A DNA stretch of 64,000 nt from Flavobacteriales bacterium (GTDB taxonomy: Bacteria > Bacteroidota > Bacteroidia > Flavobacteriales_D > Crocinitomicaceae), in the NCBI GenBank assembly GCA_947470515.1, contig CANITF010000013.1, positions 1 to 64,000 of the forward strand. Direction: 5' to 3'. Under the pieces are notes generated by a model. It had not been told where the DNA came from. It saw nothing but the letters and a program-made list of their open reading frames with translations, and made no database searches. A program made the translations under genes and the position numbers. The first letter of the stretch is position 1. Every line of letters begins with the position of its first letter. Below are positions 1 through 64,000 of this stretch, in pieces.

Positions 1-78
1 AGTCGAAGGGTCCTTCTTTCCCGTTTAATCATTTCCTTTTCTGTCCCTGAGTTAGTCGAAGGGTCCTTTAATCATTTT
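1..78. repeat. Direct repeats with TGTCGAAG-family hairpin
   Basis: A 15-nt unit (AGTCGAAGGGTCCTT) occurs at 1-15 and again at 54-68; each copy is followed by a TTAATCATTT string. The second copy sits in a short hairpin at 45-63 with arms CCCT and AGGG around TGAGTTAGTCGA. The layout matches the copies at 12961 and 59843, which carry CACT/AGTG arms instead. The left edge of the element is cut by the window boundary. It lies just downstream of the ABC exporter gene and may help end its transcription. Confidence 0.6.
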
Positions 79-90
79 CTATAAATGGAA

Positions 91-1917
91 TCAACTCAAT
101 TCAATTCCCTGCAATTCCACCAAATTAGTATAAACGCCTTTGTACTTTATTAATTCATCGTGTGTACCAGTTTCAATAATATTTCCATTCTGAATTACTA
201 AGATTTTATCCGCGTTTTTAATTGTAGATAAACGGTGCGCTATTACAAAAGATGTTCTACCGACCATTAATTTATCCAATGCATCCTGAACAAGTCTTTC
301 TGATTCTGAATCAAGCGCGGATGTTGCTTCGTCCAATATTAGAATTGTTGGATTTTTAATGATAGCCCGTGCTATTGCAATACGCTGTTTTTGTCCTCCT
401 GACAATTGAATTCCACGATCTCCAACTTGAGTTTCTATGCCATCCGGAAATGAATTGATGAATTCCAAGGCATTCGCTTTTTGAGCAGCCTCAACAATTT
501 CAGCTTCTGTTGCTTCTGTCTTTCCAAAACTGATATTTTCTCTAATTGTCCCAGCAAATAAAATTACTTCTTGTGGAACAATTGCCATTTGACTTCTTAA
601 ATATTCGACATTAATTTCTTGAATATCTACACCATCAAAAAGAATTTTCCCCGAATTGAGTGTGTAATAATTCATTAAAAGAGACGAAATGGTCGATTTA
701 CCAGATCCCGATGATCCAACAAGAGCAATCGTTTCATTCGATTTAGCGGCAAAGGAAATTCCGTTAAGAACTGAAATGTCACTTCTTTGAGGATAAGAAA
801 AACTAGCTTCTTTAAATTCAACAGTTCCCGAAATAGCAGGTTTTAACATTCCTTTTAAGAGTTGTTTTTCACTTGGATTATTGATGATGTCCATTAAATT
901 CTCCGTTGCGCCAATCGATTTTTGAATACTTGCGTAAAGTTCGGGAATAGAACCAATAGAGGCGCCCATCATGATGGTGTACATGACAAATGAGAAGAAA
1001 GATTGAGAGGATAATTCAGGATTTGGTCCTTGTGTCATCAATAATCCTTGCCAAACGATGAACACGATTGCGCCAAACAAACAAAAGATAATAAAGGATA
1101 TAAATAATCCTCTCCAAACACCACTTTTTATGTTTAATGCACGAATTTCTTCAATTGCCTTTCCGTATTTTCCAAGGATGAAATTTTCATTCGTAAATGA
1201 TTTTACATTAGCAATTCCCATTAATGATTCTTCAATAATTGAGTTGGATTCAGCTGCTTGATCTTGTGCTTTTTTGGATAATTTTCGAATAAAACGTCCA
1301 AAGAATACTGCGATAATGGCCATGATTGGAACGGTTGCCAACATGATTAAGGCTAATTTCCATGATAAGAACAGCAGAAATACTATTCCACCAGCGATAA
1401 TTACAACTTGCCGAAAAAATTCTGCAACGGTTGTTTTTAAAGTGTCTTGAAGTTGAGAGATATCAGACGATATTCGACTTGTTAATTCACCTACTTTATT
1501 CTGATTGAAAAAATCCATTGGCATAAAAATCAACTTGTCAAATGCTGATTTTCTGATGTCACGTAATGCATTCTCAGTGACATTTGTGAAAATCACTACC
1601 CTGAAATAAGAAAATACAGATTGTACACCGAATAGAATAAACAATACAATAGCTACTGTATTGATGTTTTTTAAGTTGATTAATTGAACTGAATCAGCTG
1701 CTGAAGTTGGTGTTGCAGTTGTTGAACCACCTCCTAATAATTGACCCATTAAAAAAGGAAAAAGTAATCCAGCAGATGTTGATAAAATCAAGAAAAACCA
1801 TCCAATTAAATACGCCCCACGATAGGGCTTCAAGTAAGTGAAAATGCCTTTTGCTTTTTGAATGCTTTCTTTGGTAAGTTTGACTTTTTTTGATTTATCT
1901 TTGTTTGGTCTAAGCAT
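91..1917 (-). CDS. ABC exporter, fused permease and ATPase (MsbA-like)
   Basis: Half-size ABC exporter of 608 aa, expected to work as a homodimer in the inner membrane and pump a lipid or drug-like substrate outward using ATP. The first ~340 residues hold six hydrophobic segments. The last ~240 are the nucleotide-binding domain, with Walker A GSSGSGKS near residue 400, the signature LSGGQKQRIAIAR and Walker B ILILDEATSALD followed by the IAHRLST switch histidine. Residues 65-75 form a Gly/Thr/Ser-rich loop between TM1 and TM2. The ATG at 1917 is supported by a TAnnTTTG box 23 nt upstream. The substrate cannot be read from sequence; MsbA-type lipid A flippases and generic multidrug exporters look alike here. 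Confidence 0.9.
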   Translation of the reverse strand: MLRPNKDKSKKVKLTKESIQKAKGIFTYLKPYRGAYLIGWFFLILSTSAGLLFPFLMGQLLGGGSTTATPTSAADSVQLINLKNINTVAIVLFILFGVQSVFSYFRVVIFTNVTENALRDIRKSAFDKLIFMPMDFFNQNKVGELTSRISSDISQLQDTLKTTVAEFFRQVVIIAGGIVFLLFLSWKLALIMLATVPIMAIIAVFFGRFIRKLSKKAQDQAAESNSIIEESLMGIANVKSFTNENFILGKYGKAIEEIRALNIKSGVWRGLFISFIIFCLFGAIVFIVWQGLLMTQGPNPELSSQSFFSFVMYTIMMGASIGSIPELYASIQKSIGATENLMDIINNPSEKQLLKGMLKPAISGTVEFKEASFSYPQRSDISVLNGISFAAKSNETIALVGSSGSGKSTISSLLMNYYTLNSGKILFDGVDIQEINVEYLRSQMAIVPQEVILFAGTIRENISFGKTEATEAEIVEAAQKANALEFINSFPDGIETQVGDRGIQLSGGQKQRIAIARAIIKNPTILILDEATSALDSESERLVQDALDKLMVGRTSFVIAHRLSTIKNADKILVIQNGNIIETGTHDELIKYKGVYTNLVELQGIELS

Positions 1918-1940
1918 TATATACTGTAATTTTTATCCTG

Positions 1941-1948
1941 CAAAAATA
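1941..1948 (-). promoter_or_regulatory. Promoter -7 box for ABC exporter
   Basis: TATTTTTG on the minus strand fits the Bacteroidota consensus TAnnTTTG and lies 23 nt upstream of the exporter ATG. No good -33 TTTG is seen at the usual distance. Confidence 0.45.
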
Positions 1949-1998
1949 ACCCTCAAAAACGGGTTTTTATTCTTTTTTAGTTTTTTTATTTGAAAGAG

Positions 1999-2028
1999 TT
2001 TGTTTTTTTGAAAATTACGCTATCTTTG
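1999..2028 (+). promoter_or_regulatory. rpmH promoter
   Basis: TTTG at 1999-2002, an 18-nt spacer, then TATCTTTG at 2021-2028 match both elements of the Bacteroidota housekeeping promoter. The predicted start leaves a leader of about 34 nt before rpmH. Confidence 0.7.
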
Positions 2029-2066
2029 CAATCCGAATTTTTGACAACAGAATTAAGTAATATATC

Positions 2067-2225
2067 ATGAAAAGAACGTTTCAACCATCAGTTAGAAAGA
2101 GAAGAAACAAGCACGGTTTTAGAAGTCGTATGGCAACTAAAAATGGTCGTAGAGTTTTAGCGGCGCGTCGTCGTAAAGGTAGAAAAAGTCTAACTGTATC
2201 TTCAGAGCCAATGCACAAGCGTTAA
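2067..2225 (+). CDS. rpmH: 50S ribosomal protein L34
   Basis: A 52-residue, very basic protein beginning [18 protein letters not shown], with the family core [27 protein letters not shown]34 sits near the exit-tunnel region of the large ribosomal subunit. Length and sequence match the whole family. It has its own promoter at 1999-2028 and is followed by a strong terminator, so it is probably transcribed alone. The usual rpmH-rnpA neighbourhood is absent: the next gene downstream is the YifB/ComM ATPase and no rnpA-like frame is visible. Confidence 0.97.
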
Positions 2226-2250
2226 CTTTCAACGTTTTGACAAAAATATT

Positions 2251-2283
2251 AAAACCGATGTTCACAAGACATCGGTTTTTTTG
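2251..2283 (+). terminator. Rho-independent terminator of rpmH
   Basis: Perfect stem AAAACCGATGT / ACATCGGTTTT with a 7-nt loop and a following T run, 25 nt after the rpmH stop codon. Confidence 0.9.
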
Positions 2284-2506
2284 TTTACTGCATTTTTCAA
2301 ATAAACCTATCAGTTCTAAACTCATCGTTTTAGATTCATTACTTCATTTCTGAGATGCACGATAATCATTTTATTTCAACAGAAATACCAGTTATAAACT
2401 TTAAACTATCAGTTTTATAGGGGTAAAAAAATATTCAAAAATACTTGCATACTACTCAACTATTTCACTATCTTAATATAAATGTTAACCTAGTACACAA
2501 CCATTT
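2284..2506. other. Intergenic DNA with degenerate CTATCAGTTATAAA repeats
   Basis: No gene is seen here. At 2389-2418 there are degenerate copies of a CTATCAGTTATAAA-like unit, which is perfect and tandem at 53557-53584. No clear TAnnTTTG promoter for the downstream comM gene was found; TATCTTAA at 2470-2477 is the nearest approximation. Confidence 0.4.
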
Positions 2507-4045
2507 ATGTTAGTAAAAACCTACAGTAGCACCGTTTTCGGTATAGATGCAACAACCATTACAATTGAAGTCAATCTTGGAATTGGCGTAAATTTTTTTC
2601 TTGTCGGTTTACCCGATAGTGCAGTAAAAGAAAGCCAGCAAAGAATAAAAGCTGCATTTAAAAATAATGACCTAAAATTCCCTGGGAAAGAAATTACCGT
2701 AAACATGGCCCCAGCCGATATTCGAAAAGAAGGTTCTGTGTTTGATTTACCTATTGCAATTGGCATTTTAGCAGTTAGCGAACAAGTCGTAATCGATAAA
2801 TTGGGAGAGTATATATTAATCGGTGAACTTTCTTTAGACGGAAACCTTAATCCGTTGAAAGGAATTTTACCAATCGCTTTACAAGCTAAAAAAGAGGGGT
2901 ATAAAGGAATTATTGTTCCAATGGAAAACGCCAACGAAGCTGCTGTTGTTGCAGGTTTGGATGTTTTGGGCGTAAATAACTTAATGGAAGTTGTCAAGTT
3001 TCTAAACGGAGAAGAAACAATTAAACCTTCAGTTGTCAACATTGTGGCCGAATTTGAACGAATGGTCGAAGAACTTGAAGTTGATTTCAAGGACGTTAAA
3101 GGACAAATGAACATCAAACGCGCTTTTGAAATTGCTGCAGCTGGCGGACACAATGTTATTTTGATTGGTCCTCCAGGAGCAGGAAAATCGATGCTTGCAA
3201 AACGACTTTCAACAATTTTGCCCCCAATGAGTTTGGAAGAAGCACTGGAAACAACAAAAATTCACAGTGTTGCAGGAAAAATCAAAGGAGAAAAAGGATT
3301 AATTACCCAACGACCTTTTCGAAAGCCCCACCATACAATTTCTGATGTCGCACTTGTCGGTGGAGGCGGTTATCCGCAACCTGGTGAAATTTCACTTGCC
3401 CATAATGGCGTTTTGTTCTTAGATGAATTACCAGAATATAAACGAACAGTTCTTGAAGTTATGCGACAACCACTCGAAGACCGATGTGTGACAATCTCAA
3501 GAGCAAAATTCTCGGTAGATTATCCTGCTGGTTTTATGCTTGTAGCTGCAATGAATCCTTGTCCGTGTGGATATTATAATCATCCAGACAAACAATGCGT
3601 CTGTGGACCTGGAATTGTTCAACGTTATTTGAATAAAATCTCGGGTCCTCTTTTAGATAGAATTGATTTGCATGTAGAAGTTACACCCGTTTCATTTGAC
3701 GAACTTACAACCGATGTTCCAATAGAAGGAAGCAAAGAAATCCGTAAAAGGGTGGAAGCAACCCGTAAAATTCAACAAAGAAGATTCAATGAAAGAACAG
3801 GAATGCATTGTAATGCTCAAATGACACAAAATGATTTAGATAGTTTTTGTAAAATTGATGAAACGGGAAGAACTATTTTGAAAACTGCAATGGATAGAAT
3901 GGGATTGTCTGCAAGGGCCTATGATCGCATTTTAAAGGTTGCACGCACAATAGCAGATATTGAAAATTCAGAAAGTATTGGCTCAAATCACCTAGCTGAA
4001 GCAATACAATTTAGAAGTTTGGATAGAGAAGGTTGGGCTGGCTAA
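2507..4045 (+). CDS. comM: YifB/ComM family Mg-chelatase-like AAA ATPase
   Basis: 512-aa AAA+ protein of the YifB/ComM family. ComM of naturally transformable bacteria is a hexameric helicase that drives branch migration of incoming DNA; a role in recombination is therefore the best guess. The N-terminal ~170 residues form the Lon-substrate-binding-like ChlI domain. The Mg-chelatase AAA domain follows, with Walker A GPPGAGKS near residue 222 and a Walker B-like [27 protein letters not shown] cysteine cluster typical of the family is present, as is the C-terminal Mg_chelatase_C region. Full length for the family. The ATG at 2507 is the first in frame and matches the usual MLVKTYSS-type N-terminus. 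Confidence 0.93.
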
Positions 4046-4152
4046 AATTATTCAAAATGAATAGGATTCAATTTCTTTTTTTATTTTTAGTTTCTATATT
4101 TATTTGGAATGAACAATTTCTGAATAAAAAAGACTAAAAAATAGCATTTAAA

Positions 4153-5502
4153 ATGATGAAATACCTTTTCTTACTCCTAATATCTAATTGTTTTGTACAA
4201 TTAAACGCTCAGTATCAAATTGGACATACTACAATTAGTTTTGTTGATGCAAGTCGATCTAACCGATCAATTGCGACGGAAATATATTATCCTGCTCTAA
4301 CTGCTGGAAATAATACAACCGCTGCAGCTGGACAATTTCCAGTAATCGTTTTTGGGCATGGTTTTGTAATGGCGTGGAGCTCCTATCAAAATATTTGGGA
4401 GCATTATACATCTCTCGGTTATATTTTGGTATTTCCGAAAACTGAATCAGCTTTATCTGTGGACCATCAAAATTTTGGATGGGACTTACAATATTTAGTA
4501 ACAAAAATTCAAGATGAAGGACAGTTAGGCTCTTCGGTTTTATTCAATGCGGTTGCTCCTGAAACGGCTTTAATGGGTCATTCAATGGGAGGAGGATCAG
4601 CTTTTTTAGCCGCTGATTCTTTATCCTCAAATGGCAATGTAAATTTCAAAACGTTAATTGGATTGGCACCTGCTGAATCGAGCACAAATGGTGTTTCTTC
4701 AATTGCATCTGCTGCATCAGTAACCAAACCTTCATTGGTTTTTTCCGGCAGTGGAGACGGCGTTACTCCGCCAATTGACCATCATATTCCGATGTACAAT
4801 GGATTACCTTCTTCATGTAAAGCTTTCGTTAATATTTTAGGTGGAGGTCATTGTTATTTCGCGCAAACAGATTTTTTCTGTGATTTTGGTGAAACAGCTA
4901 CTCTTGGTGGGGTAACAATAACGCGTTCACAGCAACAACAAATTACCTATACCTTATTAGATAATTGGCTGGATTATTACTTGAGAAATAATTGTGCAGC
5001 GAAAGATGAGTTCATGACTGATGTTCAAACTTTGCCAGGAATTATAGGTGAAACAACTTGTTCTGAAAATGTATTGCCTGTTATATCGGAAAATTCCGGA
5101 AATCTTGTGTCTTCAGTTAGCGGAACTAGCTACCAATGGTATTATGAAGGTAATCTTATAAGTAATTCTAACAGCATCTCAATTTTACCAACTTTAACTG
5201 GTAATTATACTGTTGAAGTTACGTATGCAGATGGATGCATTCGTTTGAGCACAATTTATGTTTATACAATTGTTGGACTGGAAGAATTTACTAATAGCTA
5301 TTCTATTTCGCCTAATCCAACAAATGGAATTGTTACCATAAAAACAAATAGTGCTGAAGTATTGACAGTTGAATTAGTTGATGTTTTTGGGAAATTCATT
5401 GATTCGATTAAAACTTCAGATACGATTGATATAAGCTTTCTGAACAATGGAATCTATTTTTTATCGATAGAAGGAATTAAATTTCGAATAATTAAGAATT
5501 AG
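4153..5502 (+). CDS. Secreted alpha/beta hydrolase with T9SS sorting domain
   Basis: 449 aa. Residues 1-19 form a signal peptide (cleavage near LNA-QYQ). Residues ~20-285 are an alpha/beta hydrolase of the chlorophyllase/lipase-like kind: oxyanion-loop VFGHGF near 66-71, nucleophile elbow GHSMGG at 142-147 with Ser144, and a conserved HCYF late in the domain that may supply the catalytic His. An Ig/PKD-like linker follows. The last ~75 residues (SISPNPTNG onward) are a type-A T9SS C-terminal domain, so the enzyme is probably exported across the outer membrane and anchored or released. The substrate is unknown; an esterase, lipase or PET-hydrolase-like activity is possible. Either of two adjacent ATG codons (4153, 4156) could be the start. 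Confidence 0.85.
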   Translation: MMKYLFLLLISNCFVQLNAQYQIGHTTISFVDASRSNRSIATEIYYPALTAGNNTTAAAGQFPVIVFGHGFVMAWSSYQNIWEHYTSLGYILVFPKTESALSVDHQNFGWDLQYLVTKIQDEGQLGSSVLFNAVAPETALMGHSMGGGSAFLAADSLSSNGNVNFKTLIGLAPAESSTNGVSSIASAASVTKPSLVFSGSGDGVTPPIDHHIPMYNGLPSSCKAFVNILGGGHCYFAQTDFFCDFGETATLGGVTITRSQQQQITYTLLDNWLDYYLRNNCAAKDEFMTDVQTLPGIIGETTCSENVLPVISENSGNLVSSVSGTSYQWYYEGNLISNSNSISILPTLTGNYTVEVTYADGCIRLSTIYVYTIVGLEEFTNSYSISPNPTNGIVTIKTNSAEVLTVELVDVFGKFIDSIKTSDTIDISFLNNGIYFLSIEGIKFRIIKN

Positions 5503-5504
5503 GA

Positions 5505-6221
5505 TTAACATTTAATTCCGAAACCATTTGCTAAAACCTCTTTTTTAGAAATAGCAGAAGGGCATAATTCCATTGTTTTATTTTGTTGATTGACAATAAG
5601 CATTTGGATCGATGAATTCAAACACAAATCTATGTCGTGTGATGAAAAAACAATACATTTTTGTTCTTCAAGTGCGATTTTAGAAAGTAGTTGAATCAAT
5701 TTAATTCTATTCCCATAATCAAGAAAAGCTGTTGGCTCATCTAAAATGATAATAGGTGTTGTTTGAGCTAAAGCTCTTGCAATAGCAACAAGTTGCCTTT
5801 CGCCATCACTTAAATTTAAAGTGAATTTTTCTTTGAATGAATGAAGATTTAAAATTTCCATCGCTTTTAAAATGGCTTGGTTGTCCTTTTCTCCTAAGCG
5901 ACCGAAAGCATCTGTGTAGGGAGTTCTTCCTAAACTAATGTATTCTTCAACAGTTAAATATTCAACTCCGTCAAACTTTGATTCAACGTAAGCGATTTTT
6001 TGAGCGAGGTCTTTTGCAGAAAAAGTAGTGTGGTTTTTAGAATCAATGAATAATTCTCCACCTAAAAGTGACTTTTTATTGATTATTGTATTTAATAATG
6101 TTGATTTTCCAGAACCATTTGCGCCAATTAAAGCATAAATAGTTCCAGCTGATAAGTTCAATTCGGGAATTCGAATCAATACTGATTTATAACCTATTTC
6201 ACACTTGTTGAATCTTATCAT
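5505..6221 (-). CDS. ABC transporter ATP-binding protein, FecE/BtuD type
   Basis: 238-aa cytoplasmic ATPase of an iron-siderophore, heme or cobalamin importer. Walker A GANGSGKS is near residue 35, the signature is LSDGERQLVAIAR, Walker B is IIILDEPTAFLD and the switch histidine is in SSHD. It is the last gene of a three-gene operon; its ATG overlaps the stop of the permease as ATGA, which indicates translational coupling. It ends 2 nt from the stop of the convergent hydrolase gene, and no clear hairpin separates them. Specificity cannot be assigned from sequence. Confidence 0.92.
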   Translation of the reverse strand: MIRFNKCEIGYKSVLIRIPELNLSAGTIYALIGANGSGKSTLLNTIINKKSLLGGELFIDSKNHTTFSAKDLAQKIAYVESKFDGVEYLTVEEYISLGRTPYTDAFGRLGEKDNQAILKAMEILNLHSFKEKFTLNLSDGERQLVAIARALAQTTPIIILDEPTAFLDYGNRIKLIQLLSKIALEEQKCIVFSSHDIDLCLNSSIQMLIVNQQNKTMELCPSAISKKEVLANGFGIKC

Positions 6222-7216
6222 TTTAACCTTTTTAAAACGATGAGAATGAGCAATGGTGCCCCAATGATTGAAGTGAACGCGTTAATTGGTAACTGGATCC
6301 ATTGTTCCAAGTATTGAATAACTGCATCTGAAATCACCAAAAAGGTAGCCCCAATCAATAAGTTTCCAATGATTAATTTACCATGTGATTGTGTTTTAAA
6401 AACAGTCCGTACAATATTTGGAACTGCTAATCCAACAAATGCTATTGGTCCACAAAAAGCAGTAATAATTCCAGCAAAAATAGCTGTGATACTAATAGTT
6501 GCAATTCGTATGGTTTTGATATGAATGCCTAAAATCTCACTTGATTTCTCTCCCAAAACAAGAACATTTAGCGGTTTAATTAAAAATAAACTCAAGCCAA
6601 TTCCAAGGATAAAAATGATTGAAATAATCGGAAGTTGATTCAGCTGAACGTGTTGCAAGGAACCCATCGTCCAGATTGTAAAAGATTTTAATTCTTGAGC
6701 ACTACTGAATGTTTGTAAAACGGAAATGAGTGCTCCTGTAAAACTTCCAAGCATCAAACCAATTAACAACAATGAAATATGCGATTTCACAAATAACGAA
6801 AAGCCTAAAATGATAAATCCAAAGACCAAAGCGCCAATTAACGCACTTGTAATGATTCCAAAATCACTTTGAAAAAAGGAAAGTCCTGTCATCATGGTGA
6901 ACGCAACAAAAAGACTTGAGCCTGAATTAATCCCCAAGACATATGGGCCGGCCAAAGGATTATTGAACAATGTTTGCATCAACATTCCAGAAATGGAAAG
7001 TCCGGCACCCGCGATGATTGCCATTGTAAGACGTGGGATTCGAAATTCGCGCGCAATCAATTGATTGGTGTTTTCTGGATCAAAGTGAAAAATGGAATCC
7101 CAATAATCGGAAAACGAAATAGCAATTTGTCCTGAAAACAGATGCCCGACGATTGAAAGAATCAATATCAAAAAGAGTACGAAATAGAGAAACAGGTTCC
7201 GTTTCTTGGTAATCAT
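6218..7216 (-). CDS. FecCD/BtuC-family ABC permease
   Basis: 332-aa polytopic inner-membrane protein with about nine or ten hydrophobic helices. It shows family landmarks: IAREFRIPRLTMAIIAGAGLSISG near the N-terminus, PLAGPYVLGINSGS, and GPIAFVGLAVPNIVR in the second half. Forms the translocation pore of the importer. A longer frame starts with TTG at 7222; the ATG at 7216 is preferred because it overlaps the upstream TGA stop as ATGA, the same arrangement found between this gene and the ATPase. Confidence 0.92.
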   Translation of the reverse strand: MITKKRNLFLYFVLFLILILSIVGHLFSGQIAISFSDYWDSIFHFDPENTNQLIAREFRIPRLTMAIIAGAGLSISGMLMQTLFNNPLAGPYVLGINSGSSLFVAFTMMTGLSFFQSDFGIITSALIGALVFGFIILGFSLFVKSHISLLLIGLMLGSFTGALISVLQTFSSAQELKSFTIWTMGSLQHVQLNQLPIISIIFILGIGLSLFLIKPLNVLVLGEKSSEILGIHIKTIRIATISITAIFAGIITAFCGPIAFVGLAVPNIVRTVFKTQSHGKLIIGNLLIGATFLVISDAVIQYLEQWIQLPINAFTSIIGAPLLILIVLKRLK

Positions 7217-8319
7217 TGACAAATGTTTTGATAAAAATAGAGCTTTTTTTGAAGCTTCACATCAGGATGTAGCAATTGAATGATATCAGAAAGTACATGA
7301 TGAGGTTGAATTGCGCTCATTTCCCAGTAGTAATTCATATTTTTTGAATAACAAAACACGTTCTTGTTGTTCACAGCATCGAAAAAATTCATTTTTGGAT
7401 TTAAATTGAGAATTTCTTCGATAATTGGATGTTCTGGATTGATCCAATAAGGTGTTTTCGTATTTTCTGAAAGAATTTTCTCGAAACTTAAAGCCAAACT
7501 TCCTGTGCCTTTGGTTTGTTTATAAACATAATCAAGATTCGCATCTTTAAAAAGTTGTGCTGTGAAACTCTCTCCAGCGGGCGTGTACCAAATGTCTCCA
7601 GTAATATTTCCACTAAACACCGTTGGAGAAACATTCGATTTTTGCGCAAGATTCTTCAATGAATTATAATCTCCCACCAATTGATTGAAATAGTTTTCTG
7701 ATTCCTCTAATTGATCCGTCAAAGCTCCCAAAACCTTGATCCATTCTGCTTTACCAAGTGGATTCATTTCTTTCCAATCGTAATTTACGACACACTGAAT
7801 TCCAATTTGTTCTAACTGCTTTTGGTGTGGAAATTCTTTCCCAAAACCACTGTACATAACAATTGATGGTTTGATTTTAATCAATTTTTCAAGCGCAATC
7901 ATTCCCTCATTTCCAACTTCAACGATTTGACCGTTTTTAACTCCTGTTTGAACTTTTGAATTCCAAACATAGTTTTTGTCAGAAATACCATTGATTTTTT
8001 GTTCTTGGTTCAAGACTGAAAGCATTCCGATTTGTGTGCTAGATAAAGCAGTAATTGTTTTAATCGGAATCATTATACGTAAATATCCCCGTGGAATAAC
8101 TGTTTCCAATTTTCTCGTTAAAGCATATTTTTTTTCAATTGTATTTTTTTCTGGATCAAGAATGTGTAATAAAAGTATACTGTCCGACTTCTCTAATTGA
8201 AAGTGTTTTGCAAATTGGATTTCGTTCTTTTTACGCGCATCGTTTTGTTTTTGATTCTCATTGCAACTAGCAATTATGAATAAAAAAACGACAATCTGAA
8301 ATAAGTAAACAATGCGCAT
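7213..8319 (-). CDS. Periplasmic substrate-binding lipoprotein, FecB/BtuF type
   Basis: 368-aa binding protein of the same importer. The N-terminus MRIVYLFQIVVFLFIIASC is a lipoprotein signal with lipobox IASC, so the protein is membrane anchored. The body has the two-lobed periplasmic-binding (TroA/BtuF) pattern, including IKPSIVMYSG and a GTGSLALSFEKIL stretch. The open frame runs 68 codons further upstream into rplI, but those residues overlap the L9 gene and look random; ATG at 8319 starts a classic lipoprotein signal. A near-consensus box (CATCTTTG) ends 4 nt before this ATG. No TonB receptor lies beside the operon, so the ligand (siderophore, heme or cobalamin) is open. Confidence 0.9.
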   Translation of the reverse strand: MRIVYLFQIVVFLFIIASCNENQKQNDARKKNEIQFAKHFQLEKSDSILLLHILDPEKNTIEKKYALTRKLETVIPRGYLRIMIPIKTITALSSTQIGMLSVLNQEQKINGISDKNYVWNSKVQTGVKNGQIVEVGNEGMIALEKLIKIKPSIVMYSGFGKEFPHQKQLEQIGIQCVVNYDWKEMNPLGKAEWIKVLGALTDQLEESENYFNQLVGDYNSLKNLAQKSNVSPTVFSGNITGDIWYTPAGESFTAQLFKDANLDYVYKQTKGTGSLALSFEKILSENTKTPYWINPEHPIIEEILNLNPKMNFFDAVNNKNVFCYSKNMNYYWEMSAIQPHHVLSDIIQLLHPDVKLQKKLYFYQNICQ

Positions 8320-8379
8320 GGTGCAAAGATGCATATTCCTTGTAAAAAATAGTTGGAAATATCTCCATTTTAAGCAAAA

Positions 8380-8409
8380 AAAAACCGACTCATTGCTGAA
8401 TCGGTTTTT
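8380..8409 (-). terminator. Terminator of the rpsF-rpsR-rplI operon
   Basis: Stem AAAAACCGA / TCGGTTTTT with inner TCA/TGA pairing and T-rich flanks, 19 nt beyond the rplI stop. Confidence 0.85.
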
Positions 8410-8428
8410 AATAATTATTTGAATTGGA

Positions 8429-8875
8429 TTATTCTCCAATAACTTCAAATTTGAAAACTGGCTTAACTCCTTTGTGAAGATTAGCTTCAGCTTCGAATGT
8501 TCCAACTTCTTTAATTGGCTCATCTTTAATTTTAAGTGATTTACGATCGATATCGAAACCAGCTTTTTTCAATGCTTCAGACAATTGAACTGTATTAACA
8601 GATCCAAAAATCTTTCCGTTTTCACCTGCTTTCGTAGCAATTGTAACAATAAGAACTTCTAGTTTAGCAGCAATTTCTTGCGCTTCAGCCAATAATTTAG
8701 TCTCCTTGTGAGCTTTTTGTTTCATAACTTCTGTATGCGCTTTTTTAGCAGATGCAGTAGCTAATATTCCGTATCCTTGAGGAATAAGGAAGTTACGACC
8801 ATAACCATTCTTTACCGTAACTACTTCATTCGCGTATCCAAGTTTATCAACGTTTTTCTTTAGAATTACTTCCAT
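8429..8875 (-). CDS. rplI: 50S ribosomal protein L9
   Basis: 148 aa, full length. The N-terminal domain MEVILKKNVDKLGYANEVVTVKNGYGRNFLIPQG is diagnostic and is followed by the connecting helix and the C-terminal RNA-binding domain (GKIFGSVNTVQLSEAL). Third gene of rpsF-rpsR-rplI, an arrangement conserved across bacteria. The spacing to rpsR is 32 nt and a strong hairpin follows the gene. Confidence 0.97.
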   Translation of the reverse strand: MEVILKKNVDKLGYANEVVTVKNGYGRNFLIPQGYGILATASAKKAHTEVMKQKAHKETKLLAEAQEIAAKLEVLIVTIATKAGENGKIFGSVNTVQLSEALKKAGFDIDRKSLKIKDEPIKEVGTFEAEANLHKGVKPVFKFEVIGE

Positions 8876-8907
8876 GATTTAATATTTTATCCTGTTTAAC
8901 AATCGTC

Positions 8908-9171
8908 TTATTTCAACATATCTGCTACGTAAGGAAGTACAGCGATGTGACGAGCACGTTTAATCGCTTTGTTTACTTTCTTTTGGTATTTTGCAGTAGT
9001 TCCTGTGATACGACGAGGTAAGATTTTTCCTTGCTCGTTGATCAATTTCAATAAGAAATTAGGATCCTTATAGTCGATGAATCGTATTCCGCTTTTTGAA
9101 AAACGGCAATATTTATCTTTTCTGATTTCGATGTTAATCGGAGTCAAATAGCGAATATCGTTTTGTGCCAT
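8908..9171 (-). CDS. rpsR: 30S ribosomal protein S18
   Basis: 87 aa with the S18 core [25 protein letters not shown] and the basic tail [15 protein letters not shown]18 pairs with S6 on the small-subunit platform, and its gene lies directly after rpsF here, with 26 nt between them. Confidence 0.97.
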
Positions 9172-9197
9172 GATTTTACGTTTTTAAATGTTAATGA

Positions 9198-9557
9198 TTA
9201 AGCCTCTGCTGGTGCAGCAGTTTTCTTTTCTCCCATTCTCGCTCTGCGCTTTTCAGCCCATGCTAAATGGTCTTTTTCCATTCGTACAGTTAAAAAACGC
9301 ATCAAACGCTCATCACGCTTCATTGCTAATTCTAAACCTGCAACAACGCTTCCTTCAGCGTCGAATTCAACTAGGAAATAAAATCCTGTTGATTTTTTTT
9401 GGATTGGGTACGCTAATTTGCGCAATCCCCAGCTCTCAGAGTGCTTGACCTTTCCACCCAATGACGTTATTTCGCCTTCGAATTTCTGCACTGCTTCCTT
9501 TGCCTGATCATCAGACAAAACGGGAGTTAAAATGAAAACAGTTTCGTAAGAATTCAT
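9198..9557 (-). CDS. rpsF: 30S ribosomal protein S6
   Basis: 119 aa. Starts [18 protein letters not shown] and keeps the S6 ferredoxin-like fold signatures [23 protein letters not shown] and [12 protein letters not shown]. The tail is short, basic and Ala/Pro-rich (KKTAAPAEA). First gene of the operon, with a good promoter 37 nt upstream of the ATG. Confidence 0.97.
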
Positions 9558-9594
9558 ACTTGAAATGTTTATGTTAATAAAAAATTTAAGGTTG

Positions 9595-9624
9595 CAAAAG
9601 TACAGTTTTTTTCTGATTAAGCAA
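9595..9624 (-). promoter_or_regulatory. Promoter of rpsF-rpsR-rplI
   Basis: On the minus strand TACTTTTG (9595-9602) is preceded, after 19 nt, by TTG (9622-9624). This fits the TTG-N17-23-TAnnTTTG pattern known from Flavobacterium. Confidence 0.6.
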
Positions 9625-9777
9625 GTATATAAAGAAAATTATCAGTGAAATTTATCTTTTTTTGATAATTACTGTTTCAATCTCCAAATTTCCAATTCAT
9701 TTTAAATAGATATTCCGTACAAAATTATTAAATTCGCACACGCAAAATTTTGATTTCAATAATTTCAAAAATACACT

Positions 9778-12042
9778 ATGGTTTACGATTTAGACATGAT
9801 TAAAAAAGTGTACGCCAAATTCCCCGAGCGCATTGAAGCTGCGCGTAAGGTAGTTGGTAGACCTTTAACCCTTTCAGAAAAAATTCTTTATGCTCACTTG
9901 TGGAATGGTAATGCAACTGCATCTTTCGAAAGAGGGAATTCTTATGTTGATTTTGCTCCAGACCGAGTAGCAATGCAAGATGCAACTGCCCAAATGGCCT
10001 TGTTGCAATTCATGCAAGCAGGTAAGAAAAAAGTGGCCGTTCCTTCAACGGTTCATGCCGATCACCTTATTCAAGCTAAACTTGGTGCAAGTAAAGATTT
10101 ACAAGAATCGCTAAATCAAAATAATGAAGTATTTAATTTCCTTTCCTCAATTTCTAATAAATATGGAATTGGATTTTGGAAGCCAGGAGCAGGGATCATT
10201 CACCAAGTAGTCTTGGAAAATTATGCTTTCCCAGGTGGATTGATGATTGGAACGGATTCACACACAGTAAATGCTGGTGGATTAGGAATGGTTGCAATTG
10301 GTGTCGGTGGAGCTGATGCAGTTGATGTAATGGCAGGTATGGCTTGGGAATTGAAATTTCCGAAATTGATTGGAATTAAATTAACTGGAAAACTAAACGG
10401 TTGGACTTCAGCGAAAGATGTAATTCTTAAAGTTGCTGATATTTTAACCGTAAAAGGTGGAACAGGTGCAATTGTTGAATATTTTGGTGATGGAGCCATT
10501 TCATTATCGTGCACAGGAAAAGGAACTATTTGTAATATGGGAGCTGAAATTGGAGCAACCACTTCAACTTTCGGTTACGATGATTCAATGAGAAGATATT
10601 TAGCGGCAACAGGTCGCCAAGACGTTGTTGATGCTGCTGATAAAATTGCTGATCACTTAACTGGTGATCCAGAAGTTTATGCAAATCCTACGGACTATTT
10701 TGATGAAGTAATTGAATTGAATCTTTCTGATTTAGAACCACATATTAACGGACCATTCACGCCAGACAGAGGAACACCTGTTTCTAAAATGAAGGCTGAA
10801 GCAATTGCAAATCAATGGCCTTTGAAAGTAGAGTGGGGACTAATTGGTTCTTGCACAAATTCTTCTTATGAAGATATGGCCAGAGCGGCTTCTATTGTTG
10901 AACAAGCCGTAGAACAAGGAATTGTTCCTAAAGCGGAATTTGGGATCAATCCAGGTTCTGAACAAGTTCGTTTTACGATTGAAAGAGATGGAATCATTGC
11001 TACGTTCGAGAAAATGGGTACAAAGGTATTTACAAATGCGTGTGGACCGTGTATCGGACAATGGGACCGTGATGGTGCTGAAAAACAAGAAAAAAATACA
11101 ATCATCCATTCGTTTAATAGAAACTTTTCGAAAAGAGCTGATGGTAATCCAAATACGCATGCTTTTGTTACATCACCAGAAATGGTTGCTGCAATTGCAA
11201 TAGCTGGTGATCTTGGTTTTAATCCGTTAACGGACACCTTGACAAATGCAAAAGGAGAGCAATTTAAATTTCAAGCACCAAAAGGTGATGAATTACCTAA
11301 AAAAGGATTTGCTGTGGATGATAATGGATATCAAGCGCCAGTTGAAGATGGAAGTGGAGTTGTTATTGCTGTGGCTGCTGATTCTTCTCGTTTACAATTG
11401 TTAGAAAATTTTCCAATTTGGGACGGTAAAAACATCATGGGTGCAAAATTATTGATCAAAGCAAAGGGAAAATGTACAACAGATCATATTTCGATGGCTG
11501 GTCCTTGGTTAAGATATAGAGGTCACTTAGATAATATCTCAAACAATATGCTAATTGGTGCCGAAAATGCATTTAACGGCAAAGCAAATGCTGTTGTCAA
11601 TCAATTGACGGGAAATTTAGGCGAAGTACCAGCAGTGCAAAGAGCTTACAAAGCAGCTGGTGTTCCTTCAATCGTGGTTGGAGATCACAATTATGGTGAA
11701 GGTTCATCACGTGAGCATGCTGCAATGGAACCACGTCATCTTGGCGTAATGGCTGTGATTGTAAAGTCTTTCGCTCGAATCCATGAAACAAATTTGAAAA
11801 AACAAGGAATGTTAGGTTTGACATTCGCTGTTGAAGCTGATTATGATAAAATTCAAGAAGATGATACATTCAACTTCATTGATTTAGAGTCATTCGCACC
11901 AGGAAAACAGTTGACATTGGAAATCGTTCACATTGATGGGTCGAAAGAAAATATCATGTTGAACCATACATATAATGAATCTCAAATTGAATGGTTCAAA
12001 GCAGGTTCGGCTTTGAATTTGATTAAGTTGATGGAGAATTAA
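9778..12042 (+). CDS. acn: Aconitate hydratase (mitochondrial type)
   Basis: 754-aa TCA-cycle enzyme converting citrate to isocitrate through cis-aconitate, using a 4Fe-4S cluster. The three cluster cysteines are visible: Cys359 in GSCTNS, and Cys422 and Cys425 in ACGPCIG. Other family motifs are [14 protein letters not shown] and, in the C-terminal swivel domain, [15 protein letters not shown]. Size and sequence fit the mitochondrial-type aconitase of Bacteroidota rather than the ~890-aa AcnA or the AcnB type. It stands alone between convergent and divergent neighbours. No strong TAnnTTTG promoter was found; TAAATTCG about 40 nt upstream is one base off. Confidence 0.95.
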
Positions 12043-12062
12043 AACACAAACTTATAAGCATA

Positions 12063-12100
12063 AAAAAATCCCATTCATCATTTGACGAATGGGATTTTTT
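12063..12100. terminator. Bidirectional terminator between acn and barrel protein
   Basis: Perfect 14-bp stem AAAAAATCCCATTC / GAATGGGATTTTTT with a 10-nt loop, placed between two convergent stop codons and U-rich in both directions. Confidence 0.92.
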
Positions 12101-12114
12101 GTAAATAGTTATAG

Positions 12115-12777
12115 TTAGAACTTAGCAGATAAACCGAATTGTAATAATCCACCACCAAAAGCACCTAATTCTATCATTGCACCAATATTATTAGTGAAAT
12201 AAATACGAGTCCCAATCGATAGTCTCAAAGCAACAGGTATTAACGCACCAGTTATACTTGCATCATTGGTTTCAGTATTCGTAATGGTATTGGTTTCTGT
12301 AGCTTCTCTTTTGACGTTTTTGTATCCACCTGCAAATCCAGCATAAACATCAACACGATCATTTTGTACAAAATGATAATTTAATCGCGCCATTACTCTT
12401 AGTTTCTTAGCGGAATAATTATAATTATAAGGTACTGTCGTTGTAGTAAATGTAACAGTATCATAGACTGAATTCAAATAATCATAATTAAATCCAGAAA
12501 CTTCATAGTTAATATCTACTCCTACACCAAAATTATCTGCAACCATATATTCTGCACGTCCTCCATATGAAAGCATACTGCCAACAACTTTATAGTTACT
12601 AACTGCAGTTGCAGAACTGTTTGAATTGTCATATTGGTTGTATAAAAGACTATTTGCCCAGTTTGGAACTCCAGCATATGCGTCAATAATAAAATTACCT
12701 TCTGTAACTGGCATTTGAGCGTTAACTCCTGAAATTGATAAAGCGATTGCTCCGATTAGTGTAAAGATTTTTTTCAT
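12115..12777 (-). CDS. Outer-membrane beta-barrel protein
   Basis: 220 aa with an N-terminal signal peptide (MKKIFTLIGAIALSISGVNA-QMP). The rest has alternating hydrophobic/aromatic strands separated by polar Asn/Ser/Thr-rich loops and ends in a C-terminal Phe (LLQFGLSAKF), a usual outer-membrane insertion signal. It resembles the small 8-stranded OmpA/OmpW-like barrels (OMP_b-brl families) common in Bacteroidota. Function unknown. Transcribed alone: a terminator follows, and the 231 bp upstream contains no gene. Confidence 0.75.
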   Translation of the reverse strand: MKKIFTLIGAIALSISGVNAQMPVTEGNFIIDAYAGVPNWANSLLYNQYDNSNSSATAVSNYKVVGSMLSYGGRAEYMVADNFGVGVDINYEVSGFNYDYLNSVYDTVTFTTTTVPYNYNYSAKKLRVMARLNYHFVQNDRVDVYAGFAGGYKNVKREATETNTITNTETNDASITGALIPVALRLSIGTRIYFTNNIGAMIELGAFGGGLLQFGLSAKF

Positions 12778-12960
12778 AATAAAAGTTTAAAGTTGAACAA
12801 ATTAACTGTTTTTATTCCACTACAACAAAACTCTTGCCAATTATTAATATTTGTTAATTTTTTTCAGAATTACAGGGAAATGAAGTCAGATCTTTCAAAT
12901 CAAATAATTTATCAGAATTGAAAATAGTTTAATTAAAAAGAATAAGTCTATCAGCGACTC

Positions 12961-12980
12961 GCACTGAGCTTGTCGAAGTG
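12961..12980. repeat. TGTCGAAG-family hairpin repeat
   Basis: GCACTGAGCTTGTCGAAGTG in the gap between mutS2 and the barrel gene, with CACT/AGTG arms around TGAGCTTGTCGA. It is related to the copies at 45-63, 15133-15150 and 59843-59883. The rest of the 12778-13008 gap shows no gene. Confidence 0.6.
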
Positions 12981-13008
12981 AGCGGTCTATGTTCTATACT
13001 CTATATTC

Positions 13009-15159
13009 TCACTTCACCCACATCAATTTTTCTCGTTCAACTTTCATTCGCAAGAATCCAAAAATTACAGTATGAATTTCACCATTAATGGATTCGACAG
13101 TTCCATTCTGTTTAGTAGAAATCAATTTGACGGTCGATCCTATTTGAATTTTATGACGTTGATGCGGATCTAATTCTGGTTTGATTATTTTTTTCTTTTG
13201 TGGCGATTTTAGATTTGCTTCAGCTTTTAGTTTCTCTACTAATTTTACATCTTCAATTTTTGATTTTTCGACTGCCAGATATTTGGTGAATTCTTCAATT
13301 AAACTTTTATTAGCATCCTTTTTACGTGTCTTAGTTTGATAACGAGCGATATAAGCTAACATTTTTTTGCCAGCATTTAAATATTTATTGTCGCGCTCTG
13401 TTGTTTCTAATTGTGTTTTCAATTTTTCCTCAAAACGACTTTTACGTTCTAAATACGTTTCTTTTGCTTCTAGCGCTAATTGCTGTGCTTCAATGTGTTC
13501 TTTATTCAAGCGTTCTAAATACGTTTTCTCTTTTTGTAATTCATTTAACAATTTATCCATCGAGACTTTTCGATCATCCAAGCGCGTTTTTGCTTCTTCA
13601 ATGAATGAAATCGGGATACCATTGATTTGTGCTACTTCAAATGTGAATGAACTTCCTGGCTGACCAATCGAAAATTTATAAAGTGGTTCTAATGTTTCTG
13701 TGTCAAACAACATACACCCATTAATCGCATTCTTCAATTGATCTGCTTTTAATTTAATGTTAGCATAGTGCGTTGTTATAACCCCAAAACTTTTTCGGTT
13801 GTAGAGTTCTTCAAAAAACACTTCTGCCAATGCGCCACCTAAATCAGGATCCGAACCAGTTCCAAATTCATCTAATAATAACAAGGTTCTTTTATTCGAA
13901 ACTTCCAGAAAATATTTCATACGTTTCAAGCGATAGGAATACGTACTCAATTCATTTTCGATGGATTGATTATCACCAATATCCGTCAATACCTGATTGA
14001 AAAAACACATTTTACTGTTTTCATTCACAGGAACTAACAAGCCAGATTGAAGCATTAATTGCAGCAATCCAATGGTTTTTAAAGTAATACTTTTTCCTCC
14101 TGCATTTGGACCAGAAATAACCAACATGCGTGAGAATTTATCCAAACTGATGAATTGAGGATGTGTTTTTTTACCTGCAATTTTATTCGCTTTCCATAGA
14201 ATAGGATGGAAGGCGTCGATTAGTTCTATTTGTGTTTCGGATTCAATTTTTGGTAAAACACATTGTAATTCAATGGCTAATCGTGTTTTAGAATTAACAA
14301 AATCTATTTCAGTTAATATCGTTTGATATGCTTTTATTAATGGATGAAAAACGGCTATTTCACGCGTTAGAACTTGCAGAATGCGATAAATTTCTTTGCG
14401 TTCGTCGTCGTGTAATAGTTCTAATTCATTGCTCAAAGCAATATTAACTTGCGGCTCTATGAATGTTAAACTGCCTGTTTTACTCGATCCTACAACAGAT
14501 CCTGAGATTTTTCTTTTATGTGATGATAAAATGGTCAAAACACGTCGGTCATTGACAAACGCTTCTTTTGTTTCACCTAATACATTCTCTTTTGCTAAAC
14601 GCCGCACTTCCTTATCGAAATTTCTGTTTATTTTAATTCGAACGGATTTAATGCTTTGCCGTATTTCATAGAGCAATTTGGAAGCATCATCTTTGATATT
14701 TCCAGTTTTATCAAAAACTTTTTCGACTGATTCAATAATTTCTTTTGTAAAATATGCGTTTGCAAAAAGAGAAGACAACACAGGGTATTCCTTTTCTCGT
14801 TTATCGAAGAAAATTAGAAGAGCATTCACCAATTCAGAAGCTTGAGCAATTCTTATACAGCCTTCTAAGGTTAAAACTGAATTCTTAATGGGTAACAATC
14901 GTAATTCAGTAGTTAATTCTTCAAAATCAAGCGCGGGAAAGGATTCTCCGTCATTTCTGATCGATAATAATTCGTTTACTTTTCGTAAATCTGTTTCAAT
15001 AGAAGGAAAATGATTGGATGGAACTAAAACCTCAAGTCGTTTTTTGGCTGTTGGACCAATAGCATATTCAACAAGCCATTCGCGAATGGTTGTAAATTCT
15101 AAATCATGAATTGTTTGCTCATCGAAATGCGCTGTATTGAGCTTGTCGAAAAGGTGCAT
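13009..15159 (-). CDS. mutS2: MutS2-family ATPase lacking the Smr domain
   Basis: 716-aa DNA-binding ATPase related to MutS. MutS2 proteins act on recombination intermediates or on collided ribosomes rather than in classical mismatch repair. The core shows Walker A SGPNAGGKSITLKTIGL, Walker B LLLLDEFGTGSDP and the STYSYRLKRM signature. A long coiled-coil (roughly residues 520-640, Glu/Lys-rich) follows. The C-terminus ends with a KOW-like GSTVKLISTKQNGTVESI segment, and no Smr endonuclease domain is present, so the protein is ~65-70 residues shorter than Bacillus-type MutS2. The ATG at 15159 is the only ATG available; codons 4-9 coincide with a dispersed repeat motif. Confidence 0.88.
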   Translation of the reverse strand: MHLFDKLNTAHFDEQTIHDLEFTTIREWLVEYAIGPTAKKRLEVLVPSNHFPSIETDLRKVNELLSIRNDGESFPALDFEELTTELRLLPIKNSVLTLEGCIRIAQASELVNALLIFFDKREKEYPVLSSLFANAYFTKEIIESVEKVFDKTGNIKDDASKLLYEIRQSIKSVRIKINRNFDKEVRRLAKENVLGETKEAFVNDRRVLTILSSHKRKISGSVVGSSKTGSLTFIEPQVNIALSNELELLHDDERKEIYRILQVLTREIAVFHPLIKAYQTILTEIDFVNSKTRLAIELQCVLPKIESETQIELIDAFHPILWKANKIAGKKTHPQFISLDKFSRMLVISGPNAGGKSITLKTIGLLQLMLQSGLLVPVNENSKMCFFNQVLTDIGDNQSIENELSTYSYRLKRMKYFLEVSNKRTLLLLDEFGTGSDPDLGGALAEVFFEELYNRKSFGVITTHYANIKLKADQLKNAINGCMLFDTETLEPLYKFSIGQPGSSFTFEVAQINGIPISFIEEAKTRLDDRKVSMDKLLNELQKEKTYLERLNKEHIEAQQLALEAKETYLERKSRFEEKLKTQLETTERDNKYLNAGKKMLAYIARYQTKTRKKDANKSLIEEFTKYLAVEKSKIEDVKLVEKLKAEANLKSPQKKKIIKPELDPHQRHKIQIGSTVKLISTKQNGTVESINGEIHTVIFGFLRMKVEREKLMWVK
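15133..15150. repeat. TGTCGAAG-family motif inside mutS2 5' end
   Basis: TGTATTGAGCTTGTCGAA matches the intergenic element at 12961 closely (TGAGCTTGTCGAA is identical). Read on the minus strand it encodes FDKLNT of the MutS2 N-terminus. The hairpin arms are not kept here. Confidence 0.4.
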
Positions 15160-15211
15160 GCCATAAAGGTAATTATTCCAAAATTATGACAATTAATTTC
15201 TCATTAAGATA

Positions 15212-15241
15212 TTGGGAATTCCTCTAACTTACTTAAGTTTG
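15212..15241 (+). promoter_or_regulatory. xth promoter
   Basis: TTG at 15212-15214, a 19-nt spacer and TAAGTTTG at 15234-15241; the box ends 16 nt before the xth ATG. Confidence 0.65.
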
Positions 15242-15257
15242 AAGAAAATATTAAGTA

Positions 15258-16019
15258 ATGAAAATAATCTCTTTTAATGTGAATGGAATTAGAGCTATCG
15301 TGCAAAAAAGTTTTGTAGCAGATATGCGACGTGTTAATGCGGATATTATTTGTCTACAAGAAACGAAGGCAACGGTAGATCAAGTAAAAGAAGCAGTTGC
15401 TGAATTGTCTGAATACCATGTTTTTGCGAATGAAGCGGAGAAAAAAGGATATTCAGGAACAGCAATTCTAACGAAACACAATCCAATTGCCGTAACGTAT
15501 AACATTGGCGTTGGAGATCATGATAATGAAGGAAGAGTTACGTGCGCTGAATTTGAAGCGTTTTTTGTGATTACTGTTTACGTTCCGAATTCTGGAAGCG
15601 AATTGTTGCGACTTCCTTATCGCCAAACATGGGACGAAGACTTCTTAAAATACATGAAACGATTGGAGCAAACAAAACCTGTGATTGTATGCGGTGATTT
15701 TAATGTTGCACACAAAGCAATTGATTTAGCGCGACCAAAGCAAAATTACAATAAGTCAGCTGGATACATGCAAGAAGAAATTACAGGAATGGATACATTT
15801 TCTGATAATGGATTGATTGATACTTTCAGAGCGCTAAATGGTGACGAAGTGAAATATTCTTGGTGGAGTTATAGAGGCGGGGCGAGAGATAAGAACGTGG
15901 GATGGAGAATAGATTATTTTCTCGTTTCGAGTGCTTTTTTACCAAGAGTTTCAGAATCCTTTATTTTAAATGATGTAAAAGGTTCAGACCATTGTCCGGT
16001 TGGGATAACAATTAGTTAA
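15258..16019 (+). CDS. xth: Exodeoxyribonuclease III
   Basis: 253-aa AP endonuclease/3'-5' exonuclease of the exonuclease III family, acting in base-excision repair. Family motifs are all present: MKIISFNVNGIRA with the metal-binding Asn, ICLQETKA with the catalytic Glu, CGDFNVAH, WRIDYFLVS and the terminal GSDHCPVGI with the catalytic Asp-His. Full length. Divergent from mutS2 with a 98-bp shared upstream region. Its stop codon lies in the first arm of a 42-bp direct repeat that flanks a 207-bp insertion, so the native terminator was probably pushed downstream. Confidence 0.95.
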   Translation: MKIISFNVNGIRAIVQKSFVADMRRVNADIICLQETKATVDQVKEAVAELSEYHVFANEAEKKGYSGTAILTKHNPIAVTYNIGVGDHDNEGRVTCAEFEAFFVITVYVPNSGSELLRLPYRQTWDEDFLKYMKRLEQTKPVIVCGDFNVAHKAIDLARPKQNYNKSAGYMQEEITGMDTFSDNGLIDTFRALNGDEVKYSWWSYRGGARDKNVGWRIDYFLVSSAFLPRVSESFILNDVKGSDHCPVGITIS

Positions 16020-16295
16020 ACGTCACAAAAAAACCGTTAGTCAAATTACCGCTCTGCGCTGCAGTTATACTGCTGCGTTCGTAAATCATTCAATTTATCA
16101 TCGTTCAAATCCACGCTGCGCTGCAGTTGCACTGCTGCGTTTGAAATTATTATTTATATGAATCATTGAAAATTATTATAGCACCGCAGTGCAGCAGAGC
16201 AATTGAATCGTAAAATGATCATAATACCGCAGTAAAACTGCAGTGTAGCAGTGATAACAATTAATTAAACGTCACAAAAAAAACCGTTAGCCAAA
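16004..16295. repeat. GCTGCAGT-rich insertion flanked by 42/43-bp direct repeats
   Basis: The stretch 16004-16045 (GATAACAATTAGTTAAACGT...) recurs at 16253-16295 with only a few differences. It carries the xth stop codon and the left half of a terminator. Between the copies, 207 bp hold four short palindromic blocks rich in GCAGT/ACTGC (around 16052-16080, 16114-16140, 16183-16198, 16227-16252); CTGCGCTGCAGTT occurs twice. No reading frame of interest is seen. This also describes the 311-bp gap between xth and the next gene. Confidence 0.7.
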
Positions 16296-16311
16296 GGACC
16301 AACGGTTTTTT
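16278..16311. terminator. Terminator between xth and the small secreted protein
   Basis: Perfect 11-bp stem AAAAAACCGTT / AACGGTTTTTT, U-rich both ways, between convergent genes. The left half is also present at the upstream repeat copy (16030-16040), without its partner. Confidence 0.85.
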
Positions 16312-16330
16312 AAAAATCTGTGAAAGATAA

Positions 16331-16525
16331 TTAAGGTTTTTTAGTACAACAAGCTTTAGTTGTTGTTGCTCCTTTTTCAGCAGAACAACAAGCTCCTTTT
16401 TTCTTCTTCTTCTTTTTATCGTCTTTCTTAATTTCAGTAGATACTCCGTTAGAAGCTGCGTAAGCTGTTGAAGCAACAGAACCTACAAATGTCATCAACG
16501 CAAGTGCAAAAAATAATTTTTTCAT
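16331..16525 (-). CDS. Small secreted Lys/Cys-rich protein
   Basis: 64 aa. A clear signal peptide (MKKLFFALALMTFVGSVASTAYA-ASN) precedes a ~40-residue mature part with a run of seven lysines after KKDD, and then four cysteines arranged as CC...CC (GACCSAEK, KACCTKKP). Two CC pairs suggest metal binding or disulfides; the function is unknown. An overlapping frame (16261-16476) has no signal peptide and is rejected. It lies downstream of psd on the same strand (36-nt gap upstream of this ATG), with a terminator just after it. Confidence 0.7.
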   Translation of the reverse strand: MKKLFFALALMTFVGSVASTAYAASNGVSTEIKKDDKKKKKKKGACCSAEKGATTTKACCTKKP

Positions 16526-16561
16526 AGCTATGTGTGTTTTTTTATGTGAATTTACATTTTT

Positions 16562-17227
16562 TTATTTGAACATTCCAAGTTTTGAAAGTTTACTTTGAAC
16601 TTTATCTCCAATTTTAACATTTATTTGACAATCAAGCGGCAAAAAAACATCAATTCGAGATCCAAATTTAATGAAACCGAATTCTTCTCCTGTAATTACT
16701 TTTTGCTCAGGTTGAATATAATAACAAATTCTTCTTGCTACTGCACCAGCTACTTGTCTGAATAGAATTTCCTTTCCTGATGAATGTTGTATTACCATTG
16801 TTGTGCGTTCATTCTCAGTACTGCTTTTTGGATGCCAAGCAACAAGAAACAATCCAGCATGGTACTTTACATATTTTACAATTCCTGAAATAGGATTGTA
16901 ATTGGCATGAACATTCATTGGTGACATAAAAATTGAAATCTGTATGCGTTTGTCATTGAAGTATTCAGTTTCTAAAACTTCTTCAATAACGACAACTTTC
17001 CCATCTGCCGGACACATAATATCGTTGTCTGTGAATACACAGGTTCTAGCTGGAATTCTAAAGAATTGGATGATCAAATAGGCCATAACTAATGCTCCTA
17101 AAGACAAAAGAAGGAACAGCCACAACCAACCTGTAAAGGCAAACAAGTAGTAATTCCCAATTTGGATTGTCGTTAAAATCAACAAGCCAACCGCCATTAT
17201 CAAATAACCTTCTCTGTGTAATGTCAT
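16562..17227 (-). CDS. psd: Phosphatidylserine decarboxylase family protein
   Basis: 221-aa short-form phosphatidylserine decarboxylase, forming phosphatidylethanolamine from phosphatidylserine at the inner membrane. The first ~55 residues hold two hydrophobic segments. The catalytic part includes CPADGKVVVIEEV, SIFMSPMNVHANYNPISG and the C-terminal FGSRIDVFLPLD, in which the Gly-Ser pair is the expected self-cleavage and pyruvoyl site. Directly follows cdsA (9-nt gap), which makes the CDP-diacylglycerol precursor, so the pair forms a phospholipid operon. Confidence 0.92.
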   Translation of the reverse strand: MTLHREGYLIMAVGLLILTTIQIGNYYLFAFTGWLWLFLLLSLGALVMAYLIIQFFRIPARTCVFTDNDIMCPADGKVVVIEEVLETEYFNDKRIQISIFMSPMNVHANYNPISGIVKYVKYHAGLFLVAWHPKSSTENERTTMVIQHSSGKEILFRQVAGAVARRICYYIQPEQKVITGEEFGFIKFGSRIDVFLPLDCQINVKIGDKVQSKLSKLGMFK

Positions 17228-17236
17228 ATACTTAAT

Positions 17237-18052
17237 TTAAAAATAGGCATAAACCATTGCCCAACAATAAAAGAATGGAATAGCAAACAATGCTGCATCA
17301 AAACGATCTAAAATTCCTCCGTGTCCTGGTAGAATTTTCCCAGAATCTTTAATGTCTAAACTTCTCTTGAACAAGGATTCTAATAAGTCACCAAATATCG
17401 CACAAGGAGCAATAATTAATGCTGAAATAATCCAAAATAGTTCGTCTCCTTCATTAATGTAAGCCCCAATAATATATCCTAAAACAAGTGTGAAAATCAC
17501 TCCTCCAACAGTTCCTTCCCATGTTTTTTTTGGAGAAATCCGCTCAAACAATTTCGTTTTCCCAAACAATCTCCCTGATAAATATGCAAATGTGTCATTA
17601 GTCCAAATAAGCAAGTACATTCCAACAACATTGGGCAAAAAACTGGTGTTTCGAAGATTTAAATCAATTGTTAAGAAGAAGGGTATCACAACGTAGATAA
17701 TTCCAAAAACCAAAACGGAGATATTGATAAGTGGGTGTTCTTTCTTTCTCCACATTTCCGCTAAAATCAGCGTAAAAAACAAAGGAAAAATAAATAATAT
17801 TGAAATTTGTGGAAGCCATTCTAAACTTACACCCACAAGTAATGAAAAAATAAAGAGTCCAATGAATATTCCAATTTCTTTACTTACTTGAACGAATGAA
17901 TGTTTTGAAAATAGGTTGTAGAATTCTAACAGTCCTAATACCATGAAAACAGAGAACACAATTGCTTGAGCGTATGGATCCCAAATGATAGAACCTAATA
18001 CAACAAATGCAAATATAGCACCGGTGATAGAACGTTGAATAAGATTATTCAT
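17237..18052 (-). CDS. cdsA: Phosphatidate cytidylyltransferase
   Basis: 271-aa integral membrane enzyme making CDP-diacylglycerol from phosphatidate and CTP. Eight or so hydrophobic helices are visible, and the CDP-DAG synthase signature is clear in the second half (SPKKTWEGTVGG, then DLLESLFKRSLDIKDSGKILPGHGGILDRFDA). Full length. A consensus TAAATTTG box ends only 4 nt upstream of the ATG, pointing to a leaderless message that starts separately from ftsH, whose terminator lies between the two genes. Confidence 0.95.
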   Translation of the reverse strand: MNNLIQRSITGAIFAFVVLGSIIWDPYAQAIVFSVFMVLGLLEFYNLFSKHSFVQVSKEIGIFIGLFIFSLLVGVSLEWLPQISILFIFPLFFTLILAEMWRKKEHPLINISVLVFGIIYVVIPFFLTIDLNLRNTSFLPNVVGMYLLIWTNDTFAYLSGRLFGKTKLFERISPKKTWEGTVGGVIFTLVLGYIIGAYINEGDELFWIISALIIAPCAIFGDLLESLFKRSLDIKDSGKILPGHGGILDRFDAALFAIPFFYCWAMVYAYF

Positions 18053-18056
18053 TTGA

Positions 18057-18064
18057 CAAATTTA
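18057..18064 (-). promoter_or_regulatory. cdsA-psd promoter -7 box, nearly leaderless
   Basis: TAAATTTG followed by TCAA and then the cdsA ATG. No clear -33 element is seen. Confidence 0.5.
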
Positions 18065-18109
18065 AGATTTAAAACGTTTAATTCTGTATCGATACCACCT
18101 AAAAAAAAA

Positions 18110-18144
18110 ATAATCCCGCCGTTCAAAGTTGAAAGCGGGATTAT
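18110..18144 (-). terminator. ftsH terminator
   Basis: Stem ATAATCCCGC / GCGGGATTAT with a 15-nt loop and a T10 tract on the minus strand, about 20 nt after the ftsH stop. Confidence 0.88.
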
Positions 18145-18163
18145 TTATCTTAAACAAGTATTA

Positions 18164-20263
18164 TTATTCGGGTAAATCTTCGATTTTTGTTTCAATTTCT
18201 GGAATCACTTCTGGTTCTTCAGAAGCAATTTCAGTTGGAATTTCAGAAGTTTCTTCAGTAGATAAATCATCTGACACTACTTTGACAATTTCTTCTTCTT
18301 CCTTATCCCAAATGCGCTTGCCAAAAATTTCTATTAAGTCTTCTTTAAAGATAACTTCAGTCGCCAATAATTTATCGGCTAATTGTGCTAACTTATCTTT
18401 GTTTTCTTCAAGAATAGTAAGTGCTCTTTGGTATTGAAATTCAATCAATTTACTTACCTCTTCGTCAATAACTCTTGCAGTTTCGTCAGAATAAGGTTTT
18501 GTAAATGAATCTCTTCCTTGAGAGTCGTAAAAAGAAATATTTCCAATTCGATCATTTAAACCATATATTGATACCATCGCATATGCTTGTTTTGTCACTT
18601 TTTCCAAGTCACTTAAAGCACCTGTACTGATTTTTCCAAACGTAATTTTTTCTGCTGCCCGCCCGCCTAGTGCTGAACACATTTCATCCAAAATTTGTTC
18701 TGTTGTAGTAATACTTCTTTCCTCTGGTAAATACCAAGCTGCTCCTAAAGAATGTCCTCTTGGAACGATTGTTACTTTTACTAATGGATGCGCATATTCT
18801 AACAACCAAGAAATTGTTGCGTGACCAGCTTCGTGATAAGCAATAGCTTTTTTCTCATCTGGAGTAATAATCTTATTCTTTTTCTCAATTCCACCTACAA
18901 TGCGATCTACAGCATCCAAGAAATCTTGTTTTTGCACGAATTTCTTGTCTTTTCGAGCTGCAATCAATGCTGCTTCATTGCATAAGTTCGCGATATCGGC
19001 TCCAGAAAAACCAGGAGTTTGTTTCGATAAGAAATCAACGTCTATTCCAGGTTCCAATTTAATTGGTTTCAAGTGAACTTGGAAAATTTCTTTACGTTCA
19101 TTGATATCTGGCATATCAACATAAATCTGACGGTCAAAACGGCCTGCACGCATCAAAGCGCTATCTAAAACATCTGCTCTGTTTGTTGCCGCCAGTATGA
19201 TAACACCAGAATTTGTTCCAAAACCATCCATTTCTGTCAGTAACTGATTTAACGTGTTTTCACGCTCGTCATTAGATCCAAATCCGTTATTTTTTCCTCT
19301 TGCACGACCAATTGCATCGATTTCATCAATAAAAATAATAGAAGGCGCTTTTTCTTTTGCTTGTTTGAATAAGTCTCTCACACGAGAAGCACCAACACCA
19401 ACAAACATTTCAACGAAATCAGAACCTGATAAGGAGAAGAAAGGAACTTTTGCTTCACCAGCTACGGCTTTCGCTAAAAGGGTTTTCCCTGTTCCTGGAG
19501 GTCCAACTAATAACGCTCCTTTTGGAATTTTTGCTCCAAGTTCAGTATATTTCTTAGAATTCTTTAAAAACTCAACGATTTCAACGATTTCAACTTTTGC
19601 TTCTTGCAATCCAGCAACGTCTTTGAATGTAACGTTCGTCGTTTTTCCTTTGTCGTAAACTTGAGCTTTAGATTTTCCAATGTTGAAAATTTGACCGCCG
19701 CCACCACCGCCTCCGCCGCCAGACATTCTTCGCATAACGAACATCCAGATAACAACTAGAATTAGGATAGGTAAAATAAAGCTTAAGATATTTCCAAGGT
19801 AATTTACTTCTTCTTCATCGATCAATTCAATGATTGGCAATGGAGCTTTATTTTCTGCCTTAAGCTTAATATTTTGCTCTTTAATTGTTTTATTTAATTC
19901 AGTTACTTGTAATTCAATATTACCTGCATCAACAATATTTAACTCAAAAACAGGATCACCTTTTTTTACAGTGTTACCTTTTGTTAAAGCCTGTTTGATT
20001 GCTTTAAATTGTGCGTCTTTTGAATTAACAAGGTATTTTTTTCCTTCTTTGGTAATCGTAAAATCTAGTCTTACCTTATTGATGATTTTGGCATCTTGAA
20101 TAAATCCTTTTTCTGCTAAATCGAAAAATGTTGATTTGTATTTTACAGGAATATGCCCTGCAGAACTCATGAAAAGCTGAAATCCAATAATTGCAACACC
20201 AATCACCGCATAAATCCAATAAATTGAAAACGGGCTCTTTTTTTTATTTTCTCCTTCTGACAT
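18164..20263 (-). CDS. ftsH: ATP-dependent zinc metalloprotease FtsH
   Basis: 699-aa hexameric membrane AAA protease for quality control and turnover of regulatory proteins. TM1 is at residues ~14-34, a periplasmic domain follows to ~150, and TM2 is at ~155-178, ending in a nine-glycine run (182-190) before the AAA module. Walker A GPPGTGKT is at 254-261, Walker [10 protein letters not shown] at 308-316, and the zinc site HEAGH at 477-481; the third ligand lies in the TGALSDLEK region. The C-terminal ~40 residues are highly acidic (Glu/Asp/Thr/Ser), a common Bacteroidota trait. Follows rsfS with a 9-nt gap. Confidence 0.97.
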
Positions 20264-20272
20264 TTTGTAAGT

Positions 20273-20650
20273 TTAATTGAAATTTGGTATGTCTGTTCGT
20301 TTCGCGTCTGACCATAAATCTTCTAAATCATAGAAAGGTCGTGCATCTTTGTAAAAAACATGTGCAACAACATTAATATAATCTAATAAAATCCATTCGC
20401 TGTTTGTCTTACCTTCGATATGCCAAGGTTTTTCTTGTAATTCTTTGCGTGTAAATCGGCTTATTGAGTTACTTATACCATCAACTTGCGTAGAAGATTC
20501 ACCACTGCAAATGACGAAAAAGTCGCACACAGCATTGGAAATTTCTCTTAAATCAAGGACAACAATATCTTGAGCTTTGTTTTCTTGCATTCCCTCCACA
20601 ATCGCATCACACAGCACTTGGGAATTCACTTCATCTTCTAATTTATACAT
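20273..20650 (-). CDS. rsfS: Ribosome silencing factor RsfS
   Basis: 125-aa member of the RsfS/Iojap family, which binds L14 and blocks subunit joining when nutrients are scarce. Conserved parts include DIVVLDLREISNAVCDFFVICSGES, HIEGKTNSEWILLDYINVVAHVF and the final YDLEDLW. Heads an rsfS-ftsH transcription unit opposite birA, an order I recall as common in Bacteroidota. Confidence 0.95.
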   Translation of the reverse strand: MYKLEDEVNSQVLCDAIVEGMQENKAQDIVVLDLREISNAVCDFFVICSGESSTQVDGISNSISRFTRKELQEKPWHIEGKTNSEWILLDYINVVAHVFYKDARPFYDLEDLWSDAKRTDIPNFN

Positions 20651-20669
20651 TCGATTTTTTTAAGCCTTA

Positions 20670-20677
20670 CAAATCTA
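20670..20677 (-). promoter_or_regulatory. rsfS-ftsH promoter -7 box
   Basis: TAGATTTG on the minus strand, 19 nt upstream of the rsfS ATG. The -33 element is not obvious. Confidence 0.45.
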
Positions 20678-20731
20678 ACTTTTAATTTTAATTTTAACCA
20701 GCGTATCAACGTTTCACTTTTACAAAAGTTC

Positions 20732-21472
20732 ATGCAAATAGGTCAAAAAATCATGCGATTTGACAAGGTCGACTCAACGAACAATTATACTGCCAATTTA
20801 CTAAAAGAGGGTAAAATTGTGCATGGCACTGTTATTATGTCAGATGAACAAACAGCTGGACGTGGACAACGAGGGGCAAATTGGACTTCAAATGCTGGGG
20901 AAAACATGCTTTTCTCGTTGTTTGTTGTTCCCGACAATCTGTCAGTAGAAAACCAAGTTGTATTAACGCACTTTGCATCAATCGGAATAGTTGAAGTTTT
21001 AAGAAAAATTGGCATATCAGCTGAAATTAAATGGCCGAATGATATTTATGTGAACGATAAAAAAATTGCAGGGATATTAATTGAAAACACACTCAAGGGT
21101 GGATTTATTGCTAGTTCAATAATTGGAATTGGTTTAAATGTGAATCAAGTACGTTTTGAAAACATCAATGCAACAAGTATTAAGCGTGAAACGAATGAAT
21201 TTATTTCAATAGATTCTATCGTGTTTAAATTGATAGGTGAGTTGAACCTTTTATGGGATTTCATTCAGAAAAACGATTACACTTCACTGAAAAAAAGGTA
21301 CATGGATATTTTGTATCAACTTGGAAAATTAGCCATCTATGAAGATAGTTCAGGGAAGTTTGAAGGAGTAATAGAAGGAGTTTCTGAAGCAGGTTATTTA
21401 CAAATCAGAAAAGGAAAGGAATTGAAAGAATATGATTTAAAGGAGATTTCTTTTTTAGTTACAAGTGGCTAG
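20732..21472 (+). CDS. birA: Biotin--[acetyl-CoA-carboxylase] ligase
   Basis: 246-aa single-domain biotin protein ligase that attaches biotin to the carboxyl-carrier protein for fatty-acid synthesis. The biotinyl-AMP binding loop GRGQRGANWTS, the conserved KWPNDIYVNDKKIAGILIE and IGIGLNVNQ are present. There is no N-terminal helix-turn-helix, so it is not a BirA-type repressor. Divergent from rsfS with an 81-bp gap. Confidence 0.95.
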   Translation: MQIGQKIMRFDKVDSTNNYTANLLKEGKIVHGTVIMSDEQTAGRGQRGANWTSNAGENMLFSLFVVPDNLSVENQVVLTHFASIGIVEVLRKIGISAEIKWPNDIYVNDKKIAGILIENTLKGGFIASSIIGIGLNVNQVRFENINATSIKRETNEFISIDSIVFKLIGELNLLWDFIQKNDYTSLKKRYMDILYQLGKLAIYEDSSGKFEGVIEGVSEAGYLQIRKGKELKEYDLKEISFLVTSG

Positions 21473-21485
21473 TTGCGAATTGCTT

Positions 21486-21584
21486 GTTGCGAATTGACAG
21501 TTACTAGTTACATTTTTTTGTACCATTATTGTTCCTTCGCAGATGTATTCTTTTAGAAGTAACTAGTAACTTGTAATTAGCAAC
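21486..21584. repeat. 26-bp inverted repeat (GTTGC palindrome family)
   Basis: Arms 21486-21511 and 21559-21584 are complementary at 22 of 26 positions, including a perfect 13-bp core (AGTTACTAGTTAC / GTAACTAGTAACT), around a 47-nt loop. It lies between the convergent stops of birA and the SRPBCC gene. The arm sequence recurs at 51870-51895. Confidence 0.7.
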
Positions 21585-21596
21585 TATGAACTTATT

Positions 21597-21998
21597 TTAT
21601 TGATCAAAATGCTTCTTAAGATTTTCGGACATAATGTTAAATAATGCCGTTAAAGGCTTTTCAACCATCATTTTAAGGAAAACGTTAACTTCTCCATCAA
21701 AAGCAATGTATCCATTTGTATGTTCACCTTGGCTTTCTAAATGAATTGTTAATCGAAAAGGAAATGGAGATTTTTCACCAGATTTCATAAAAACTTTGGT
21801 TGAATCTTCATGTCCATCTTGGATAAGTGATATTACCACTGCACCTTGAACTTTAAATGAACATTCTTCAGCTGTTGATCGCCAATCAGCAATTTGTTCT
21901 TTTGGTAACATATGAATAAGATTATTAGAATCCTTTAGGAAGGAAGCAACTATCTCATGATTTGCTGCAACAATTACTTTGGTGCTATCAATTTTCAT
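21597..21998 (-). CDS. SRPBCC-family protein
   Basis: 133 aa with the START/SRPBCC hydrophobic-pocket pattern: an N-terminal strand (DSTKVIVAANHEIVASFLKD), a helix, a central antiparallel sheet, and a long C-terminal amphipathic helix (PLTALFNIMSENLKKHFDQ). Such proteins bind hydrophobic ligands; none can be named. It follows pyrE with an 18-nt gap and is probably co-transcribed. Confidence 0.72.
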   Translation of the reverse strand: MKIDSTKVIVAANHEIVASFLKDSNNLIHMLPKEQIADWRSTAEECSFKVQGAVVISLIQDGHEDSTKVFMKSGEKSPFPFRLTIHLESQGEHTNGYIAFDGEVNVFLKMMVEKPLTALFNIMSENLKKHFDQ

Positions 21999-22016
21999 AT
22001 GCCTAAAATTTGTTTT

Positions 22017-22658
22017 TTATTTCTTCCAAGATTCTGGGTGCTCTTTCCATTCACGAAGAGAAGCTATGTCATTTTCTGAAATATAATCCTTTCTTAACGC
22101 TTCTTCAATTAAAATATCGTAATTGGTCAATGTGAGATATGGGCAATTGGCTTTTTTGAAATTTTCATCTGCTACACTAAAGCCATATGTGAATATTGCA
22201 ACTAATCCTTTAACATCCATTTCAGCATCCTTTAAAGCTTGCACTGCTTTGATACTGCTTCCACCAGTTGAAATTAAATCTTCAATAACAACAACTTTTT
22301 GCCCTTTTTCGAAATGACCTTCAATCAAATTACCCATCCCGTGACCTTTAGCTGAACTGCGGATATAAATAAAAGGTAATCCTAACTCTTGAGCAACCAA
22401 AGCTCCTAAAGCAATGCCACCAGTTGCTACACCAGCTATTACATCTGGTTTCCCAAAGAATTCTAATACAGCATCTGTATATGTTTGACGTATGAAAGTA
22501 CGAATGGCAGGATAAGACAAAGTAATGCGATTATCACAGTAAATTGGAGAATTCCATCCAGACGCCCATGTGAATGGATTATTAGGTTGAAGTTTTACAG
22601 CTTTAATTTGTAATAAAAATTCAGCTACTTTTAGGGCATTATCGTTGTTCAAAATCAT
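22017..22658 (-). CDS. pyrE: Orotate phosphoribosyltransferase
   Basis: 213-aa pyrimidine biosynthesis enzyme joining orotate and PRPP into OMP. Motifs: NPFTWASGWNSPIYCDNR near the N-terminus, GVATGGIALGALVAQELG, and the PRPP-binding VVVIEDLISTGGSS. The start codon is only 8 nt from the divergent NUDIX start; a TACATTTG box overlapping the NUDIX ATG suggests a leaderless pyrE message. Confidence 0.96.
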   Translation of the reverse strand: MILNNDNALKVAEFLLQIKAVKLQPNNPFTWASGWNSPIYCDNRITLSYPAIRTFIRQTYTDAVLEFFGKPDVIAGVATGGIALGALVAQELGLPFIYIRSSAKGHGMGNLIEGHFEKGQKVVVIEDLISTGGSSIKAVQALKDAEMDVKGLVAIFTYGFSVADENFKKANCPYLTLTNYDILIEEALRKDYISENDIASLREWKEHPESWKK

Positions 22659-22671
22659 GGCATCAAATGTA
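22617..22671. promoter_or_regulatory. Interlocked divergent promoters of pyrE and NUDIX gene
   Basis: Minus strand: TACATTTG at 22664-22671 covers the NUDIX ATG and ends 5 nt before the pyrE ATG. Plus strand: TTTG at 22617-22620, a 19-nt spacer and TATCGTTG (one mismatch) at 22640-22647 lie inside the 5' end of pyrE. Each promoter therefore sits inside the other gene's coding sequence. Confidence 0.5.
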
Positions 22672-23278
22672 CAAAGTTTTTATAGAAAATAGAGCGATTA
22701 TCTTTACAGATATTATTCCAAAAAAGAAAAATAGTTTTTGGGTAAAAAGTAACACTCTTCAATCAATTGCAGTTGATTTAATTCCATTGATTCGCGAAAC
22801 AGTACCTAATCTAGTGATATATGTATATGCTAAAGAAATTGATACTGAATTTGAAAGGTTATTCAATCCGTTTGAAAAGATAGAAGCAGCAGGTGGAATT
22901 GTGAGAAGAAAACAGCGTTTTTTATTTATCAAAAGAAATGGAATTTGGGATATCCCGAAAGGTAAACTTGAAATAAATGAATCTATTGAAGCTTGTGCAA
23001 TTAGAGAAATTGAAGAGGAGTGCGGTTTGAAAAATCCTCAGATTGTTGACTTTATATGTTTAACCTACCACACATATGAATATAAAGGAAGACCAACTTT
23101 AAAAAAAACGTATTGGTATTCTCTTAAATATGAAGGTGATAAGTTGTTAAATCCCCAAATAGAGGAAGGGATAACGGAAGTGAAATGGATGAAATTTACG
23201 GCTATTGAAAAAGTTCGAAAAAATACGTTTAGCTCAATAATTGAAGTTTTAGACACCTATTTTTCTTCTTTAAAATAG
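22667..23278 (+). CDS. NUDIX hydrolase
   Basis: 203-aa NUDIX enzyme. The Nudix box is exact: Gly, five residues, Glu, seven residues, then REIEEECGL (near residues 104-126). About 85 residues precede the Nudix fold and form a separate N-terminal region typical of a Bacteroidota subfamily encoded next to pyrE. It hydrolyses a nucleoside diphosphate linked to another moiety; a nucleotide clean-up role fits the pyrE neighbour but is inference. The start is set by the family-like MYKVFI N-terminus. Confidence 0.88.
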   Translation: MYKVFIENRAIIFTDIIPKKKNSFWVKSNTLQSIAVDLIPLIRETVPNLVIYVYAKEIDTEFERLFNPFEKIEAAGGIVRRKQRFLFIKRNGIWDIPKGKLEINESIEACAIREIEEECGLKNPQIVDFICLTYHTYEYKGRPTLKKTYWYSLKYEGDKLLNPQIEEGITEVKWMKFTAIEKVRKNTFSSIIEVLDTYFSSLK

Positions 23279-23389
23279 TGGTTTGGTATTTGTAAATGGA
23301 ATGAACATTGAAAAATAAAATATATTTTTTTGTTAAAAGTGAAAGTCACATTTGAGAATTATTGTAACCTTGTCAAAAAAAGAGAAATT

Positions 23390-23827
23390 ATGAAATATCT
23401 ATTATTCACATTAGCATTGATTTTAGGAGTTGGTGTAAACGCACAAGAAACGACTGTTGTAAAGAAAGAAAAGAAAGAAAAAGTTGCGAAAAAGAAGAAG
23501 GGCCTACTTTTTACACAAGTAGAAATTGTCAGAAATGACATTCCTTATGGTTCAGATGAAACATTTGCTTTTGATTTCAAGAATGAGTCTAAAACACCTG
23601 CAATCATTCAAGGTGTGCAAACGAGTTGTGGTTGTACAACAGCAAAAAAGCCTGAAGAACCAATTCAACATGGTAAGAAATCCCAAATCTCTGTGAAATA
23701 TGACACAAAGAGAGTTGGAGCATTTACAAAAACAATTACAATTACTTCAAATGTTTCTGAACCAATTATTTTAACAATAAAAGGTACTGTTTTACCAGAG
23801 GTTGTGCAAGAAACTCCAAAAGAATAA
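23390..23827 (+). CDS. DUF1573 secreted protein
   Basis: 145 aa. Signal peptide MKYLLFTLALILGVGVNA-QET, a Lys-rich linker (KKEKKEKVAKKKK), then the DUF1573 Ig-like domain (FDFKNESKTPAIIQGVQTSCGCTTAKKPEEP and KYDTKRVGAFTKTITITSN). The SCGC motif is the hallmark of the family, whose function is unknown. The open frame extends 20 codons upstream, but the signal peptide fixes the start at 23390. Three related genes occur together at 62.6-64 kb. Confidence 0.85.
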   Translation: MKYLLFTLALILGVGVNAQETTVVKKEKKEKVAKKKKGLLFTQVEIVRNDIPYGSDETFAFDFKNESKTPAIIQGVQTSCGCTTAKKPEEPIQHGKKSQISVKYDTKRVGAFTKTITITSNVSEPIILTIKGTVLPEVVQETPKE

Positions 23828-23848
23828 AACTCAGATAAATAATTTTTA

Positions 23849-23880
23849 AAAGGGCTGTGACTGATAAGATACGGCCCTTT
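23849..23880. terminator. Bidirectional terminator
   Basis: AAAGGGC / GCCCTTT stem flanked by A- and T-rich tracts between the DUF1573 gene and the convergent SDR gene. Confidence 0.75.
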
Positions 23881-24642
23881 TTAATTTTTATAAATCACTG
23901 TTGCCGATGCTTGCGCTGTTGGCATAATTGTTAAATCGTTAATTGTAACATGTGCGGGACGTGTTGCAACGAAATAGATTGTTTCAGCAATATCCTTTGC
24001 AACAAGTGGCTCAAATCCTGAATAAACGCTCTTTGCTGTTGATTCATCTCCTTTGAATCTAACCAATGAAAATTCCGTTTCTGCAGCACCAGGAGCAATA
24101 TTGGTAACTTTAATATTGTAATCAACTAAATCTATTCGCATTGCTTTAGATAATGCATCAACTGCATGTTTTGAAGCACAATAGACATTTCCTCCGGCGT
24201 AAACTTCTTTGCCAGCAATACTTCCTAAGTTAAAAACATGGCCTTTTTTATTTTTCTTTAGAAATGGAACAATAGCTCTTGTAACATATAACAAACCTTT
24301 TACATTGGTGTCAATCATTCTGTCCCAATCGTCAATTAGTCCTTCGTCAATTGGACCGCGACCAACAGCTAATCCAGCATTATTGATCAAAATATCAATA
24401 TTTTCCTTTATGTTATTCGGTAAGGTTTCAATTTCTTTAAAGACATCCTCTTCAACTCTCACATCAAAACACAAGGTTTGAATGTCAATTGGGAACATTT
24501 CAGAAAGTTTTTCTTGAATGTGAATTAAACGATCATTTCTGCGCCCAGTTAAAATTAAATTCCAACCATTTTGAGCAAATATTTCTGCACAAGCTTCCCC
24601 GAATCCAGAAGTTGCACCAGTTATGAAGACGTATTTTTCCAT
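23881..24642 (-). CDS. Short-chain dehydrogenase/reductase (YdfG-like)
   Basis: 253-aa NAD(P)-dependent classical SDR. The cofactor motif TGATSGFG is at residues 7-14, followed by the NNAG structural motif, a catalytic Ser in LGSIAG and YCASK with the catalytic Tyr/Lys, then NIAPGAAETEF. Closest in style to the YdfG subfamily (3-hydroxy acid/serine dehydrogenases), but the substrate is unproven. Its first 22 nt overlap the 3' end of the upstream membrane-protein gene, so the two are likely co-transcribed. Confidence 0.9.
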   Translation of the reverse strand: MEKYVFITGATSGFGEACAEIFAQNGWNLILTGRRNDRLIHIQEKLSEMFPIDIQTLCFDVRVEEDVFKEIETLPNNIKENIDILINNAGLAVGRGPIDEGLIDDWDRMIDTNVKGLLYVTRAIVPFLKKNKKGHVFNLGSIAGKEVYAGGNVYCASKHAVDALSKAMRIDLVDYNIKVTNIAPGAAETEFSLVRFKGDESTAKSVYSGFEPLVAKDIAETIYFVATRPAHVTINDLTIMPTAQASATVIYKN

Positions 24643-26099
24643 TTTATATCTTTTAAAGGTTTCAAAAGTATTAACCCAGCAATTATGAGAGCGAATTGTG
24701 CTGGAAATCTATACCGTGTTATTGCTCCTAAAACAGGTGTTGTCCAGCCGATTAGAAGTGATAGGATTAATGCAAAAGTTAATAATGTAAAAACGATATT
24801 TTTTTCTTCAAAATTTAATTTTTTTCTAAAGTAAATGGTTAGACCAAAAAACAGAAGAATAAGCCATACTTCCAGAAAGGAAAGAAATTTCAATTTGCTT
24901 CCTGGGTCATTTGGGAAAGGCCGTATAACACTATTTGCCAAGGCTTCAGGAATGTTTTTTATCAATTGAATTGTTGAATTTTTTAGTGGTGTTGTTTCAA
25001 TGAAACTAGCACATCCTTCAGTAAAATATACACGTTTCAATTTTTCACCAGTTGGTTTTAAATGAACAGGGATTGGCCTTTCCGTGCTGCCAAATTTATA
25101 AATGTAAGCATCTGTTTCGTTTAATAAAATTACTTCAGTCCCCCTTAAGGATAGATCTCCATACTGGAAAGGCTGAAAGTAATAAAAACAAGAATCACCT
25201 AAAACATGCAATCCTCCTTTACCAACATTTACAAAATCGAATTGCTTTCGTGTAAGATAATTGACCATTTTATCTCGTGGTTTTTGAAAAGTAATTCCCA
25301 AGAACAATAAGATAGAAACTAAACTTAAAATGGTTGGGATAAGCTTTCCTTTCAAGAGATATTTAAAAACAATTAAACACAAAAGAGATAACACAATACA
25401 CGCTAGAATATACGGTTTAAACATTAAGAGAATAACTATGGATATTACGAAGAAAAATATTCTTTTAATTAATACGTCATTGATTAAAATAACTCTTACT
25501 AACAAGCTAATTCCCAAAAACAGAAAAGGCTCTTTTAATAAACTAGAAGTCCAAAATATAACACTTGGAACAAGAACAAGAACCCAAAAGAAAACTTCAT
25601 TCGTTTGGGAAGAATATTTTCGAAAAGAAATATAAAAATTCTTTAATGCTAATGTTGAAATTAAACACAAAACAGCTAAATGAATCACTGCAGATTTTCC
25701 GGAGAAAAAATGAATTATGCTATGTATTCGAATCACATTTTTCGAATCATTGATTAGTGTCAAATCTCCTGCTGACCAATATTCGGTCATATATAAATAT
25801 TTATTAATCAGCTCTGTAGTTTCTCCAATTCCAGTTAATAATTGGAAGTAATGTTTGGGAGATTGATAAAATACATCATTTAAATACTTGCTTTCTATTA
25901 AAAACGTTCCTCCGTCATGACTTAAATCATCAATGTTATAAGTTTGTATATGGATAAGAAATAATAATAGTCCAACGCCAACTTTTAATAAAAAAACAGC
26001 AGGGAAAGTCCAAGGAGATAACCCTTCAACCTGAAATAATTTCCAGTATCTGGCCAAAACAAATAAAAACAAAACAAAAGTGATCGAGTAAATCAGCAC
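24621..26099 (-). CDS. Polytopic membrane protein, polymerase/glycosyltransferase-like
   Basis: 492 aa with about ten hydrophobic segments and one large extracytoplasmic loop (roughly residues 270-390). A motif PSVIFWTSSLLKEPFLFLGIS in the middle resembles those seen in Bacteroidota proteins of the EpsG/Wzy-like or membrane glycosyltransferase kind; I do not recognise the exact family. The start is GTG (26099), supported by a TAAGTTTG box 14 nt upstream and by the lack of any ATG nearby. No other polysaccharide genes are adjacent. Confidence 0.6.
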   Translation of the reverse strand: MLIYSITFVLFLFVLARYWKLFQVEGLSPWTFPAVFLLKVGVGLLLFLIHIQTYNIDDLSHDGGTFLIESKYLNDVFYQSPKHYFQLLTGIGETTELINKYLYMTEYWSAGDLTLINDSKNVIRIHSIIHFFSGKSAVIHLAVLCLISTLALKNFYISFRKYSSQTNEVFFWVLVLVPSVIFWTSSLLKEPFLFLGISLLVRVILINDVLIKRIFFFVISIVILLMFKPYILACIVLSLLCLIVFKYLLKGKLIPTILSLVSILLFLGITFQKPRDKMVNYLTRKQFDFVNVGKGGLHVLGDSCFYYFQPFQYGDLSLRGTEVILLNETDAYIYKFGSTERPIPVHLKPTGEKLKRVYFTEGCASFIETTPLKNSTIQLIKNIPEALANSVIRPFPNDPGSKLKFLSFLEVWLILLFFGLTIYFRKKLNFEEKNIVFTLLTFALILSLLIGWTTPVLGAITRYRFPAQFALIIAGLILLKPLKDIKWKNTSS

Positions 26100-26113
26100 G
26101 AAAAAATTTTATG

Positions 26114-26121
26114 CAAACTTA
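26114..26121 (-). promoter_or_regulatory. Promoter -7 box of membrane-protein/SDR unit
   Basis: TAAGTTTG on the minus strand, 14 nt before the GTG start at 26099. Confidence 0.45.
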
Positions 26122-26151
26122 AGTATTTTTTTTTCGTTTTTCTCGCCAATT

Positions 26152-26169
26152 TGTCGTCAATTTCCGACA
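26152..26169. promoter_or_regulatory. Dyad upstream of htpG
   Basis: TGTCG and CGACA separated by 8 nt, with a further TTTGTCAT and TTGACAT nearby, in the 129-bp gap between the membrane-protein gene and htpG. It could be a regulator site, but no known heat-shock operator is matched. Confidence 0.25.
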
Positions 26170-26228
26170 GTTTGTCATGTATTTTCCAGTGGCACAAAGA
26201 TTGACATTTCACCGAAAAAAAAAGCTAT

Positions 26229-28118
26229 ATGAGAACTGGTCAAATTAATGTTCAAACGGAAAATATTTTTCCAATTATTAAGAAATTTTTATATTCTGAT
26301 CACGAAATATTTTTGAGAGAACTAGTTTCAAATGCAGTTGATGCATCTCAAAAAATGAAAGTATTAACGTTAAATGGAGAATTTAAAGGAGTTTTAGGTG
26401 ATTTACGCGTTGATGTTATTCTAAATAAAGAAGAAAAAACGCTTACGATTCGTGATTTAGGAATTGGTATGACAGAAGATGAAATTGATAAATACATCAA
26501 TCAAATTGCTTTTTCTGGAGCTGAAGAATTCGTTCAGCAATACAAAGGAAACGAAGGGGCAGAGCAAATTATTGGGCATTTTGGACTTGGTTTCTATTCT
26601 GCATTTATGGTCGCAGAAAAGGTTCAAATTCGCACTTTGTCGCGCCATGATGGTGCAAAAGCTGTTCAATGGGAGAGCAATGGTTCACCGGAATACACAA
26701 TTACTGAAATTGAAAAAGCGGAAAGAGGAACAGATATTATTCTTTATATCGCAGATGATGCGTTAGAATTTTTAGAAAAAGCAAAAATCTCTGAAATTTT
26801 AAATAAATATTGTAAATTCTTACCAATTCCAGTATTATTCGGTTCTAAAACTGAATACATTGAATCTCCAGAAGGAGAAAAAGATGATAATGGAAAAATT
26901 AAAAAAGTAGCTGTTGATGTTGAGAATCAAATTAACAACACAACACCTGCTTGGACAAAAGCTCCAGTCGATTTAACGCAAGAAGATTACGATGCTTTTT
27001 ACCGAGAATTGTATCCTTCAACTTTTGAAAACCCTTTATTTCACATTCATTTAAATGTTGATTATCCTTTCAATTTAACTGGAATCCTTTATTTCCCTAA
27101 GATTAAGGAAAACGTAGAAGTTCAAAAAAATAAGATTAATTTATATTCAAATCAAGTTTTTATTACCGATAGTGTAGCTGAAATAGTTCCAGAATTTTTG
27201 ACGTTACTTCATGGAATGATTGATTCACCCGATATTCCTTTGAATGTTTCTCGTTCCTATTTGCAAAGTGACAGTAATGTCAAGAAAATTTCTGCCCATA
27301 TTACAAAGAAAGTAGCGGATAAATTAGCAGAGATGTTTAAGAAGGACCGTAAAGATTTCGAGGAGAAATGGGAAGATTTACAAGTTTTTGTTCAGTATGG
27401 CTCCTTATCAGAAGATAAATTTGCGGATAAAGCAAAATCGTTCTCATTGGTTAAAAACGTAGATGGAGTATATTCTACAATTGAAGAATACATAGAGAAA
27501 GTTTCAGCTTTGCAAACTAATAAGGATGGAAAACGAATTTTCTTGTACACAAATGATAAAGAAAATCAATATTCTTTTGTGAAAAAGGCTAAAGATCGTG
27601 GATTTGACGTGTTAGAGATGGATGGTCCACTAGCGCCACATTGGATTGCAAAAATTGAACAATCATTCGAAAATATTGCATTCTCACGGGTTGATTCAGA
27701 TCCATTGGATAAGTTGATTCAGAAATCAGAAGAAATTCCTTCTAAGTTGTCAAAAGAGGATGAGGAAAAATTGAAACCAGTTTTTGAATCATTCTTGAAC
27801 AAAGAGAAATTTTCAATTCAATTTGAAAGCATGAGTGAAGATGATGCACCAATTATCATTACGCAGCCAGAATTCATACGTAGAATGATGGAGCAACAAA
27901 AAATGGGTGGCGGCGGCTTCTATGGTGCTTTCCCTGAAATGTATAATTTGGTGATCAATGCGAATCATCCAAAGATCAGTGGAATTCTCGCGAAAAAAGA
28001 AAAAGCACAAAAAGAAACAGTGAAACAATTAAGTGACCTGGCAATGCTTTCACAAGGCATGCTGAAGGGTGAAGCTTTAAATGCTTTCATTGAACGAAAT
28101 ATTGAGCAAATAGCTTAA
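26229..28118 (+). CDS. htpG: Molecular chaperone HtpG (HSP90)
   Basis: 629-aa ATP-dependent dimeric chaperone. The GHKL ATPase domain has the four expected motifs: ELVSNAVDAS, RDLGIGMT, IGHFGLGFYSAFMV and a TDI strand. The middle domain follows (LNVSRSYLQSD with the catalytic Arg), then the C-terminal dimerisation domain. There is no MEEVD tail, as in other bacterial members. Followed by a good terminator and then the DnaJ-domain gene. Confidence 0.97.
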   Translation: MRTGQINVQTENIFPIIKKFLYSDHEIFLRELVSNAVDASQKMKVLTLNGEFKGVLGDLRVDVILNKEEKTLTIRDLGIGMTEDEIDKYINQIAFSGAEEFVQQYKGNEGAEQIIGHFGLGFYSAFMVAEKVQIRTLSRHDGAKAVQWESNGSPEYTITEIEKAERGTDIILYIADDALEFLEKAKISEILNKYCKFLPIPVLFGSKTEYIESPEGEKDDNGKIKKVAVDVENQINNTTPAWTKAPVDLTQEDYDAFYRELYPSTFENPLFHIHLNVDYPFNLTGILYFPKIKENVEVQKNKINLYSNQVFITDSVAEIVPEFLTLLHGMIDSPDIPLNVSRSYLQSDSNVKKISAHITKKVADKLAEMFKKDRKDFEEKWEDLQVFVQYGSLSEDKFADKAKSFSLVKNVDGVYSTIEEYIEKVSALQTNKDGKRIFLYTNDKENQYSFVKKAKDRGFDVLEMDGPLAPHWIAKIEQSFENIAFSRVDSDPLDKLIQKSEEIPSKLSKEDEEKLKPVFESFLNKEKFSIQFESMSEDDAPIIITQPEFIRRMMEQQKMGGGGFYGAFPEMYNLVINANHPKISGILAKKEKAQKETVKQLSDLAMLSQGMLKGEALNAFIERNIEQIA

Positions 28119-28130
28119 GATGGTATGTAC

Positions 28131-28160
28131 AGGAGGAATGGAATTCATTCCTCCATTTTT
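28131..28160 (+). terminator. htpG terminator
   Basis: GGAGGAATG (28132-28140) / CATTCCTCC (28146-28154) with a GAATT loop, followed by ATTTTTTAATT. Confidence 0.85.
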
Positions 28161-28180
28161 TAATTAAATAGAGAACGATT

Positions 28181-28960
28181 TTGTTTAAGTGGATTTTAGG
28201 AGTTGCGGGATATTTTCTTTTTGGAAAACAGATTTTTGGTGGAATATTAGGTTTTATCGCTGGGACATTTATTGATAATTACCAGCGTGTTGTTGGTCAA
28301 TTAAAACAAAAAGCGAAAGCAGAGGGCAGGACTTATTCGCCTGAAGAATTATTTCAATTTTACCAACAACGTTCTTCGGTGAATGACGTTCCAACAATGC
28401 TGATGGCCCTTTCTGCAGCTGTTATGACAGCGGATGGTAAAGTTTTGAAAGCTGAATTGGACTATGTGAAATCGTTCTTTTCGCAGCAATTTGGACCTCA
28501 ATTCAATGGCTCACATTTACAAACATTAAAGCAATTCATAGATTCTGGTCAAATACCGTTGCAAAAAATTTGTCAGGACATTCAAATGCGTATGCAGCCA
28601 GAAGTGCGCATTCAACTCGTGCACTATTTGTTCGGAATAGCAAAAGCGGATGGACATGTTTCGAATACCGAATTGAACGTAATTCAAGATATTTCAAAAA
28701 TGCTTGGGATTCCGCAAGTAGAATTTGAAAGTGTTAAGAATATGTTCTACCGTAATGTTAATTCTGATTACAGTGTTTTGGGTATTGAACCTACTGCAAC
28801 AGACGAAGAAGTTAAAAAAGCGTACAGACAAATGGCAATCAAATTTCACCCAGATAAAGTTTCACAAATGGGGGAAGAATTCCAAAAAGGAGCGAAAGAA
28901 AAATTCCAAAAAATTCAAGAATCTTACGAGGCAATTAAAAAGAGCAGAGGAACAAATTAA
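28181..28960 (+). CDS. TerB-like and DnaJ-domain protein (DjlA-like)
   Basis: 259 aa. A hydrophobic glycine-rich N-terminus (YFLFGKQIFGGILGFIAGTF, residues 11-30) probably inserts in the membrane. A TerB/DjlA-like helical domain follows (~65-175, with MTADGKVLKAELDYV and AKADGHVSNTEL). A C-terminal J domain has the HPD tripeptide in KFHPDKVSQMG (~195-255). It should stimulate a DnaK-type chaperone at the membrane. The start is TTG: no ATG exists before the TerB domain, and the N-terminus matches DjlA-like proteins. Its location after htpG suggests a proteostasis link. Confidence 0.82.
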   Translation: MFKWILGVAGYFLFGKQIFGGILGFIAGTFIDNYQRVVGQLKQKAKAEGRTYSPEELFQFYQQRSSVNDVPTMLMALSAAVMTADGKVLKAELDYVKSFFSQQFGPQFNGSHLQTLKQFIDSGQIPLQKICQDIQMRMQPEVRIQLVHYLFGIAKADGHVSNTELNVIQDISKMLGIPQVEFESVKNMFYRNVNSDYSVLGIEPTATDEEVKKAYRQMAIKFHPDKVSQMGEEFQKGAKEKFQKIQESYEAIKKSRGTN

Positions 28961-29673
28961 ATCTGACTTGCTCCAATTAGAAACATTGTCGGGCTTTTTG
29001 AAAGGTCAAATTCTTTTGTTTTCCATTCCTTAATCGACATTGTTTTAATTGTTTCATATTGCAATGTGATATTAGATGCAATACACAACATTGTTGTATC
29101 AGCCAATTCCTTCATTAAATCGTCAAGAACATTCATATTTCTAAAAGGAGTATCCATAAAAATATGCGTATAACCAGATCTTCGTGCATCACCTTCAAAA
29201 TCTTTCAATTTTCGGATTCGGTCTTTTCTTTCTTTTGGTAAATAACCGTGAAAAGTAAATGTTTGACCAGAAAAACCACTTGCCATTAACGCTAAAATAA
29301 TTGATGTTGGACCTACTAAAGGAATAATTTCAATATCTCGTTGTTGTGCCAAAGCGACTAATTCTGCTCCAGGATCAGCAACTCCCGGACAACCAGCTTC
29401 AGAAATAACACCCAAATCATCACCTCTGCTAATTACTTTTAGCATTTTGTGTAAGTCTTCAATTGGTGTTCTTTTATTCAATAAATAAAATTCACATTTA
29501 TCAATTGGAAATTCACGGTCGATTTTACGCAATAAACGTCGGGCAGATTTTAAATCTTCGACAGCAAATGCTCTTAAGCTTATTCCTTTATCAGCAACTT
29601 CTTGCGGTATAATATCTTTTGTTGATTCACCACCTAACGTATTAGGAATCATATAAATCTTTCCGTTATCCAT
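28957..29673 (-). CDS. Tetrapyrrole-methylase-family SAM methyltransferase (RsmI paralog)
   Basis: 238 aa. Shows the RsmI-like/tetrapyrrole methylase fold: ISEAGCPGVADPGAELVALA, GPTSIILALMASGF, FHGYLPKER and a late IFMDTPFRNMNVL segment. True RsmI methylates C1402 of 16S rRNA; this shorter divergent form is a common Bacteroidota paralog whose target is not known to me. Its stop shares a TTAA tetranucleotide with the convergent DnaJ-domain gene, and it overlaps the upstream phosphatase gene by 8 nt. Confidence 0.82.
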   Translation of the reverse strand: MDNGKIYMIPNTLGGESTKDIIPQEVADKGISLRAFAVEDLKSARRLLRKIDREFPIDKCEFYLLNKRTPIEDLHKMLKVISRGDDLGVISEAGCPGVADPGAELVALAQQRDIEIIPLVGPTSIILALMASGFSGQTFTFHGYLPKERKDRIRKLKDFEGDARRSGYTHIFMDTPFRNMNVLDDLMKELADTTMLCIASNITLQYETIKTMSIKEWKTKEFDLSKSPTMFLIGASQI

Positions 29674-30130
29674 TTGCTTTTATTTTTTCAATTATTTTGT
29701 CTGTTGCTTCATTGAGCAAGTTATATACATCAATAAAACCTTGCTCACCACCATAATAAGGATCAGGAACGGCCATGTTTTTATTTGGATAAAGTTCATT
29801 TAGAATCAAATGTACTTTGGATTTATCCTCTGTTGTCCGTGCAAGAGCGAGTATATTGCTGTAATTACTAGAATCCATCACATAAATGATATCAAAGGTA
29901 TCAAAATCTTGCACAACAAATTTCCGTGATGTTAAATCATCTATGTTTAGATCGAATGTTTTGGCTGTTTCACACATTCTGGAATCAGGACGCTCTCCTG
30001 TATGTAATCCGGATGTTCCAGCAGAATCAACAAGAACATTTAGCTTGTTTATCATTAGTTTTTCACGAAGAATCCCCTCTGCTAATGGAGAGCGACAAAT
30101 GTTCCCTAAACAGACCATTAAAATTTTCAT
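29666..30130 (-). CDS. Low-molecular-weight protein-tyrosine phosphatase
   Basis: 154 aa. The N-terminal P-loop VCLGNICRSPLAEG contains the Cys-x5-Arg-Ser active site, and the catalytic Asp is in VPDPYYGG. Could act on bacterial tyrosine kinases, but none is nearby. A consensus TAACTTTG box ends 4 nt before the ATG. Confidence 0.94.
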   Translation of the reverse strand: MKILMVCLGNICRSPLAEGILREKLMINKLNVLVDSAGTSGLHTGERPDSRMCETAKTFDLNIDDLTSRKFVVQDFDTFDIIYVMDSSNYSNILALARTTEDKSKVHLILNELYPNKNMAVPDPYYGGEQGFIDVYNLLNEATDKIIEKIKANG

Positions 30131-30134
30131 GGTG

Positions 30135-30142
30135 CAAAGTTA
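30135..30142 (-). promoter_or_regulatory. Promoter -7 box, nearly leaderless
   Basis: TAACTTTG, then CACC, then the phosphatase ATG. The same CTTTGCACCATG string precedes the substrate-binding protein gene at 8319. Confidence 0.5.
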
Positions 30143-30315
30143 ATGAAACAATATTTTAACTAAGCGTTAATAACAGAAGAATACCGAATATTCAATGATT
30201 ACTACCTTATATTCATTTAAGTGCGATTTAATGAAAATTTATCTTTAAACAAGCAAACTAATTGATATCTTAAACGTTATTAAATTGCAAGGAATCAAAT
30301 TAATACTTACCTGCT

Positions 30316-31185
30316 ATGAGACAATTAAAAATAACGAAGCAAGTTACAAATCGGGAGACAGCGTCTTTGGATAAATACTTACAGGAAATTGGTCGTGTAG
30401 AATTAATTTCTGCAGAAGAGGAGGTTATGTTAGCGCGAAAAATCCGTGAAGGAGATAGAGCAGCTTTAGATCGTTTAACAAAAGCTAATCTTCGCTTTGT
30501 TGTATCTGTATCAAAGCAATATCAAAATCAAGGTTTATCATTGCCGGATTTAATAAATGAAGGAAATCTCGGTTTGATAAAAGCAGCTCAGCGATTTGAC
30601 GAAACACGTGGATTTAAATTTATTTCTTATGCAGTTTGGTGGATCAGACAGTCGATTTTACAAGCATTAGCTGAGCAAGCAAGAATTGTGAGACTTCCTC
30701 TGAACAAAATTGGTACTATAAATAAAATAAATCGCGCGTTCTCAGAATTGGAACAAAAATTTGAACGTCCACCATCTGCTGATGAATTAGCAGAATTTTT
30801 GGAATGCTCGGTAGAAGAAGTGAAACAATCTTTAGCAAATAGTGGAAGGCATATTTCTATGGATGCTCCACTTGTAGAAGGAGACGAATCGTCATCTAGT
30901 ATGTACGATGTTCTTTTAAATGATTCTCTTCCTGGTCCTGAGCAGGAATTGGTTGTTGAGTCGTTGAGAAAAGATATTGAAAGATCACTTTCTACATTGA
31001 CATCAAGAGAAGGAGATATAGTTAGATTATATTATGGTTTAAATGGGAAACACCCTATGACCTTAGAAGAAATTGGTGAACGTTTTGATCTCACAAGAGA
31101 AAGAGTTCGTCAAATAAAAGAAAAAGCAATTCGAAGGTTGAAACATACTTCCCGAAGCCGGATGCTCAAATCATACCTAGGTTAA
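30316..31185 (+). CDS. rpoD: Primary RNA polymerase sigma factor (RpoD/SigA)
   Basis: 289-aa group 1 sigma factor of the short Bacteroidota kind, which lacks the large N-terminal regions of E. coli RpoD. Visible parts: region 1.2 ([22 protein letters not shown]), region 2 with [15 protein letters not shown], region 3, and region 4 with [25 protein letters not shown]. It directs the housekeeping promoters of type TTTG/TAnnTTTG found through this window. The gene converges on priA and the two stop codons overlap in TTAA. Confidence 0.96.
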
Positions 31186-33665
31186 GCGGGATCAACATCA
31201 ACCACAATTCGAATAGATTTGTTTAAAGGAACGCTATAGAATGCATCAATTAGGTGCTGAATGCGTTCCTTTACTTTTTTATCAGAAGCATCTTTCTCCA
31301 ATTTCAATTTGATAGACTTCAGATATAAATTTTGAATTCTTCGAACTACAGGGAATTCAGGACCTAAAACACGTTCTTTAAATGTTTCTCTTAACGAAAG
31401 TGCAAAATCCATTGACGCTTTGTCTAAAAGATGCTCATCCTTGTGTTTTAAGGTGAATTCAATCATTTTATAGAACGGTGGATAGAAATAATTCTTTCGC
31501 TCTAAAATCTCGTCGTCGTAAAAACCAACATAATCGTGATTGATTACTTTTTGAATTACCCAATGATCAGGATCGCCTGTTTGTATAATTACTTTTCCTC
31601 GTTTTTCTTTTCTACCTGAACGCCCTGCAACTTGCGACATTAGTTGATAAGCTCGTTCAAATGCTCTAAAATGAGGTCTATTTAACAACATATCGGCATC
31701 AAGTATTCCAACCAAACTAACATTGTCAAAATCTAACCCTTTACTCACCATTTGAGTACCAATTAATATATCAATGTTTCTGTTTTCAAAATCACCTAAA
31801 ATATTTTCATAGGCATTTTTTGAACGAGTGCTATCTAAATCAAGACGTTTGATTGTTTTGTCAGGGAAAATTATCGCTAAATCATCTTCCACTTTTTCAG
31901 TACCAAAGCCAAGCATTTTTAAACGGTTGGAGCCACAACAAGCGCAAGAACCAACTGGTGGTGTATGATAACTGCAATAATGGCATTTTAGGGTATTTGT
32001 TTGTTTGTGGTACGTCAAGGAAACATCACAATTCTTACATTTTGGGGTCCAGTTACATATTTCACAGCTCCAAAGTGGGGTGTAACCTCTACGGTTTTGA
32101 AAAAGGATAATTTGCTCTTTTCTATTCAATGCTTCTCGCATGGCATCAACCAAAAACAAGGTAAAATGCGATTGCATACTTTTTTGACGACGTTCCTTTT
32201 TCACATCTGCACAAAAAACTTCAGGTAAACTGAGCCCTCCAAAACGGTTCGTTAGTTCAACATAACCATATTTCCCGTTTTTTGCATTGTAAAAAGTTTC
32301 CATTGCTGGAGTAGCAGAACCCAATAATACTTTTGCCTTATAGTAATGTGCTAAAACAATTGCTGAATCACGCGCATTATAGCGTGGAGAAGGATCGTAT
32401 TGTTTGAAACTTGATTCGTGTTCTTCATCAACTATAATGAGTCCAAGTTCTTGAAAAGGCAAAAATACGGAAGACCGAGCACCCAAAACGATTCTGTATT
32501 TTGATGGATTATTGTTCAATACATGGTTCCAAATTTCAACTCTTTCATTCTGATTGAATTTGGAATGATAAACACCAATTTGCTCCCCAAAATAGGAAGA
32601 TAAACGCTGAATGAGTTGAGTTGTTAAGGCAATTTCCGGTAATAAAAACAACACTTGTTTACCTAAATCAAGTTGTTCTTGAATCAGTTGTACGTATATT
32701 TCAGTTTTTCCTGAACCAGTAACACCATGCAATAACGTTGTGTTGAAATGGAGAAATGATTCATTAATTTCTTCTAACGCTTTATATTGGCCTTTAGATA
32801 ATTCTTTAAATCCTTCTTGATTATTTTGTGATGCAGAAAAGCGGGAAATTTCAATTCTTTGTTGAATAATAATTCCATTTTTCTCCATCGTATTCAATGT
32901 TGAACTTGAAATTTCTTGCTCCAACAGTGTTTTTCTTAAAATAGGTTGCAGTTGATTATTGGTGTAATTTCCATCCCTCAAAATAGTCAATAATATTTCG
33001 AGTTGTTTCTCAGTCGATTTTTTACTTTCTAAGAAATTAATTTTCTCATTTAAATCTTCTTCTGTTTGAACTTCAGGACCTAGCAAGATATAAACTGCTG
33101 TTTTCGGGACAAATTTATCATTCAGTTCTTCAACTGCTAATACAATTCTTCTTTCCATCAATTTTTTAATGATGGGTTGAACAGTTTTGATTCCGATAAT
33201 TTCAGAAATTTCCTTTAGATCGAGTGTTTCTCTTATCTCAAGTGTTTCAACAATTTCAATTTCTCTAGCATCAAGATAGTCTAGTTTACCATCAAAATCG
33301 GGGTGAAGAACAATTTTTGTTTCACTTGCTAATTTAAAATTAGAAGGCAAAGCGGCATTCATTACATCTCCAATTGGCGCCATATAATACGATGAAATCC
33401 ATTGCCAAAAGTGGTATTGTTCCTTCGTGATAATTGGGGTTTCATCTAATACATGTTCGATGTATTTAGCTTGGTAATCTGATGGAGCTGTTTCTTGAAT
33501 TTTACTTACAATTCCTGTTAATAACTTGGATTTTCCGAATGGAACAATTACCCTTCCACCAATAATAATTGAATCATTCATTTCAAAAGGAACGCGGTAC
33601 GTAAATTCCTTGTGAACAGGTATCGGTAATATTACATTAACAAAGAAAGTCTTCCTTTCAGCCAT
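31182..33665 (-). CDS. priA: Primosomal protein N' (replication restart helicase PriA)
   Basis: 827-aa 3'-5' superfamily 2 helicase that reloads the replisome at stalled forks. The N-terminal 3'-DNA-binding domain precedes Walker [12 protein letters not shown] (about residue 315) and the DEEH box in [11 protein letters not shown]. Eight zinc-binding cysteines follow ([21 protein letters not shown]). Motif VI includes QVAGRSGR. Full length. A TAACTTTG box lies 16 nt upstream of the ATG. Confidence 0.96.
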
Positions 33666-33681
33666 GGTCTAAAGGTACGAA

Positions 33682-33689
33682 CAAAGTTA
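33682..33689 (-). promoter_or_regulatory. priA promoter -7 box
   Basis: TAACTTTG on the minus strand, leaving a leader of about 10-12 nt before priA. Confidence 0.5.
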
Positions 33690-33720
33690 ATTGAGTACTT
33701 AATTTAGAACCGATAAAAAT

Positions 33721-34803
33721 TTAAGGACAGCTAAATGTTGCTGAAGCATCAAGAATATGCTGACTGCAAAACAATAAATTACCAGTTATTGGTCCTGTAC
33801 AAAGCTCTGTAACAGTTTTTGGCTGCATCATTCTGATGTTTGCATTTGAAGGATTTAAATATGTTTTTTCAGAAATGTGCGTATATCTGGAAGAAAAGAT
33901 TCCGATTACTCTGTGGTTTGCGTTAACAGTTAAATTCGTAAAAGTTGGCTTACTTTGGGCTAAAGATGAACTAGGGACATTAACCGTCATATAATTATAC
34001 AAATCTTCAGCTCCACCAGTAACAATAACCTTTATTGAATACATTTTTCTTTGAATGATAGCAGGATTATTTGTGACATTCGCCAATACTAATTCAAAAA
34101 AAGTTTTACCGTTTGTCGTAAATGATTTAGAATTATTTGGGGTCACTTCCGATTCACCTAAATTCCATTTAAAAGACTTCATTGCTCCTGTAGTAGGTGA
34201 AGTATATTCGTTGAAGTTAACTTCTAATGTTGTATTCAATATGTATGAGTTACCTGTATTTACTGCTATGCCTTTTTGAGAATAGACTCCTGGATCTTCT
34301 ACAAAATCATATCGGAAAGTTTGACCATCTGCGGATGAAGAAATATTTGAAACAATTTCAGTTTCACCATCAACAATAATTTCACCACCATTGATTGAAA
34401 TATGTAATTTGTAAATTCCGTCTGCATCTAAAGGTGCTGATGCGGTCGTCTTAAAATAATATTCGGTTTCGAAGGGAGCGTAAAAAACACCGTTTGGATC
34501 TTTGTTCGCAACAGTGGTATCCATTAATGTCCACTGTCTTGCAATCGTTCCATTTAGGTATTCAACTACAGTCGCTTCAACCTGCTGGAATTCATTGGAA
34601 TCTTGAATTTGAGATATTTCTAGTGCATTTCCTGGACCAATAAAAGCACGATTTATTTTAATAAAATGTATACTATCAGATTTATCTAATAATCCATAAA
34701 TTACTGCTGTTTCTTCAAAATCTCCTATTAAATCAACATCCTCATTACACGATTGTAAAAAGCTAGTCAAGATAAGAATAAAAATAATAAAAGGATACTT
34801 CAT
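33721..34803 (-). CDS. Lipoprotein, DUF4249-like
   Basis: 360 aa. Lipoprotein signal MKYPFIIFILILTSFLQSC with the cysteine followed by NEDVD. The start of the mature part (EETAVIYGLLDKSDSIHFIKINRAF) and the domain layout of beta-rich repeats resemble DUF4249 outer-membrane lipoproteins, which often sit near TonB receptors. None is adjacent here. Family assignment is tentative and function unknown. Confidence 0.6.
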   Translation of the reverse strand: MKYPFIIFILILTSFLQSCNEDVDLIGDFEETAVIYGLLDKSDSIHFIKINRAFIGPGNALEISQIQDSNEFQQVEATVVEYLNGTIARQWTLMDTTVANKDPNGVFYAPFETEYYFKTTASAPLDADGIYKLHISINGGEIIVDGETEIVSNISSSADGQTFRYDFVEDPGVYSQKGIAVNTGNSYILNTTLEVNFNEYTSPTTGAMKSFKWNLGESEVTPNNSKSFTTNGKTFFELVLANVTNNPAIIQRKMYSIKVIVTGGAEDLYNYMTVNVPSSSLAQSKPTFTNLTVNANHRVIGIFSSRYTHISEKTYLNPSNANIRMMQPKTVTELCTGPITGNLLFCSQHILDASATFSCP

Positions 34804-34823
34804 AATACTGCGTTATATGGTTT

Positions 34824-34831
34824 CAAATATA
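34824..34831 (-). promoter_or_regulatory. Promoter -7 box of the lipoprotein gene
   Basis: TATATTTG on the minus strand, 20 nt upstream of the ATG at 34803. Confidence 0.4.
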
Positions 34832-34889
34832 GCCAAAATATTGTAGATTGTTTCTCACAAATAAATCAACTATTCATACTGTTTAAACA

Positions 34890-35957
34890 TTAATCCTTCA
34901 CTTTGTTCAATCCCATTGCTTTTAATATCCAATTTGGAAGATGTTTTCCTGGTTTTCTATTTTTCAAATTGATATACCAACCCCATTTTTTCATGATTGG
35001 CACTTTATGCGTTTCAACAAATTCGATCCAAGTTCCATCCGGATCTTCTATATAGGAAAAACGACCACCAGCTTCACCCATATCAAAAGTGTCAGAGCTG
35101 TCAACGGTAAAAGGAAAACCTTTTGATTCACACTCTTTTTGCAATAAATCCATTCCTTGAATATCAAAACACAAGTGAATAAAGCCCCAATCGCCCCAAA
35201 ATCGGTTTTCAAAAATTTTCTTGCAATCTGTTCTTTCAATTGATTGAACTAATTCAATTTCCGTTGGACCCAATAATCTTGCAAACGGACCTTTACGAGC
35301 ATCTTTATGCGTCAAAAGCACTCTTCGGAATTTAGATTTACCTCCTGGAAGATGTGAAAAATCGTTTGACGTTTCAATTTTATCATATTCAACATTCGAA
35401 TAACCTAAAATATCTTTGTATAGCGGTAAAGCTTTATCAATATCGCTTACTCCAATGACTGAACCGGCTACGCCACCGCAATGAGAAGGATGTTTTGTGT
35501 TTGAGAAATACCCTCTTCCTTGAACTATTTGAAAAATATTCCCATTAGGATCTTGGGTGTAAAATGTTAAATCACCATTTGGATTATTGTATAATTCACC
35601 AATAATAGTTGCTCCATTTTCTTTGAAATAGTTAAAACTGGCAGCAACATCCCTTGATTTGATTTTACAAGCGTATAATCCAAAATCTCCTAGTTGAATC
35701 TCAAAAGTCGCTTTTTCGGTTGGTCGACTCGTAAATTGCCAAATTTCAAATCCACCGCCACCTTCCATGCTCAATGCAAGTGTTGCTGTTCTAGAATGCA
35801 CAACATCACCTGTGTAACGCGTCATCAATGGAGCATCAGCGGCTTCTTCAAAAACCTTTACGTTTACGCCAAAAAACTTCCGGTACCATTTCCAACTTTC
35901 TGCTACATTGGGCACTCCAATTCCCATTTGTTGAATTCCACAGATTATTTTTTCCAT
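34890..35957 (-). CDS. VOC-family protein with two glyoxalase-like modules
   Basis: 355 aa made of two vicinal-oxygen-chelate modules, at residues ~5-150 and ~160-320, each with the beta-alpha-beta-beta-beta pattern and a closing Glu strand (DPNGNIFQIVQ; DPDGTWIEFVE). His in IHLCFDI and the last Glu could bind a metal. The layout is like extradiol dioxygenases and HPPD, but it lacks the HPPD signature, so I do not assign a reaction. The N-terminus IQQMGIGVPNVAESWKWY supports the ATG at 35957. Confidence 0.72.
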   Translation of the reverse strand: MEKIICGIQQMGIGVPNVAESWKWYRKFFGVNVKVFEEAADAPLMTRYTGDVVHSRTATLALSMEGGGGFEIWQFTSRPTEKATFEIQLGDFGLYACKIKSRDVAASFNYFKENGATIIGELYNNPNGDLTFYTQDPNGNIFQIVQGRGYFSNTKHPSHCGGVAGSVIGVSDIDKALPLYKDILGYSNVEYDKIETSNDFSHLPGGKSKFRRVLLTHKDARKGPFARLLGPTEIELVQSIERTDCKKIFENRFWGDWGFIHLCFDIQGMDLLQKECESKGFPFTVDSSDTFDMGEAGGRFSYIEDPDGTWIEFVETHKVPIMKKWGWYINLKNRKPGKHLPNWILKAMGLNKVKD

Positions 35958-35987
35958 TTAGTATATTTTACTTAAAAAGTCTCTTAT

Positions 35988-38282
35988 TTAACGTATTGCT
36001 CTTTCATTAAACAACACAAATCCATAACTAATTTGAAATACAAGTGGACTAGTTGTTTGTTTTGGGAAATAATTGAATGTTGCTCGAATTGGTCCTAGGA
36101 AAGAATGATAAATAAGTGAAGCAGATGCCATATATGTCTCACCTTTAAATGGTTTCGAATATCCAAAAGTTCCATCGTCATACTTCTGAAGAATTACGAA
36201 AGGTTGGTAATAATAACCATCAAAGCGTATATCAAGATTTTTATTGAATGAAAAAATAATATTTACGCCTCCTCCAATATATTGAGGAGAACGATATTCA
36301 GGTAAAAAATATGTTTCAGCATCAGGAATTAAGGAGAAAGAAGTCATCGATAGTAAGCTTGCAGTGTAATTTGAGAACAACGATTGACTATTGAAAACAC
36401 CTTTACCATGTAACCCAATATGAAAATTAGGATGATTAATAATAAATGTTTGGAATTCAGCATTCAAATTCAGCCATTCGTGGCGCTTTAGTTTAATTGT
36501 ATCAGTAGCTGAAGTTGAGCCAGGAATATTTATTTCATTACCATTAACATAACGTGCTTTGAATTTAAAAAAATGACCAGACGAAGCAAATTGTTTTCTA
36601 TTCAATGAATTTTGGATAAATTCCCAACTCAATGAATTTCCATTAAAGGTCGTAATATCAGATGTATCTTTATTAGTGAAACCATCAGTTTGATAATAAT
36701 CATCTTCTAAATTGAAGAATCGAAAATCAATGGAGCTTTTTGTAGTATTCCCGATAGGATGGTTAAATTTTAACCCATAATACATCTCGTTTTGAACAAG
36801 AAAAGAAGGCTTTACATCTTCAAAGAATGTGGCAAAACTTCGGAAATAATCCCACCGATTCATGACAAAATATCCTGCTACTGAAATCGGAAAAACAGAT
36901 GGGATTTCAAAAGTATAACTCGCTTTGGCAGAACCATAAAATTTCCCGAAATAGGAGGATAAGCTCAATGATGAAGCTGTTTTACCAATAAAGCGATAGG
37001 TTAGTCCTAAATAACCCGTATTTACAGCGCGGGATGAAAAATGACCACCTACATCTATTTTGAAATCTTTGGATTTCCGAACTTCTAAACCCAAATGATA
37101 AGTAGAATCTTTTTTTAAAGTAAGAAGGGGAAACATGAATTCAATTTGCGGAGTAGCATTCAAACGGTAATATCTTTTTTCCAATTTGTCAATTGAAAGA
37201 ACTTCTTTTTTACGAATTCTGAGCAAGGATTTATCAGCATAAGAGATTTCTCTCTTTTGGTTCGATATATTAGAAATTGATGATACTTTTAAGTCAATAA
37301 TCTTTGATTTAAAAGTTAGTCGCTTTTGTGTAAGTTCCTCTTTTGAAATTCTATTCAATACATGATTTTCAATAGAATCAATATAAAGCATGGTAGTTTT
37401 ATACCCCACATCAATAGCTTTTTTAACTTCTTCAAAATCAAAGGTTGAGATTTCTGGGTTAGGCTGTATGATAATTCCTGCATCACACGGTAATGAGAAA
37501 TCAGAATAAGAAACCAACATGTTTGTAATTTGACTTATCAACTCATCTTCCATTGGTGGAGCGGCATTATCTGAAACATTGCTTCCAATAATAAAATCAG
37601 GACTAAAATCAGTATACATAATGTCGGCTGGAAAATTGTTGTACAGTCCTCCATCGAATAATAAAACATTGTCAACTCGAATAGGGTGAAAGTAAAATGG
37701 AAAAGTCATTGACGCACGAACGGCTTGGTTCAAATTTCCTTTCGAAAAAACAATACTTTTTTTGTTTCTAATATCAGAAGCAACGCAGCGAAATGGAACA
37801 AATAAACTGTCGAAATCATTGCCATATGATGCGCCAGTTGTTCCTAAAATTTTCATCATTTCAAAATCCAAATAAGAGGAAGTAATGAAGTTTGTAGGAA
37901 GTGATTTTTTTAAAATACTATCACCAGAAAAAGAAAAATTAAAAAGACTTGCGTTAGTTTCTTCTTCTTTATATAAAAAATGTTGTGTCGATTTCAATTT
38001 ACCTTTCGACATTAATTGAAACTCGTCGCTAAGAACGTATTGCTCAATTTCTTCAGGACTATAACCAGCTGAGTATAAAGACCCAACTAATGCGCCTGCT
38101 GAGGTACCTGTAATGTAATCAATTGGAATTCCTCTTTCCTCAAGTGCTTTTAACACGCCTATATGAGCCAAACCAGTTGCTCCACCACCACTCAAAACAA
38201 GGCCAACTTTTTGTTGAGCATGCATTAAAGTGAAAGTAAAACAAAATCCTAGTAGAAGTAGATACCTATTTATTGATTTCAA
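35988..38282 (-). CDS. Patatin-like phospholipase with outer-membrane barrel
   Basis: 764 aa from a TTG start. The N-terminus MKSINRYLLLLGFCFTFTLMHA-QQK reads as a signal peptide only if TTG at 38282 is used; the longer ATG frame (38372) would overlap the divergent methyltransferase start and bury the signal. The patatin domain has oxyanion GGGATG, nucleophile GTSAG and the catalytic Asp in DGG. The C-terminal ~350 residues are strand-rich and end in a barrel with a bacterial-surface-antigen look, as in PlpD-type autotransporters (T5d). Probably displays or releases a lipase at the outer membrane. A TATTTTTG box lies 15 nt upstream of the TTG. Confidence 0.82.
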   Translation of the reverse strand: MKSINRYLLLLGFCFTFTLMHAQQKVGLVLSGGGATGLAHIGVLKALEERGIPIDYITGTSAGALVGSLYSAGYSPEEIEQYVLSDEFQLMSKGKLKSTQHFLYKEEETNASLFNFSFSGDSILKKSLPTNFITSSYLDFEMMKILGTTGASYGNDFDSLFVPFRCVASDIRNKKSIVFSKGNLNQAVRASMTFPFYFHPIRVDNVLLFDGGLYNNFPADIMYTDFSPDFIIGSNVSDNAAPPMEDELISQITNMLVSYSDFSLPCDAGIIIQPNPEISTFDFEEVKKAIDVGYKTTMLYIDSIENHVLNRISKEELTQKRLTFKSKIIDLKVSSISNISNQKREISYADKSLLRIRKKEVLSIDKLEKRYYRLNATPQIEFMFPLLTLKKDSTYHLGLEVRKSKDFKIDVGGHFSSRAVNTGYLGLTYRFIGKTASSLSLSSYFGKFYGSAKASYTFEIPSVFPISVAGYFVMNRWDYFRSFATFFEDVKPSFLVQNEMYYGLKFNHPIGNTTKSSIDFRFFNLEDDYYQTDGFTNKDTSDITTFNGNSLSWEFIQNSLNRKQFASSGHFFKFKARYVNGNEINIPGSTSATDTIKLKRHEWLNLNAEFQTFIINHPNFHIGLHGKGVFNSQSLFSNYTASLLSMTSFSLIPDAETYFLPEYRSPQYIGGGVNIIFSFNKNLDIRFDGYYYQPFVILQKYDDGTFGYSKPFKGETYMASASLIYHSFLGPIRATFNYFPKQTTSPLVFQISYGFVLFNERAIR

Positions 38283-38297
38283 ATTCGTTCTTTTGTA

Positions 38298-38305
38298 CAA
38301 AAATA
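38298..38305 (-). promoter_or_regulatory. Promoter -7 box of the patatin gene
   Basis: TATTTTTG on the minus strand; its position only makes sense with the start at 38282, since it lies inside the longer frame. Confidence 0.45.
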
Positions 38306-38334
38306 AGAGTATTTCATAAGTGAAAGGTATAAAA

Positions 38335-39582
38335 ATGGAGGAAGAAGATAAAGTTAATAGCAAAATATTCAAAATTACGTTAAAAACTATTTTTGGACTT
38401 GAGCAAGTTTTGGCTGAAGAACTAAATGAGTTGGGTTATAATGATGTTACGGTATTAAACAGGGCAGTTCAAACTAAAGGAACGTTGAGAGATGTTTATT
38501 ATTTGAATTTACATTGCCGCTGCGCTATTTCGATTTTGACAGAAGTTAAAAGTTTTTCTTTTCGAAATGAGGAAGATTTATATAACAAGTGCATGCAAAT
38601 TGATTGGACTAAGTTTTTCACATTGGACAAAACATTTGCTGTAAAAGGTGCCGTTTTTTCGGATTTATTCAAACATTCACAATACCCGTTTTTATTAGTA
38701 AAAGATGCAATTGTTGATACTTTTAGAAATAAAAGCGGCAATAGACCAGATGTCAACATTAAAACACCACAAGTTGTTTTTGATGTATATATTCAAAATG
38801 CAAACTGCGTTATATCATTAAACACAAGCGGTTTACCATTGTTTCAGCGAGGTTATCGTCAAGCAACGGGTGAAGCACCTATGAACGAAGTTGTTGCAGC
38901 AGGATTGATTCGAATGACTGGTTGGGATAGAAAATCACCTTTCATTGATCCATTTTGTGGTTCAGGGACTTTATTGATTGAAGCGGCATTTTTAGCAACT
39001 GGAATTCCTTCCAACATTGAACGTCAGCATTATGCTTTCAAAAATTTCATTGGTTTTGAAGAAAAATTATGGGAAGAAATTTATGATGCGGCCAAGAAAA
39101 GAGTAACAGAACTTCCTTGTCGAATTATTGGTTCAGATATCAGTGATGAGATGATCACGGTTACTAGAAGAAACTTAAGAGGGTTGGTTTTTGGACGTTT
39201 TATTGAGACTTCAGTTCAATCGTTCGAGAATGTAAAAAGAGTAGGAGAAAAGGGCGTTTCTGTTACAAATCCACCATACGGAATGAGAATGGGTGAAAAC
39301 CTAGAGGAGATGTATGAGGAATTAGGTAACTGGATGAAAAATGAAATGAAGGGATATGATTGTTGGGTGATGTCTGGAAGTGAAGAAGGGTTTAAATCGC
39401 TAGGTTTGCGCCCTGACCGAAAAATCAAAGTATATAACGGCGATTTAGAATGTAGTTTTAGAAAGTTTGCAATTTACGATGGAACAAAACGCATTCATAA
39501 ATTACAGAATGGGGAAGAAGGTGTAAAATCGGAAGAATTAAATGTGAATAAAGCAGATTCAGAAACGGAGGTTGAGGATTAA
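38335..39582 (+). CDS. THUMP-domain class I RNA methyltransferase (RlmL-like)
   Basis: 415 aa. An N-terminal ferredoxin-like/THUMP RNA-binding region (~1-160) is followed by an N6-guanine-type methyltransferase domain with DPFCGSGTLLIEAAFLATGIP and the catalytic NPPYGMR. Corresponds to the N-terminal half of E. coli RlmL, which modifies G2445 of 23S rRNA. The last ~25 residues are an acidic tail. A GTG five codons earlier (38320) is possible, but the ATG at 38335 is preferred. Divergent from the patatin gene. Confidence 0.9.
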   Translation: MEEEDKVNSKIFKITLKTIFGLEQVLAEELNELGYNDVTVLNRAVQTKGTLRDVYYLNLHCRCAISILTEVKSFSFRNEEDLYNKCMQIDWTKFFTLDKTFAVKGAVFSDLFKHSQYPFLLVKDAIVDTFRNKSGNRPDVNIKTPQVVFDVYIQNANCVISLNTSGLPLFQRGYRQATGEAPMNEVVAAGLIRMTGWDRKSPFIDPFCGSGTLLIEAAFLATGIPSNIERQHYAFKNFIGFEEKLWEEIYDAAKKRVTELPCRIIGSDISDEMITVTRRNLRGLVFGRFIETSVQSFENVKRVGEKGVSVTNPPYGMRMGENLEEMYEELGNWMKNEMKGYDCWVMSGSEEGFKSLGLRPDRKIKVYNGDLECSFRKFAIYDGTKRIHKLQNGEEGVKSEELNVNKADSETEVED

Positions 39583-39608
39583 TAATTTTAGAATAATTAA
39601 TATGCATC

Positions 39609-39646
39609 AAAAAAGCATCAGCCATTTTTTAGACTGATGCTTTTTT
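39609..39646. terminator. Bidirectional terminator between methyltransferase and gltA
   Basis: Perfect 13-bp stem AAAAAAGCATCAG / CTGATGCTTTTTT with a 12-nt loop between convergent genes. Confidence 0.92.
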
Positions 39647-39663
39647 GATTAAAATAAAATCAA

Positions 39664-40950
39664 TTATCTTTTCGCAATATCAACATATTCTCTTGGTGTA
39701 GCACCAGTATATATTTGTCTTGGTCGACCAATTGGTTCATTGTTTTCTGTCATTTCTTTCCATTGTGCAATCCATCCTGGTAAGCGTCCAATTGCGAACA
39801 TTACAGTAAACATTTCAGTTGGAATTCCCAAAGCACGGTATATGATTCCGGAATAGAAATCTACATTTGGATAAAGATTACGTGATTTGAAATATTCATC
39901 TTCTAATGCAACTTTTTCTAATTTCTTAGCTATTTCCAACATTGGATCATTGATGCCCAATTGCTCTAAAACGTCATCACATGCTTTTTTGATAATGGTA
40001 GCACGCGGATCAAAATTCTTATAAACTCGGTGACCAAATCCCATTAAACGGAAGGAATCCTCTTTGTCTTTTGCTTTTAACACCCATTTATCTACATCTC
40101 CACCATCGTTGTGGATTTGCTCAAGCATTTCAATTACCGCTTGGTTTGCACCTCCATGAAGAGGCCCCCAAAGTGCTGAAATACCCGCTGAAATACAGGC
40201 ATATAAATTAGCTTGTGAAGAACCAACAATTCTAACAGTTGATGTAGAACAATTTTGCTCATGATCAGCATGTAAAATCAATAATTTATTCAATGCTTTA
40301 ACAACAACAGGGTTTACATTGTATTCCTCAGTTGGCATTGCAAACATCATGTGTAAAAAATTAGAACAATAGTCGTACTTATTTTTAGGATACATAAATG
40401 GATGGCGTATTGCATTTTTGTATGACCAAGCAGCCAAGGTTGGCAACTTAGCCAACAAGCGCAACATTGTTAAATCTTTAGCTTCAGGACTTCTATTTGG
40501 GTCTAAAGATTCTGGATAAAAAGTAGACAATGCACACGTCATTGAAGCTAATACACCCATTGGATGCGCTTTTGCAGGATAAGCTTCAAAAAATTGTTTC
40601 ATGTCTTCATGAACCAAAGTATGCTTTGTAATGTTATTTGTGAATGTATCTAATTGCAATTGAGTCGGTAAAGAACCATAAATCAATAAATAAGCAACTT
40701 CAATAAATGTAGCATTTTCAGCTAATTGGTCAATTGAATAACCTCTATAATGTAAAATCCCTTTTTCTCCATCTAAAAATGTGATAGCACTTTTTGTAGC
40801 TCCTGTGTTTTTATATCCTGTATCCAAAGTAACATATCCAGTAGTGTCTCTTAGTTTACTAATATCAATAGCTTTTTCGTTTTCAGTTCCCTCGATTATT
40901 GGAAATTCGTAGATGGTTCCTTCAAGTTCTAGTTTTGCAATTTCACTCAT
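39664..40950 (-). CDS. gltA: Citrate synthase
   Basis: 428-aa type II (hexameric) citrate synthase, which condenses oxaloacetate and acetyl-CoA. Recognised by GEKGILHYRGYSIDQLA, the catalytic-His motif WGPLHGGANQAV, MGFGHRVYKNFDPRA and the late RLPGWIAQWKE. Standard length for the Gram-negative type. Monocistronic, with a terminator immediately downstream. Confidence 0.97.
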   Translation of the reverse strand: MSEIAKLELEGTIYEFPIIEGTENEKAIDISKLRDTTGYVTLDTGYKNTGATKSAITFLDGEKGILHYRGYSIDQLAENATFIEVAYLLIYGSLPTQLQLDTFTNNITKHTLVHEDMKQFFEAYPAKAHPMGVLASMTCALSTFYPESLDPNRSPEAKDLTMLRLLAKLPTLAAWSYKNAIRHPFMYPKNKYDYCSNFLHMMFAMPTEEYNVNPVVVKALNKLLILHADHEQNCSTSTVRIVGSSQANLYACISAGISALWGPLHGGANQAVIEMLEQIHNDGGDVDKWVLKAKDKEDSFRLMGFGHRVYKNFDPRATIIKKACDDVLEQLGINDPMLEIAKKLEKVALEDEYFKSRNLYPNVDFYSGIIYRALGIPTEMFTVMFAIGRLPGWIAQWKEMTENNEPIGRPRQIYTGATPREYVDIAKR

Positions 40951-41060
40951 TTTGTTTGCGCCAATTTATGGTATTAAAAAAATTCTCGACTAAATTAATA
41001 AACAAATTGTTTAAAAAAAACAAGAATCATATAATATCCATTATTTTTTGAAAGTAATGC

Positions 41061-43238
41061 TTATAAATTCTCTAAAGTAAAGTTTAGCATCATGTTGAAA
41101 AGATGATTTCGCGTGTTCCCGCCATAAATCCCATGATTTTTATTCGGGTATATAAAGAGATCAAATTGTTTGTCTGCCTTAACCAATGCATTGACCATTT
41201 CCATCGTATTTTGATAATGTACATTGTCATCTCCAGAACCGTGAATGAGTAAATATTTTCCTTTTAACAGATTCACAAAATTAATAGGAGAATTATCATC
41301 ATACCCTTTTTCATTTTCTTTTGGAGTGCGCATGAATCGCTCGGTGTAAATATTATCGTAATACCTCCAATTGGTTACGGGTGCCACTGCGATTCCCATT
41401 TTAAATTGGTCAGCACCTTTTGTCATTGCCAGAGATGTCATAAAACCACCATAACTCCAACCTTGTATTCCGATTCTTGCTGGATCTACAAAAGGCATAT
41501 TTTGAAGCTCTTTTGCAACATTAATGAAATCTTCTGTCTCCAATTTACCCAGTTGTAAATAGGTTAATTTTTTGAAAGTTGCTCCTCTATACATCGTTCC
41601 TCTTGGATCTACTGAAACCACTATATATCCTTTTTGTGCAAGTAGTTGATGGTAAATAAAGTCTGCGCCACCCCATGAATCTTTAACGGTATTTGATCCT
41701 GGTCCACCATAAACGGTCATGTAAATTGGATACTTTTTAGTCGGATCAAAATTCGCAGGTTTAATCATCCAGCCATTCAATTCAGTTTCTCCCGAATGAA
41801 ATTTCACAAATTCTTTCGTTGATAGCTTATAATTGGATAATACTCCGTTCAATTTAGTGTTACTTTCTAACGTACTTATTTCTTTCCCATCATTTGAACA
41901 TAATGTAAAAACAGGAGGTGTATTTGCGTTCGAGTAGGTTTTAACGAAATAGTTCATGCCTGTTGTAAATTCTGCATCATTGGTTCCTGTTTCCAAACTT
42001 AGAGGTGTTTTTCCTGATGCATCTATATTTATTTGATAAATGCCTTTATATATAGGTGATTTCTCTGCGGCAGAATAATAGATTGTATTTGTTATTTCAT
42101 CGATACCATAAAATTCAATTACATCCCAATTTCCTTTCGTTATTTGAGAATTAACGCCGTCAAATGAAAGTTTATAGATATGATTAAATCCATCTTTCTC
42201 ACTCGTTCTTAAAATCGTGTTTCCATCTTTTAAAATCAACAGGTTATTGTCAATTTCAACATACGTATCAGATTTTTCTTCAAAAAACACTTTCGACGTC
42301 ATTTTCTTAGAAGTCAAATCAATCAGATAATATTTCAACTCATTTTGATGACGATTGAGTGTTTGAATAACTAATTTATTTGAAGTTCCAGACCATTGTA
42401 ATCTTGGGATATATTCATATTCACCTAAGTCAATATCGACAATTTTACTGTTTTTAATGGTAATAATATGAGCTGTAACTTTACTGTTTTCTTCTCCTGC
42501 CTTTGGATATTTAAATGTGTATAAATCAGGATACAATTCGGTGTAATAGGTAAGATTAAATTCCTTGACATTTTTTTCGTTAAATTTCAGAAAACCAATG
42601 TACTTGCTATCTGGCGACCAACCATAAGCTTTGGTGATAGCAAATTCTTCTTCATACACCCAATCAGTTGTTCCATTGATTATTTTATTCCGTTTCCCGT
42701 CAGTTGTCAGTTTGGTTACTTTTCCTGAATTCAGATCTTTTACGAATAAATTATTTTTATAAATAAAGGAAACTTTTAAACCATCTGGAGAGTATTCCGC
42801 CAATGTTTGTGGCTGATGTTCCTCATCCAAAGGTTGTATACTGCTTGTTTTTAAATCGTAGAGATAATAAACTGCAGAAAAACTGTAACGATAAATCCCA
42901 ATAGTTTGAGTCGTAAGTAAAACTTTTGTTTCATCATCATTGAAAAAATAGTCATCGACAACGATAGGAGCTTTTTTAAAAACCAACTTATCTGATGAAA
43001 TTAATACTTCTGACTGATCAGCCGATTTAGTCATTTCATGCTTTGTAATCGATTGTTTTCCTTCTGCCTTTGTAAGTTTTGTGTAATGAAAACCATCCTT
43101 CATTGATTTAAATCCTGAAACTCCTGCTCCAGAGAATTCATATTTTTTCCAAATTTTTTCAACCGTTATTTCTTGAGATTGAATGTGTTGAATTGTTAGA
43201 AAAACAAAAAGGGATAGCGCAAGTGTTTTATATGTCAT
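41061..43238 (-). CDS. S9-family prolyl oligopeptidase / dipeptidyl peptidase IV
   Basis: 725 aa with a signal peptide (MTYKTLALSLFVFLTIQHIQS-QEI), so periplasmic or surface. Residues ~30-480 form the DPP IV-type beta-propeller (including DWVYEEEFAITKAYGWSPDSKY, with the paired Glu residues that bind the substrate N-terminus). The C-terminal alpha/beta hydrolase has the nucleophile Ser595 in GWSYGGFM, Asp in HGSGDDNVHYQ and His in NKNHGIYGG. Expected to release Xaa-Pro dipeptides and feed amino-acid uptake. Confidence 0.93.
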   Translation of the reverse strand: MTYKTLALSLFVFLTIQHIQSQEITVEKIWKKYEFSGAGVSGFKSMKDGFHYTKLTKAEGKQSITKHEMTKSADQSEVLISSDKLVFKKAPIVVDDYFFNDDETKVLLTTQTIGIYRYSFSAVYYLYDLKTSSIQPLDEEHQPQTLAEYSPDGLKVSFIYKNNLFVKDLNSGKVTKLTTDGKRNKIINGTTDWVYEEEFAITKAYGWSPDSKYIGFLKFNEKNVKEFNLTYYTELYPDLYTFKYPKAGEENSKVTAHIITIKNSKIVDIDLGEYEYIPRLQWSGTSNKLVIQTLNRHQNELKYYLIDLTSKKMTSKVFFEEKSDTYVEIDNNLLILKDGNTILRTSEKDGFNHIYKLSFDGVNSQITKGNWDVIEFYGIDEITNTIYYSAAEKSPIYKGIYQINIDASGKTPLSLETGTNDAEFTTGMNYFVKTYSNANTPPVFTLCSNDGKEISTLESNTKLNGVLSNYKLSTKEFVKFHSGETELNGWMIKPANFDPTKKYPIYMTVYGGPGSNTVKDSWGGADFIYHQLLAQKGYIVVSVDPRGTMYRGATFKKLTYLQLGKLETEDFINVAKELQNMPFVDPARIGIQGWSYGGFMTSLAMTKGADQFKMGIAVAPVTNWRYYDNIYTERFMRTPKENEKGYDDNSPINFVNLLKGKYLLIHGSGDDNVHYQNTMEMVNALVKADKQFDLFIYPNKNHGIYGGNTRNHLFNMMLNFTLENL

Positions 43239-43572
43239 AGCTTTATTTAAAAGCTCTAAGTTATAAAATGTTTAACTTTTTTAGTCGATATGGTTAAAAA
43301 CCTTTTCAGAATGTTAACAATTTTATAATATAGCTCGTTTTAAAATGTATTACTTTTGTCAACAGTTATTTCATGTCAACCTTGATGTCTAAGAATTTTA
43401 GTCTGAAACCATGAAAAAATGTAACACAGCGAAATGAAAAAATAATGTTTTCAGTTAATACAAGTGGTGATTGGGTAGTGACTTCAATTCAAATGGAAAA
43501 GTATTTTTCCCAACCCTTGTTATTATTATTTCGTTCTCAATTAGCAATTTTATTTAATTTAAACTAAATCGT
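43239..43572 (+). promoter_or_regulatory. 334-bp upstream region with promoter box and long leader
   Basis: TACTTTTG at 43351-43358 fits the TAnnTTTG box for the following operon; no clear -33 is seen. If used, it leaves an untranslated leader of about 210 nt. A 40-codon frame (43445-43567) ends 5 nt before the next ATG but shows no recognisable feature. I see no terminator or known riboswitch here. Confidence 0.4.
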
Positions 43573-44508
43573 ATGAAAAAAACGTTACTAATTATTAGTG
43601 CATTAACTTTTGGAGCAACTTTAGCTCAAGCACAAAATTGTTCTAAAATCTTTATTTCTGAATATGTTGAAGGATCAGGAAGTGATAAAGCTCTTGAATT
43701 GTATAATCCTACAAGCTCTCCAATTAACCTTGCCGGGTATAGTATCCAACGTTTTTCAAATGGAGACGCTACTAATGCTGGAGGAATATTGGATTTAACT
43801 GGTACAATTGCAGCACATTCAACATTTGTAATTGTTCATGGTTCAGGGATAACTTACACACCTACTGCGCAAGATCCTACTGTTTCTGCTGGTTTTATAG
43901 CTATGGCGACCTTAGAAGCAGATGCCTATGACCATGGTTACCCAAACCCAACGGCGATGAATGGTAATGATGCAATTGGATTATTCAACGGTGCCATAAT
44001 GATCGATTTAATGGGGAAAATTGGTGATGCTGGAATGGTTTCAGGTCAATCATGGAGTGACGCATTCCCTTATGATGGATCTGCGGGTGCTTGGTGGACA
44101 AAAGACCAAACATTGACAAGAAAATCTTCTGTTATGCAAGGTATTTCAATTAATCCAGATCCATTTATTGTTACTACTGAGTGGGATTCTTTGCCGAAAG
44201 ATACATGGACTGGTTTAGGTACTCACACGTGTGATTGTCCTCTTGGTTTAAATGAATATGTTTCAACTATTTCATTTGCAGTTTATCCAAATCCAAATTC
44301 AACTGGAACATTAATCGTTTCTTCTTCTGAGGAAATTGCATCAATTGAAGTGATTAATATGGTTGGACAAATAGTTTTGTCAACTGAGATTGCTGGGGCT
44401 ATTAAATCAACTTCAATTTCAACATTGAATCTAACAAAAGGAATGTACACTGTGAGATTACGATTCGCAAATAATTCTGTTGCACAATCGAATTTAAGTA
44501 TTCAATAA
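43573..44508 (+). CDS. Secreted lamin-tail-domain protein with T9SS sorting domain
   Basis: 311 aa. Signal peptide MKKTLLIISALTFGATLAQA-QNC. Residues ~22-205 form a lamin-tail (LTD) domain, beginning KIFISEYVEGSGSDKALELYNPT, a string very like the LTD at the front of large secreted DNases of the ExeM type. No nuclease domain follows; instead the last ~75 residues (YPNPNSTGTLIVSS onward) are a T9SS type-A sorting domain. First gene of a co-directional group with a TonB receptor, a secreted endonuclease and 5'-nucleotidase parts, so binding of DNA at the surface is a reasonable guess. Confidence 0.82.
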   Translation: MKKTLLIISALTFGATLAQAQNCSKIFISEYVEGSGSDKALELYNPTSSPINLAGYSIQRFSNGDATNAGGILDLTGTIAAHSTFVIVHGSGITYTPTAQDPTVSAGFIAMATLEADAYDHGYPNPTAMNGNDAIGLFNGAIMIDLMGKIGDAGMVSGQSWSDAFPYDGSAGAWWTKDQTLTRKSSVMQGISINPDPFIVTTEWDSLPKDTWTGLGTHTCDCPLGLNEYVSTISFAVYPNPNSTGTLIVSSSEEIASIEVINMVGQIVLSTEIAGAIKSTSISTLNLTKGMYTVRLRFANNSVAQSNLSIQ

Positions 44509-44542
44509 ATTGTAAATCTTCTGCTGAAGAATTCTTGATTTT

Positions 44543-47278
44543 ATGAGAAAGTCAATACTATCCATATTTGCTATTTTTGCGCTGACCATATTAAGTTATG
44601 GTCAGTCAAAGGTAGAATTGAGTGGAACTGTTATCGATAAAGAAACGGATGAAACCGTTGTTGGAGCAAAGGTTGTTTGTGATAATATTTTAATTATCAA
44701 AACAGATATAGATGGAAAGTATTTCTTTCAAGTTGATGCTGACAAAACGCATGAACTAAAAATCACATGTGTTGGTTTCGACACGTTAGTTTTAAGTGTT
44801 AAGGTAGGAAACCAATCTACTCTATTTGATGTTGTTCTGCCCAAATATGGAAAAGAAATAGATGAGGTTATTGTAAAAGCTGATGCAGCAAAAACGAGAG
44901 ACACTCCTATTGCTTTCTCAAAATTAACCGCGAAGCAAATTTCAGAAGATTTAGGAACAAGAGATTTACCAATGCTTTTGAACTCAACTCCAGGTGCTTA
45001 CGCAACTGAACAAGGTGGAGGGGCAGGAGATGCACGTGTTTCAATTCGTGGATTTGACCAGCGAAATATTGCCGTTTTAGTCGATGGTGTTCCTGTAAAC
45101 GACATGGAAAATGGTCAAGTTTATTGGAGCAACTGGGATGGTATAGGAGATATTACGCGTTACATGCAAGTACAGCGTGGTTTAGGAGCATCGAAATTAT
45201 CTATTGTTTCGGTAGGTGGTACAATGAATATTGTCACAAAAGGAATTGATGCCAAAATGGGTGCTTCCATAAAAAATGAAGTGAACTATTATGGATTGTA
45301 TAAAACGTCTTTTGGTTATAATACGGGATTGTTAAAAGGGAATTGGGGTGTTACTGTTGCAGGTTCTCGAAAATGGGGAACTAGTTTTGCAGACGCAACT
45401 TATGATGATGCATGGTCTTATTTCTTTAAAGTTCAAAAGAAATTTGATAAACATTTGATTAGCTTTGGAGTGAATGGAGCTCCTCAATCTCATGGTCAAC
45501 GAACAACGCGTTTACCCATTGCTGTTATAGATAAAGGTTTAGCTGAAAGAGCTGGGATCAATTATCAAGAATCATTAGATTCTATTAGTGCTTTAAGTAA
45601 CTCTCAATATACTTCGCCGTCTTTAGGTGCTAGAGGAATTCGATACAATCCAAATTCTGGTAGAATAAATGGTGAAATTTTTAATGAGAAAATTAATTAT
45701 TTCCATAAACCACAGTTTAATTTATCACATTCTTTTGATCCAAATGATAAAATCAATTTGACAACAGTTGCATATATGTCGATTGGTAAAGGCGGTGGAA
45801 CTGGATTGAAGAATCAGACATCTCGCGACACGTTGGATGGACTGATTAATATGCAGGATTTATTTACATTTAATTCTACGAATTTTGCGAATTTGTATAG
45901 CACTACTGAACATGTTTCAAGTAATTACATTCGTTCTTCAAATAACGATCACAAATGGTATGGATTGTTGTCAACATTAAATTACCGAATTAATAAACAA
46001 TGGTCTACTATGTTTGGCGTTGATGCGCGTTATTATAAAGGCTCCCATTATCAATCAGTATACGATTTATTAGGTGGTGATTATACTATCGATAATGTTG
46101 ATCAAAATCAACAAGCACCTACTCCAGGAAACACGTCCAATTCGATGAAACGAGTAGGTGATAAAGTTGCTTATTATAATGATGCAACCGTAAAATGGGG
46201 TGGTGTTTTTGGACAAGTTGAGTACAAAAAAGATAAATGGAGTACATTCATAACTGCTTCAATTAATGAAACGGGATATCAACGTATCGACTATTTTAAA
46301 AATAAAGATATTGTTTTAGATGATACAACGTTGATTCAAGCAGTTGGGTATGGAGATACAATTAATTATAATGGTATTGACTATACCAATAATTCCGCTG
46401 AAGCAAGATATGCAACAACAGATGAAAAATGGTTTATGGGTTCAACGATTAAAGCTGGAGCAAACTATAACATCGATAAGCATCACAATGTTTTCTTTAA
46501 TACGGGATATTTAAATATCGCTCCTAAAATGAATACTGTTTTTGATAATAATAATAGAGAATTATTAGATATTAAAAATCAAAAAGTAACGTCTGTTGAA
46601 TTGGGGTATGGTTTCAAAAGTAAGAGATTTTCTTCGAACATAAATGCTTATTATACACTTTGGGAAAATAAACCGCCTCAATTTACTGCAACAACTCCCG
46701 ATGGAGATTCATATAACATCAATGGATTGGATGCTTTGCATAAAGGGATTGAGCTAGATTTTATTTATAAGATTTTGCCAAATCTTGATTTTGAAGGTTT
46801 AGCTTCACTAGGTGATTGGAAAACCATTTCTTCAAGTTTCGCTACCATAATAGATCAAAATGGTGTTGTTTTAGATACTATCGACTTTAGTGCTATAAAT
46901 GTTCATGTTGGCGATGCCGCTCAATTACAAATAGGAGGTAGTTTGCGTTATGAAATTATAGAAGATTTATATTTAAAATTAAGATTCACCTATTTCGATA
47001 AAAATTATGCAAATTTCGATCCAACGGGATTGGTAGGAGTGAATAAGGACAGAGAATCATGGAAAATGCCAAGTTATAGTTTGTTAGATTTTAATTTTGG
47101 TTATGACTTTAAATTCTCAAAAAAATGTAAAGCCACAATTAGTGGTGGAATAATGAATATTTTGAATGCCGTCTATATTACAGATGCGCAAAATGGTGCA
47201 AGTTTCGACGCTTCTACTGCAACAGTCTTTGTTGGGATGGGTAGACGATTTAGTATGGGGCTTAAAGTTGGATTTTAA
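44543..47278 (+). CDS. TonB-dependent outer-membrane receptor
   Basis: 911 aa. Signal peptide (MRKSILSIFAIFALTILSYG-QSK), an N-terminal carboxypeptidase-regulatory-like domain (~22-105, ending DVVLPKYG), a plug domain (~115-235, with RVSIRGFDQRNIAVLVDGVPVNDMENGQVYWSNWDGI) and a 22-strand barrel ending in GLKVGF. No SusD gene follows. Its place between an LTD protein (34-nt gap) and a secreted endonuclease (25-nt gap) suggests uptake of nucleic-acid breakdown products or of a metal needed by these enzymes; the substrate is inference. Confidence 0.92.
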   Translation: MRKSILSIFAIFALTILSYGQSKVELSGTVIDKETDETVVGAKVVCDNILIIKTDIDGKYFFQVDADKTHELKITCVGFDTLVLSVKVGNQSTLFDVVLPKYGKEIDEVIVKADAAKTRDTPIAFSKLTAKQISEDLGTRDLPMLLNSTPGAYATEQGGGAGDARVSIRGFDQRNIAVLVDGVPVNDMENGQVYWSNWDGIGDITRYMQVQRGLGASKLSIVSVGGTMNIVTKGIDAKMGASIKNEVNYYGLYKTSFGYNTGLLKGNWGVTVAGSRKWGTSFADATYDDAWSYFFKVQKKFDKHLISFGVNGAPQSHGQRTTRLPIAVIDKGLAERAGINYQESLDSISALSNSQYTSPSLGARGIRYNPNSGRINGEIFNEKINYFHKPQFNLSHSFDPNDKINLTTVAYMSIGKGGGTGLKNQTSRDTLDGLINMQDLFTFNSTNFANLYSTTEHVSSNYIRSSNNDHKWYGLLSTLNYRINKQWSTMFGVDARYYKGSHYQSVYDLLGGDYTIDNVDQNQQAPTPGNTSNSMKRVGDKVAYYNDATVKWGGVFGQVEYKKDKWSTFITASINETGYQRIDYFKNKDIVLDDTTLIQAVGYGDTINYNGIDYTNNSAEARYATTDEKWFMGSTIKAGANYNIDKHHNVFFNTGYLNIAPKMNTVFDNNNRELLDIKNQKVTSVELGYGFKSKRFSSNINAYYTLWENKPPQFTATTPDGDSYNINGLDALHKGIELDFIYKILPNLDFEGLASLGDWKTISSSFATIIDQNGVVLDTIDFSAINVHVGDAAQLQIGGSLRYEIIEDLYLKLRFTYFDKNYANFDPTGLVGVNKDRESWKMPSYSLLDFNFGYDFKFSKKCKATISGGIMNILNAVYITDAQNGASFDASTATVFVGMGRRFSMGLKVGF

Positions 47279-47303
47279 CAATTAACAATTAACAAATAAA
47301 AAA

Positions 47304-49469
47304 ATGAAAAGAATTATTGGTTTATCATTACTGGCTTTGCTAGTGAATTTAGCGGTTAATGCTCAAGCAGTATTGCCAACGAACTGGAGTTTTACAACGG
47401 TAAATTTACCTACAGGTTGGACAGAATCAGGAACAATGTTTTATTCTGCCTCAGGTAACACACCTCCAGCAATGAAATTTGATAATACGGGAGATTACTT
47501 GACAATTAATTTTAATAGTAATCCAGGAAATTTGACATATTACCTAGCAGGAAATGGTTTCTCTGGTGGAACATTTACTGTTGAGGAATCTGATTTAGGC
47601 ACAGCTTGGACAACATTACATACGCATACTACTCCGCCTGATGCTGTATATGCATTGTTCACTGATGTCCCTCAAATTACAACACGTTTTATTCGTTTTA
47701 AATACACAAATAAAGTTGCTGGAAATATTGGTTTAGATGACGTGGATATTGTTGTTGCTCCTCCTGGACCAGCACAAGAGATAAATGTGAAGCAAGGTGC
47801 AACAACAATTGTCTCTGGCGGTACATATTTAGTAAATTCAGCTGTTGCAACAATGACACCGACAACTTTTACAGTTGAGAATTTAGGATTGGTTAACACC
47901 TTGAATGTTGCTTCTGCAACTCTTTCTGGAACAAATGCTGCTGATTTTTCTGTTGCTTCTTTTCCTGCAACTGTAGCTTTTACATCTACAGGAAATTTAG
48001 TATTGAACTTCACTCCAACAGCTTCAGGAACAAGAAATGCTGTTCTTACAATTGCAAGTAATGATGTTGACGAAGCATCGTATGTTATTAATTTATATGG
48101 AGTAGGTGGAGCTTTAGCTACTGAACCATCTGCTCAAGCAACGAATTTGAGTTTTTCGAATGTGAAGACATATCGTCTAACGGCTTCTTTTACGCCTGCT
48201 GCTTCAGTTGAGGGTTATATCGTTTTAAGAAAGAAAGCATCTGCAATTACAGGAGTTCCTGCTGATGGTGTAGTTTACCAAAGAGGTGACAACGTTGGTG
48301 ATGCACAAGTTGTTTTTAGTGGAACGGCAACAAGCTTTTCACCAAATAACATTATAGCATCTACAGGTTACTATTTTGCAGTTTATACGTTTAATGGTCC
48401 TAGTATTTTTAGAAATTATAATACGACTGCACCGTTAACTGGAAATGTTTCAACTCCAGCTACAATGATGCCTCCAACTATGTATAATGGTATCAATTCT
48501 TCAAGTGCTTCGTTTGTTGCTGATTTACATGCTTTGGTTAATCCACATCAAATGCAATTCTATAGCAGTTATACAAACTTCATGATTAACTTGTTTGAGG
48601 CACGTGATACTACTTTGGATAGAAGAGTAATTACATGTGTTTATAGTGGTGAGAATAAAATCTATACTGAACCTTTTGATTTTACAACAAATGGTTACAG
48701 TCGTGAGCATACTTATTGCCACAGTTGGATGCCAACAAATCCAGCACAAGCTTTACCAGAATACAATGATTATCACCATTTATTCCCTACAAGACTTGAC
48801 TCTGCTAACATCGTAAGAAGCAATTATCCTTTAGGTGTTGTTGTAAATGTTACTTCAACATTTTTAGGCGCTAAATATGGTACAAATGCGAATGGTCAAA
48901 CAGTTTATGAACCAAGAGATGAACACAAAGGCGACGCTGCAAGAGCGATGATGTATGAAGCGATTTGCTATACAACTGTTAGTGGAAATAGCTGGGCATT
49001 GCCAAGTAATATTAGTTCTTCTATTCCTTATGGTCAAGATCAAGCAATTTTGAAGCAATGGCATTTCCAAGATGCACCAGATGCATGGGAAATTTCAAGA
49101 AATGATTTTATTGATTCAGTGCAAAATAATAGAAATCCATTTGTTGATAGTGTTGATTTTGTATGCTTCGTAAATTTCAGTAATATGACTTACGAGCCTT
49201 TAGGATGTATCGCTGCAATTGAAGAAATTTTAAATGCTGGATTTATTGTTTATCCAAATCCTGCAAAAAATGAATTGACATTGCATGTTGATGCAACATC
49301 AATTACTTCTTATGAGATAATTGACATTCAAGGACGCGTTGTGTTGTCTGCTGAAAATTTGAACTTAATTGGTGTTAAAGTCAATACGTCAAATTTAAAA
49401 TCAGGAGCATATATCGTAAAAGCAATAACTCCTTATGGTGTAGCTCAAAAATCTTTGATTATCGAGTAA
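47304..49469 (+). CDS. T9SS-secreted endonuclease I family nuclease
   Basis: 721 aa. Signal peptide MKRIIGLSLLALLVNLAVNA-QAV. Residues ~22-150 are a beta-rich carbohydrate-binding-like module, ~155-270 a choice-of-anchor-D-like domain (NVKQGATTIVSGGTY to INLYGVGG), and ~280-385 a fibronectin-like part. The endonuclease I domain spans ~390-620, with SREHTYCHSW (His469) and DYHHLFPT (His491/His492), the expected metal/catalytic pattern of Vvn/EndA nucleases. The C-terminal ~75 residues (VYPNPAKNELTLHV onward) are a T9SS type-A domain. Probably degrades DNA or RNA outside the cell. A short 7-bp tandem repeat precedes the ATG. Confidence 0.9.
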   Translation: MKRIIGLSLLALLVNLAVNAQAVLPTNWSFTTVNLPTGWTESGTMFYSASGNTPPAMKFDNTGDYLTINFNSNPGNLTYYLAGNGFSGGTFTVEESDLGTAWTTLHTHTTPPDAVYALFTDVPQITTRFIRFKYTNKVAGNIGLDDVDIVVAPPGPAQEINVKQGATTIVSGGTYLVNSAVATMTPTTFTVENLGLVNTLNVASATLSGTNAADFSVASFPATVAFTSTGNLVLNFTPTASGTRNAVLTIASNDVDEASYVINLYGVGGALATEPSAQATNLSFSNVKTYRLTASFTPAASVEGYIVLRKKASAITGVPADGVVYQRGDNVGDAQVVFSGTATSFSPNNIIASTGYYFAVYTFNGPSIFRNYNTTAPLTGNVSTPATMMPPTMYNGINSSSASFVADLHALVNPHQMQFYSSYTNFMINLFEARDTTLDRRVITCVYSGENKIYTEPFDFTTNGYSREHTYCHSWMPTNPAQALPEYNDYHHLFPTRLDSANIVRSNYPLGVVVNVTSTFLGAKYGTNANGQTVYEPRDEHKGDAARAMMYEAICYTTVSGNSWALPSNISSSIPYGQDQAILKQWHFQDAPDAWEISRNDFIDSVQNNRNPFVDSVDFVCFVNFSNMTYEPLGCIAAIEEILNAGFIVYPNPAKNELTLHVDATSITSYEIIDIQGRVVLSAENLNLIGVKVNTSNLKSGAYIVKAITPYGVAQKSLIIE

Positions 49470-49470
49470 A

Positions 49471-50178
49471 ATGATTTTTAAATTAGTTAGTATATTTTTC
49501 ATTGGAGCAGGTCTTTGGGCCTGCTCTTCTGTTAATACAGTAGTTGTTCATTCAAGTGCTGTAAGCGTGAATAATGAGCAAAAAACGAATGCGCATGTCG
49601 ATAGTATTATCATGCCATACAAAGATTCGTTGAGCCTTGAAATGAATGAAGTAATTGCAAATGCCACAACGAATTTTTCAGTAAAAAGACCGAATTCAAA
49701 TCTCGGAAATTGGGTGGCTGACGGAATCTTCGTCAATCAAACAAAAACGGTACGTTTAACAAAACCAATTATCTGTTTATTGAATAGTGGTGGAATACGA
49801 TCAACAATCAATAAAGGGCCTGTCACAATTGGCGATATGTTTAAATTAATGCCATTTGATAATGAAATAGTTTGGGTTGAATTACCTGTTTCTGTAATTC
49901 CCGAAATTGAAGAATATCTTAAAAAGTCAGGTGGAGAACCAATTTCAAATGCCATATTGAAAAATGGAAAACTTATTTTTAATAATTGGAATGAAAATTC
50001 AAGTTCATTTTGGGTAATTACATCCGATTATCTAATGAATGGTGGAGATAAAATGAATTTTTTCGCAAAGAAACTAAGCATAAATAAAACAGGAACACTG
50101 ATGAGAGATGCCTTAATAACCGAAGCAAGATTTCAGCGTGTTATTGAAGAAGATACAACCATTCGAATTTCCTTTTAA
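49471..50178 (+). CDS. 5'-nucleotidase C-terminal-domain lipoprotein
   Basis: 235 aa. Lipoprotein signal MIFKLVSIFFIGAGLWAC. The mature part is only the C-terminal substrate-binding domain of the UshA/5'-nucleotidase family: NSNLGNWVADGI, LLNSGGIRSTINKGPVTIGDMFKLMPFDNEIVWVEL and TSDYLMNGGDKM. The catalytic metallophosphatase domain is absent and is encoded by the next gene. Starts 1 nt after the nuclease stop and ends 1 nt before the next start, so translation of all three is probably coupled. Confidence 0.9.
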   Translation: MIFKLVSIFFIGAGLWACSSVNTVVVHSSAVSVNNEQKTNAHVDSIIMPYKDSLSLEMNEVIANATTNFSVKRPNSNLGNWVADGIFVNQTKTVRLTKPIICLLNSGGIRSTINKGPVTIGDMFKLMPFDNEIVWVELPVSVIPEIEEYLKKSGGEPISNAILKNGKLIFNNWNENSSSFWVITSDYLMNGGDKMNFFAKKLSINKTGTLMRDALITEARFQRVIEEDTTIRISF

Positions 50179-50179
50179 T

Positions 50180-51082
50180 ATGAAAAGAAGAGAGTTTGTC
50201 CAAAATACTTTTTTAGTCACTGGTGGAATTTTAATTGCTGGCAATGCGTTGGCATTTGAGGGGAAAAAGAAGGCACCTAAACTGACTATTTTACATACTA
50301 ACGATACACATTCTAATATTGATCCTTTTCCATCAAATCACGCTAAGTTTCCAAATATGGGAGGCGTATCTAAGCGTTTTGAATTAATTCAAAAAATCCG
50401 AGAAGAAGAAGAACATGTATTAGTACTTGATGCTGGAGATATTTTTCAAGGAACACCTTATTTTAATAAATTTGGTGGTGTACTTGAAATGAAATTAATG
50501 ACTGCCATGGGATATGATGCTGCTACCATGGGAAATCATGATTTTGACGGCGGAATGGACGGTTTTTTAAAAGCGCAGAAATTTGCTGATTTTCCATTTT
50601 TGTGCGCAAATTATGATTTTTCTGAAACGATCTTAAAAGATGTTACTCAGGCTAATGTTATCATTAAAAAAGGAAAAATTAAAGTCGGTATTTTTGGAAT
50701 TGGGGTTGAATTACAGGGCTTAGTGCCTGATGATAAATTTGGTAAAACAAGCTATTTAGACCCTATAAAAACAGCAAATGAACAAGCAAATATCCTTAAG
50801 AAAAAAGGTTGTGATTTAATTATTTGCCTCTCCCATTTGGGTTTTGAATATGATACAGATAAAGTATCCGATCGACTATTGGCTCAAAAAACAAAAAACA
50901 TTCATTTAATACTCGGTGGGCACACGCATACATTTTTAGAAAAACCAGTTGAAGAGAAGAATTTAGAAGGTCAAATTGTTCTTGTTAATCAAGTAGGGTG
51001 GGGCGGAGTTCAACTTGGAAAGTTAGAGTTTGAATTCGATAAAGCATTTTTAGCAAAAAAAGATGCCATTATTGTGAAATAA
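50180..51082 (+). CDS. 5'-nucleotidase/metallophosphatase catalytic subunit
   Basis: 300 aa. The N-terminus MKRREFVQNTFLVTGGILIAGNALA carries a twin-arginine (RREF) pattern and a hydrophobic stretch, a likely Tat signal. The calcineurin-like catalytic domain has LTILHTNDTHSN, LDAGDIFQGTP, MGNHDFDGG, CLSHLGFEYD and LILGGHTHTF, covering all metal ligands. It lacks the UshA C-terminal domain, which is the preceding gene. The open frame extends 14 codons upstream into that gene, but ATG 50180 gives the signal peptide. Expected to dephosphorylate nucleoside 5'-monophosphates. Confidence 0.92.
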   Translation: MKRREFVQNTFLVTGGILIAGNALAFEGKKKAPKLTILHTNDTHSNIDPFPSNHAKFPNMGGVSKRFELIQKIREEEEHVLVLDAGDIFQGTPYFNKFGGVLEMKLMTAMGYDAATMGNHDFDGGMDGFLKAQKFADFPFLCANYDFSETILKDVTQANVIIKKGKIKVGIFGIGVELQGLVPDDKFGKTSYLDPIKTANEQANILKKKGCDLIICLSHLGFEYDTDKVSDRLLAQKTKNIHLILGGHTHTFLEKPVEEKNLEGQIVLVNQVGWGGVQLGKLEFEFDKAFLAKKDAIIVK

Positions 51083-51132
51083 AAACCTAACTTTTACATT
51101 ATAGTAAACGTTGATTAACTTAAAATCAAATT

Positions 51133-51849
51133 ATGAGAAACATATTCACTACAATTTATTTTTTAGGGTTTGTTCTTTCTGCTTTTGCCCAAGAAGAGAA
51201 AATTATCGTTATAGACCGAGGAACTGGCAAAACGTATAAAGAGAAAAGAGAAAGAATCCTTGTAGATAGTAAATCAGTAATGAAGTACAGCCCACTGCAA
51301 ATGGTTGTTGGCGAAATTAATTTTGGATACGAAAGAAAAATTGATGAGCTATCAAGTGTTGAATTTGAATTCGGTCCGACGTTATCGAATATTGGTTTGA
51401 CCGTTACAGACAACCATTACAATGATCCATTTGGCGGCAGCTATGTCGAGGAAACGAGTAAATTAGGATTCTTTGGTTCGGTGGGTTATAGATTTTACCC
51501 GATGGATAATGGAAAAGTATTAAATGGTTTTTATGTGTCACCCGTTTTGAAATACCGTTTAATGAATTTTGGAATTCACGATTATTCTGAAAATTTGGAT
51601 GATACAAAAGGAAGTGAAAATCACATGTATTTTACATTCAACTTTGGAGTGCAACGTTGGTTATCTCAAAATTTCTCGTTGGATATGTTTGGAGGTATAG
51701 GTCTAGGTTACGAATCTCATATGCGCTTTAATACTGCAGCAACTTATGATGGCAATACCGGAATCTATTCCTATTACTGGGATAGAAAATCATTTGATGG
51801 CGTAAGATTTGTTTTTACAGGAGGCGTTAAAATTGGAATTGGACGTTGA
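51133..51849 (+). CDS. Outer-membrane beta-barrel protein (DUF3575-like)
   Basis: 238 aa. Signal peptide MRNIFTTIYFLGFVLSAFA-QEE, a charged segment, then PLQMVVGEINFGYERKIDELSSVEFEFGPT, a pattern like DUF3575 outer-membrane proteins, and further strands with aromatic ends (GSVGYRFYP, GLGYESHMRF) ending GVKIGIGR. Function unknown. Last gene before a terminator; the 50-nt gap from the metallophosphatase has TAACTTTT, one base off the promoter box, so it may be co-transcribed or separate. Confidence 0.68.
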   Translation: MRNIFTTIYFLGFVLSAFAQEEKIIVIDRGTGKTYKEKRERILVDSKSVMKYSPLQMVVGEINFGYERKIDELSSVEFEFGPTLSNIGLTVTDNHYNDPFGGSYVEETSKLGFFGSVGYRFYPMDNGKVLNGFYVSPVLKYRLMNFGIHDYSENLDDTKGSENHMYFTFNFGVQRWLSQNFSLDMFGGIGLGYESHMRFNTAATYDGNTGIYSYYWDRKSFDGVRFVFTGGVKIGIGR

Positions 51850-51869
51850 TTAGTTGCTCGTTAAAAGAA

Positions 51870-51989
51870 GTTGCAAATTACAAGTTATTAGCTGCAAAAA
51901 AAAGCCAAGTTCAATTAGAACGAGGCTTTTTTAGTTATTAGCAACTAGCAACTAGCAACTAGCAACTAGCAATTTGCAACTAGCAACTA
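51870..51989. repeat. GTTGC-family arm plus 7-bp tandem GCAACTA array
   Basis: 51870-51895 matches the 26-nt arm of the palindrome at 21486-21584 at 22 positions. After a terminator hairpin, 51941-51989 contains seven 7-bp units, six GCAACTA and one GCAATTT. The last unit supplies the TAG stop codon of lpdA on the minus strand. Confidence 0.7.
51898..51932. terminator. Bidirectional terminator between barrel gene and lpdA
   Basis: Stem AAAAAAGCC / GGCTTTTTT with a 17-nt loop between convergent genes. Confidence 0.85.
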
Positions 51990-53378
51990 TAAGTGGATTA
52001 CTTCACCATATGCCGCCGCTGCAGCTTCCATAATCGCTTCCGACATAGTTGGGTGCGGGTGAACAGTTTTGATGATATCGTGTCCAGTTGTTTCCAATTT
52101 ACGAATAGATACAATTTCAGCAATCATTTCAGTTACATTTGCTCCAATCATGTGAGCTCCTAATAACTCTCCGTATTTAGCTCCAAAGATTAATTTTACA
52201 AATCCATCTTTTACACCCGCAGCACTTGCTTTTCCAGATGCTGAAAATGGGAATTTACCAACTTTAATTTCTAAACCTGCTTCTTTCGCTGCTTTTTCAG
52301 TCATGCCGACAGATGAGATTTCAGGTGAACAATAGGTACAACCTGGGATGTTTCCATAATCTAATGGCTCTGGTGAATGTCCAGCAATTTTCTCAACACA
52401 AATAATTCCTTCCGCTGAAGCAACGTGAGCCAAAGCTGGTGTTGGAATAACATCTCCAATTGCATAAACTCCTGGGATATTTGTTTGGTAAAAATCATTT
52501 ACTAAAATTCTACCTTTATCTACAACGATTCCAACTTCTTCTAATCCTAAATTCTCAATATTTGCTTGAATTCCAACTGCTGAAAGAACAACATCACATT
52601 CAATTTTCTCTTCTCCTTTTGCTGTTTTAACAGTTACAACACATCCTTTTCCTTTCGTGTCAACTGATTCAACTGAAGCATTCGTCATTACAGTAATTCC
52701 CATTTTCTTGAATGATTTTTCTAATTGCTTAGAAACTTCTTCATCTTCAATAGGAACAATGTTTGGTAAATATTCAACAACAGTAACTTCTGTCCCAATT
52801 GCTTTATAGAAATAGGCAAATTCAACACCGATTGCTCCTGAACCAACAACAACAATTTTCTTTGGTTGAGATTTCAAGGTCATTGCTTGACGGTATCCGA
52901 TAATTTTTTCTCCATCTTGTGGAAGATTTGGCAATTCACGCGAACGTGCACCAGTCGAAATGATAACTCCTTTGTCAGCAGAATATTCTGTAACAACTCC
53001 ATCTTCACCCGTAACAGATACATTTTTTCCAGCTTTTACAATAGCATTTCCTTTGATCACGTCAATTTTATTCTTTTTCATCAAGAATTGAATTCCTGCA
53101 CTCATACCATTTGCAACACCACGACTGCGATCAACCATTGCAGTAAAATCAACATTCGCTTCCTTTACGGTGATACCATAATCACTTGCATGCGTCAAAT
53201 ACTCAAATACATTTGCACTCTTTAACAATGCTTTTGTTGGAATACATCCCCAATTCAAGCAAATCCCGCCCAATTCTTCACGCTCAATAATAGCTGTTTT
53301 TAAACCTAACTGAGATGCACGAATGGCTGCAACGTATCCCCCAGGACCACTACCGATAACTATAATGTCGTAATTCAT
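51987..53378 (-). CDS. lpdA: Dihydrolipoyl dehydrogenase (E3)
   Basis: 463-aa flavoprotein that reoxidises lipoamide in 2-oxo-acid dehydrogenase complexes. FAD motif VIGSGPGGYVAAIRA at the start, redox disulfide Cys40/Cys45 in GGICLNWGCIPTK, NAD-binding VVVGSGAIGVEFAYFY, and the C-terminal HPHPTMSE with catalytic His442/Glu447. The E1 and E2 genes are not nearby. The stop codon lies in a tandem repeat. Confidence 0.97.
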   Translation of the reverse strand: MNYDIIVIGSGPGGYVAAIRASQLGLKTAIIEREELGGICLNWGCIPTKALLKSANVFEYLTHASDYGITVKEANVDFTAMVDRSRGVANGMSAGIQFLMKKNKIDVIKGNAIVKAGKNVSVTGEDGVVTEYSADKGVIISTGARSRELPNLPQDGEKIIGYRQAMTLKSQPKKIVVVGSGAIGVEFAYFYKAIGTEVTVVEYLPNIVPIEDEEVSKQLEKSFKKMGITVMTNASVESVDTKGKGCVVTVKTAKGEEKIECDVVLSAVGIQANIENLGLEEVGIVVDKGRILVNDFYQTNIPGVYAIGDVIPTPALAHVASAEGIICVEKIAGHSPEPLDYGNIPGCTYCSPEISSVGMTEKAAKEAGLEIKVGKFPFSASGKASAAGVKDGFVKLIFGAKYGELLGAHMIGANVTEMIAEIVSIRKLETTGHDIIKTVHPHPTMSEAIMEAAAAAYGEVIHL

Positions 53379-53473
53379 ATGCTTCTATTATAAAAAAGTT
53401 GTGTGCGAAGTTAAGTATTTTTCTTTTCTACGAGTACTTTATGAAAGAACAAAATTCTCAACTTGGTGAAACA

Positions 53474-53519
53474 AAAAAGCCACAGTAAACACATTTAATC
53501 TTTGCGTCTGTGGCTTTTT
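53474..53519 (-). terminator. Terminator downstream of the RND efflux operon
   Basis: Perfect 12-bp stem AAAAAGCCACAG / CTGTGGCTTTTT around a 22-nt loop, followed on both sides by T-rich DNA; located 72 nt past the efflux pump stop. Confidence 0.85.
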
Positions 53520-53556
53520 GAAACTATAAACCCTTCAGCAAAAGCTCAGGACATTG

Positions 53557-53584
53557 CTATCAGTTATAAACTATCAGTTATAAA
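53557..53584. repeat. Two tandem CTATCAGTTATAAA units
   Basis: Two identical 14-bp copies, with a further partial ACTTTCAACTA following. Degenerate relatives occur at 2389-2418. Lies just beyond the stop of the RND pump gene. Confidence 0.55.
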
Positions 53585-53591
53585 CTTTCAA

Positions 53592-56500
53592 CTAAACTAC
53601 CCCTTCTTCAAAATGTAATTCTTTCGCTTTTTTTCTCGAAAGTTTTGCTTGGATTCTATCAACGGTGTAATACATCATTGGAACAACAATAATTGTTAAG
53701 AACATGGAACTGGTTAAACCACCAATTAATACCCATGCCAATCCGTTTTTCCATTCTGCTCCAGATCCTGTTGCAGTGGCAATTGGAATCATACCAACCA
53801 CCATCGCAATTGTTGTCATTAAGATTGGACGCATTCTTTCACGAACCGATTCTAATAAAGCATTGTAGGTAGATTTTCCTTCTTTCTTTAGGTGATTTGT
53901 GAAATCGACAATCAAAATAGCATTCTTGGCGACAAGTCCAAGTAACATCAACATTCCCAACATGGTAAAGATTCCCATACTCGAAGAAGTAAGATTCAAT
54001 GCTAAAATTGCACCAACTAAAGCAACAAGGATTGAAAATAATACAACGAATGGATAAACGAAATTATCGTACAATGCAACCATGATGAGGTAAACGAGAA
54101 TTAATCCAATTCCCATCGCCGTTCCAAGTGCTCCAAAAGATTCCTTTTGACGTTTTACTTCTCCACCCCAAAGCATTCTTACGTTTTTATCAAGTGGTTT
54201 CTCCTTCAGATATTTTTCAATCGATGCTGAAACTGTTCCTGAGGCTGTTCCAAGGACATACGATCTAATGGTTGTTGAACTGATTCTGTTTTTTCGCTCC
54301 AAAGAACCATTTCCATTTTCAATTGTGACATCAGCAAATTCACTCAATCTAATTTGCTTATTATCCGATGCTGAGAAGGTCATATTTCGAATATCATCAA
54401 TGTTTTTTCGATCGAATTTATCCATCATAATCCGGATATTATATTCTTGACCCTTGTCATCAAACTGAGCATCATTGTTACCTGTTAACCCATTTTGTAA
54501 TTGAAGACCAACAACAGCGATTGGTAATCCCAATTGTCCCATTTTCTCTCGATCTAAATCAATTCGAACTTCTGGTGTCACATCATCAGTTGAAATTGTT
54601 GGGTCTTTCGCTCCTTTGATTCCTAGAATAGTTGTCTTTAATCTGCGTGCTTCTTTTATCAATAATTCAGGATCATCAGATGAAAGGAAAATTTCAATCG
54701 GAGCTTCTTCCGATTCAACCATACCAATATTCAATGCCTTCACTTCAACACCAGGATAATTGTCTTCAATTTGTTTCCGAATAGCATTCATGTATTTGAT
54801 TGTTGGAAAATCTTTTTGTTTTCCTTCTTTCATTTTAACGGTTAATTCCGCTTTATTTTCTGCTCCAAATGATGCTGCACCCATTCCTGAACTTGGCCCA
54901 CCAACATTGGCAAATACAATATCAACAATGTCTTTTTGAGCTATTATCATTTGCTCAATTTTTAATGTTGTAACATTGTTTTCTTCAAAAGTGGTGCTCT
55001 TATCATATTTCAATTTGATCATAAATTTACCTTGATCTCCTTGTGCTACGAATTCCTGACCAACAATTCCTAATCCCATTGTTGCCATACTTGCAAAGAA
55101 AATGGTGATGACACCAATTCCCATGATGAGTTTATGACGTAATGACCAACCAACTAATTTTACGTATTGTTCTGTGAAAATAGTGATACGTTTTTCAAAC
55201 CAAATTAAGATAGCTTGAATTGGTTTTTTAGGATTCAACACTACAACTTTTGCAAAACGGGATGCTAACCAGGGAGTTAATGTGAAACAAACAAATAATG
55301 ACATGAGCGTTGAAACAACTACTACAATGGAGAATTGATGCAAAATATCTGAAATCGTTCCTTCAATAAATACTACTGGAGAAAATACAACAACGTCAAC
55401 TAGCGTAATCGCTAAAGCAGTAAAACCAATTTCATTTCTCCCATCTAGTGCCGCTTTTCTTTTGTCTTTGCCCATTTGAAGATGGCGGTATATGTTTTCG
55501 AGCACAACTATAGAGTCATCAACTAATATTCCAATCACCAATGACATTGCTAATAATGTCATCAAATTCAAGGTGTAGCCTAAAAGATACATGACAATAA
55601 ATGTTGAGATCAATGAAGCTGGAATAGAAATCAACACAATAAAAGCATTTCTTAAACTGTGCAAAAAGATCAACATCACCGCTGCAACAAGTAAAATTGC
55701 TAATTCCAAATCGTGAATTACAGCATTTACAGATTCAACAGTTGGTTTCGATGTATCTGTAGCAACTGTGAATTTAACACCTTCTTTCTTGTATTTTTCT
55801 TCAATAAGTTTAAATTTCTCTTTTGTCGCTTTAGACATGTCAACGGCATTCGCGTCACTTTGTTTTTTGATGCGCATTCCAACACCATTCACACCATTGA
55901 AACGACTTACTGTAACCTGGTCTTGCACTCCGTCTTCAACTTCAGCAATTTCACCTAATCGAACAACTGAACTGCCATTTGCAGAAATTATTAGATTTCT
56001 TAAGTCTTCAACAGATTTAAATTTTCCAGAAAAGCGCACGGTCATTTGTTCTGACACATCTTTTAATTTTCCTGTCGGAAATTCAACATTTGATGAGGCT
56101 ACTGCTTGGTTTATTCCTGCTAATGAAAGACCATACATTTTCATTTTGTCTTTATCAACATTTACGCGGAATTCACGTTTTTCACCGCCAATTACTTGAA
56201 CTTCAGCAACACCTTTTGTTTGTTTGATTTGTGGTAAAATTTGATCATCCATCAATTCCATGAAATCTCTTTCATCCATATTTTTAGCCACAGCACTGAC
56301 TTGTAAAACAGGTGAGGCGTTTGGTTCTATTTTAGAAACCACAGGCGTCTGAGCACCGTCAGGAAGTTTATTGAGGATGTTATTTATTTTTCGTTGGGCA
56401 TTTTCTAAGGATAAATCAATGTCAGCTGAAGCTTTAAATTCTAAAAGCATTACTGAAGCATTATCTAAAGAGAATGCGGTTACTTCCGAAATGTTTTCTA

Positions 56501-56720
56501 AACCACTCAAAGCGTCTTCCATTGGTTTGGAAACCTGATTTTCAACTGTTAGTGGTGATGCCCCAGGATAAATTGTTGTAACGGTTAAGATGGGAGGAGA
56601 AAAATCGGGCAATAATTCATAGCTTAATTCATTGTAGCTAATCAATCCTCCACCAATCAAAATTGTGAAAATTACAATAATGAAAGAAGGTCTTTTTATG
56701 GATAATTCTGTTAAAGTCAT
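53592..56720 (-). CDS. RND efflux pump permease (HAE1 type)
   Basis: 1042-aa proton-driven inner-membrane transporter with 12 expected TM helices and two large periplasmic loops. TM1 is at the N-terminus (SFIIVIFTILIGGGLISY). TM4 carries the paired acids GILVDDSIVVLENIYRH, used for proton relay. The second half repeats the pattern (LGLVAKNAILIVDFTNHL). It belongs to the multidrug/hydrophobe-amphiphile class rather than the heavy-metal class, judging by the DD pair. Last gene of tetR-tolC-mfp-rnd; 10-nt gap from the adaptor gene. Confidence 0.95.
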   Translation of the reverse strand: MTLTELSIKRPSFIIVIFTILIGGGLISYNELSYELLPDFSPPILTVTTIYPGASPLTVENQVSKPMEDALSGLENISEVTAFSLDNASVMLLEFKASADIDLSLENAQRKINNILNKLPDGAQTPVVSKIEPNASPVLQVSAVAKNMDERDFMELMDDQILPQIKQTKGVAEVQVIGGEKREFRVNVDKDKMKMYGLSLAGINQAVASSNVEFPTGKLKDVSEQMTVRFSGKFKSVEDLRNLIISANGSSVVRLGEIAEVEDGVQDQVTVSRFNGVNGVGMRIKKQSDANAVDMSKATKEKFKLIEEKYKKEGVKFTVATDTSKPTVESVNAVIHDLELAILLVAAVMLIFLHSLRNAFIVLISIPASLISTFIVMYLLGYTLNLMTLLAMSLVIGILVDDSIVVLENIYRHLQMGKDKRKAALDGRNEIGFTALAITLVDVVVFSPVVFIEGTISDILHQFSIVVVVSTLMSLFVCFTLTPWLASRFAKVVVLNPKKPIQAILIWFEKRITIFTEQYVKLVGWSLRHKLIMGIGVITIFFASMATMGLGIVGQEFVAQGDQGKFMIKLKYDKSTTFEENNVTTLKIEQMIIAQKDIVDIVFANVGGPSSGMGAASFGAENKAELTVKMKEGKQKDFPTIKYMNAIRKQIEDNYPGVEVKALNIGMVESEEAPIEIFLSSDDPELLIKEARRLKTTILGIKGAKDPTISTDDVTPEVRIDLDREKMGQLGLPIAVVGLQLQNGLTGNNDAQFDDKGQEYNIRIMMDKFDRKNIDDIRNMTFSASDNKQIRLSEFADVTIENGNGSLERKNRISSTTIRSYVLGTASGTVSASIEKYLKEKPLDKNVRMLWGGEVKRQKESFGALGTAMGIGLILVYLIMVALYDNFVYPFVVLFSILVALVGAILALNLTSSSMGIFTMLGMLMLLGLVAKNAILIVDFTNHLKKEGKSTYNALLESVRERMRPILMTTIAMVVGMIPIATATGSGAEWKNGLAWVLIGGLTSSMFLTIIVVPMMYYTVDRIQAKLSRKKAKELHFEEGVV

Positions 56721-56730
56721 GATAATTAGC

Positions 56731-57786
56731 TTATTTATTCTTTTTTACGTTTGATTTGTCTTGCAAATTGACTTGACCTTTCACTACAATGCGATCTGTA
56801 TTTGATAAACCATTAACCACCTCAATGAATTCTCCGTCTGAAGTTCCTGCATTAAAAGAAGTGAGCATTGCTTTTCCATTTTGAATAACATAAACTTGAG
56901 GGTTTTTTAAAGAACCCACTAAAGCTTTTCTTGGGATTGCCATTGCAGTTACACTTTTATTATTAATCAAAGAAACTGAAGCATACATTCCAGACAGTAA
57001 TTCTTGTTGCGCATTTTTAATGGTTATTTGCACTTTGAAATTGTGAGATTTGTCTGCTACAACACTTATATTCGTGACTTTTCCTTCAAAAACACGGTTG
57101 TTATAAATGTCCACTTTCGCTTGAACTACTTGATTCAATTTAAATTTTAAAATATCACGCTCCGGAACATTAACCGTCAACTTCAGAGATGAAATATCCG
57201 TAATTTCAACTAGGGGTGATCCAGCACCAATCACAGATCCTAAGTCAACGAGTTTCTTTGTAATTACGCCAGAAAAAGGAGCGGTAATATTTGTGCTTCT
57301 CAATTGCTTTTGAATTTGCTTCTTTTGAATTTCTGCTGATCGCACACCCAATTTTGTTTTTTCAATCTGCATTCCTGAAATAGCATTGTCTTTTGCTAAG
57401 TTCGAATAACGATTGTCATCATTTTTCTGTCCTTCCAATGAAACTTCTGCATTCTCTAACTGAAGTTGCAGCATTTCATCATCAATTTTAGCTATTACTT
57501 GACCCTGCGTTACGCGGTCTCCTTCTTCAATAGATAAACGAATGATTTTTCCTTGAGCATCAGAACCAATTATATTCTGACGAATCGGTTCAAATGTTCC
57601 TAGAAAAGAAAAAGCGCTTTCGAAGGTGTGCATTTGTGGACTGACATCTTCTACTAAGACAGCAGCTTCCATGTCATGGATATATATTTTCTTTTCGACA
57701 GCTGATTTATTTGAAAGCAATTTCATTACTGTCAGGCCAACTAATACTAGTGCGATGATTGCGATGGTGAGTGTTCGTTTATTCAT
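56731..57786 (-). CDS. RND periplasmic adaptor (membrane fusion protein)
   Basis: 351 aa. A single N-terminal hydrophobic anchor (TIAIIALVLVGLTVM), a barrel-sandwich/lipoyl domain (DAQGKIIRLSIEEGDRVTQGQVIAKID and TAPFSGVITKKLVDLGSVIGAGSPLVEI) interrupted by a short alpha hairpin, a beta-barrel domain, and a membrane-proximal domain with PRKALVGSLKNPQVYVI. Bridges the RND pump and the TolC channel. Confidence 0.94.
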   Translation of the reverse strand: MNKRTLTIAIIALVLVGLTVMKLLSNKSAVEKKIYIHDMEAAVLVEDVSPQMHTFESAFSFLGTFEPIRQNIIGSDAQGKIIRLSIEEGDRVTQGQVIAKIDDEMLQLQLENAEVSLEGQKNDDNRYSNLAKDNAISGMQIEKTKLGVRSAEIQKKQIQKQLRSTNITAPFSGVITKKLVDLGSVIGAGSPLVEITDISSLKLTVNVPERDILKFKLNQVVQAKVDIYNNRVFEGKVTNISVVADKSHNFKVQITIKNAQQELLSGMYASVSLINNKSVTAMAIPRKALVGSLKNPQVYVIQNGKAMLTSFNAGTSDGEFIEVVNGLSNTDRIVVKGQVNLQDKSNVKKNK

Positions 57787-57815
57787 TGTTGTTTTATTGA
57801 TAATGTTCCTAAAAA

Positions 57816-59114
57816 TTACTTAATGTTTCCAATTGATTTTAAATATTCCAATTCAGCTTGTCTTAATTGAATGTATGCTGATACTACATTTGTTTGAGCT
57901 TGTTGACGATTGTTTTCGGCTGTTATAAGATCATTTGATGATACCGTTCCTTGTTCAAATTTTGATTCTGTTTGCATGTAAACTCGATCTGACAGTATCA
58001 ATTGTTCTTGAGAAATGGCTAATGAACTTTTTTGAACCTCAATTTGTCTTTTGGTAGCTGCCGCCTTCATATCTAATTGTTGCAAAATCAAATCATGTTG
58101 ATTCGTTAATTTTTCAGCATTCAACGCATTAATTTTTTGTTTGTGAAATTTTTCTAATCCATCAAACAACGTCCAATTTAATTTTAAACCTAAAAATGCA
58201 CCTTCTATTCCTGTGCGATAATCGTCTTCAGGCTTCATGTTGTAATTGTAATTATAGGCAGCATAAAAAGTTAAACTTGGTAAATAAGCCATGTTCGTTC
58301 CTTTTCGTTCTTCAATATTCATCTTTTGTTGAGCCGCTAACATTTCTAATTCGGGATAATTGATTGTTCCGCTATCAACTAAAATTGATTGCTCTACCAA
58401 ATTATCAACTGGAACAGAAATAGTGGCTTTCGAATCCATTCCAATCAATATTTTCAGCAATGTTTCTAATTGATCTTTTGTTGCAAGCAATGATTCTTTA
58501 GAATTTAAAAGTGAAAGTCTATTGATTTGAAGTTTATCTGCTTCAGTTTGAATTACTAATTCTTGCTGAACCATTGCGTTCATGTTGCTAATTAATTTAT
58601 CCATGTTAGCAATATTACTGGTGATAAAAGTCAATTGCTTCGTTATTGCCTGAAGGTTAAAATAAGTGCTTGCCACTTGATGTTTTACATCTTGCGCCGT
58701 CATTCTTTGTTGAATTTCTACAATTTCTGTATTGATCTTAAGTGCTGATAACCCATAATTTAATTGTGGATTATATAATATTTGCGTTAATTGAAGTGAG
58801 TTACTCAATACAAATGGTACACCAAATTGCACTGTAGAAAAAGTTCCTGCTGGACCACCGAAAAAGGCTGCTGGAACAACTTGACCTTGTATTATAGCAT
58901 TGTATTTATAATCACCACTATACGCTAATTGAGGTAAACGAGCAGACATATAAACGCTTCGTTGTTTGTCATTTATTTCAATATCTAACAAGGAATTTCT
59001 TATAGATAAATTAGCTGTGTCAGCCATTTTTAGACAAGTTTCAAGATTCAATTCTTGCCCTTGTACAGAAATACTACTGATAATTCCAATAAGAAGAAAA
59101 AGTTGTTTTTTCAT
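57816..59114 (-). CDS. TolC-family outer-membrane efflux channel
   Basis: 432 aa with a signal peptide (MKKQLFLLIGIISSISVQG-QEL) and two OEP repeats, dominated by long amphipathic helices. Recognisable points are LNLETCLKMADTANLSIRNSLLDIEI at the start and the late FEQGTVSSNDLITAENNRQQAQTNVVSAYIQLRQAELEYLKS. Second gene of the efflux operon, 6 nt after tetR. Confidence 0.94.
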   Translation of the reverse strand: MKKQLFLLIGIISSISVQGQELNLETCLKMADTANLSIRNSLLDIEINDKQRSVYMSARLPQLAYSGDYKYNAIIQGQVVPAAFFGGPAGTFSTVQFGVPFVLSNSLQLTQILYNPQLNYGLSALKINTEIVEIQQRMTAQDVKHQVASTYFNLQAITKQLTFITSNIANMDKLISNMNAMVQQELVIQTEADKLQINRLSLLNSKESLLATKDQLETLLKILIGMDSKATISVPVDNLVEQSILVDSGTINYPELEMLAAQQKMNIEERKGTNMAYLPSLTFYAAYNYNYNMKPEDDYRTGIEGAFLGLKLNWTLFDGLEKFHKQKINALNAEKLTNQHDLILQQLDMKAAATKRQIEVQKSSLAISQEQLILSDRVYMQTESKFEQGTVSSNDLITAENNRQQAQTNVVSAYIQLRQAELEYLKSIGNIK

Positions 59115-59120
59115 TTGCGT

Positions 59121-59747
59121 TTATTTTGTGGTTTTTGAATTAATAGGAAATAAATAATTTACAAGCATATCTGTCACATTTTGTTTGTGTAATAATAAGT
59201 TTGAAGTATAGTCTTCATCTGAAATTCCATGAATTCCTTGCATTAAATTTTTAGCCATAATTGGATATTGACAATTTGACATTATTAACAAGGTCAAACT
59301 GAGAATGTTTATTTCCCTCATTTTACCTTCAGCTTGAGCTTGTGCACATTCATTGAAAATGCCAGATGCAGCAATTTTTTCAAAAAAGCATGCATGATCG
59401 ATTGAACAACCTTCTTCTCGGTTCATTTCAGTAATAATAAATACAGGTAATTCAGGGTGTTTAGAAAGGAATTCAAATTCTCGATCTATGAAAATGCGCA
59501 TCTTATTTTCTATAGATTGATCAGAACTAAAAACAGTCATCATGGAAGTAACAAAGTCCTCCATAGCTGTCTCAAAAATTATTTTAAAAAGCTGACTTTT
59601 AGACCTAAAATAGTAATTGACAAGAGCAACATTCATTCCTGCTGCTTTAGAAATTTCACGCGAAGAACACCCAGCAAAACCTTTCGCCATGAAAACTTGC
59701 TTGGCTGCTTCCTTGATTTTTTCTTCTGTTGTTGCGTCTTTTTTCAT
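59121..59747 (-). CDS. TetR/AcrR-family transcriptional regulator
   Basis: 208 aa. The N-terminal helix-turn-helix reads EEKIKEAAKQVFMAKGFAGCSSREISKAAGMNVALVNYYFRSKSQLF, the standard TetR DNA-binding domain. The C-terminal ~140 residues form the ligand-binding/dimerisation part. A TTG two codons earlier (59753) is in frame, but ATG 59747 is preferred. Placed first in the efflux operon with a 20-bp palindrome next to its promoter, so self-repression is likely, relieved by a pump substrate. Confidence 0.93.
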   Translation of the reverse strand: MKKDATTEEKIKEAAKQVFMAKGFAGCSSREISKAAGMNVALVNYYFRSKSQLFKIIFETAMEDFVTSMMTVFSSDQSIENKMRIFIDREFEFLSKHPELPVFIITEMNREEGCSIDHACFFEKIAASGIFNECAQAQAEGKMREINILSLTLLIMSNCQYPIMAKNLMQGIHGISDEDYTSNLLLHKQNVTDMLVNYLFPINSKTTK

Positions 59748-59767
59748 TATCAAATGAATTTAGACGA

Positions 59768-59803
59768 CAAATTTAAACAACTATTTTAAACACTTGTTTA
59801 AAA
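59768..59803 (-). promoter_or_regulatory. Efflux operon promoter box and TetR-like operator
   Basis: TAAATTTG (59768-59775, minus strand) is the -7 box. Directly upstream, 59784-59803 is a 20-bp palindrome TTTTAAACACTTGTTTAAAA with 9 of 10 complementary positions. It covers the space between -7 and -33, where a TetR dimer would block RNA polymerase. A half-site-like TTTAAACAA overlaps the -7 box. Confidence 0.6.
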
Positions 59804-59842
59804 CATATGATTAATTTGTTAAAATAATTTAAATTAATTTGG

Positions 59843-59883
59843 GCACTGAATTTGTCGAAGTGCCACTTCGATAAATTCAGTGC
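59843..59883. repeat. Inverted pair of TGTCGAAG-family repeats
   Basis: Two 20-bp arms (59843-59862 and 59864-59883), complementary at 19 of 20 positions and separated by one base. Each arm is a GCACTGAATTTGTCGAAGTG-type element like that at 12961. Lies between the efflux operon and dapD; may act as a transcription barrier. Confidence 0.75.
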
Positions 59884-59904
59884 ATCGCTATGTGTTTCAA
59901 AAAG

Positions 59905-59942
59905 AATTACGAATCCCAAATTACGAATCCCAAATTACGAAT
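59905..59942. repeat. 14-bp tandem direct repeat
   Basis: AATTACGAATCCCA is repeated perfectly at 59905 and 59919, with a partial third copy from 59933, immediately downstream of dapD. Confidence 0.6.
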
Positions 59943-59956
59943 TATAAATTCTGAAT

Positions 59957-60766
59957 TTAAACCGCCACATTATGCTCCCTCAACGCATCATTCAAAGATG
60001 TCTTCAAATCTGTGGATTCTTTTCGTTTCCCAATTATCAATGCACATGGAACTTGAAAATCACCTGCAGGAAATGATTTTGTATACGACCCCGGTATTAC
60101 AACAGATCTCTCAGGAACGTATCCTCTATGTTCAACAGGTTCAGAACCTGAAACATCAATAATTTTTGTGGATTTTGTCAATACGACATTTGCACCTAAT
60201 ACTGCTTGTTTTCCAACCCGAACACCTTCAACAACTATGCAGCGCGACCCAATAAAAGCATCATCTTCAATGATTACAGGCGCTGCTTGTAACGGTTCTA
60301 AAACTCCTCCAATTCCTACACCACCGCTTAAGTGAACATTTTTTCCGATTTGAGCACAAGACCCAACAGTTGCCCATGTGTCGACCATTGTTCCCGAATC
60401 TACATAAGCGCCAATATTTACATAGGATGGCATCAATATAACTCCAGATGCAATGAATGCTCCATATCTAGCTACAGCTGGCGGAACAACACGAATCCCC
60501 AATTCTTTGTAATTGGTTTTCAAAGCCATTTTATCATGAAATTCAAACGGACCAACTTCTATTGTTTCCATTTTACGAATTGGAAAATACATTATAACTG
60601 CTTTTTTTACCCATTCGTTTACAATCCATTCGCCATTGTCAAGTTGTTCAGCAACGCGTAACAAACCTTTGTCAATGTCTGCAATTATAGAATTGATAGC
60701 ATTAATTGTTTCTGTTTGACTCAACAATTCACGATTGTCCCAAGCTGCTTCGATAATAGATCTCAT
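59957..60766 (-). CDS. dapD: Tetrahydrodipicolinate N-succinyltransferase
   Basis: 269-aa lysine/meso-diaminopimelate pathway enzyme that succinylates 2,3,4,5-tetrahydropyridine-2,6-dicarboxylate. The left-handed beta-helix hexapeptide repeats are clear in the middle (VNIGAYVDSGTMVDTWATVG, GKNVHLSGGVGIGG, IEDDAFIGSRCIVVEGVRVG). A TTG two codons upstream (60772) extends the frame, but ATG 60766 gives the family-like MRSIIEAAWDNRELL start. Confidence 0.95.
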   Translation of the reverse strand: MRSIIEAAWDNRELLSQTETINAINSIIADIDKGLLRVAEQLDNGEWIVNEWVKKAVIMYFPIRKMETIEVGPFEFHDKMALKTNYKELGIRVVPPAVARYGAFIASGVILMPSYVNIGAYVDSGTMVDTWATVGSCAQIGKNVHLSGGVGIGGVLEPLQAAPVIIEDDAFIGSRCIVVEGVRVGKQAVLGANVVLTKSTKIIDVSGSEPVEHRGYVPERSVVIPGSYTKSFPAGDFQVPCALIIGKRKESTDLKTSLNDALREHNVAV

Positions 60767-60782
60767 GTTCAATAATTTTTAC

Positions 60783-60800
60783 CAAAGATAATTATCTTTA
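60783..60800. promoter_or_regulatory. Back-to-back -7 boxes of dapD and ruvX
   Basis: Inside a 33-nt gap, TATCTTTG on the minus strand (60783-60790) and TATCTTTA on the plus strand (60793-60800) face outward around a perfect 16-bp palindrome AAAGATAATTATCTTT (60784-60799). The plus box ends 5 nt before the ruvX ATG. Confidence 0.55.
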
Positions 60801-60805
60801 CATCC

Positions 60806-61210
60806 ATGGGAAGAATTGTAGCAATAGATTTTGGATTAAAAAGAACAGGTTTGGCGATAACAGATGAAATGAACATCATCGCTTCACCATTAACAACAGT
60901 TGAGTCCAAAGATTTAATGACTTTCCTCAAAGAATTGACACTGAAAAATTCTATTGACACCCTAGTTCTTGGTGAACCAAAACGCTTGAACAACGAAGAT
61001 ACCCATATCACAGAAAATGTTCGCATGTTGAAAACGGCATTAGAAAAAGAGTTTCCAGCAATGAAAGTGGTGATGATAGACGAACGCTTTACCTCAAAAA
61101 TAGCTTTTCAATCAATGATTGACAGTGGCATGAAGAAAAAGCAACGCCAAGAAAAAGGTACTGTTGATATGATTAGCGCTGCGATAATATTGCAGAGTTA
61201 TTTGGGGTGA
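60806..61210 (+). CDS. ruvX: RuvX/YqgF putative Holliday junction resolvase
   Basis: 134-aa RNase H-fold nuclease; the family acts on 16S rRNA 5'-end maturation and possibly on Holliday junctions. Motifs: RIVAIDFGLKRTGLAITD (catalytic Asp), TLVLGEPK, MIDERFTSKIA and the final DMISAAIILQSYL (acidic residue). Start fixed by the MGRIVAIDFG N-terminus. Followed by def, 90 nt away. Confidence 0.94.
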   Translation: MGRIVAIDFGLKRTGLAITDEMNIIASPLTTVESKDLMTFLKELTLKNSIDTLVLGEPKRLNNEDTHITENVRMLKTALEKEFPAMKVVMIDERFTSKIAFQSMIDSGMKKKQRQEKGTVDMISAAIILQSYLG

Positions 61211-61276
61211 GTTTGAATTTATAATAGAAATTCTATAAAATATCATACACAATACTTTACTTTTCACTGAATCCCT

Positions 61277-61284
61277 TATTTTTG
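61277..61284 (+). promoter_or_regulatory. def promoter -7 box
   Basis: TATTTTTG, 16 nt upstream of the def ATG, with a weak TTTA 17 nt further up. Confidence 0.45.
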
Positions 61285-61300
61285 TATTAAAATTAGAAGA

Positions 61301-61933
61301 ATGATTTTACCTATTGTGGCATACGGCGACCCGGTATTGAAAAAAGTATGTGAAGAAATTACGGAACAACAACCTGATTTAGATGTGTTGATTGCCAACA
61401 TGTATGAAACAATGTATCATGCATCTGGTGTTGGTTTGGCAGCTCCTCAAATCGGGAATGCGATTCGCTTGTTTATTGTTGATGGGAGTCCTTTTGCTGA
61501 AAGCTCAGATGATCATGACGACGACGATGATTATGAAGAAGAGGAAGAATCTGAACCAGATCCAAAGGCTGTTGGAATAGAAAATTTTAAGAAAGTTTTT
61601 ATCAATCCGATCATTGAAGAAGAGGATGGCGAAGAATGGGGATTTCATGAAGGTTGCTTATCGATTCCAAAAATCAGAGAAGAAGTATTTCGCAAAGAAA
61701 GAATCCTTGTTTCCTATTATGATGCACAATGGAATTTCCATGAAGAATGGTTTGACGGATATGCTGCAAGAATTATTCAACACGAATATGATCATATTGA
61801 CGGTATATTATTCACAGATCATCTTTCACCATTAAAACGAAGACTTTTATCAAAAAGATTGCAAAATATTTCGAAAGGTGAAATTAAAGTAGACTATAAA
61901 ATGAAATTTCCAGTTGTCAAAAAAGGAAGATAA
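61301..61933 (+). CDS. def: Peptide deformylase with acidic insertion
   Basis: 210-aa metalloenzyme removing the N-formyl group from new proteins. The three motifs are intact: GVGLAAPQ at 43-50, EGCLSIP at 117-123 (metal ligand Cys119) and HEYDH at 161-165 (ligands His161 and His165, catalytic Glu162). Between residues 66 and 88 there is an almost purely acidic insertion of Asp and Glu, longer than I recall for Bacteroidota deformylases, between the two strands before the FINP motif. It makes the protein ~20-30 residues longer than usual. Own promoter box upstream. Confidence 0.95.
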   Translation: MILPIVAYGDPVLKKVCEEITEQQPDLDVLIANMYETMYHASGVGLAAPQIGNAIRLFIVDGSPFAESSDDHDDDDDYEEEEESEPDPKAVGIENFKKVFINPIIEEEDGEEWGFHEGCLSIPKIREEVFRKERILVSYYDAQWNFHEEWFDGYAARIIQHEYDHIDGILFTDHLSPLKRRLLSKRLQNISKGEIKVDYKMKFPVVKKGR

Positions 61934-61952
61934 AAAAGCTTAATTTAGAAGG

Positions 61953-62519
61953 ATGAAAAAAGGATTTGGATTTTTATTGATGATTTTAATTGGATTGATT
62001 TATTCTTGTGGGAATGATTCTGACAATCAAAAAACAAAAGAGGAAATTGAATCAAGCATCAAAGAAATGGAAGATTCTTTGAGCCATATTCAAGTTAATA
62101 TAAATCAAAATGCACCGATGCCAAATATCGCTCATGAGGAACTAATCAATAGACTTTTAACCTACTATCACAATTTCCCAGATGACCAAAAATCTGCGGA
62201 ATACTTAGATAAGGTTCACATGAAATATTCTGGATTAAACATGCATGCTAAGGCTGTGAAATATGCAGATACATTGTTAGAAAAATATCCAAAATATATC
62301 AATCGAGCGATGGTGCTAGAAAGTCAAGGGTTTAGTTACGATGCTTTTATTACGCCAAGAAACCCTGAAAAAGTGCGTTACTATTATAAGCTTTTGTTAA
62401 AAGAAAATCCTAAGATGGATAAAGAAAAATTTGATGGTTTACAGGAACGATTGAAACATTTAGATATGACATTTGATGAATATTGTGAATACCAAATGAA
62501 TGCTATTTCTAGTAAATAA
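61953..62519 (+). CDS. Lipoprotein with TPR-like helices
   Basis: 188 aa. Lipoprotein signal MKKGFGFLLMILIGLIYSC followed by GNDSDN. The mature part is helical, with HEELINRLLTYYHNFPDDQKSAEYLDKVHMKYSGLNMHAKAVKYADTLLEKYP resembling two or three TPR-type helix pairs, as in outer-membrane assembly lipoproteins. Not a known family to me. Lies 19 nt after def on the same strand, probably co-transcribed. Confidence 0.72.
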   Translation: MKKGFGFLLMILIGLIYSCGNDSDNQKTKEEIESSIKEMEDSLSHIQVNINQNAPMPNIAHEELINRLLTYYHNFPDDQKSAEYLDKVHMKYSGLNMHAKAVKYADTLLEKYPKYINRAMVLESQGFSYDAFITPRNPEKVRYYYKLLLKENPKMDKEKFDGLQERLKHLDMTFDEYCEYQMNAISSK

Positions 62520-62528
62520 TTTTTGCTG

Positions 62529-62578
62529 TTAACGATGTGTTAAATAAAATTTGTGGCAGGTTTCTTGCTTTACATTTG
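62529..62578 (+). promoter_or_regulatory. Promoter and upstream dyad of first DUF1573 paralog
   Basis: TTTG (62550-62553), 17-nt spacer and TACATTTG (62571-62578), with the box ending 28 nt before the ATG. Upstream, the perfect dyad TTAAC-N5-GTTAA (62529-62543) ends 27 nt before the box. The same layout occurs at 63504-63553. Confidence 0.65.
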
Positions 62579-62606
62579 AAATAATTGATAACTTAAAAAA
62601 TACACC

Positions 62607-63083
62607 ATGAAAAAAATATTCTTACCCTTAATGATTGCTTTTGTCGCAGTTTTATCAATGAATAAAGCAGTCGCTCAAATTGCTCCTATTGAATCAGGAG
62701 CTAAAATGGAATTTGTAAAAGAAACGCACGATTACGGAACTATTAAATATGGCGCTGATGGCGCTTGTACTTTTGAATTCAAAAATACTGGAGATGCTCC
62801 TTTAATTATTTCTAATGCTAAAGGTTCTTGTGGATGCACAGTTCCAGAATGGCCGAAAGAACCAATTGCTCCCGGTGCTTCAGGTACAATCACAGTAAAA
62901 TATGACACTAAACGTCCTGGACCAATTAATAAGAGTGTTTCTATCACTTCAAATGCTATAAATGACGGGTACGATGCTGTTACAAAGGAGAGTACAAAAG
63001 TTATCCGTATCAAAGGAAATATTTTACCAGCTCCTGAAGGTGAAGCGCCAGTTAATACATCTGGAGCACCAACAAATAACTAA
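62607..63083 (+). CDS. DUF1573 secreted protein, paralog 1
   Basis: 158 aa. Signal peptide MKKIFLPLMIAFVAVLSMNKAVA-QIA. The DUF1573 Ig-like domain spans ~30-145: FVKETHDYGTIKYGADGACTFEFKNTGDAPLIIS, the SCGCT motif, VPEWPKEPIAPG and KYDTKRPGPINKSVSITSN. Its mature part is very close to the incomplete gene at 63582, indicating recent duplication. The function of the family is unknown; two cysteines in SCGC suggest a metal or disulfide site. Confidence 0.88.
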   Translation: MKKIFLPLMIAFVAVLSMNKAVAQIAPIESGAKMEFVKETHDYGTIKYGADGACTFEFKNTGDAPLIISNAKGSCGCTVPEWPKEPIAPGASGTITVKYDTKRPGPINKSVSITSNAINDGYDAVTKESTKVIRIKGNILPAPEGEAPVNTSGAPTNN

Positions 63084-63084
63084 A

Positions 63085-63459
63085 ATGAGAATTTTAGTTC
63101 TCGGTTTTATAATCTTAAATTCCGCCATTGGTTTTACCCAGTCGGCGGATTTTTTTGTTAAAAAACCTGTTTTTAAATTTCCGAAAACAAATGAAGGAGT
63201 TGTTTTAGAACATGTTTTTACTGTTGTAAATAAAGGAAAAGCACCATTAATTATATCTGATTTTGAAGTTGAATGCTCTTGTACAAATGCGATTTTTTCA
63301 AAGGAGCCGATTCTTCCAGGTGAAACAACCACAATAAAAATAACATTCGATACAGAAGGAAAGTACAACCTGCAAGACAGAATAATATATTTGAAGACCA
63401 ATACTAAGAAAAAAACAGAGAAATTGCGTTTTATTGTCAATGTTAAACCGAAGAGCTAA
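63085..63459 (+). CDS. Short DUF1573-like secreted protein, paralog 2
   Basis: 124 aa. Signal peptide MRILVLGFIILNSAIGFT-QSA. The DUF1573 fold is recognisable (FKFPKTNEGVVLEHVFTVVNKGKAPLIISDFEVECSCT, SKEPILPGETTTIKITFDTEG), with ECSCT in place of SCGCT. Starts 1 nt after the previous stop, so it is translationally coupled to paralog 1. The open frame extends 41 codons upstream into paralog 1; ATG 63085 gives the signal peptide. Confidence 0.85.
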   Translation: MRILVLGFIILNSAIGFTQSADFFVKKPVFKFPKTNEGVVLEHVFTVVNKGKAPLIISDFEVECSCTNAIFSKEPILPGETTTIKITFDTEGKYNLQDRIIYLKTNTKKKTEKLRFIVNVKPKS

Positions 63460-63503
63460 TTCTGTTGGTTAGAAGAGCATATCTTTGAACAATACGAAAC
63501 GTG

Positions 63504-63553
63504 TTAACATTGTGTTAAACAAATTTATTCCTTGTATAGTTTCTTTAAATTTG
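63504..63553 (+). promoter_or_regulatory. Promoter and upstream dyad of third DUF1573 paralog
   Basis: TTAAC-N5-GTTAA (63504-63518) ends 27 nt before TAAATTTG (63546-63553), which ends 28 nt before the ATG. Dyad, box and ATG spacings equal those of the first paralog, although the sequence between has diverged. Confidence 0.6.
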
Positions 63554-63581
63554 GTTCACAAGTAATTTTAAAATCTCAACT

Positions 63582-64000
63582 ATGAAAAAAGTAATCTTAT
63601 CATTAATCGTTATGTTCATTGCAGCTTTGTCAATGAATAAAGCTTCAGCTCAAACTGAAAAAGGAGCAAAAATTGAATTCGCAAAAGAAACACATGATTA
63701 CGGAACTATCAAAAATGGTGCTGATGGAACATGTTCTTTTGAATTTAAAAACACAGGAAATGAGCCTTTAATTATTTCTATGGCAAAAGGGTCATGTGGT
63801 TGTACAGTGCCAGAATGGCCAAAAGAGCCTATCGCTCCAGGAGCAAAAGCTTCTATCAAAGTAAAATATGATACGAGCAGAGCAGGTGCAATTAACAAAA
63901 ATGTTACTATTACGTCAAATGCAGTAAATGATGGATATGATGCCGTTACAAAGGTAAGTACAAAAGTTATTTACATTAAAGGAACGGTTTTACCTTTACC
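63582..64000 (+). CDS. DUF1573 secreted protein, paralog 3 (cut by window end)
   Basis: First 139 codons of a gene that runs past the right edge. Signal peptide MKKVILSLIVMFIAALSMNKASA-QTE. The domain closely follows paralog 1: FAKETHDYGTIKNGADGTCSFEFKN, SCGCT, VPEWPKEPIAPG and TITSNAVNDGYDAVTK. The copy is intact as far as it can be read, with no stop codon or frameshift. Confidence 0.85.
   Translation, partial: MKKVILSLIVMFIAALSMNKASAQTEKGAKIEFAKETHDYGTIKNGADGTCSFEFKNTGNEPLIISMAKGSCGCTVPEWPKEPIAPGAKASIKVKYDTSRAGAINKNVTITSNAVNDGYDAVTKVSTKVIYIKGTVLPL

Follow-up and report, generated by a model that had tools for sequence, protein, structure and literature searches.

A lamin-tail protein and TonB-dependent receptor pair with exchangeable nucleases: a candidate outer-membrane DNA importer in Flavobacteriales

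A six-gene locus from a Flavobacteriales genome probably specifies a TonB-powered system that brings DNA or fragments of it across the outer membrane, complete with a surface partner and processing enzymes, a reading to which we give a probability of roughly 60%. The core of the locus is a lamin-tail-domain (LTD) protein paired with a TonB-dependent receptor (TBDR), accompanied by an exchangeable nuclease. This LTD module is best read as an alternative outer-membrane DNA importer, which may serve feeding, transformation or both; DNA as the substrate, the direction of transport, the contact between LTD protein and receptor and the order of the steps are what we infer for it.

Results

The locus and its genes

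The window, by which we mean the whole stretch of DNA analysed, comprises 64,000 nt of a Flavobacteriales bacterium (Crocinitomicaceae; positions 1 to 64,000 of contig CANITF010000013.1 in the 2.99 Mb assembly GCA_947470515.1), and the labels of its named close relatives include Crocinitomicaceae, among others. Six open reading frames, all on the + strand, occupy 43573-51849 with intergenic gaps of 34, 25, 1, 1 and 50 nt; they lie where the initial annotation had placed them, and its family assignments for genes 1-5 were borne out by Pfam (LTD with T9SS tail, CarbopepD_reg_2 with Plug, Endonuclease_1 with T9SS tail, 5_nucleotid_C, and Metallophos).

43351..43358, + strand: -7-like promoter element TACTTTTG, weakly resembling the TAnnTTTG of Bacteroidota
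43573..44508, + strand: gene 1, LTD protein, 311 aa (PF00932, E 2.1e-17; Por_Secre_tail, E 1.1e-9)
44543..47278, + strand: gene 2, TBDR, 911 aa (PF13715, PF07715)
47304..49469, + strand: gene 3, endonuclease I (EndI), 721 aa (PF04231, E 1.6e-27; Por_Secre_tail, E 1.5e-11)
49471..50178, + strand: gene 4, 5'-nucleotidase C-terminal domain (NTC), 235 aa (PF02872, E 6.7e-17)
50180..51082, + strand: gene 5, 5'-nucleotidase N-terminal metallophosphatase domain (NTN) (PF00149, E 7e-20)
51133..51849, + strand: gene 6, putative exported barrel-like protein, 238 aa (no family match)

A terminator scan of the + strand found no terminator-like site between the six genes: its two matches, at 44767 and 47907, are both intragenic, in agreement with the earlier claim that intergenic terminators are absent. 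The TACTTTTG element lies in the 334-nt gap 5' of gene 1 and lacks a suitably spaced TTG -33 element; it is weak evidence for a promoter because the + strand of the window has 43 occurrences of the TAnnTTTG-type -7 element. At 51893-51990, 3' of gene 6, AAAAAAGCC...GGCTTTTTT could pair as a terminator with a nested hairpin, a site absent from the scan output; on its 3' side comes a short stretch of CAACTAG-type units repeated in tandem.

The LTD protein consists of a signal peptide, the Ig-like fold of the lamin-tail domain and a T9SS type A sorting tail. Its similarity to the N-terminal region of the ExeM nuclease (NF033680, E 1.7e-22) upholds the proposal that it represents a stand-alone piece of a secreted DNase; fold searches with its AlphaFold2 model (pLDDT 87) recovered nothing beyond the T9SS tail and Ig-like folds in general. 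The core of the protein is acidic, with a pI of about 4.3, and so is the DUF5689 partner of the alternative module described below; neither would be expected to be drawn to DNA by charge alone, and DNA binding by the LTD protein, which had been proposed as the opening step of a DNA-scavenging path, is unsupported, as is any role for it as a positively charged DNA binder. Elsewhere in the same genome (G000), LTD domains occur in several larger reading frames of 757-1342 aa on contigs C11, C17, C25, C29 and C42 (L002-L008).

The receptor has a CarbopepD_reg_2 domain, a plug (PF07715, E 7.1e-14) and a beta-barrel. Its AlphaFold2 model (pLDDT 86) adopts the TonB-receptor fold, with a TM-score, by query length, of 0.59 to both PqqU and FhuA, and structure searches matched this general fold only, the nearest structures being siderophore, PQQ and other receptors. 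All NCBIfam receptor families scored far under cut-off (best 47.9 bits against 323.75) and the receptor falls into a clade of its own (below); identification as a known siderophore receptor is unsupported. A SusD-family partner is absent, the partner gene being the one that encodes the LTD and T9SS tail.

EndI is predicted to be secreted and combines the nuclease domain with a choice-of-anchor D-like Ig region and a T9SS tail. The motifs read from its sequence, REH...NDYHHLFP...NIVRSN, agree with Endonuclease_1 and with the REH and N..R.N signatures of EndA/Vvn; the usual endonuclease I motif has HNL where this protein has HHL. No relative of EndI was found in a sequence search of the PDB. NTC is the 5_nucleotid_C substrate-binding domain as a separate predicted lipoprotein (lipobox LWAC), and NTN resembles the 5'-nucleotidase 2z1a (E 2.6e-36) and contains all of the metal motifs (HTNDTH, DAGD, GNHDFD, LSHLG and GGHTHT). 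The start of NTN was assigned to the conserved ATG at 50180, giving the twin-arginine signal MKRREFVQN, in place of the GTG at 50138 given in the list of reading frames. With both domains and the metal motifs present, NTC and NTN together are a predicted 5'-nucleotidase of the UshA/NadN type, split over two genes. Neither Pfam nor NCBIfam families matched gene 6.

Conservation of the gene order

A match to the TBDR was found in 97 of 150 genomes of the window's family (f1). Conserved gene order was looked for among these relatives and it held: genes 1-5 are in the same order in 30 of the 31 untruncated family loci, over receptor identities from 93% down to 41%, the exception (L075) being a locus without the nucleotidase genes. 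Gene 6 was found in 10 of the 37 fetched family loci, about a third, and the unit is therefore five genes plus an accessory; of the six-gene operon originally proposed, genes 1-5 stand and the optional barrel gene falls outside, so the six-gene unit was dropped.

A dipeptidyl-peptidase-like gene and a citrate synthase gene, flanking the locus upstream, are also conserved within the family, and gene order within the family is for that reason weak evidence alone. Stronger evidence comes from other families and orders: the LTD gene is the immediate upstream neighbor of the TBDR gene in 74 of the 80 named loci, distributed over Flavobacteriales, Bacteroidales and Saprospiraceae, and the two stay together without the peptidase and citrate synthase genes, which rules out general synteny as a full explanation. 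All loci in which the NTC-NTN pair was seen have flanks of the f1 type as well.

Two nuclease families in one position

The gene after the receptor, as classified by motif in the 80 named loci, encodes EndI in 34 and a double-HKD phospholipase D-type (PLD) protein in 26; no gene lay within reach in 11, mostly at contig ends, and the remaining nine were other or truncated. Pfam confirmed Endonuclease_1 and PLDc_2 in the examples scanned, both with T9SS tails, and a DUF5689 domain was N-terminal in both kinds of nuclease; the same domain occurs in the lipoprotein of the alternative module. EndI and PLD, to judge from their domains, are two unrelated families of predicted secreted nucleases filling the same slot. 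L104 encodes an EndI-LTD fusion, its LTD match (E 1.3e-5) lying under the family cut-off.

These observations bear on the possibility that the LTD-TBDR pair imports some other cargo, such as a metal, a cofactor or a phosphorylated or organic ligand, and that nuclease and nucleotidase are neighbours by history. The siderophore and PQQ receptors among its nearest solved folds, and the general conservation of gene order in the region, would fit such a history; yet it would leave unaccounted for the recurrence, across several families and orders, of two unrelated nuclease families in the slot behind the receptor, the fusion of one nuclease to an LTD domain, and the separation of the receptor from other TBDRs of the same genomes in the phylogenetic tree, and we consider it improbable. 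The nucleic-acid theme of the initial annotation gains from the conserved cluster and from the two nuclease families, while as a theme of DNA overall it is only partly supported.

The LTD protein and receptor behave as a pair

Comparison of the window with the closely related genome G074 showed mostly 86-95% DNA identity on both sides of the LTD and TBDR genes, a fall to 59-84% over these two genes only (about 43600-47300) and a rise again at EndI; the nearest relatives switch between the pair and its flanks in line with this drop. LTD and TBDR are exchanged as one cassette between close relatives. Across 26 loci, the distances of LTD and TBDR were correlated with a partial r of 0.95 given two flanking genes, those of either with EndI at 0.73-0.78, and those of the adjacent NTC and NTN at only 0.26. 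From the exchange and the correlations it follows that LTD and TBDR move and evolve as a pair, with EndI partly along, and that the nucleotidase follows the species.

Allele exchange limited to exposed proteins is typical of phage surface targets, and its confinement here to two exposed proteins could mean that LTD and receptor co-vary because diversifying selection acts on them as an attachment site for phages or bacteriocins, the exchange then being silent on cargo. Such selection would account for the exchange, but neither for the nuclease linkage nor for the replacement by the DUF5689 module described below, and as the explanation of the locus we hold it to be very improbable; it is compatible with DNA import, and both may hold together.

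A DUF5689 module that matches a Riemerella transformation pair

In a transposon screen of Riemerella anatipestifer, RA0C_RS04915 and RA0C_RS04920 were essential for natural transformation (PMC8459023). RA0C_RS04915 is an outer membrane protein with pfam13620 and RA0C_RS04920 has DUF5689 and DUF5017; they form one operon in that order, and insertions in RS04915 are polar on RS04920 (PMC8459023). Mutants of tonBA and tonBB likewise showed lower transformation, the effect of tonBB perhaps acting via iron (PMC8383284).

Genomes of the window's order contain a module in which a TBDR of about 850 aa is accompanied by a DUF5689 lipoprotein and a choice-of-anchor J protein of the T9SS type, with a divergent gene for an EEP nuclease (PF19580) beside the module. 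The receptors of this module in families f33, f44 and f65 carry PF13620, and one f33 receptor has PF13620 as its top domain match and gives no plug match, in keeping with how RS04915 was annotated in the publication. On published domains and gene order, the DUF5689 module matches RS04915/RS04920. Two other candidates were set aside. A small CarboxypepD protein, encoded close to loci such as L306 and L312, is in the wrong position to be RS04915, since RS04915 is directly upstream of the DUF5689 gene, a place held by the receptor in the loci examined, and since it is the receptors that carry PF13620. The Riemerella lipoprotein M949_1556 was not equated with RS04920, its family NF052645 matching the DUF5689 partner at 166 bits, well under the cut-off of 475.

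The window's own genome gave no DUF5689 match, and no relative of the RS04915-like receptor was found in a sequence search of the PDB. The T9SS proteins of the DUF5689 module hold an ExeM/NucH-like region in two loci (L310, 10225-11568; L217, 4433-5803), and the parts of the ExeM nuclease (LTD, ExeM/NucH-like region and EEP nuclease) are found as separate genes across the LTD and DUF5689 modules.

The receptors of the two modules are related to each other. Their profiles match reciprocally at 135-219 bits, and other TBDRs score below 50 bits, the exceptions with the LTD-type profile being L290 (159 bits) and L303 (108 bits). In a quick tree with some long branches, in which the RS04915-like receptors come from the genomes sampled here and none from Riemerella, the LTD-type and RS04915-like receptors each form a clade (SH-aLRT 100 for both) and are sister groups rather than one clade; intermediate paralogs join them in a single group set apart from 17 other TBDRs (SH-aLRT 99). 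Clustering with siderophore or metal receptors, the outcome that would have spoken against a nucleic-acid role, was looked for and not seen, the TBDR lying in its own clade. The intermediate receptor paralogs (L246, L247, L252-L255) score 560-700 bits with the LTD-type profile and are mostly without a standalone LTD gene.

The two modules replace each other at the same locus

Within one genus (g36), genome G162 has LTD-TBDR-EndI (L312) at the place taken by the DUF5689 module in G184 and G223 (L306, L307), between flanks that are 86-97% identical. In the window's own family, the order in G049 (L310) runs from citrate synthase and peptidase through two nuclease genes and the DUF5689 module to NTC-NTN, that is, the layout of the window with the module swapped and the flanks and NTC-NTN retained. 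Judged by gene type, G240 and G157 of family f9 (L313 and L308) show the same swap. What is interchangeable is the place; this is not proof of interchangeable function.

Among 150 order-mates, the LTD type was found in 89 genomes and the DUF5689 type in 43; no genome had both, and 18 had neither. Among 345 class-mates the raw counts were 87 and 76 with one overlap (G280), in which the LTD match is a different protein of 1135 aa; the real counts are 86 and 76, with an overlap of 0/345. The p-values calculated from these counts take no account of kinship among the genomes; better evidence of non-coexistence comes from the families f1, f3, f4, f9 and f10, at least five in all, which contain both types, in different genomes. 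A Bacteroidales contig (L133) carries the LTD and DUF5689 modules side by side, and the two are therefore not strict alternatives everywhere; its layout at 4366-16273 is LTD-TBDR-PLD, a divergent EEP-type gene, then an RS04915-like receptor with a downstream gene of 419 aa.

ComEC is present in the window's own genome and in five others covering both module types (6/6). So is the DUF1343/NamZ family; DUF1343 is a further gene from the Riemerella screen (PMC8459023). A type IV pilus or T2SS ATPase (T2SSE, PilT/GspE family) was not found above cut-off in the same six genomes.

The enzymes of the locus would also suit pure nutrient scavenging along the lines of the initial annotation, in which the nuclease makes oligonucleotides, the receptor imports them and the 5'-nucleotidase dephosphorylates them, with no part in transformation. 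A secreted EndI or PLD nuclease is encoded in the operon, the split 5'-nucleotidase also occurs beside the DUF5689 module in f1, and extracellular nucleases with periplasmic nucleotidases are described as the DNA-feeding kit of marine Bacteroidota (PMC8289736). Scavenging nonetheless leaves unexplained why a module matching a transformation-essential one is replaced in the same place and never together with it, and the 5'-nucleotidase genes are no part of the module outside the window's family; we regard scavenging as the whole explanation as unlikely, if the most serious of the alternatives.

Discussion

A model for DNA import

In the importer that we favor, the LTD protein would be exported by the type 9 secretion system and sit on the cell surface as the partner of the receptor; the secreted endonuclease would cut or trim DNA at the surface, and the receptor would pass DNA or oligonucleotides to the periplasm. 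In the window's family, the split 5'-nucleotidase, with a Tat-exported catalytic domain and a lipoprotein substrate-binding domain, would then remove phosphate, making nucleosides and free phosphate available for entry into the cell. The relation to the Riemerella-matching receptor pair opens a role in transformation beside feeding: if LTD-TBDR-nuclease is an alternative form of the module required for Riemerella transformation, imported DNA may also feed ComEC-dependent transformation.

Some points count against DNA import. A secreted nuclease beside a transformation receptor would be odd unless it served trimming or feeding, the LTD protein is acidic, and the predicted structure of the receptor matches only the general TonB fold. 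More tentatively, and with somewhat less than even odds, pilus-less Bacteroidota in general may take up DNA via a dedicated family of TBDRs, with interchangeable LTD and DUF5689 forms, for both feeding and transformation.

We know of no settled answer to how DNA passes the outer membrane in Bacteroidota that lack type IV pili. The Riemerella screen offered one candidate pair and a speculative model for this passage (PMC8459023); a second, different-looking module with built-in nucleases is now tied to that pair via same-locus replacement and non-coexistence. If the importer is real, DNA would be added to the substrate range of TonB receptors, and feeding on DNA would share one entry gate with gene exchange. 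Named strains carry the module, for example Brumimicrobium oceani C305 (L122), which makes DNA import by a TonB receptor testable.

Comparison with known systems

A literature search for LTD together with EndI and TonB found nothing, and the locus is best compared with four systems that share parts of it. Like RS04915/RS04920 (PMC8459023), it has a TonB-type receptor and a surface or secreted partner in one operon; the receptors of the matching modules are sister to the LTD type and occupy the same chromosomal place in related genomes, and DUF5689 recurs in the nucleases beside the LTD pair. In the RS04915/RS04920-type module, however, the partner is a DUF5689 and DUF5017 lipoprotein 3' of the receptor, whereas here it is a T9SS LTD protein 5' of it; the next gene there encodes a choice-of-anchor J/OB T9SS protein rather than a nuclease, and the EEP nuclease (PF19580) is divergent beside the module.

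With the ExeM/NucH nucleases (Shewanella ExeM, PMC6085458) the link is the match of the LTD protein to the N-terminal part of ExeM, together with the ExeM/NucH-type region in the T9SS protein of the alternative module and the EEP nuclease beside that module; in contrast to those nucleases, the proteins here are separate, the nuclease is EndI or PLD and there is a dedicated receptor. The DNA-degradation loci of Ca. Izemoplasmatales (PMC8289736) likewise cluster LTD, nuclease and nucleotide-processing genes, but in organisms with no outer membrane or TonB receptor and with LTD and nuclease in one protein. The SusCD/RagAB nutrient importers of Bacteroidota, finally, likewise combine a TonB receptor with a co-inherited surface partner that is dedicated to it and encoded next to it; the partner here is a T9SS-exported, Ig-like LTD protein in place of a SusD-family lipoprotein.
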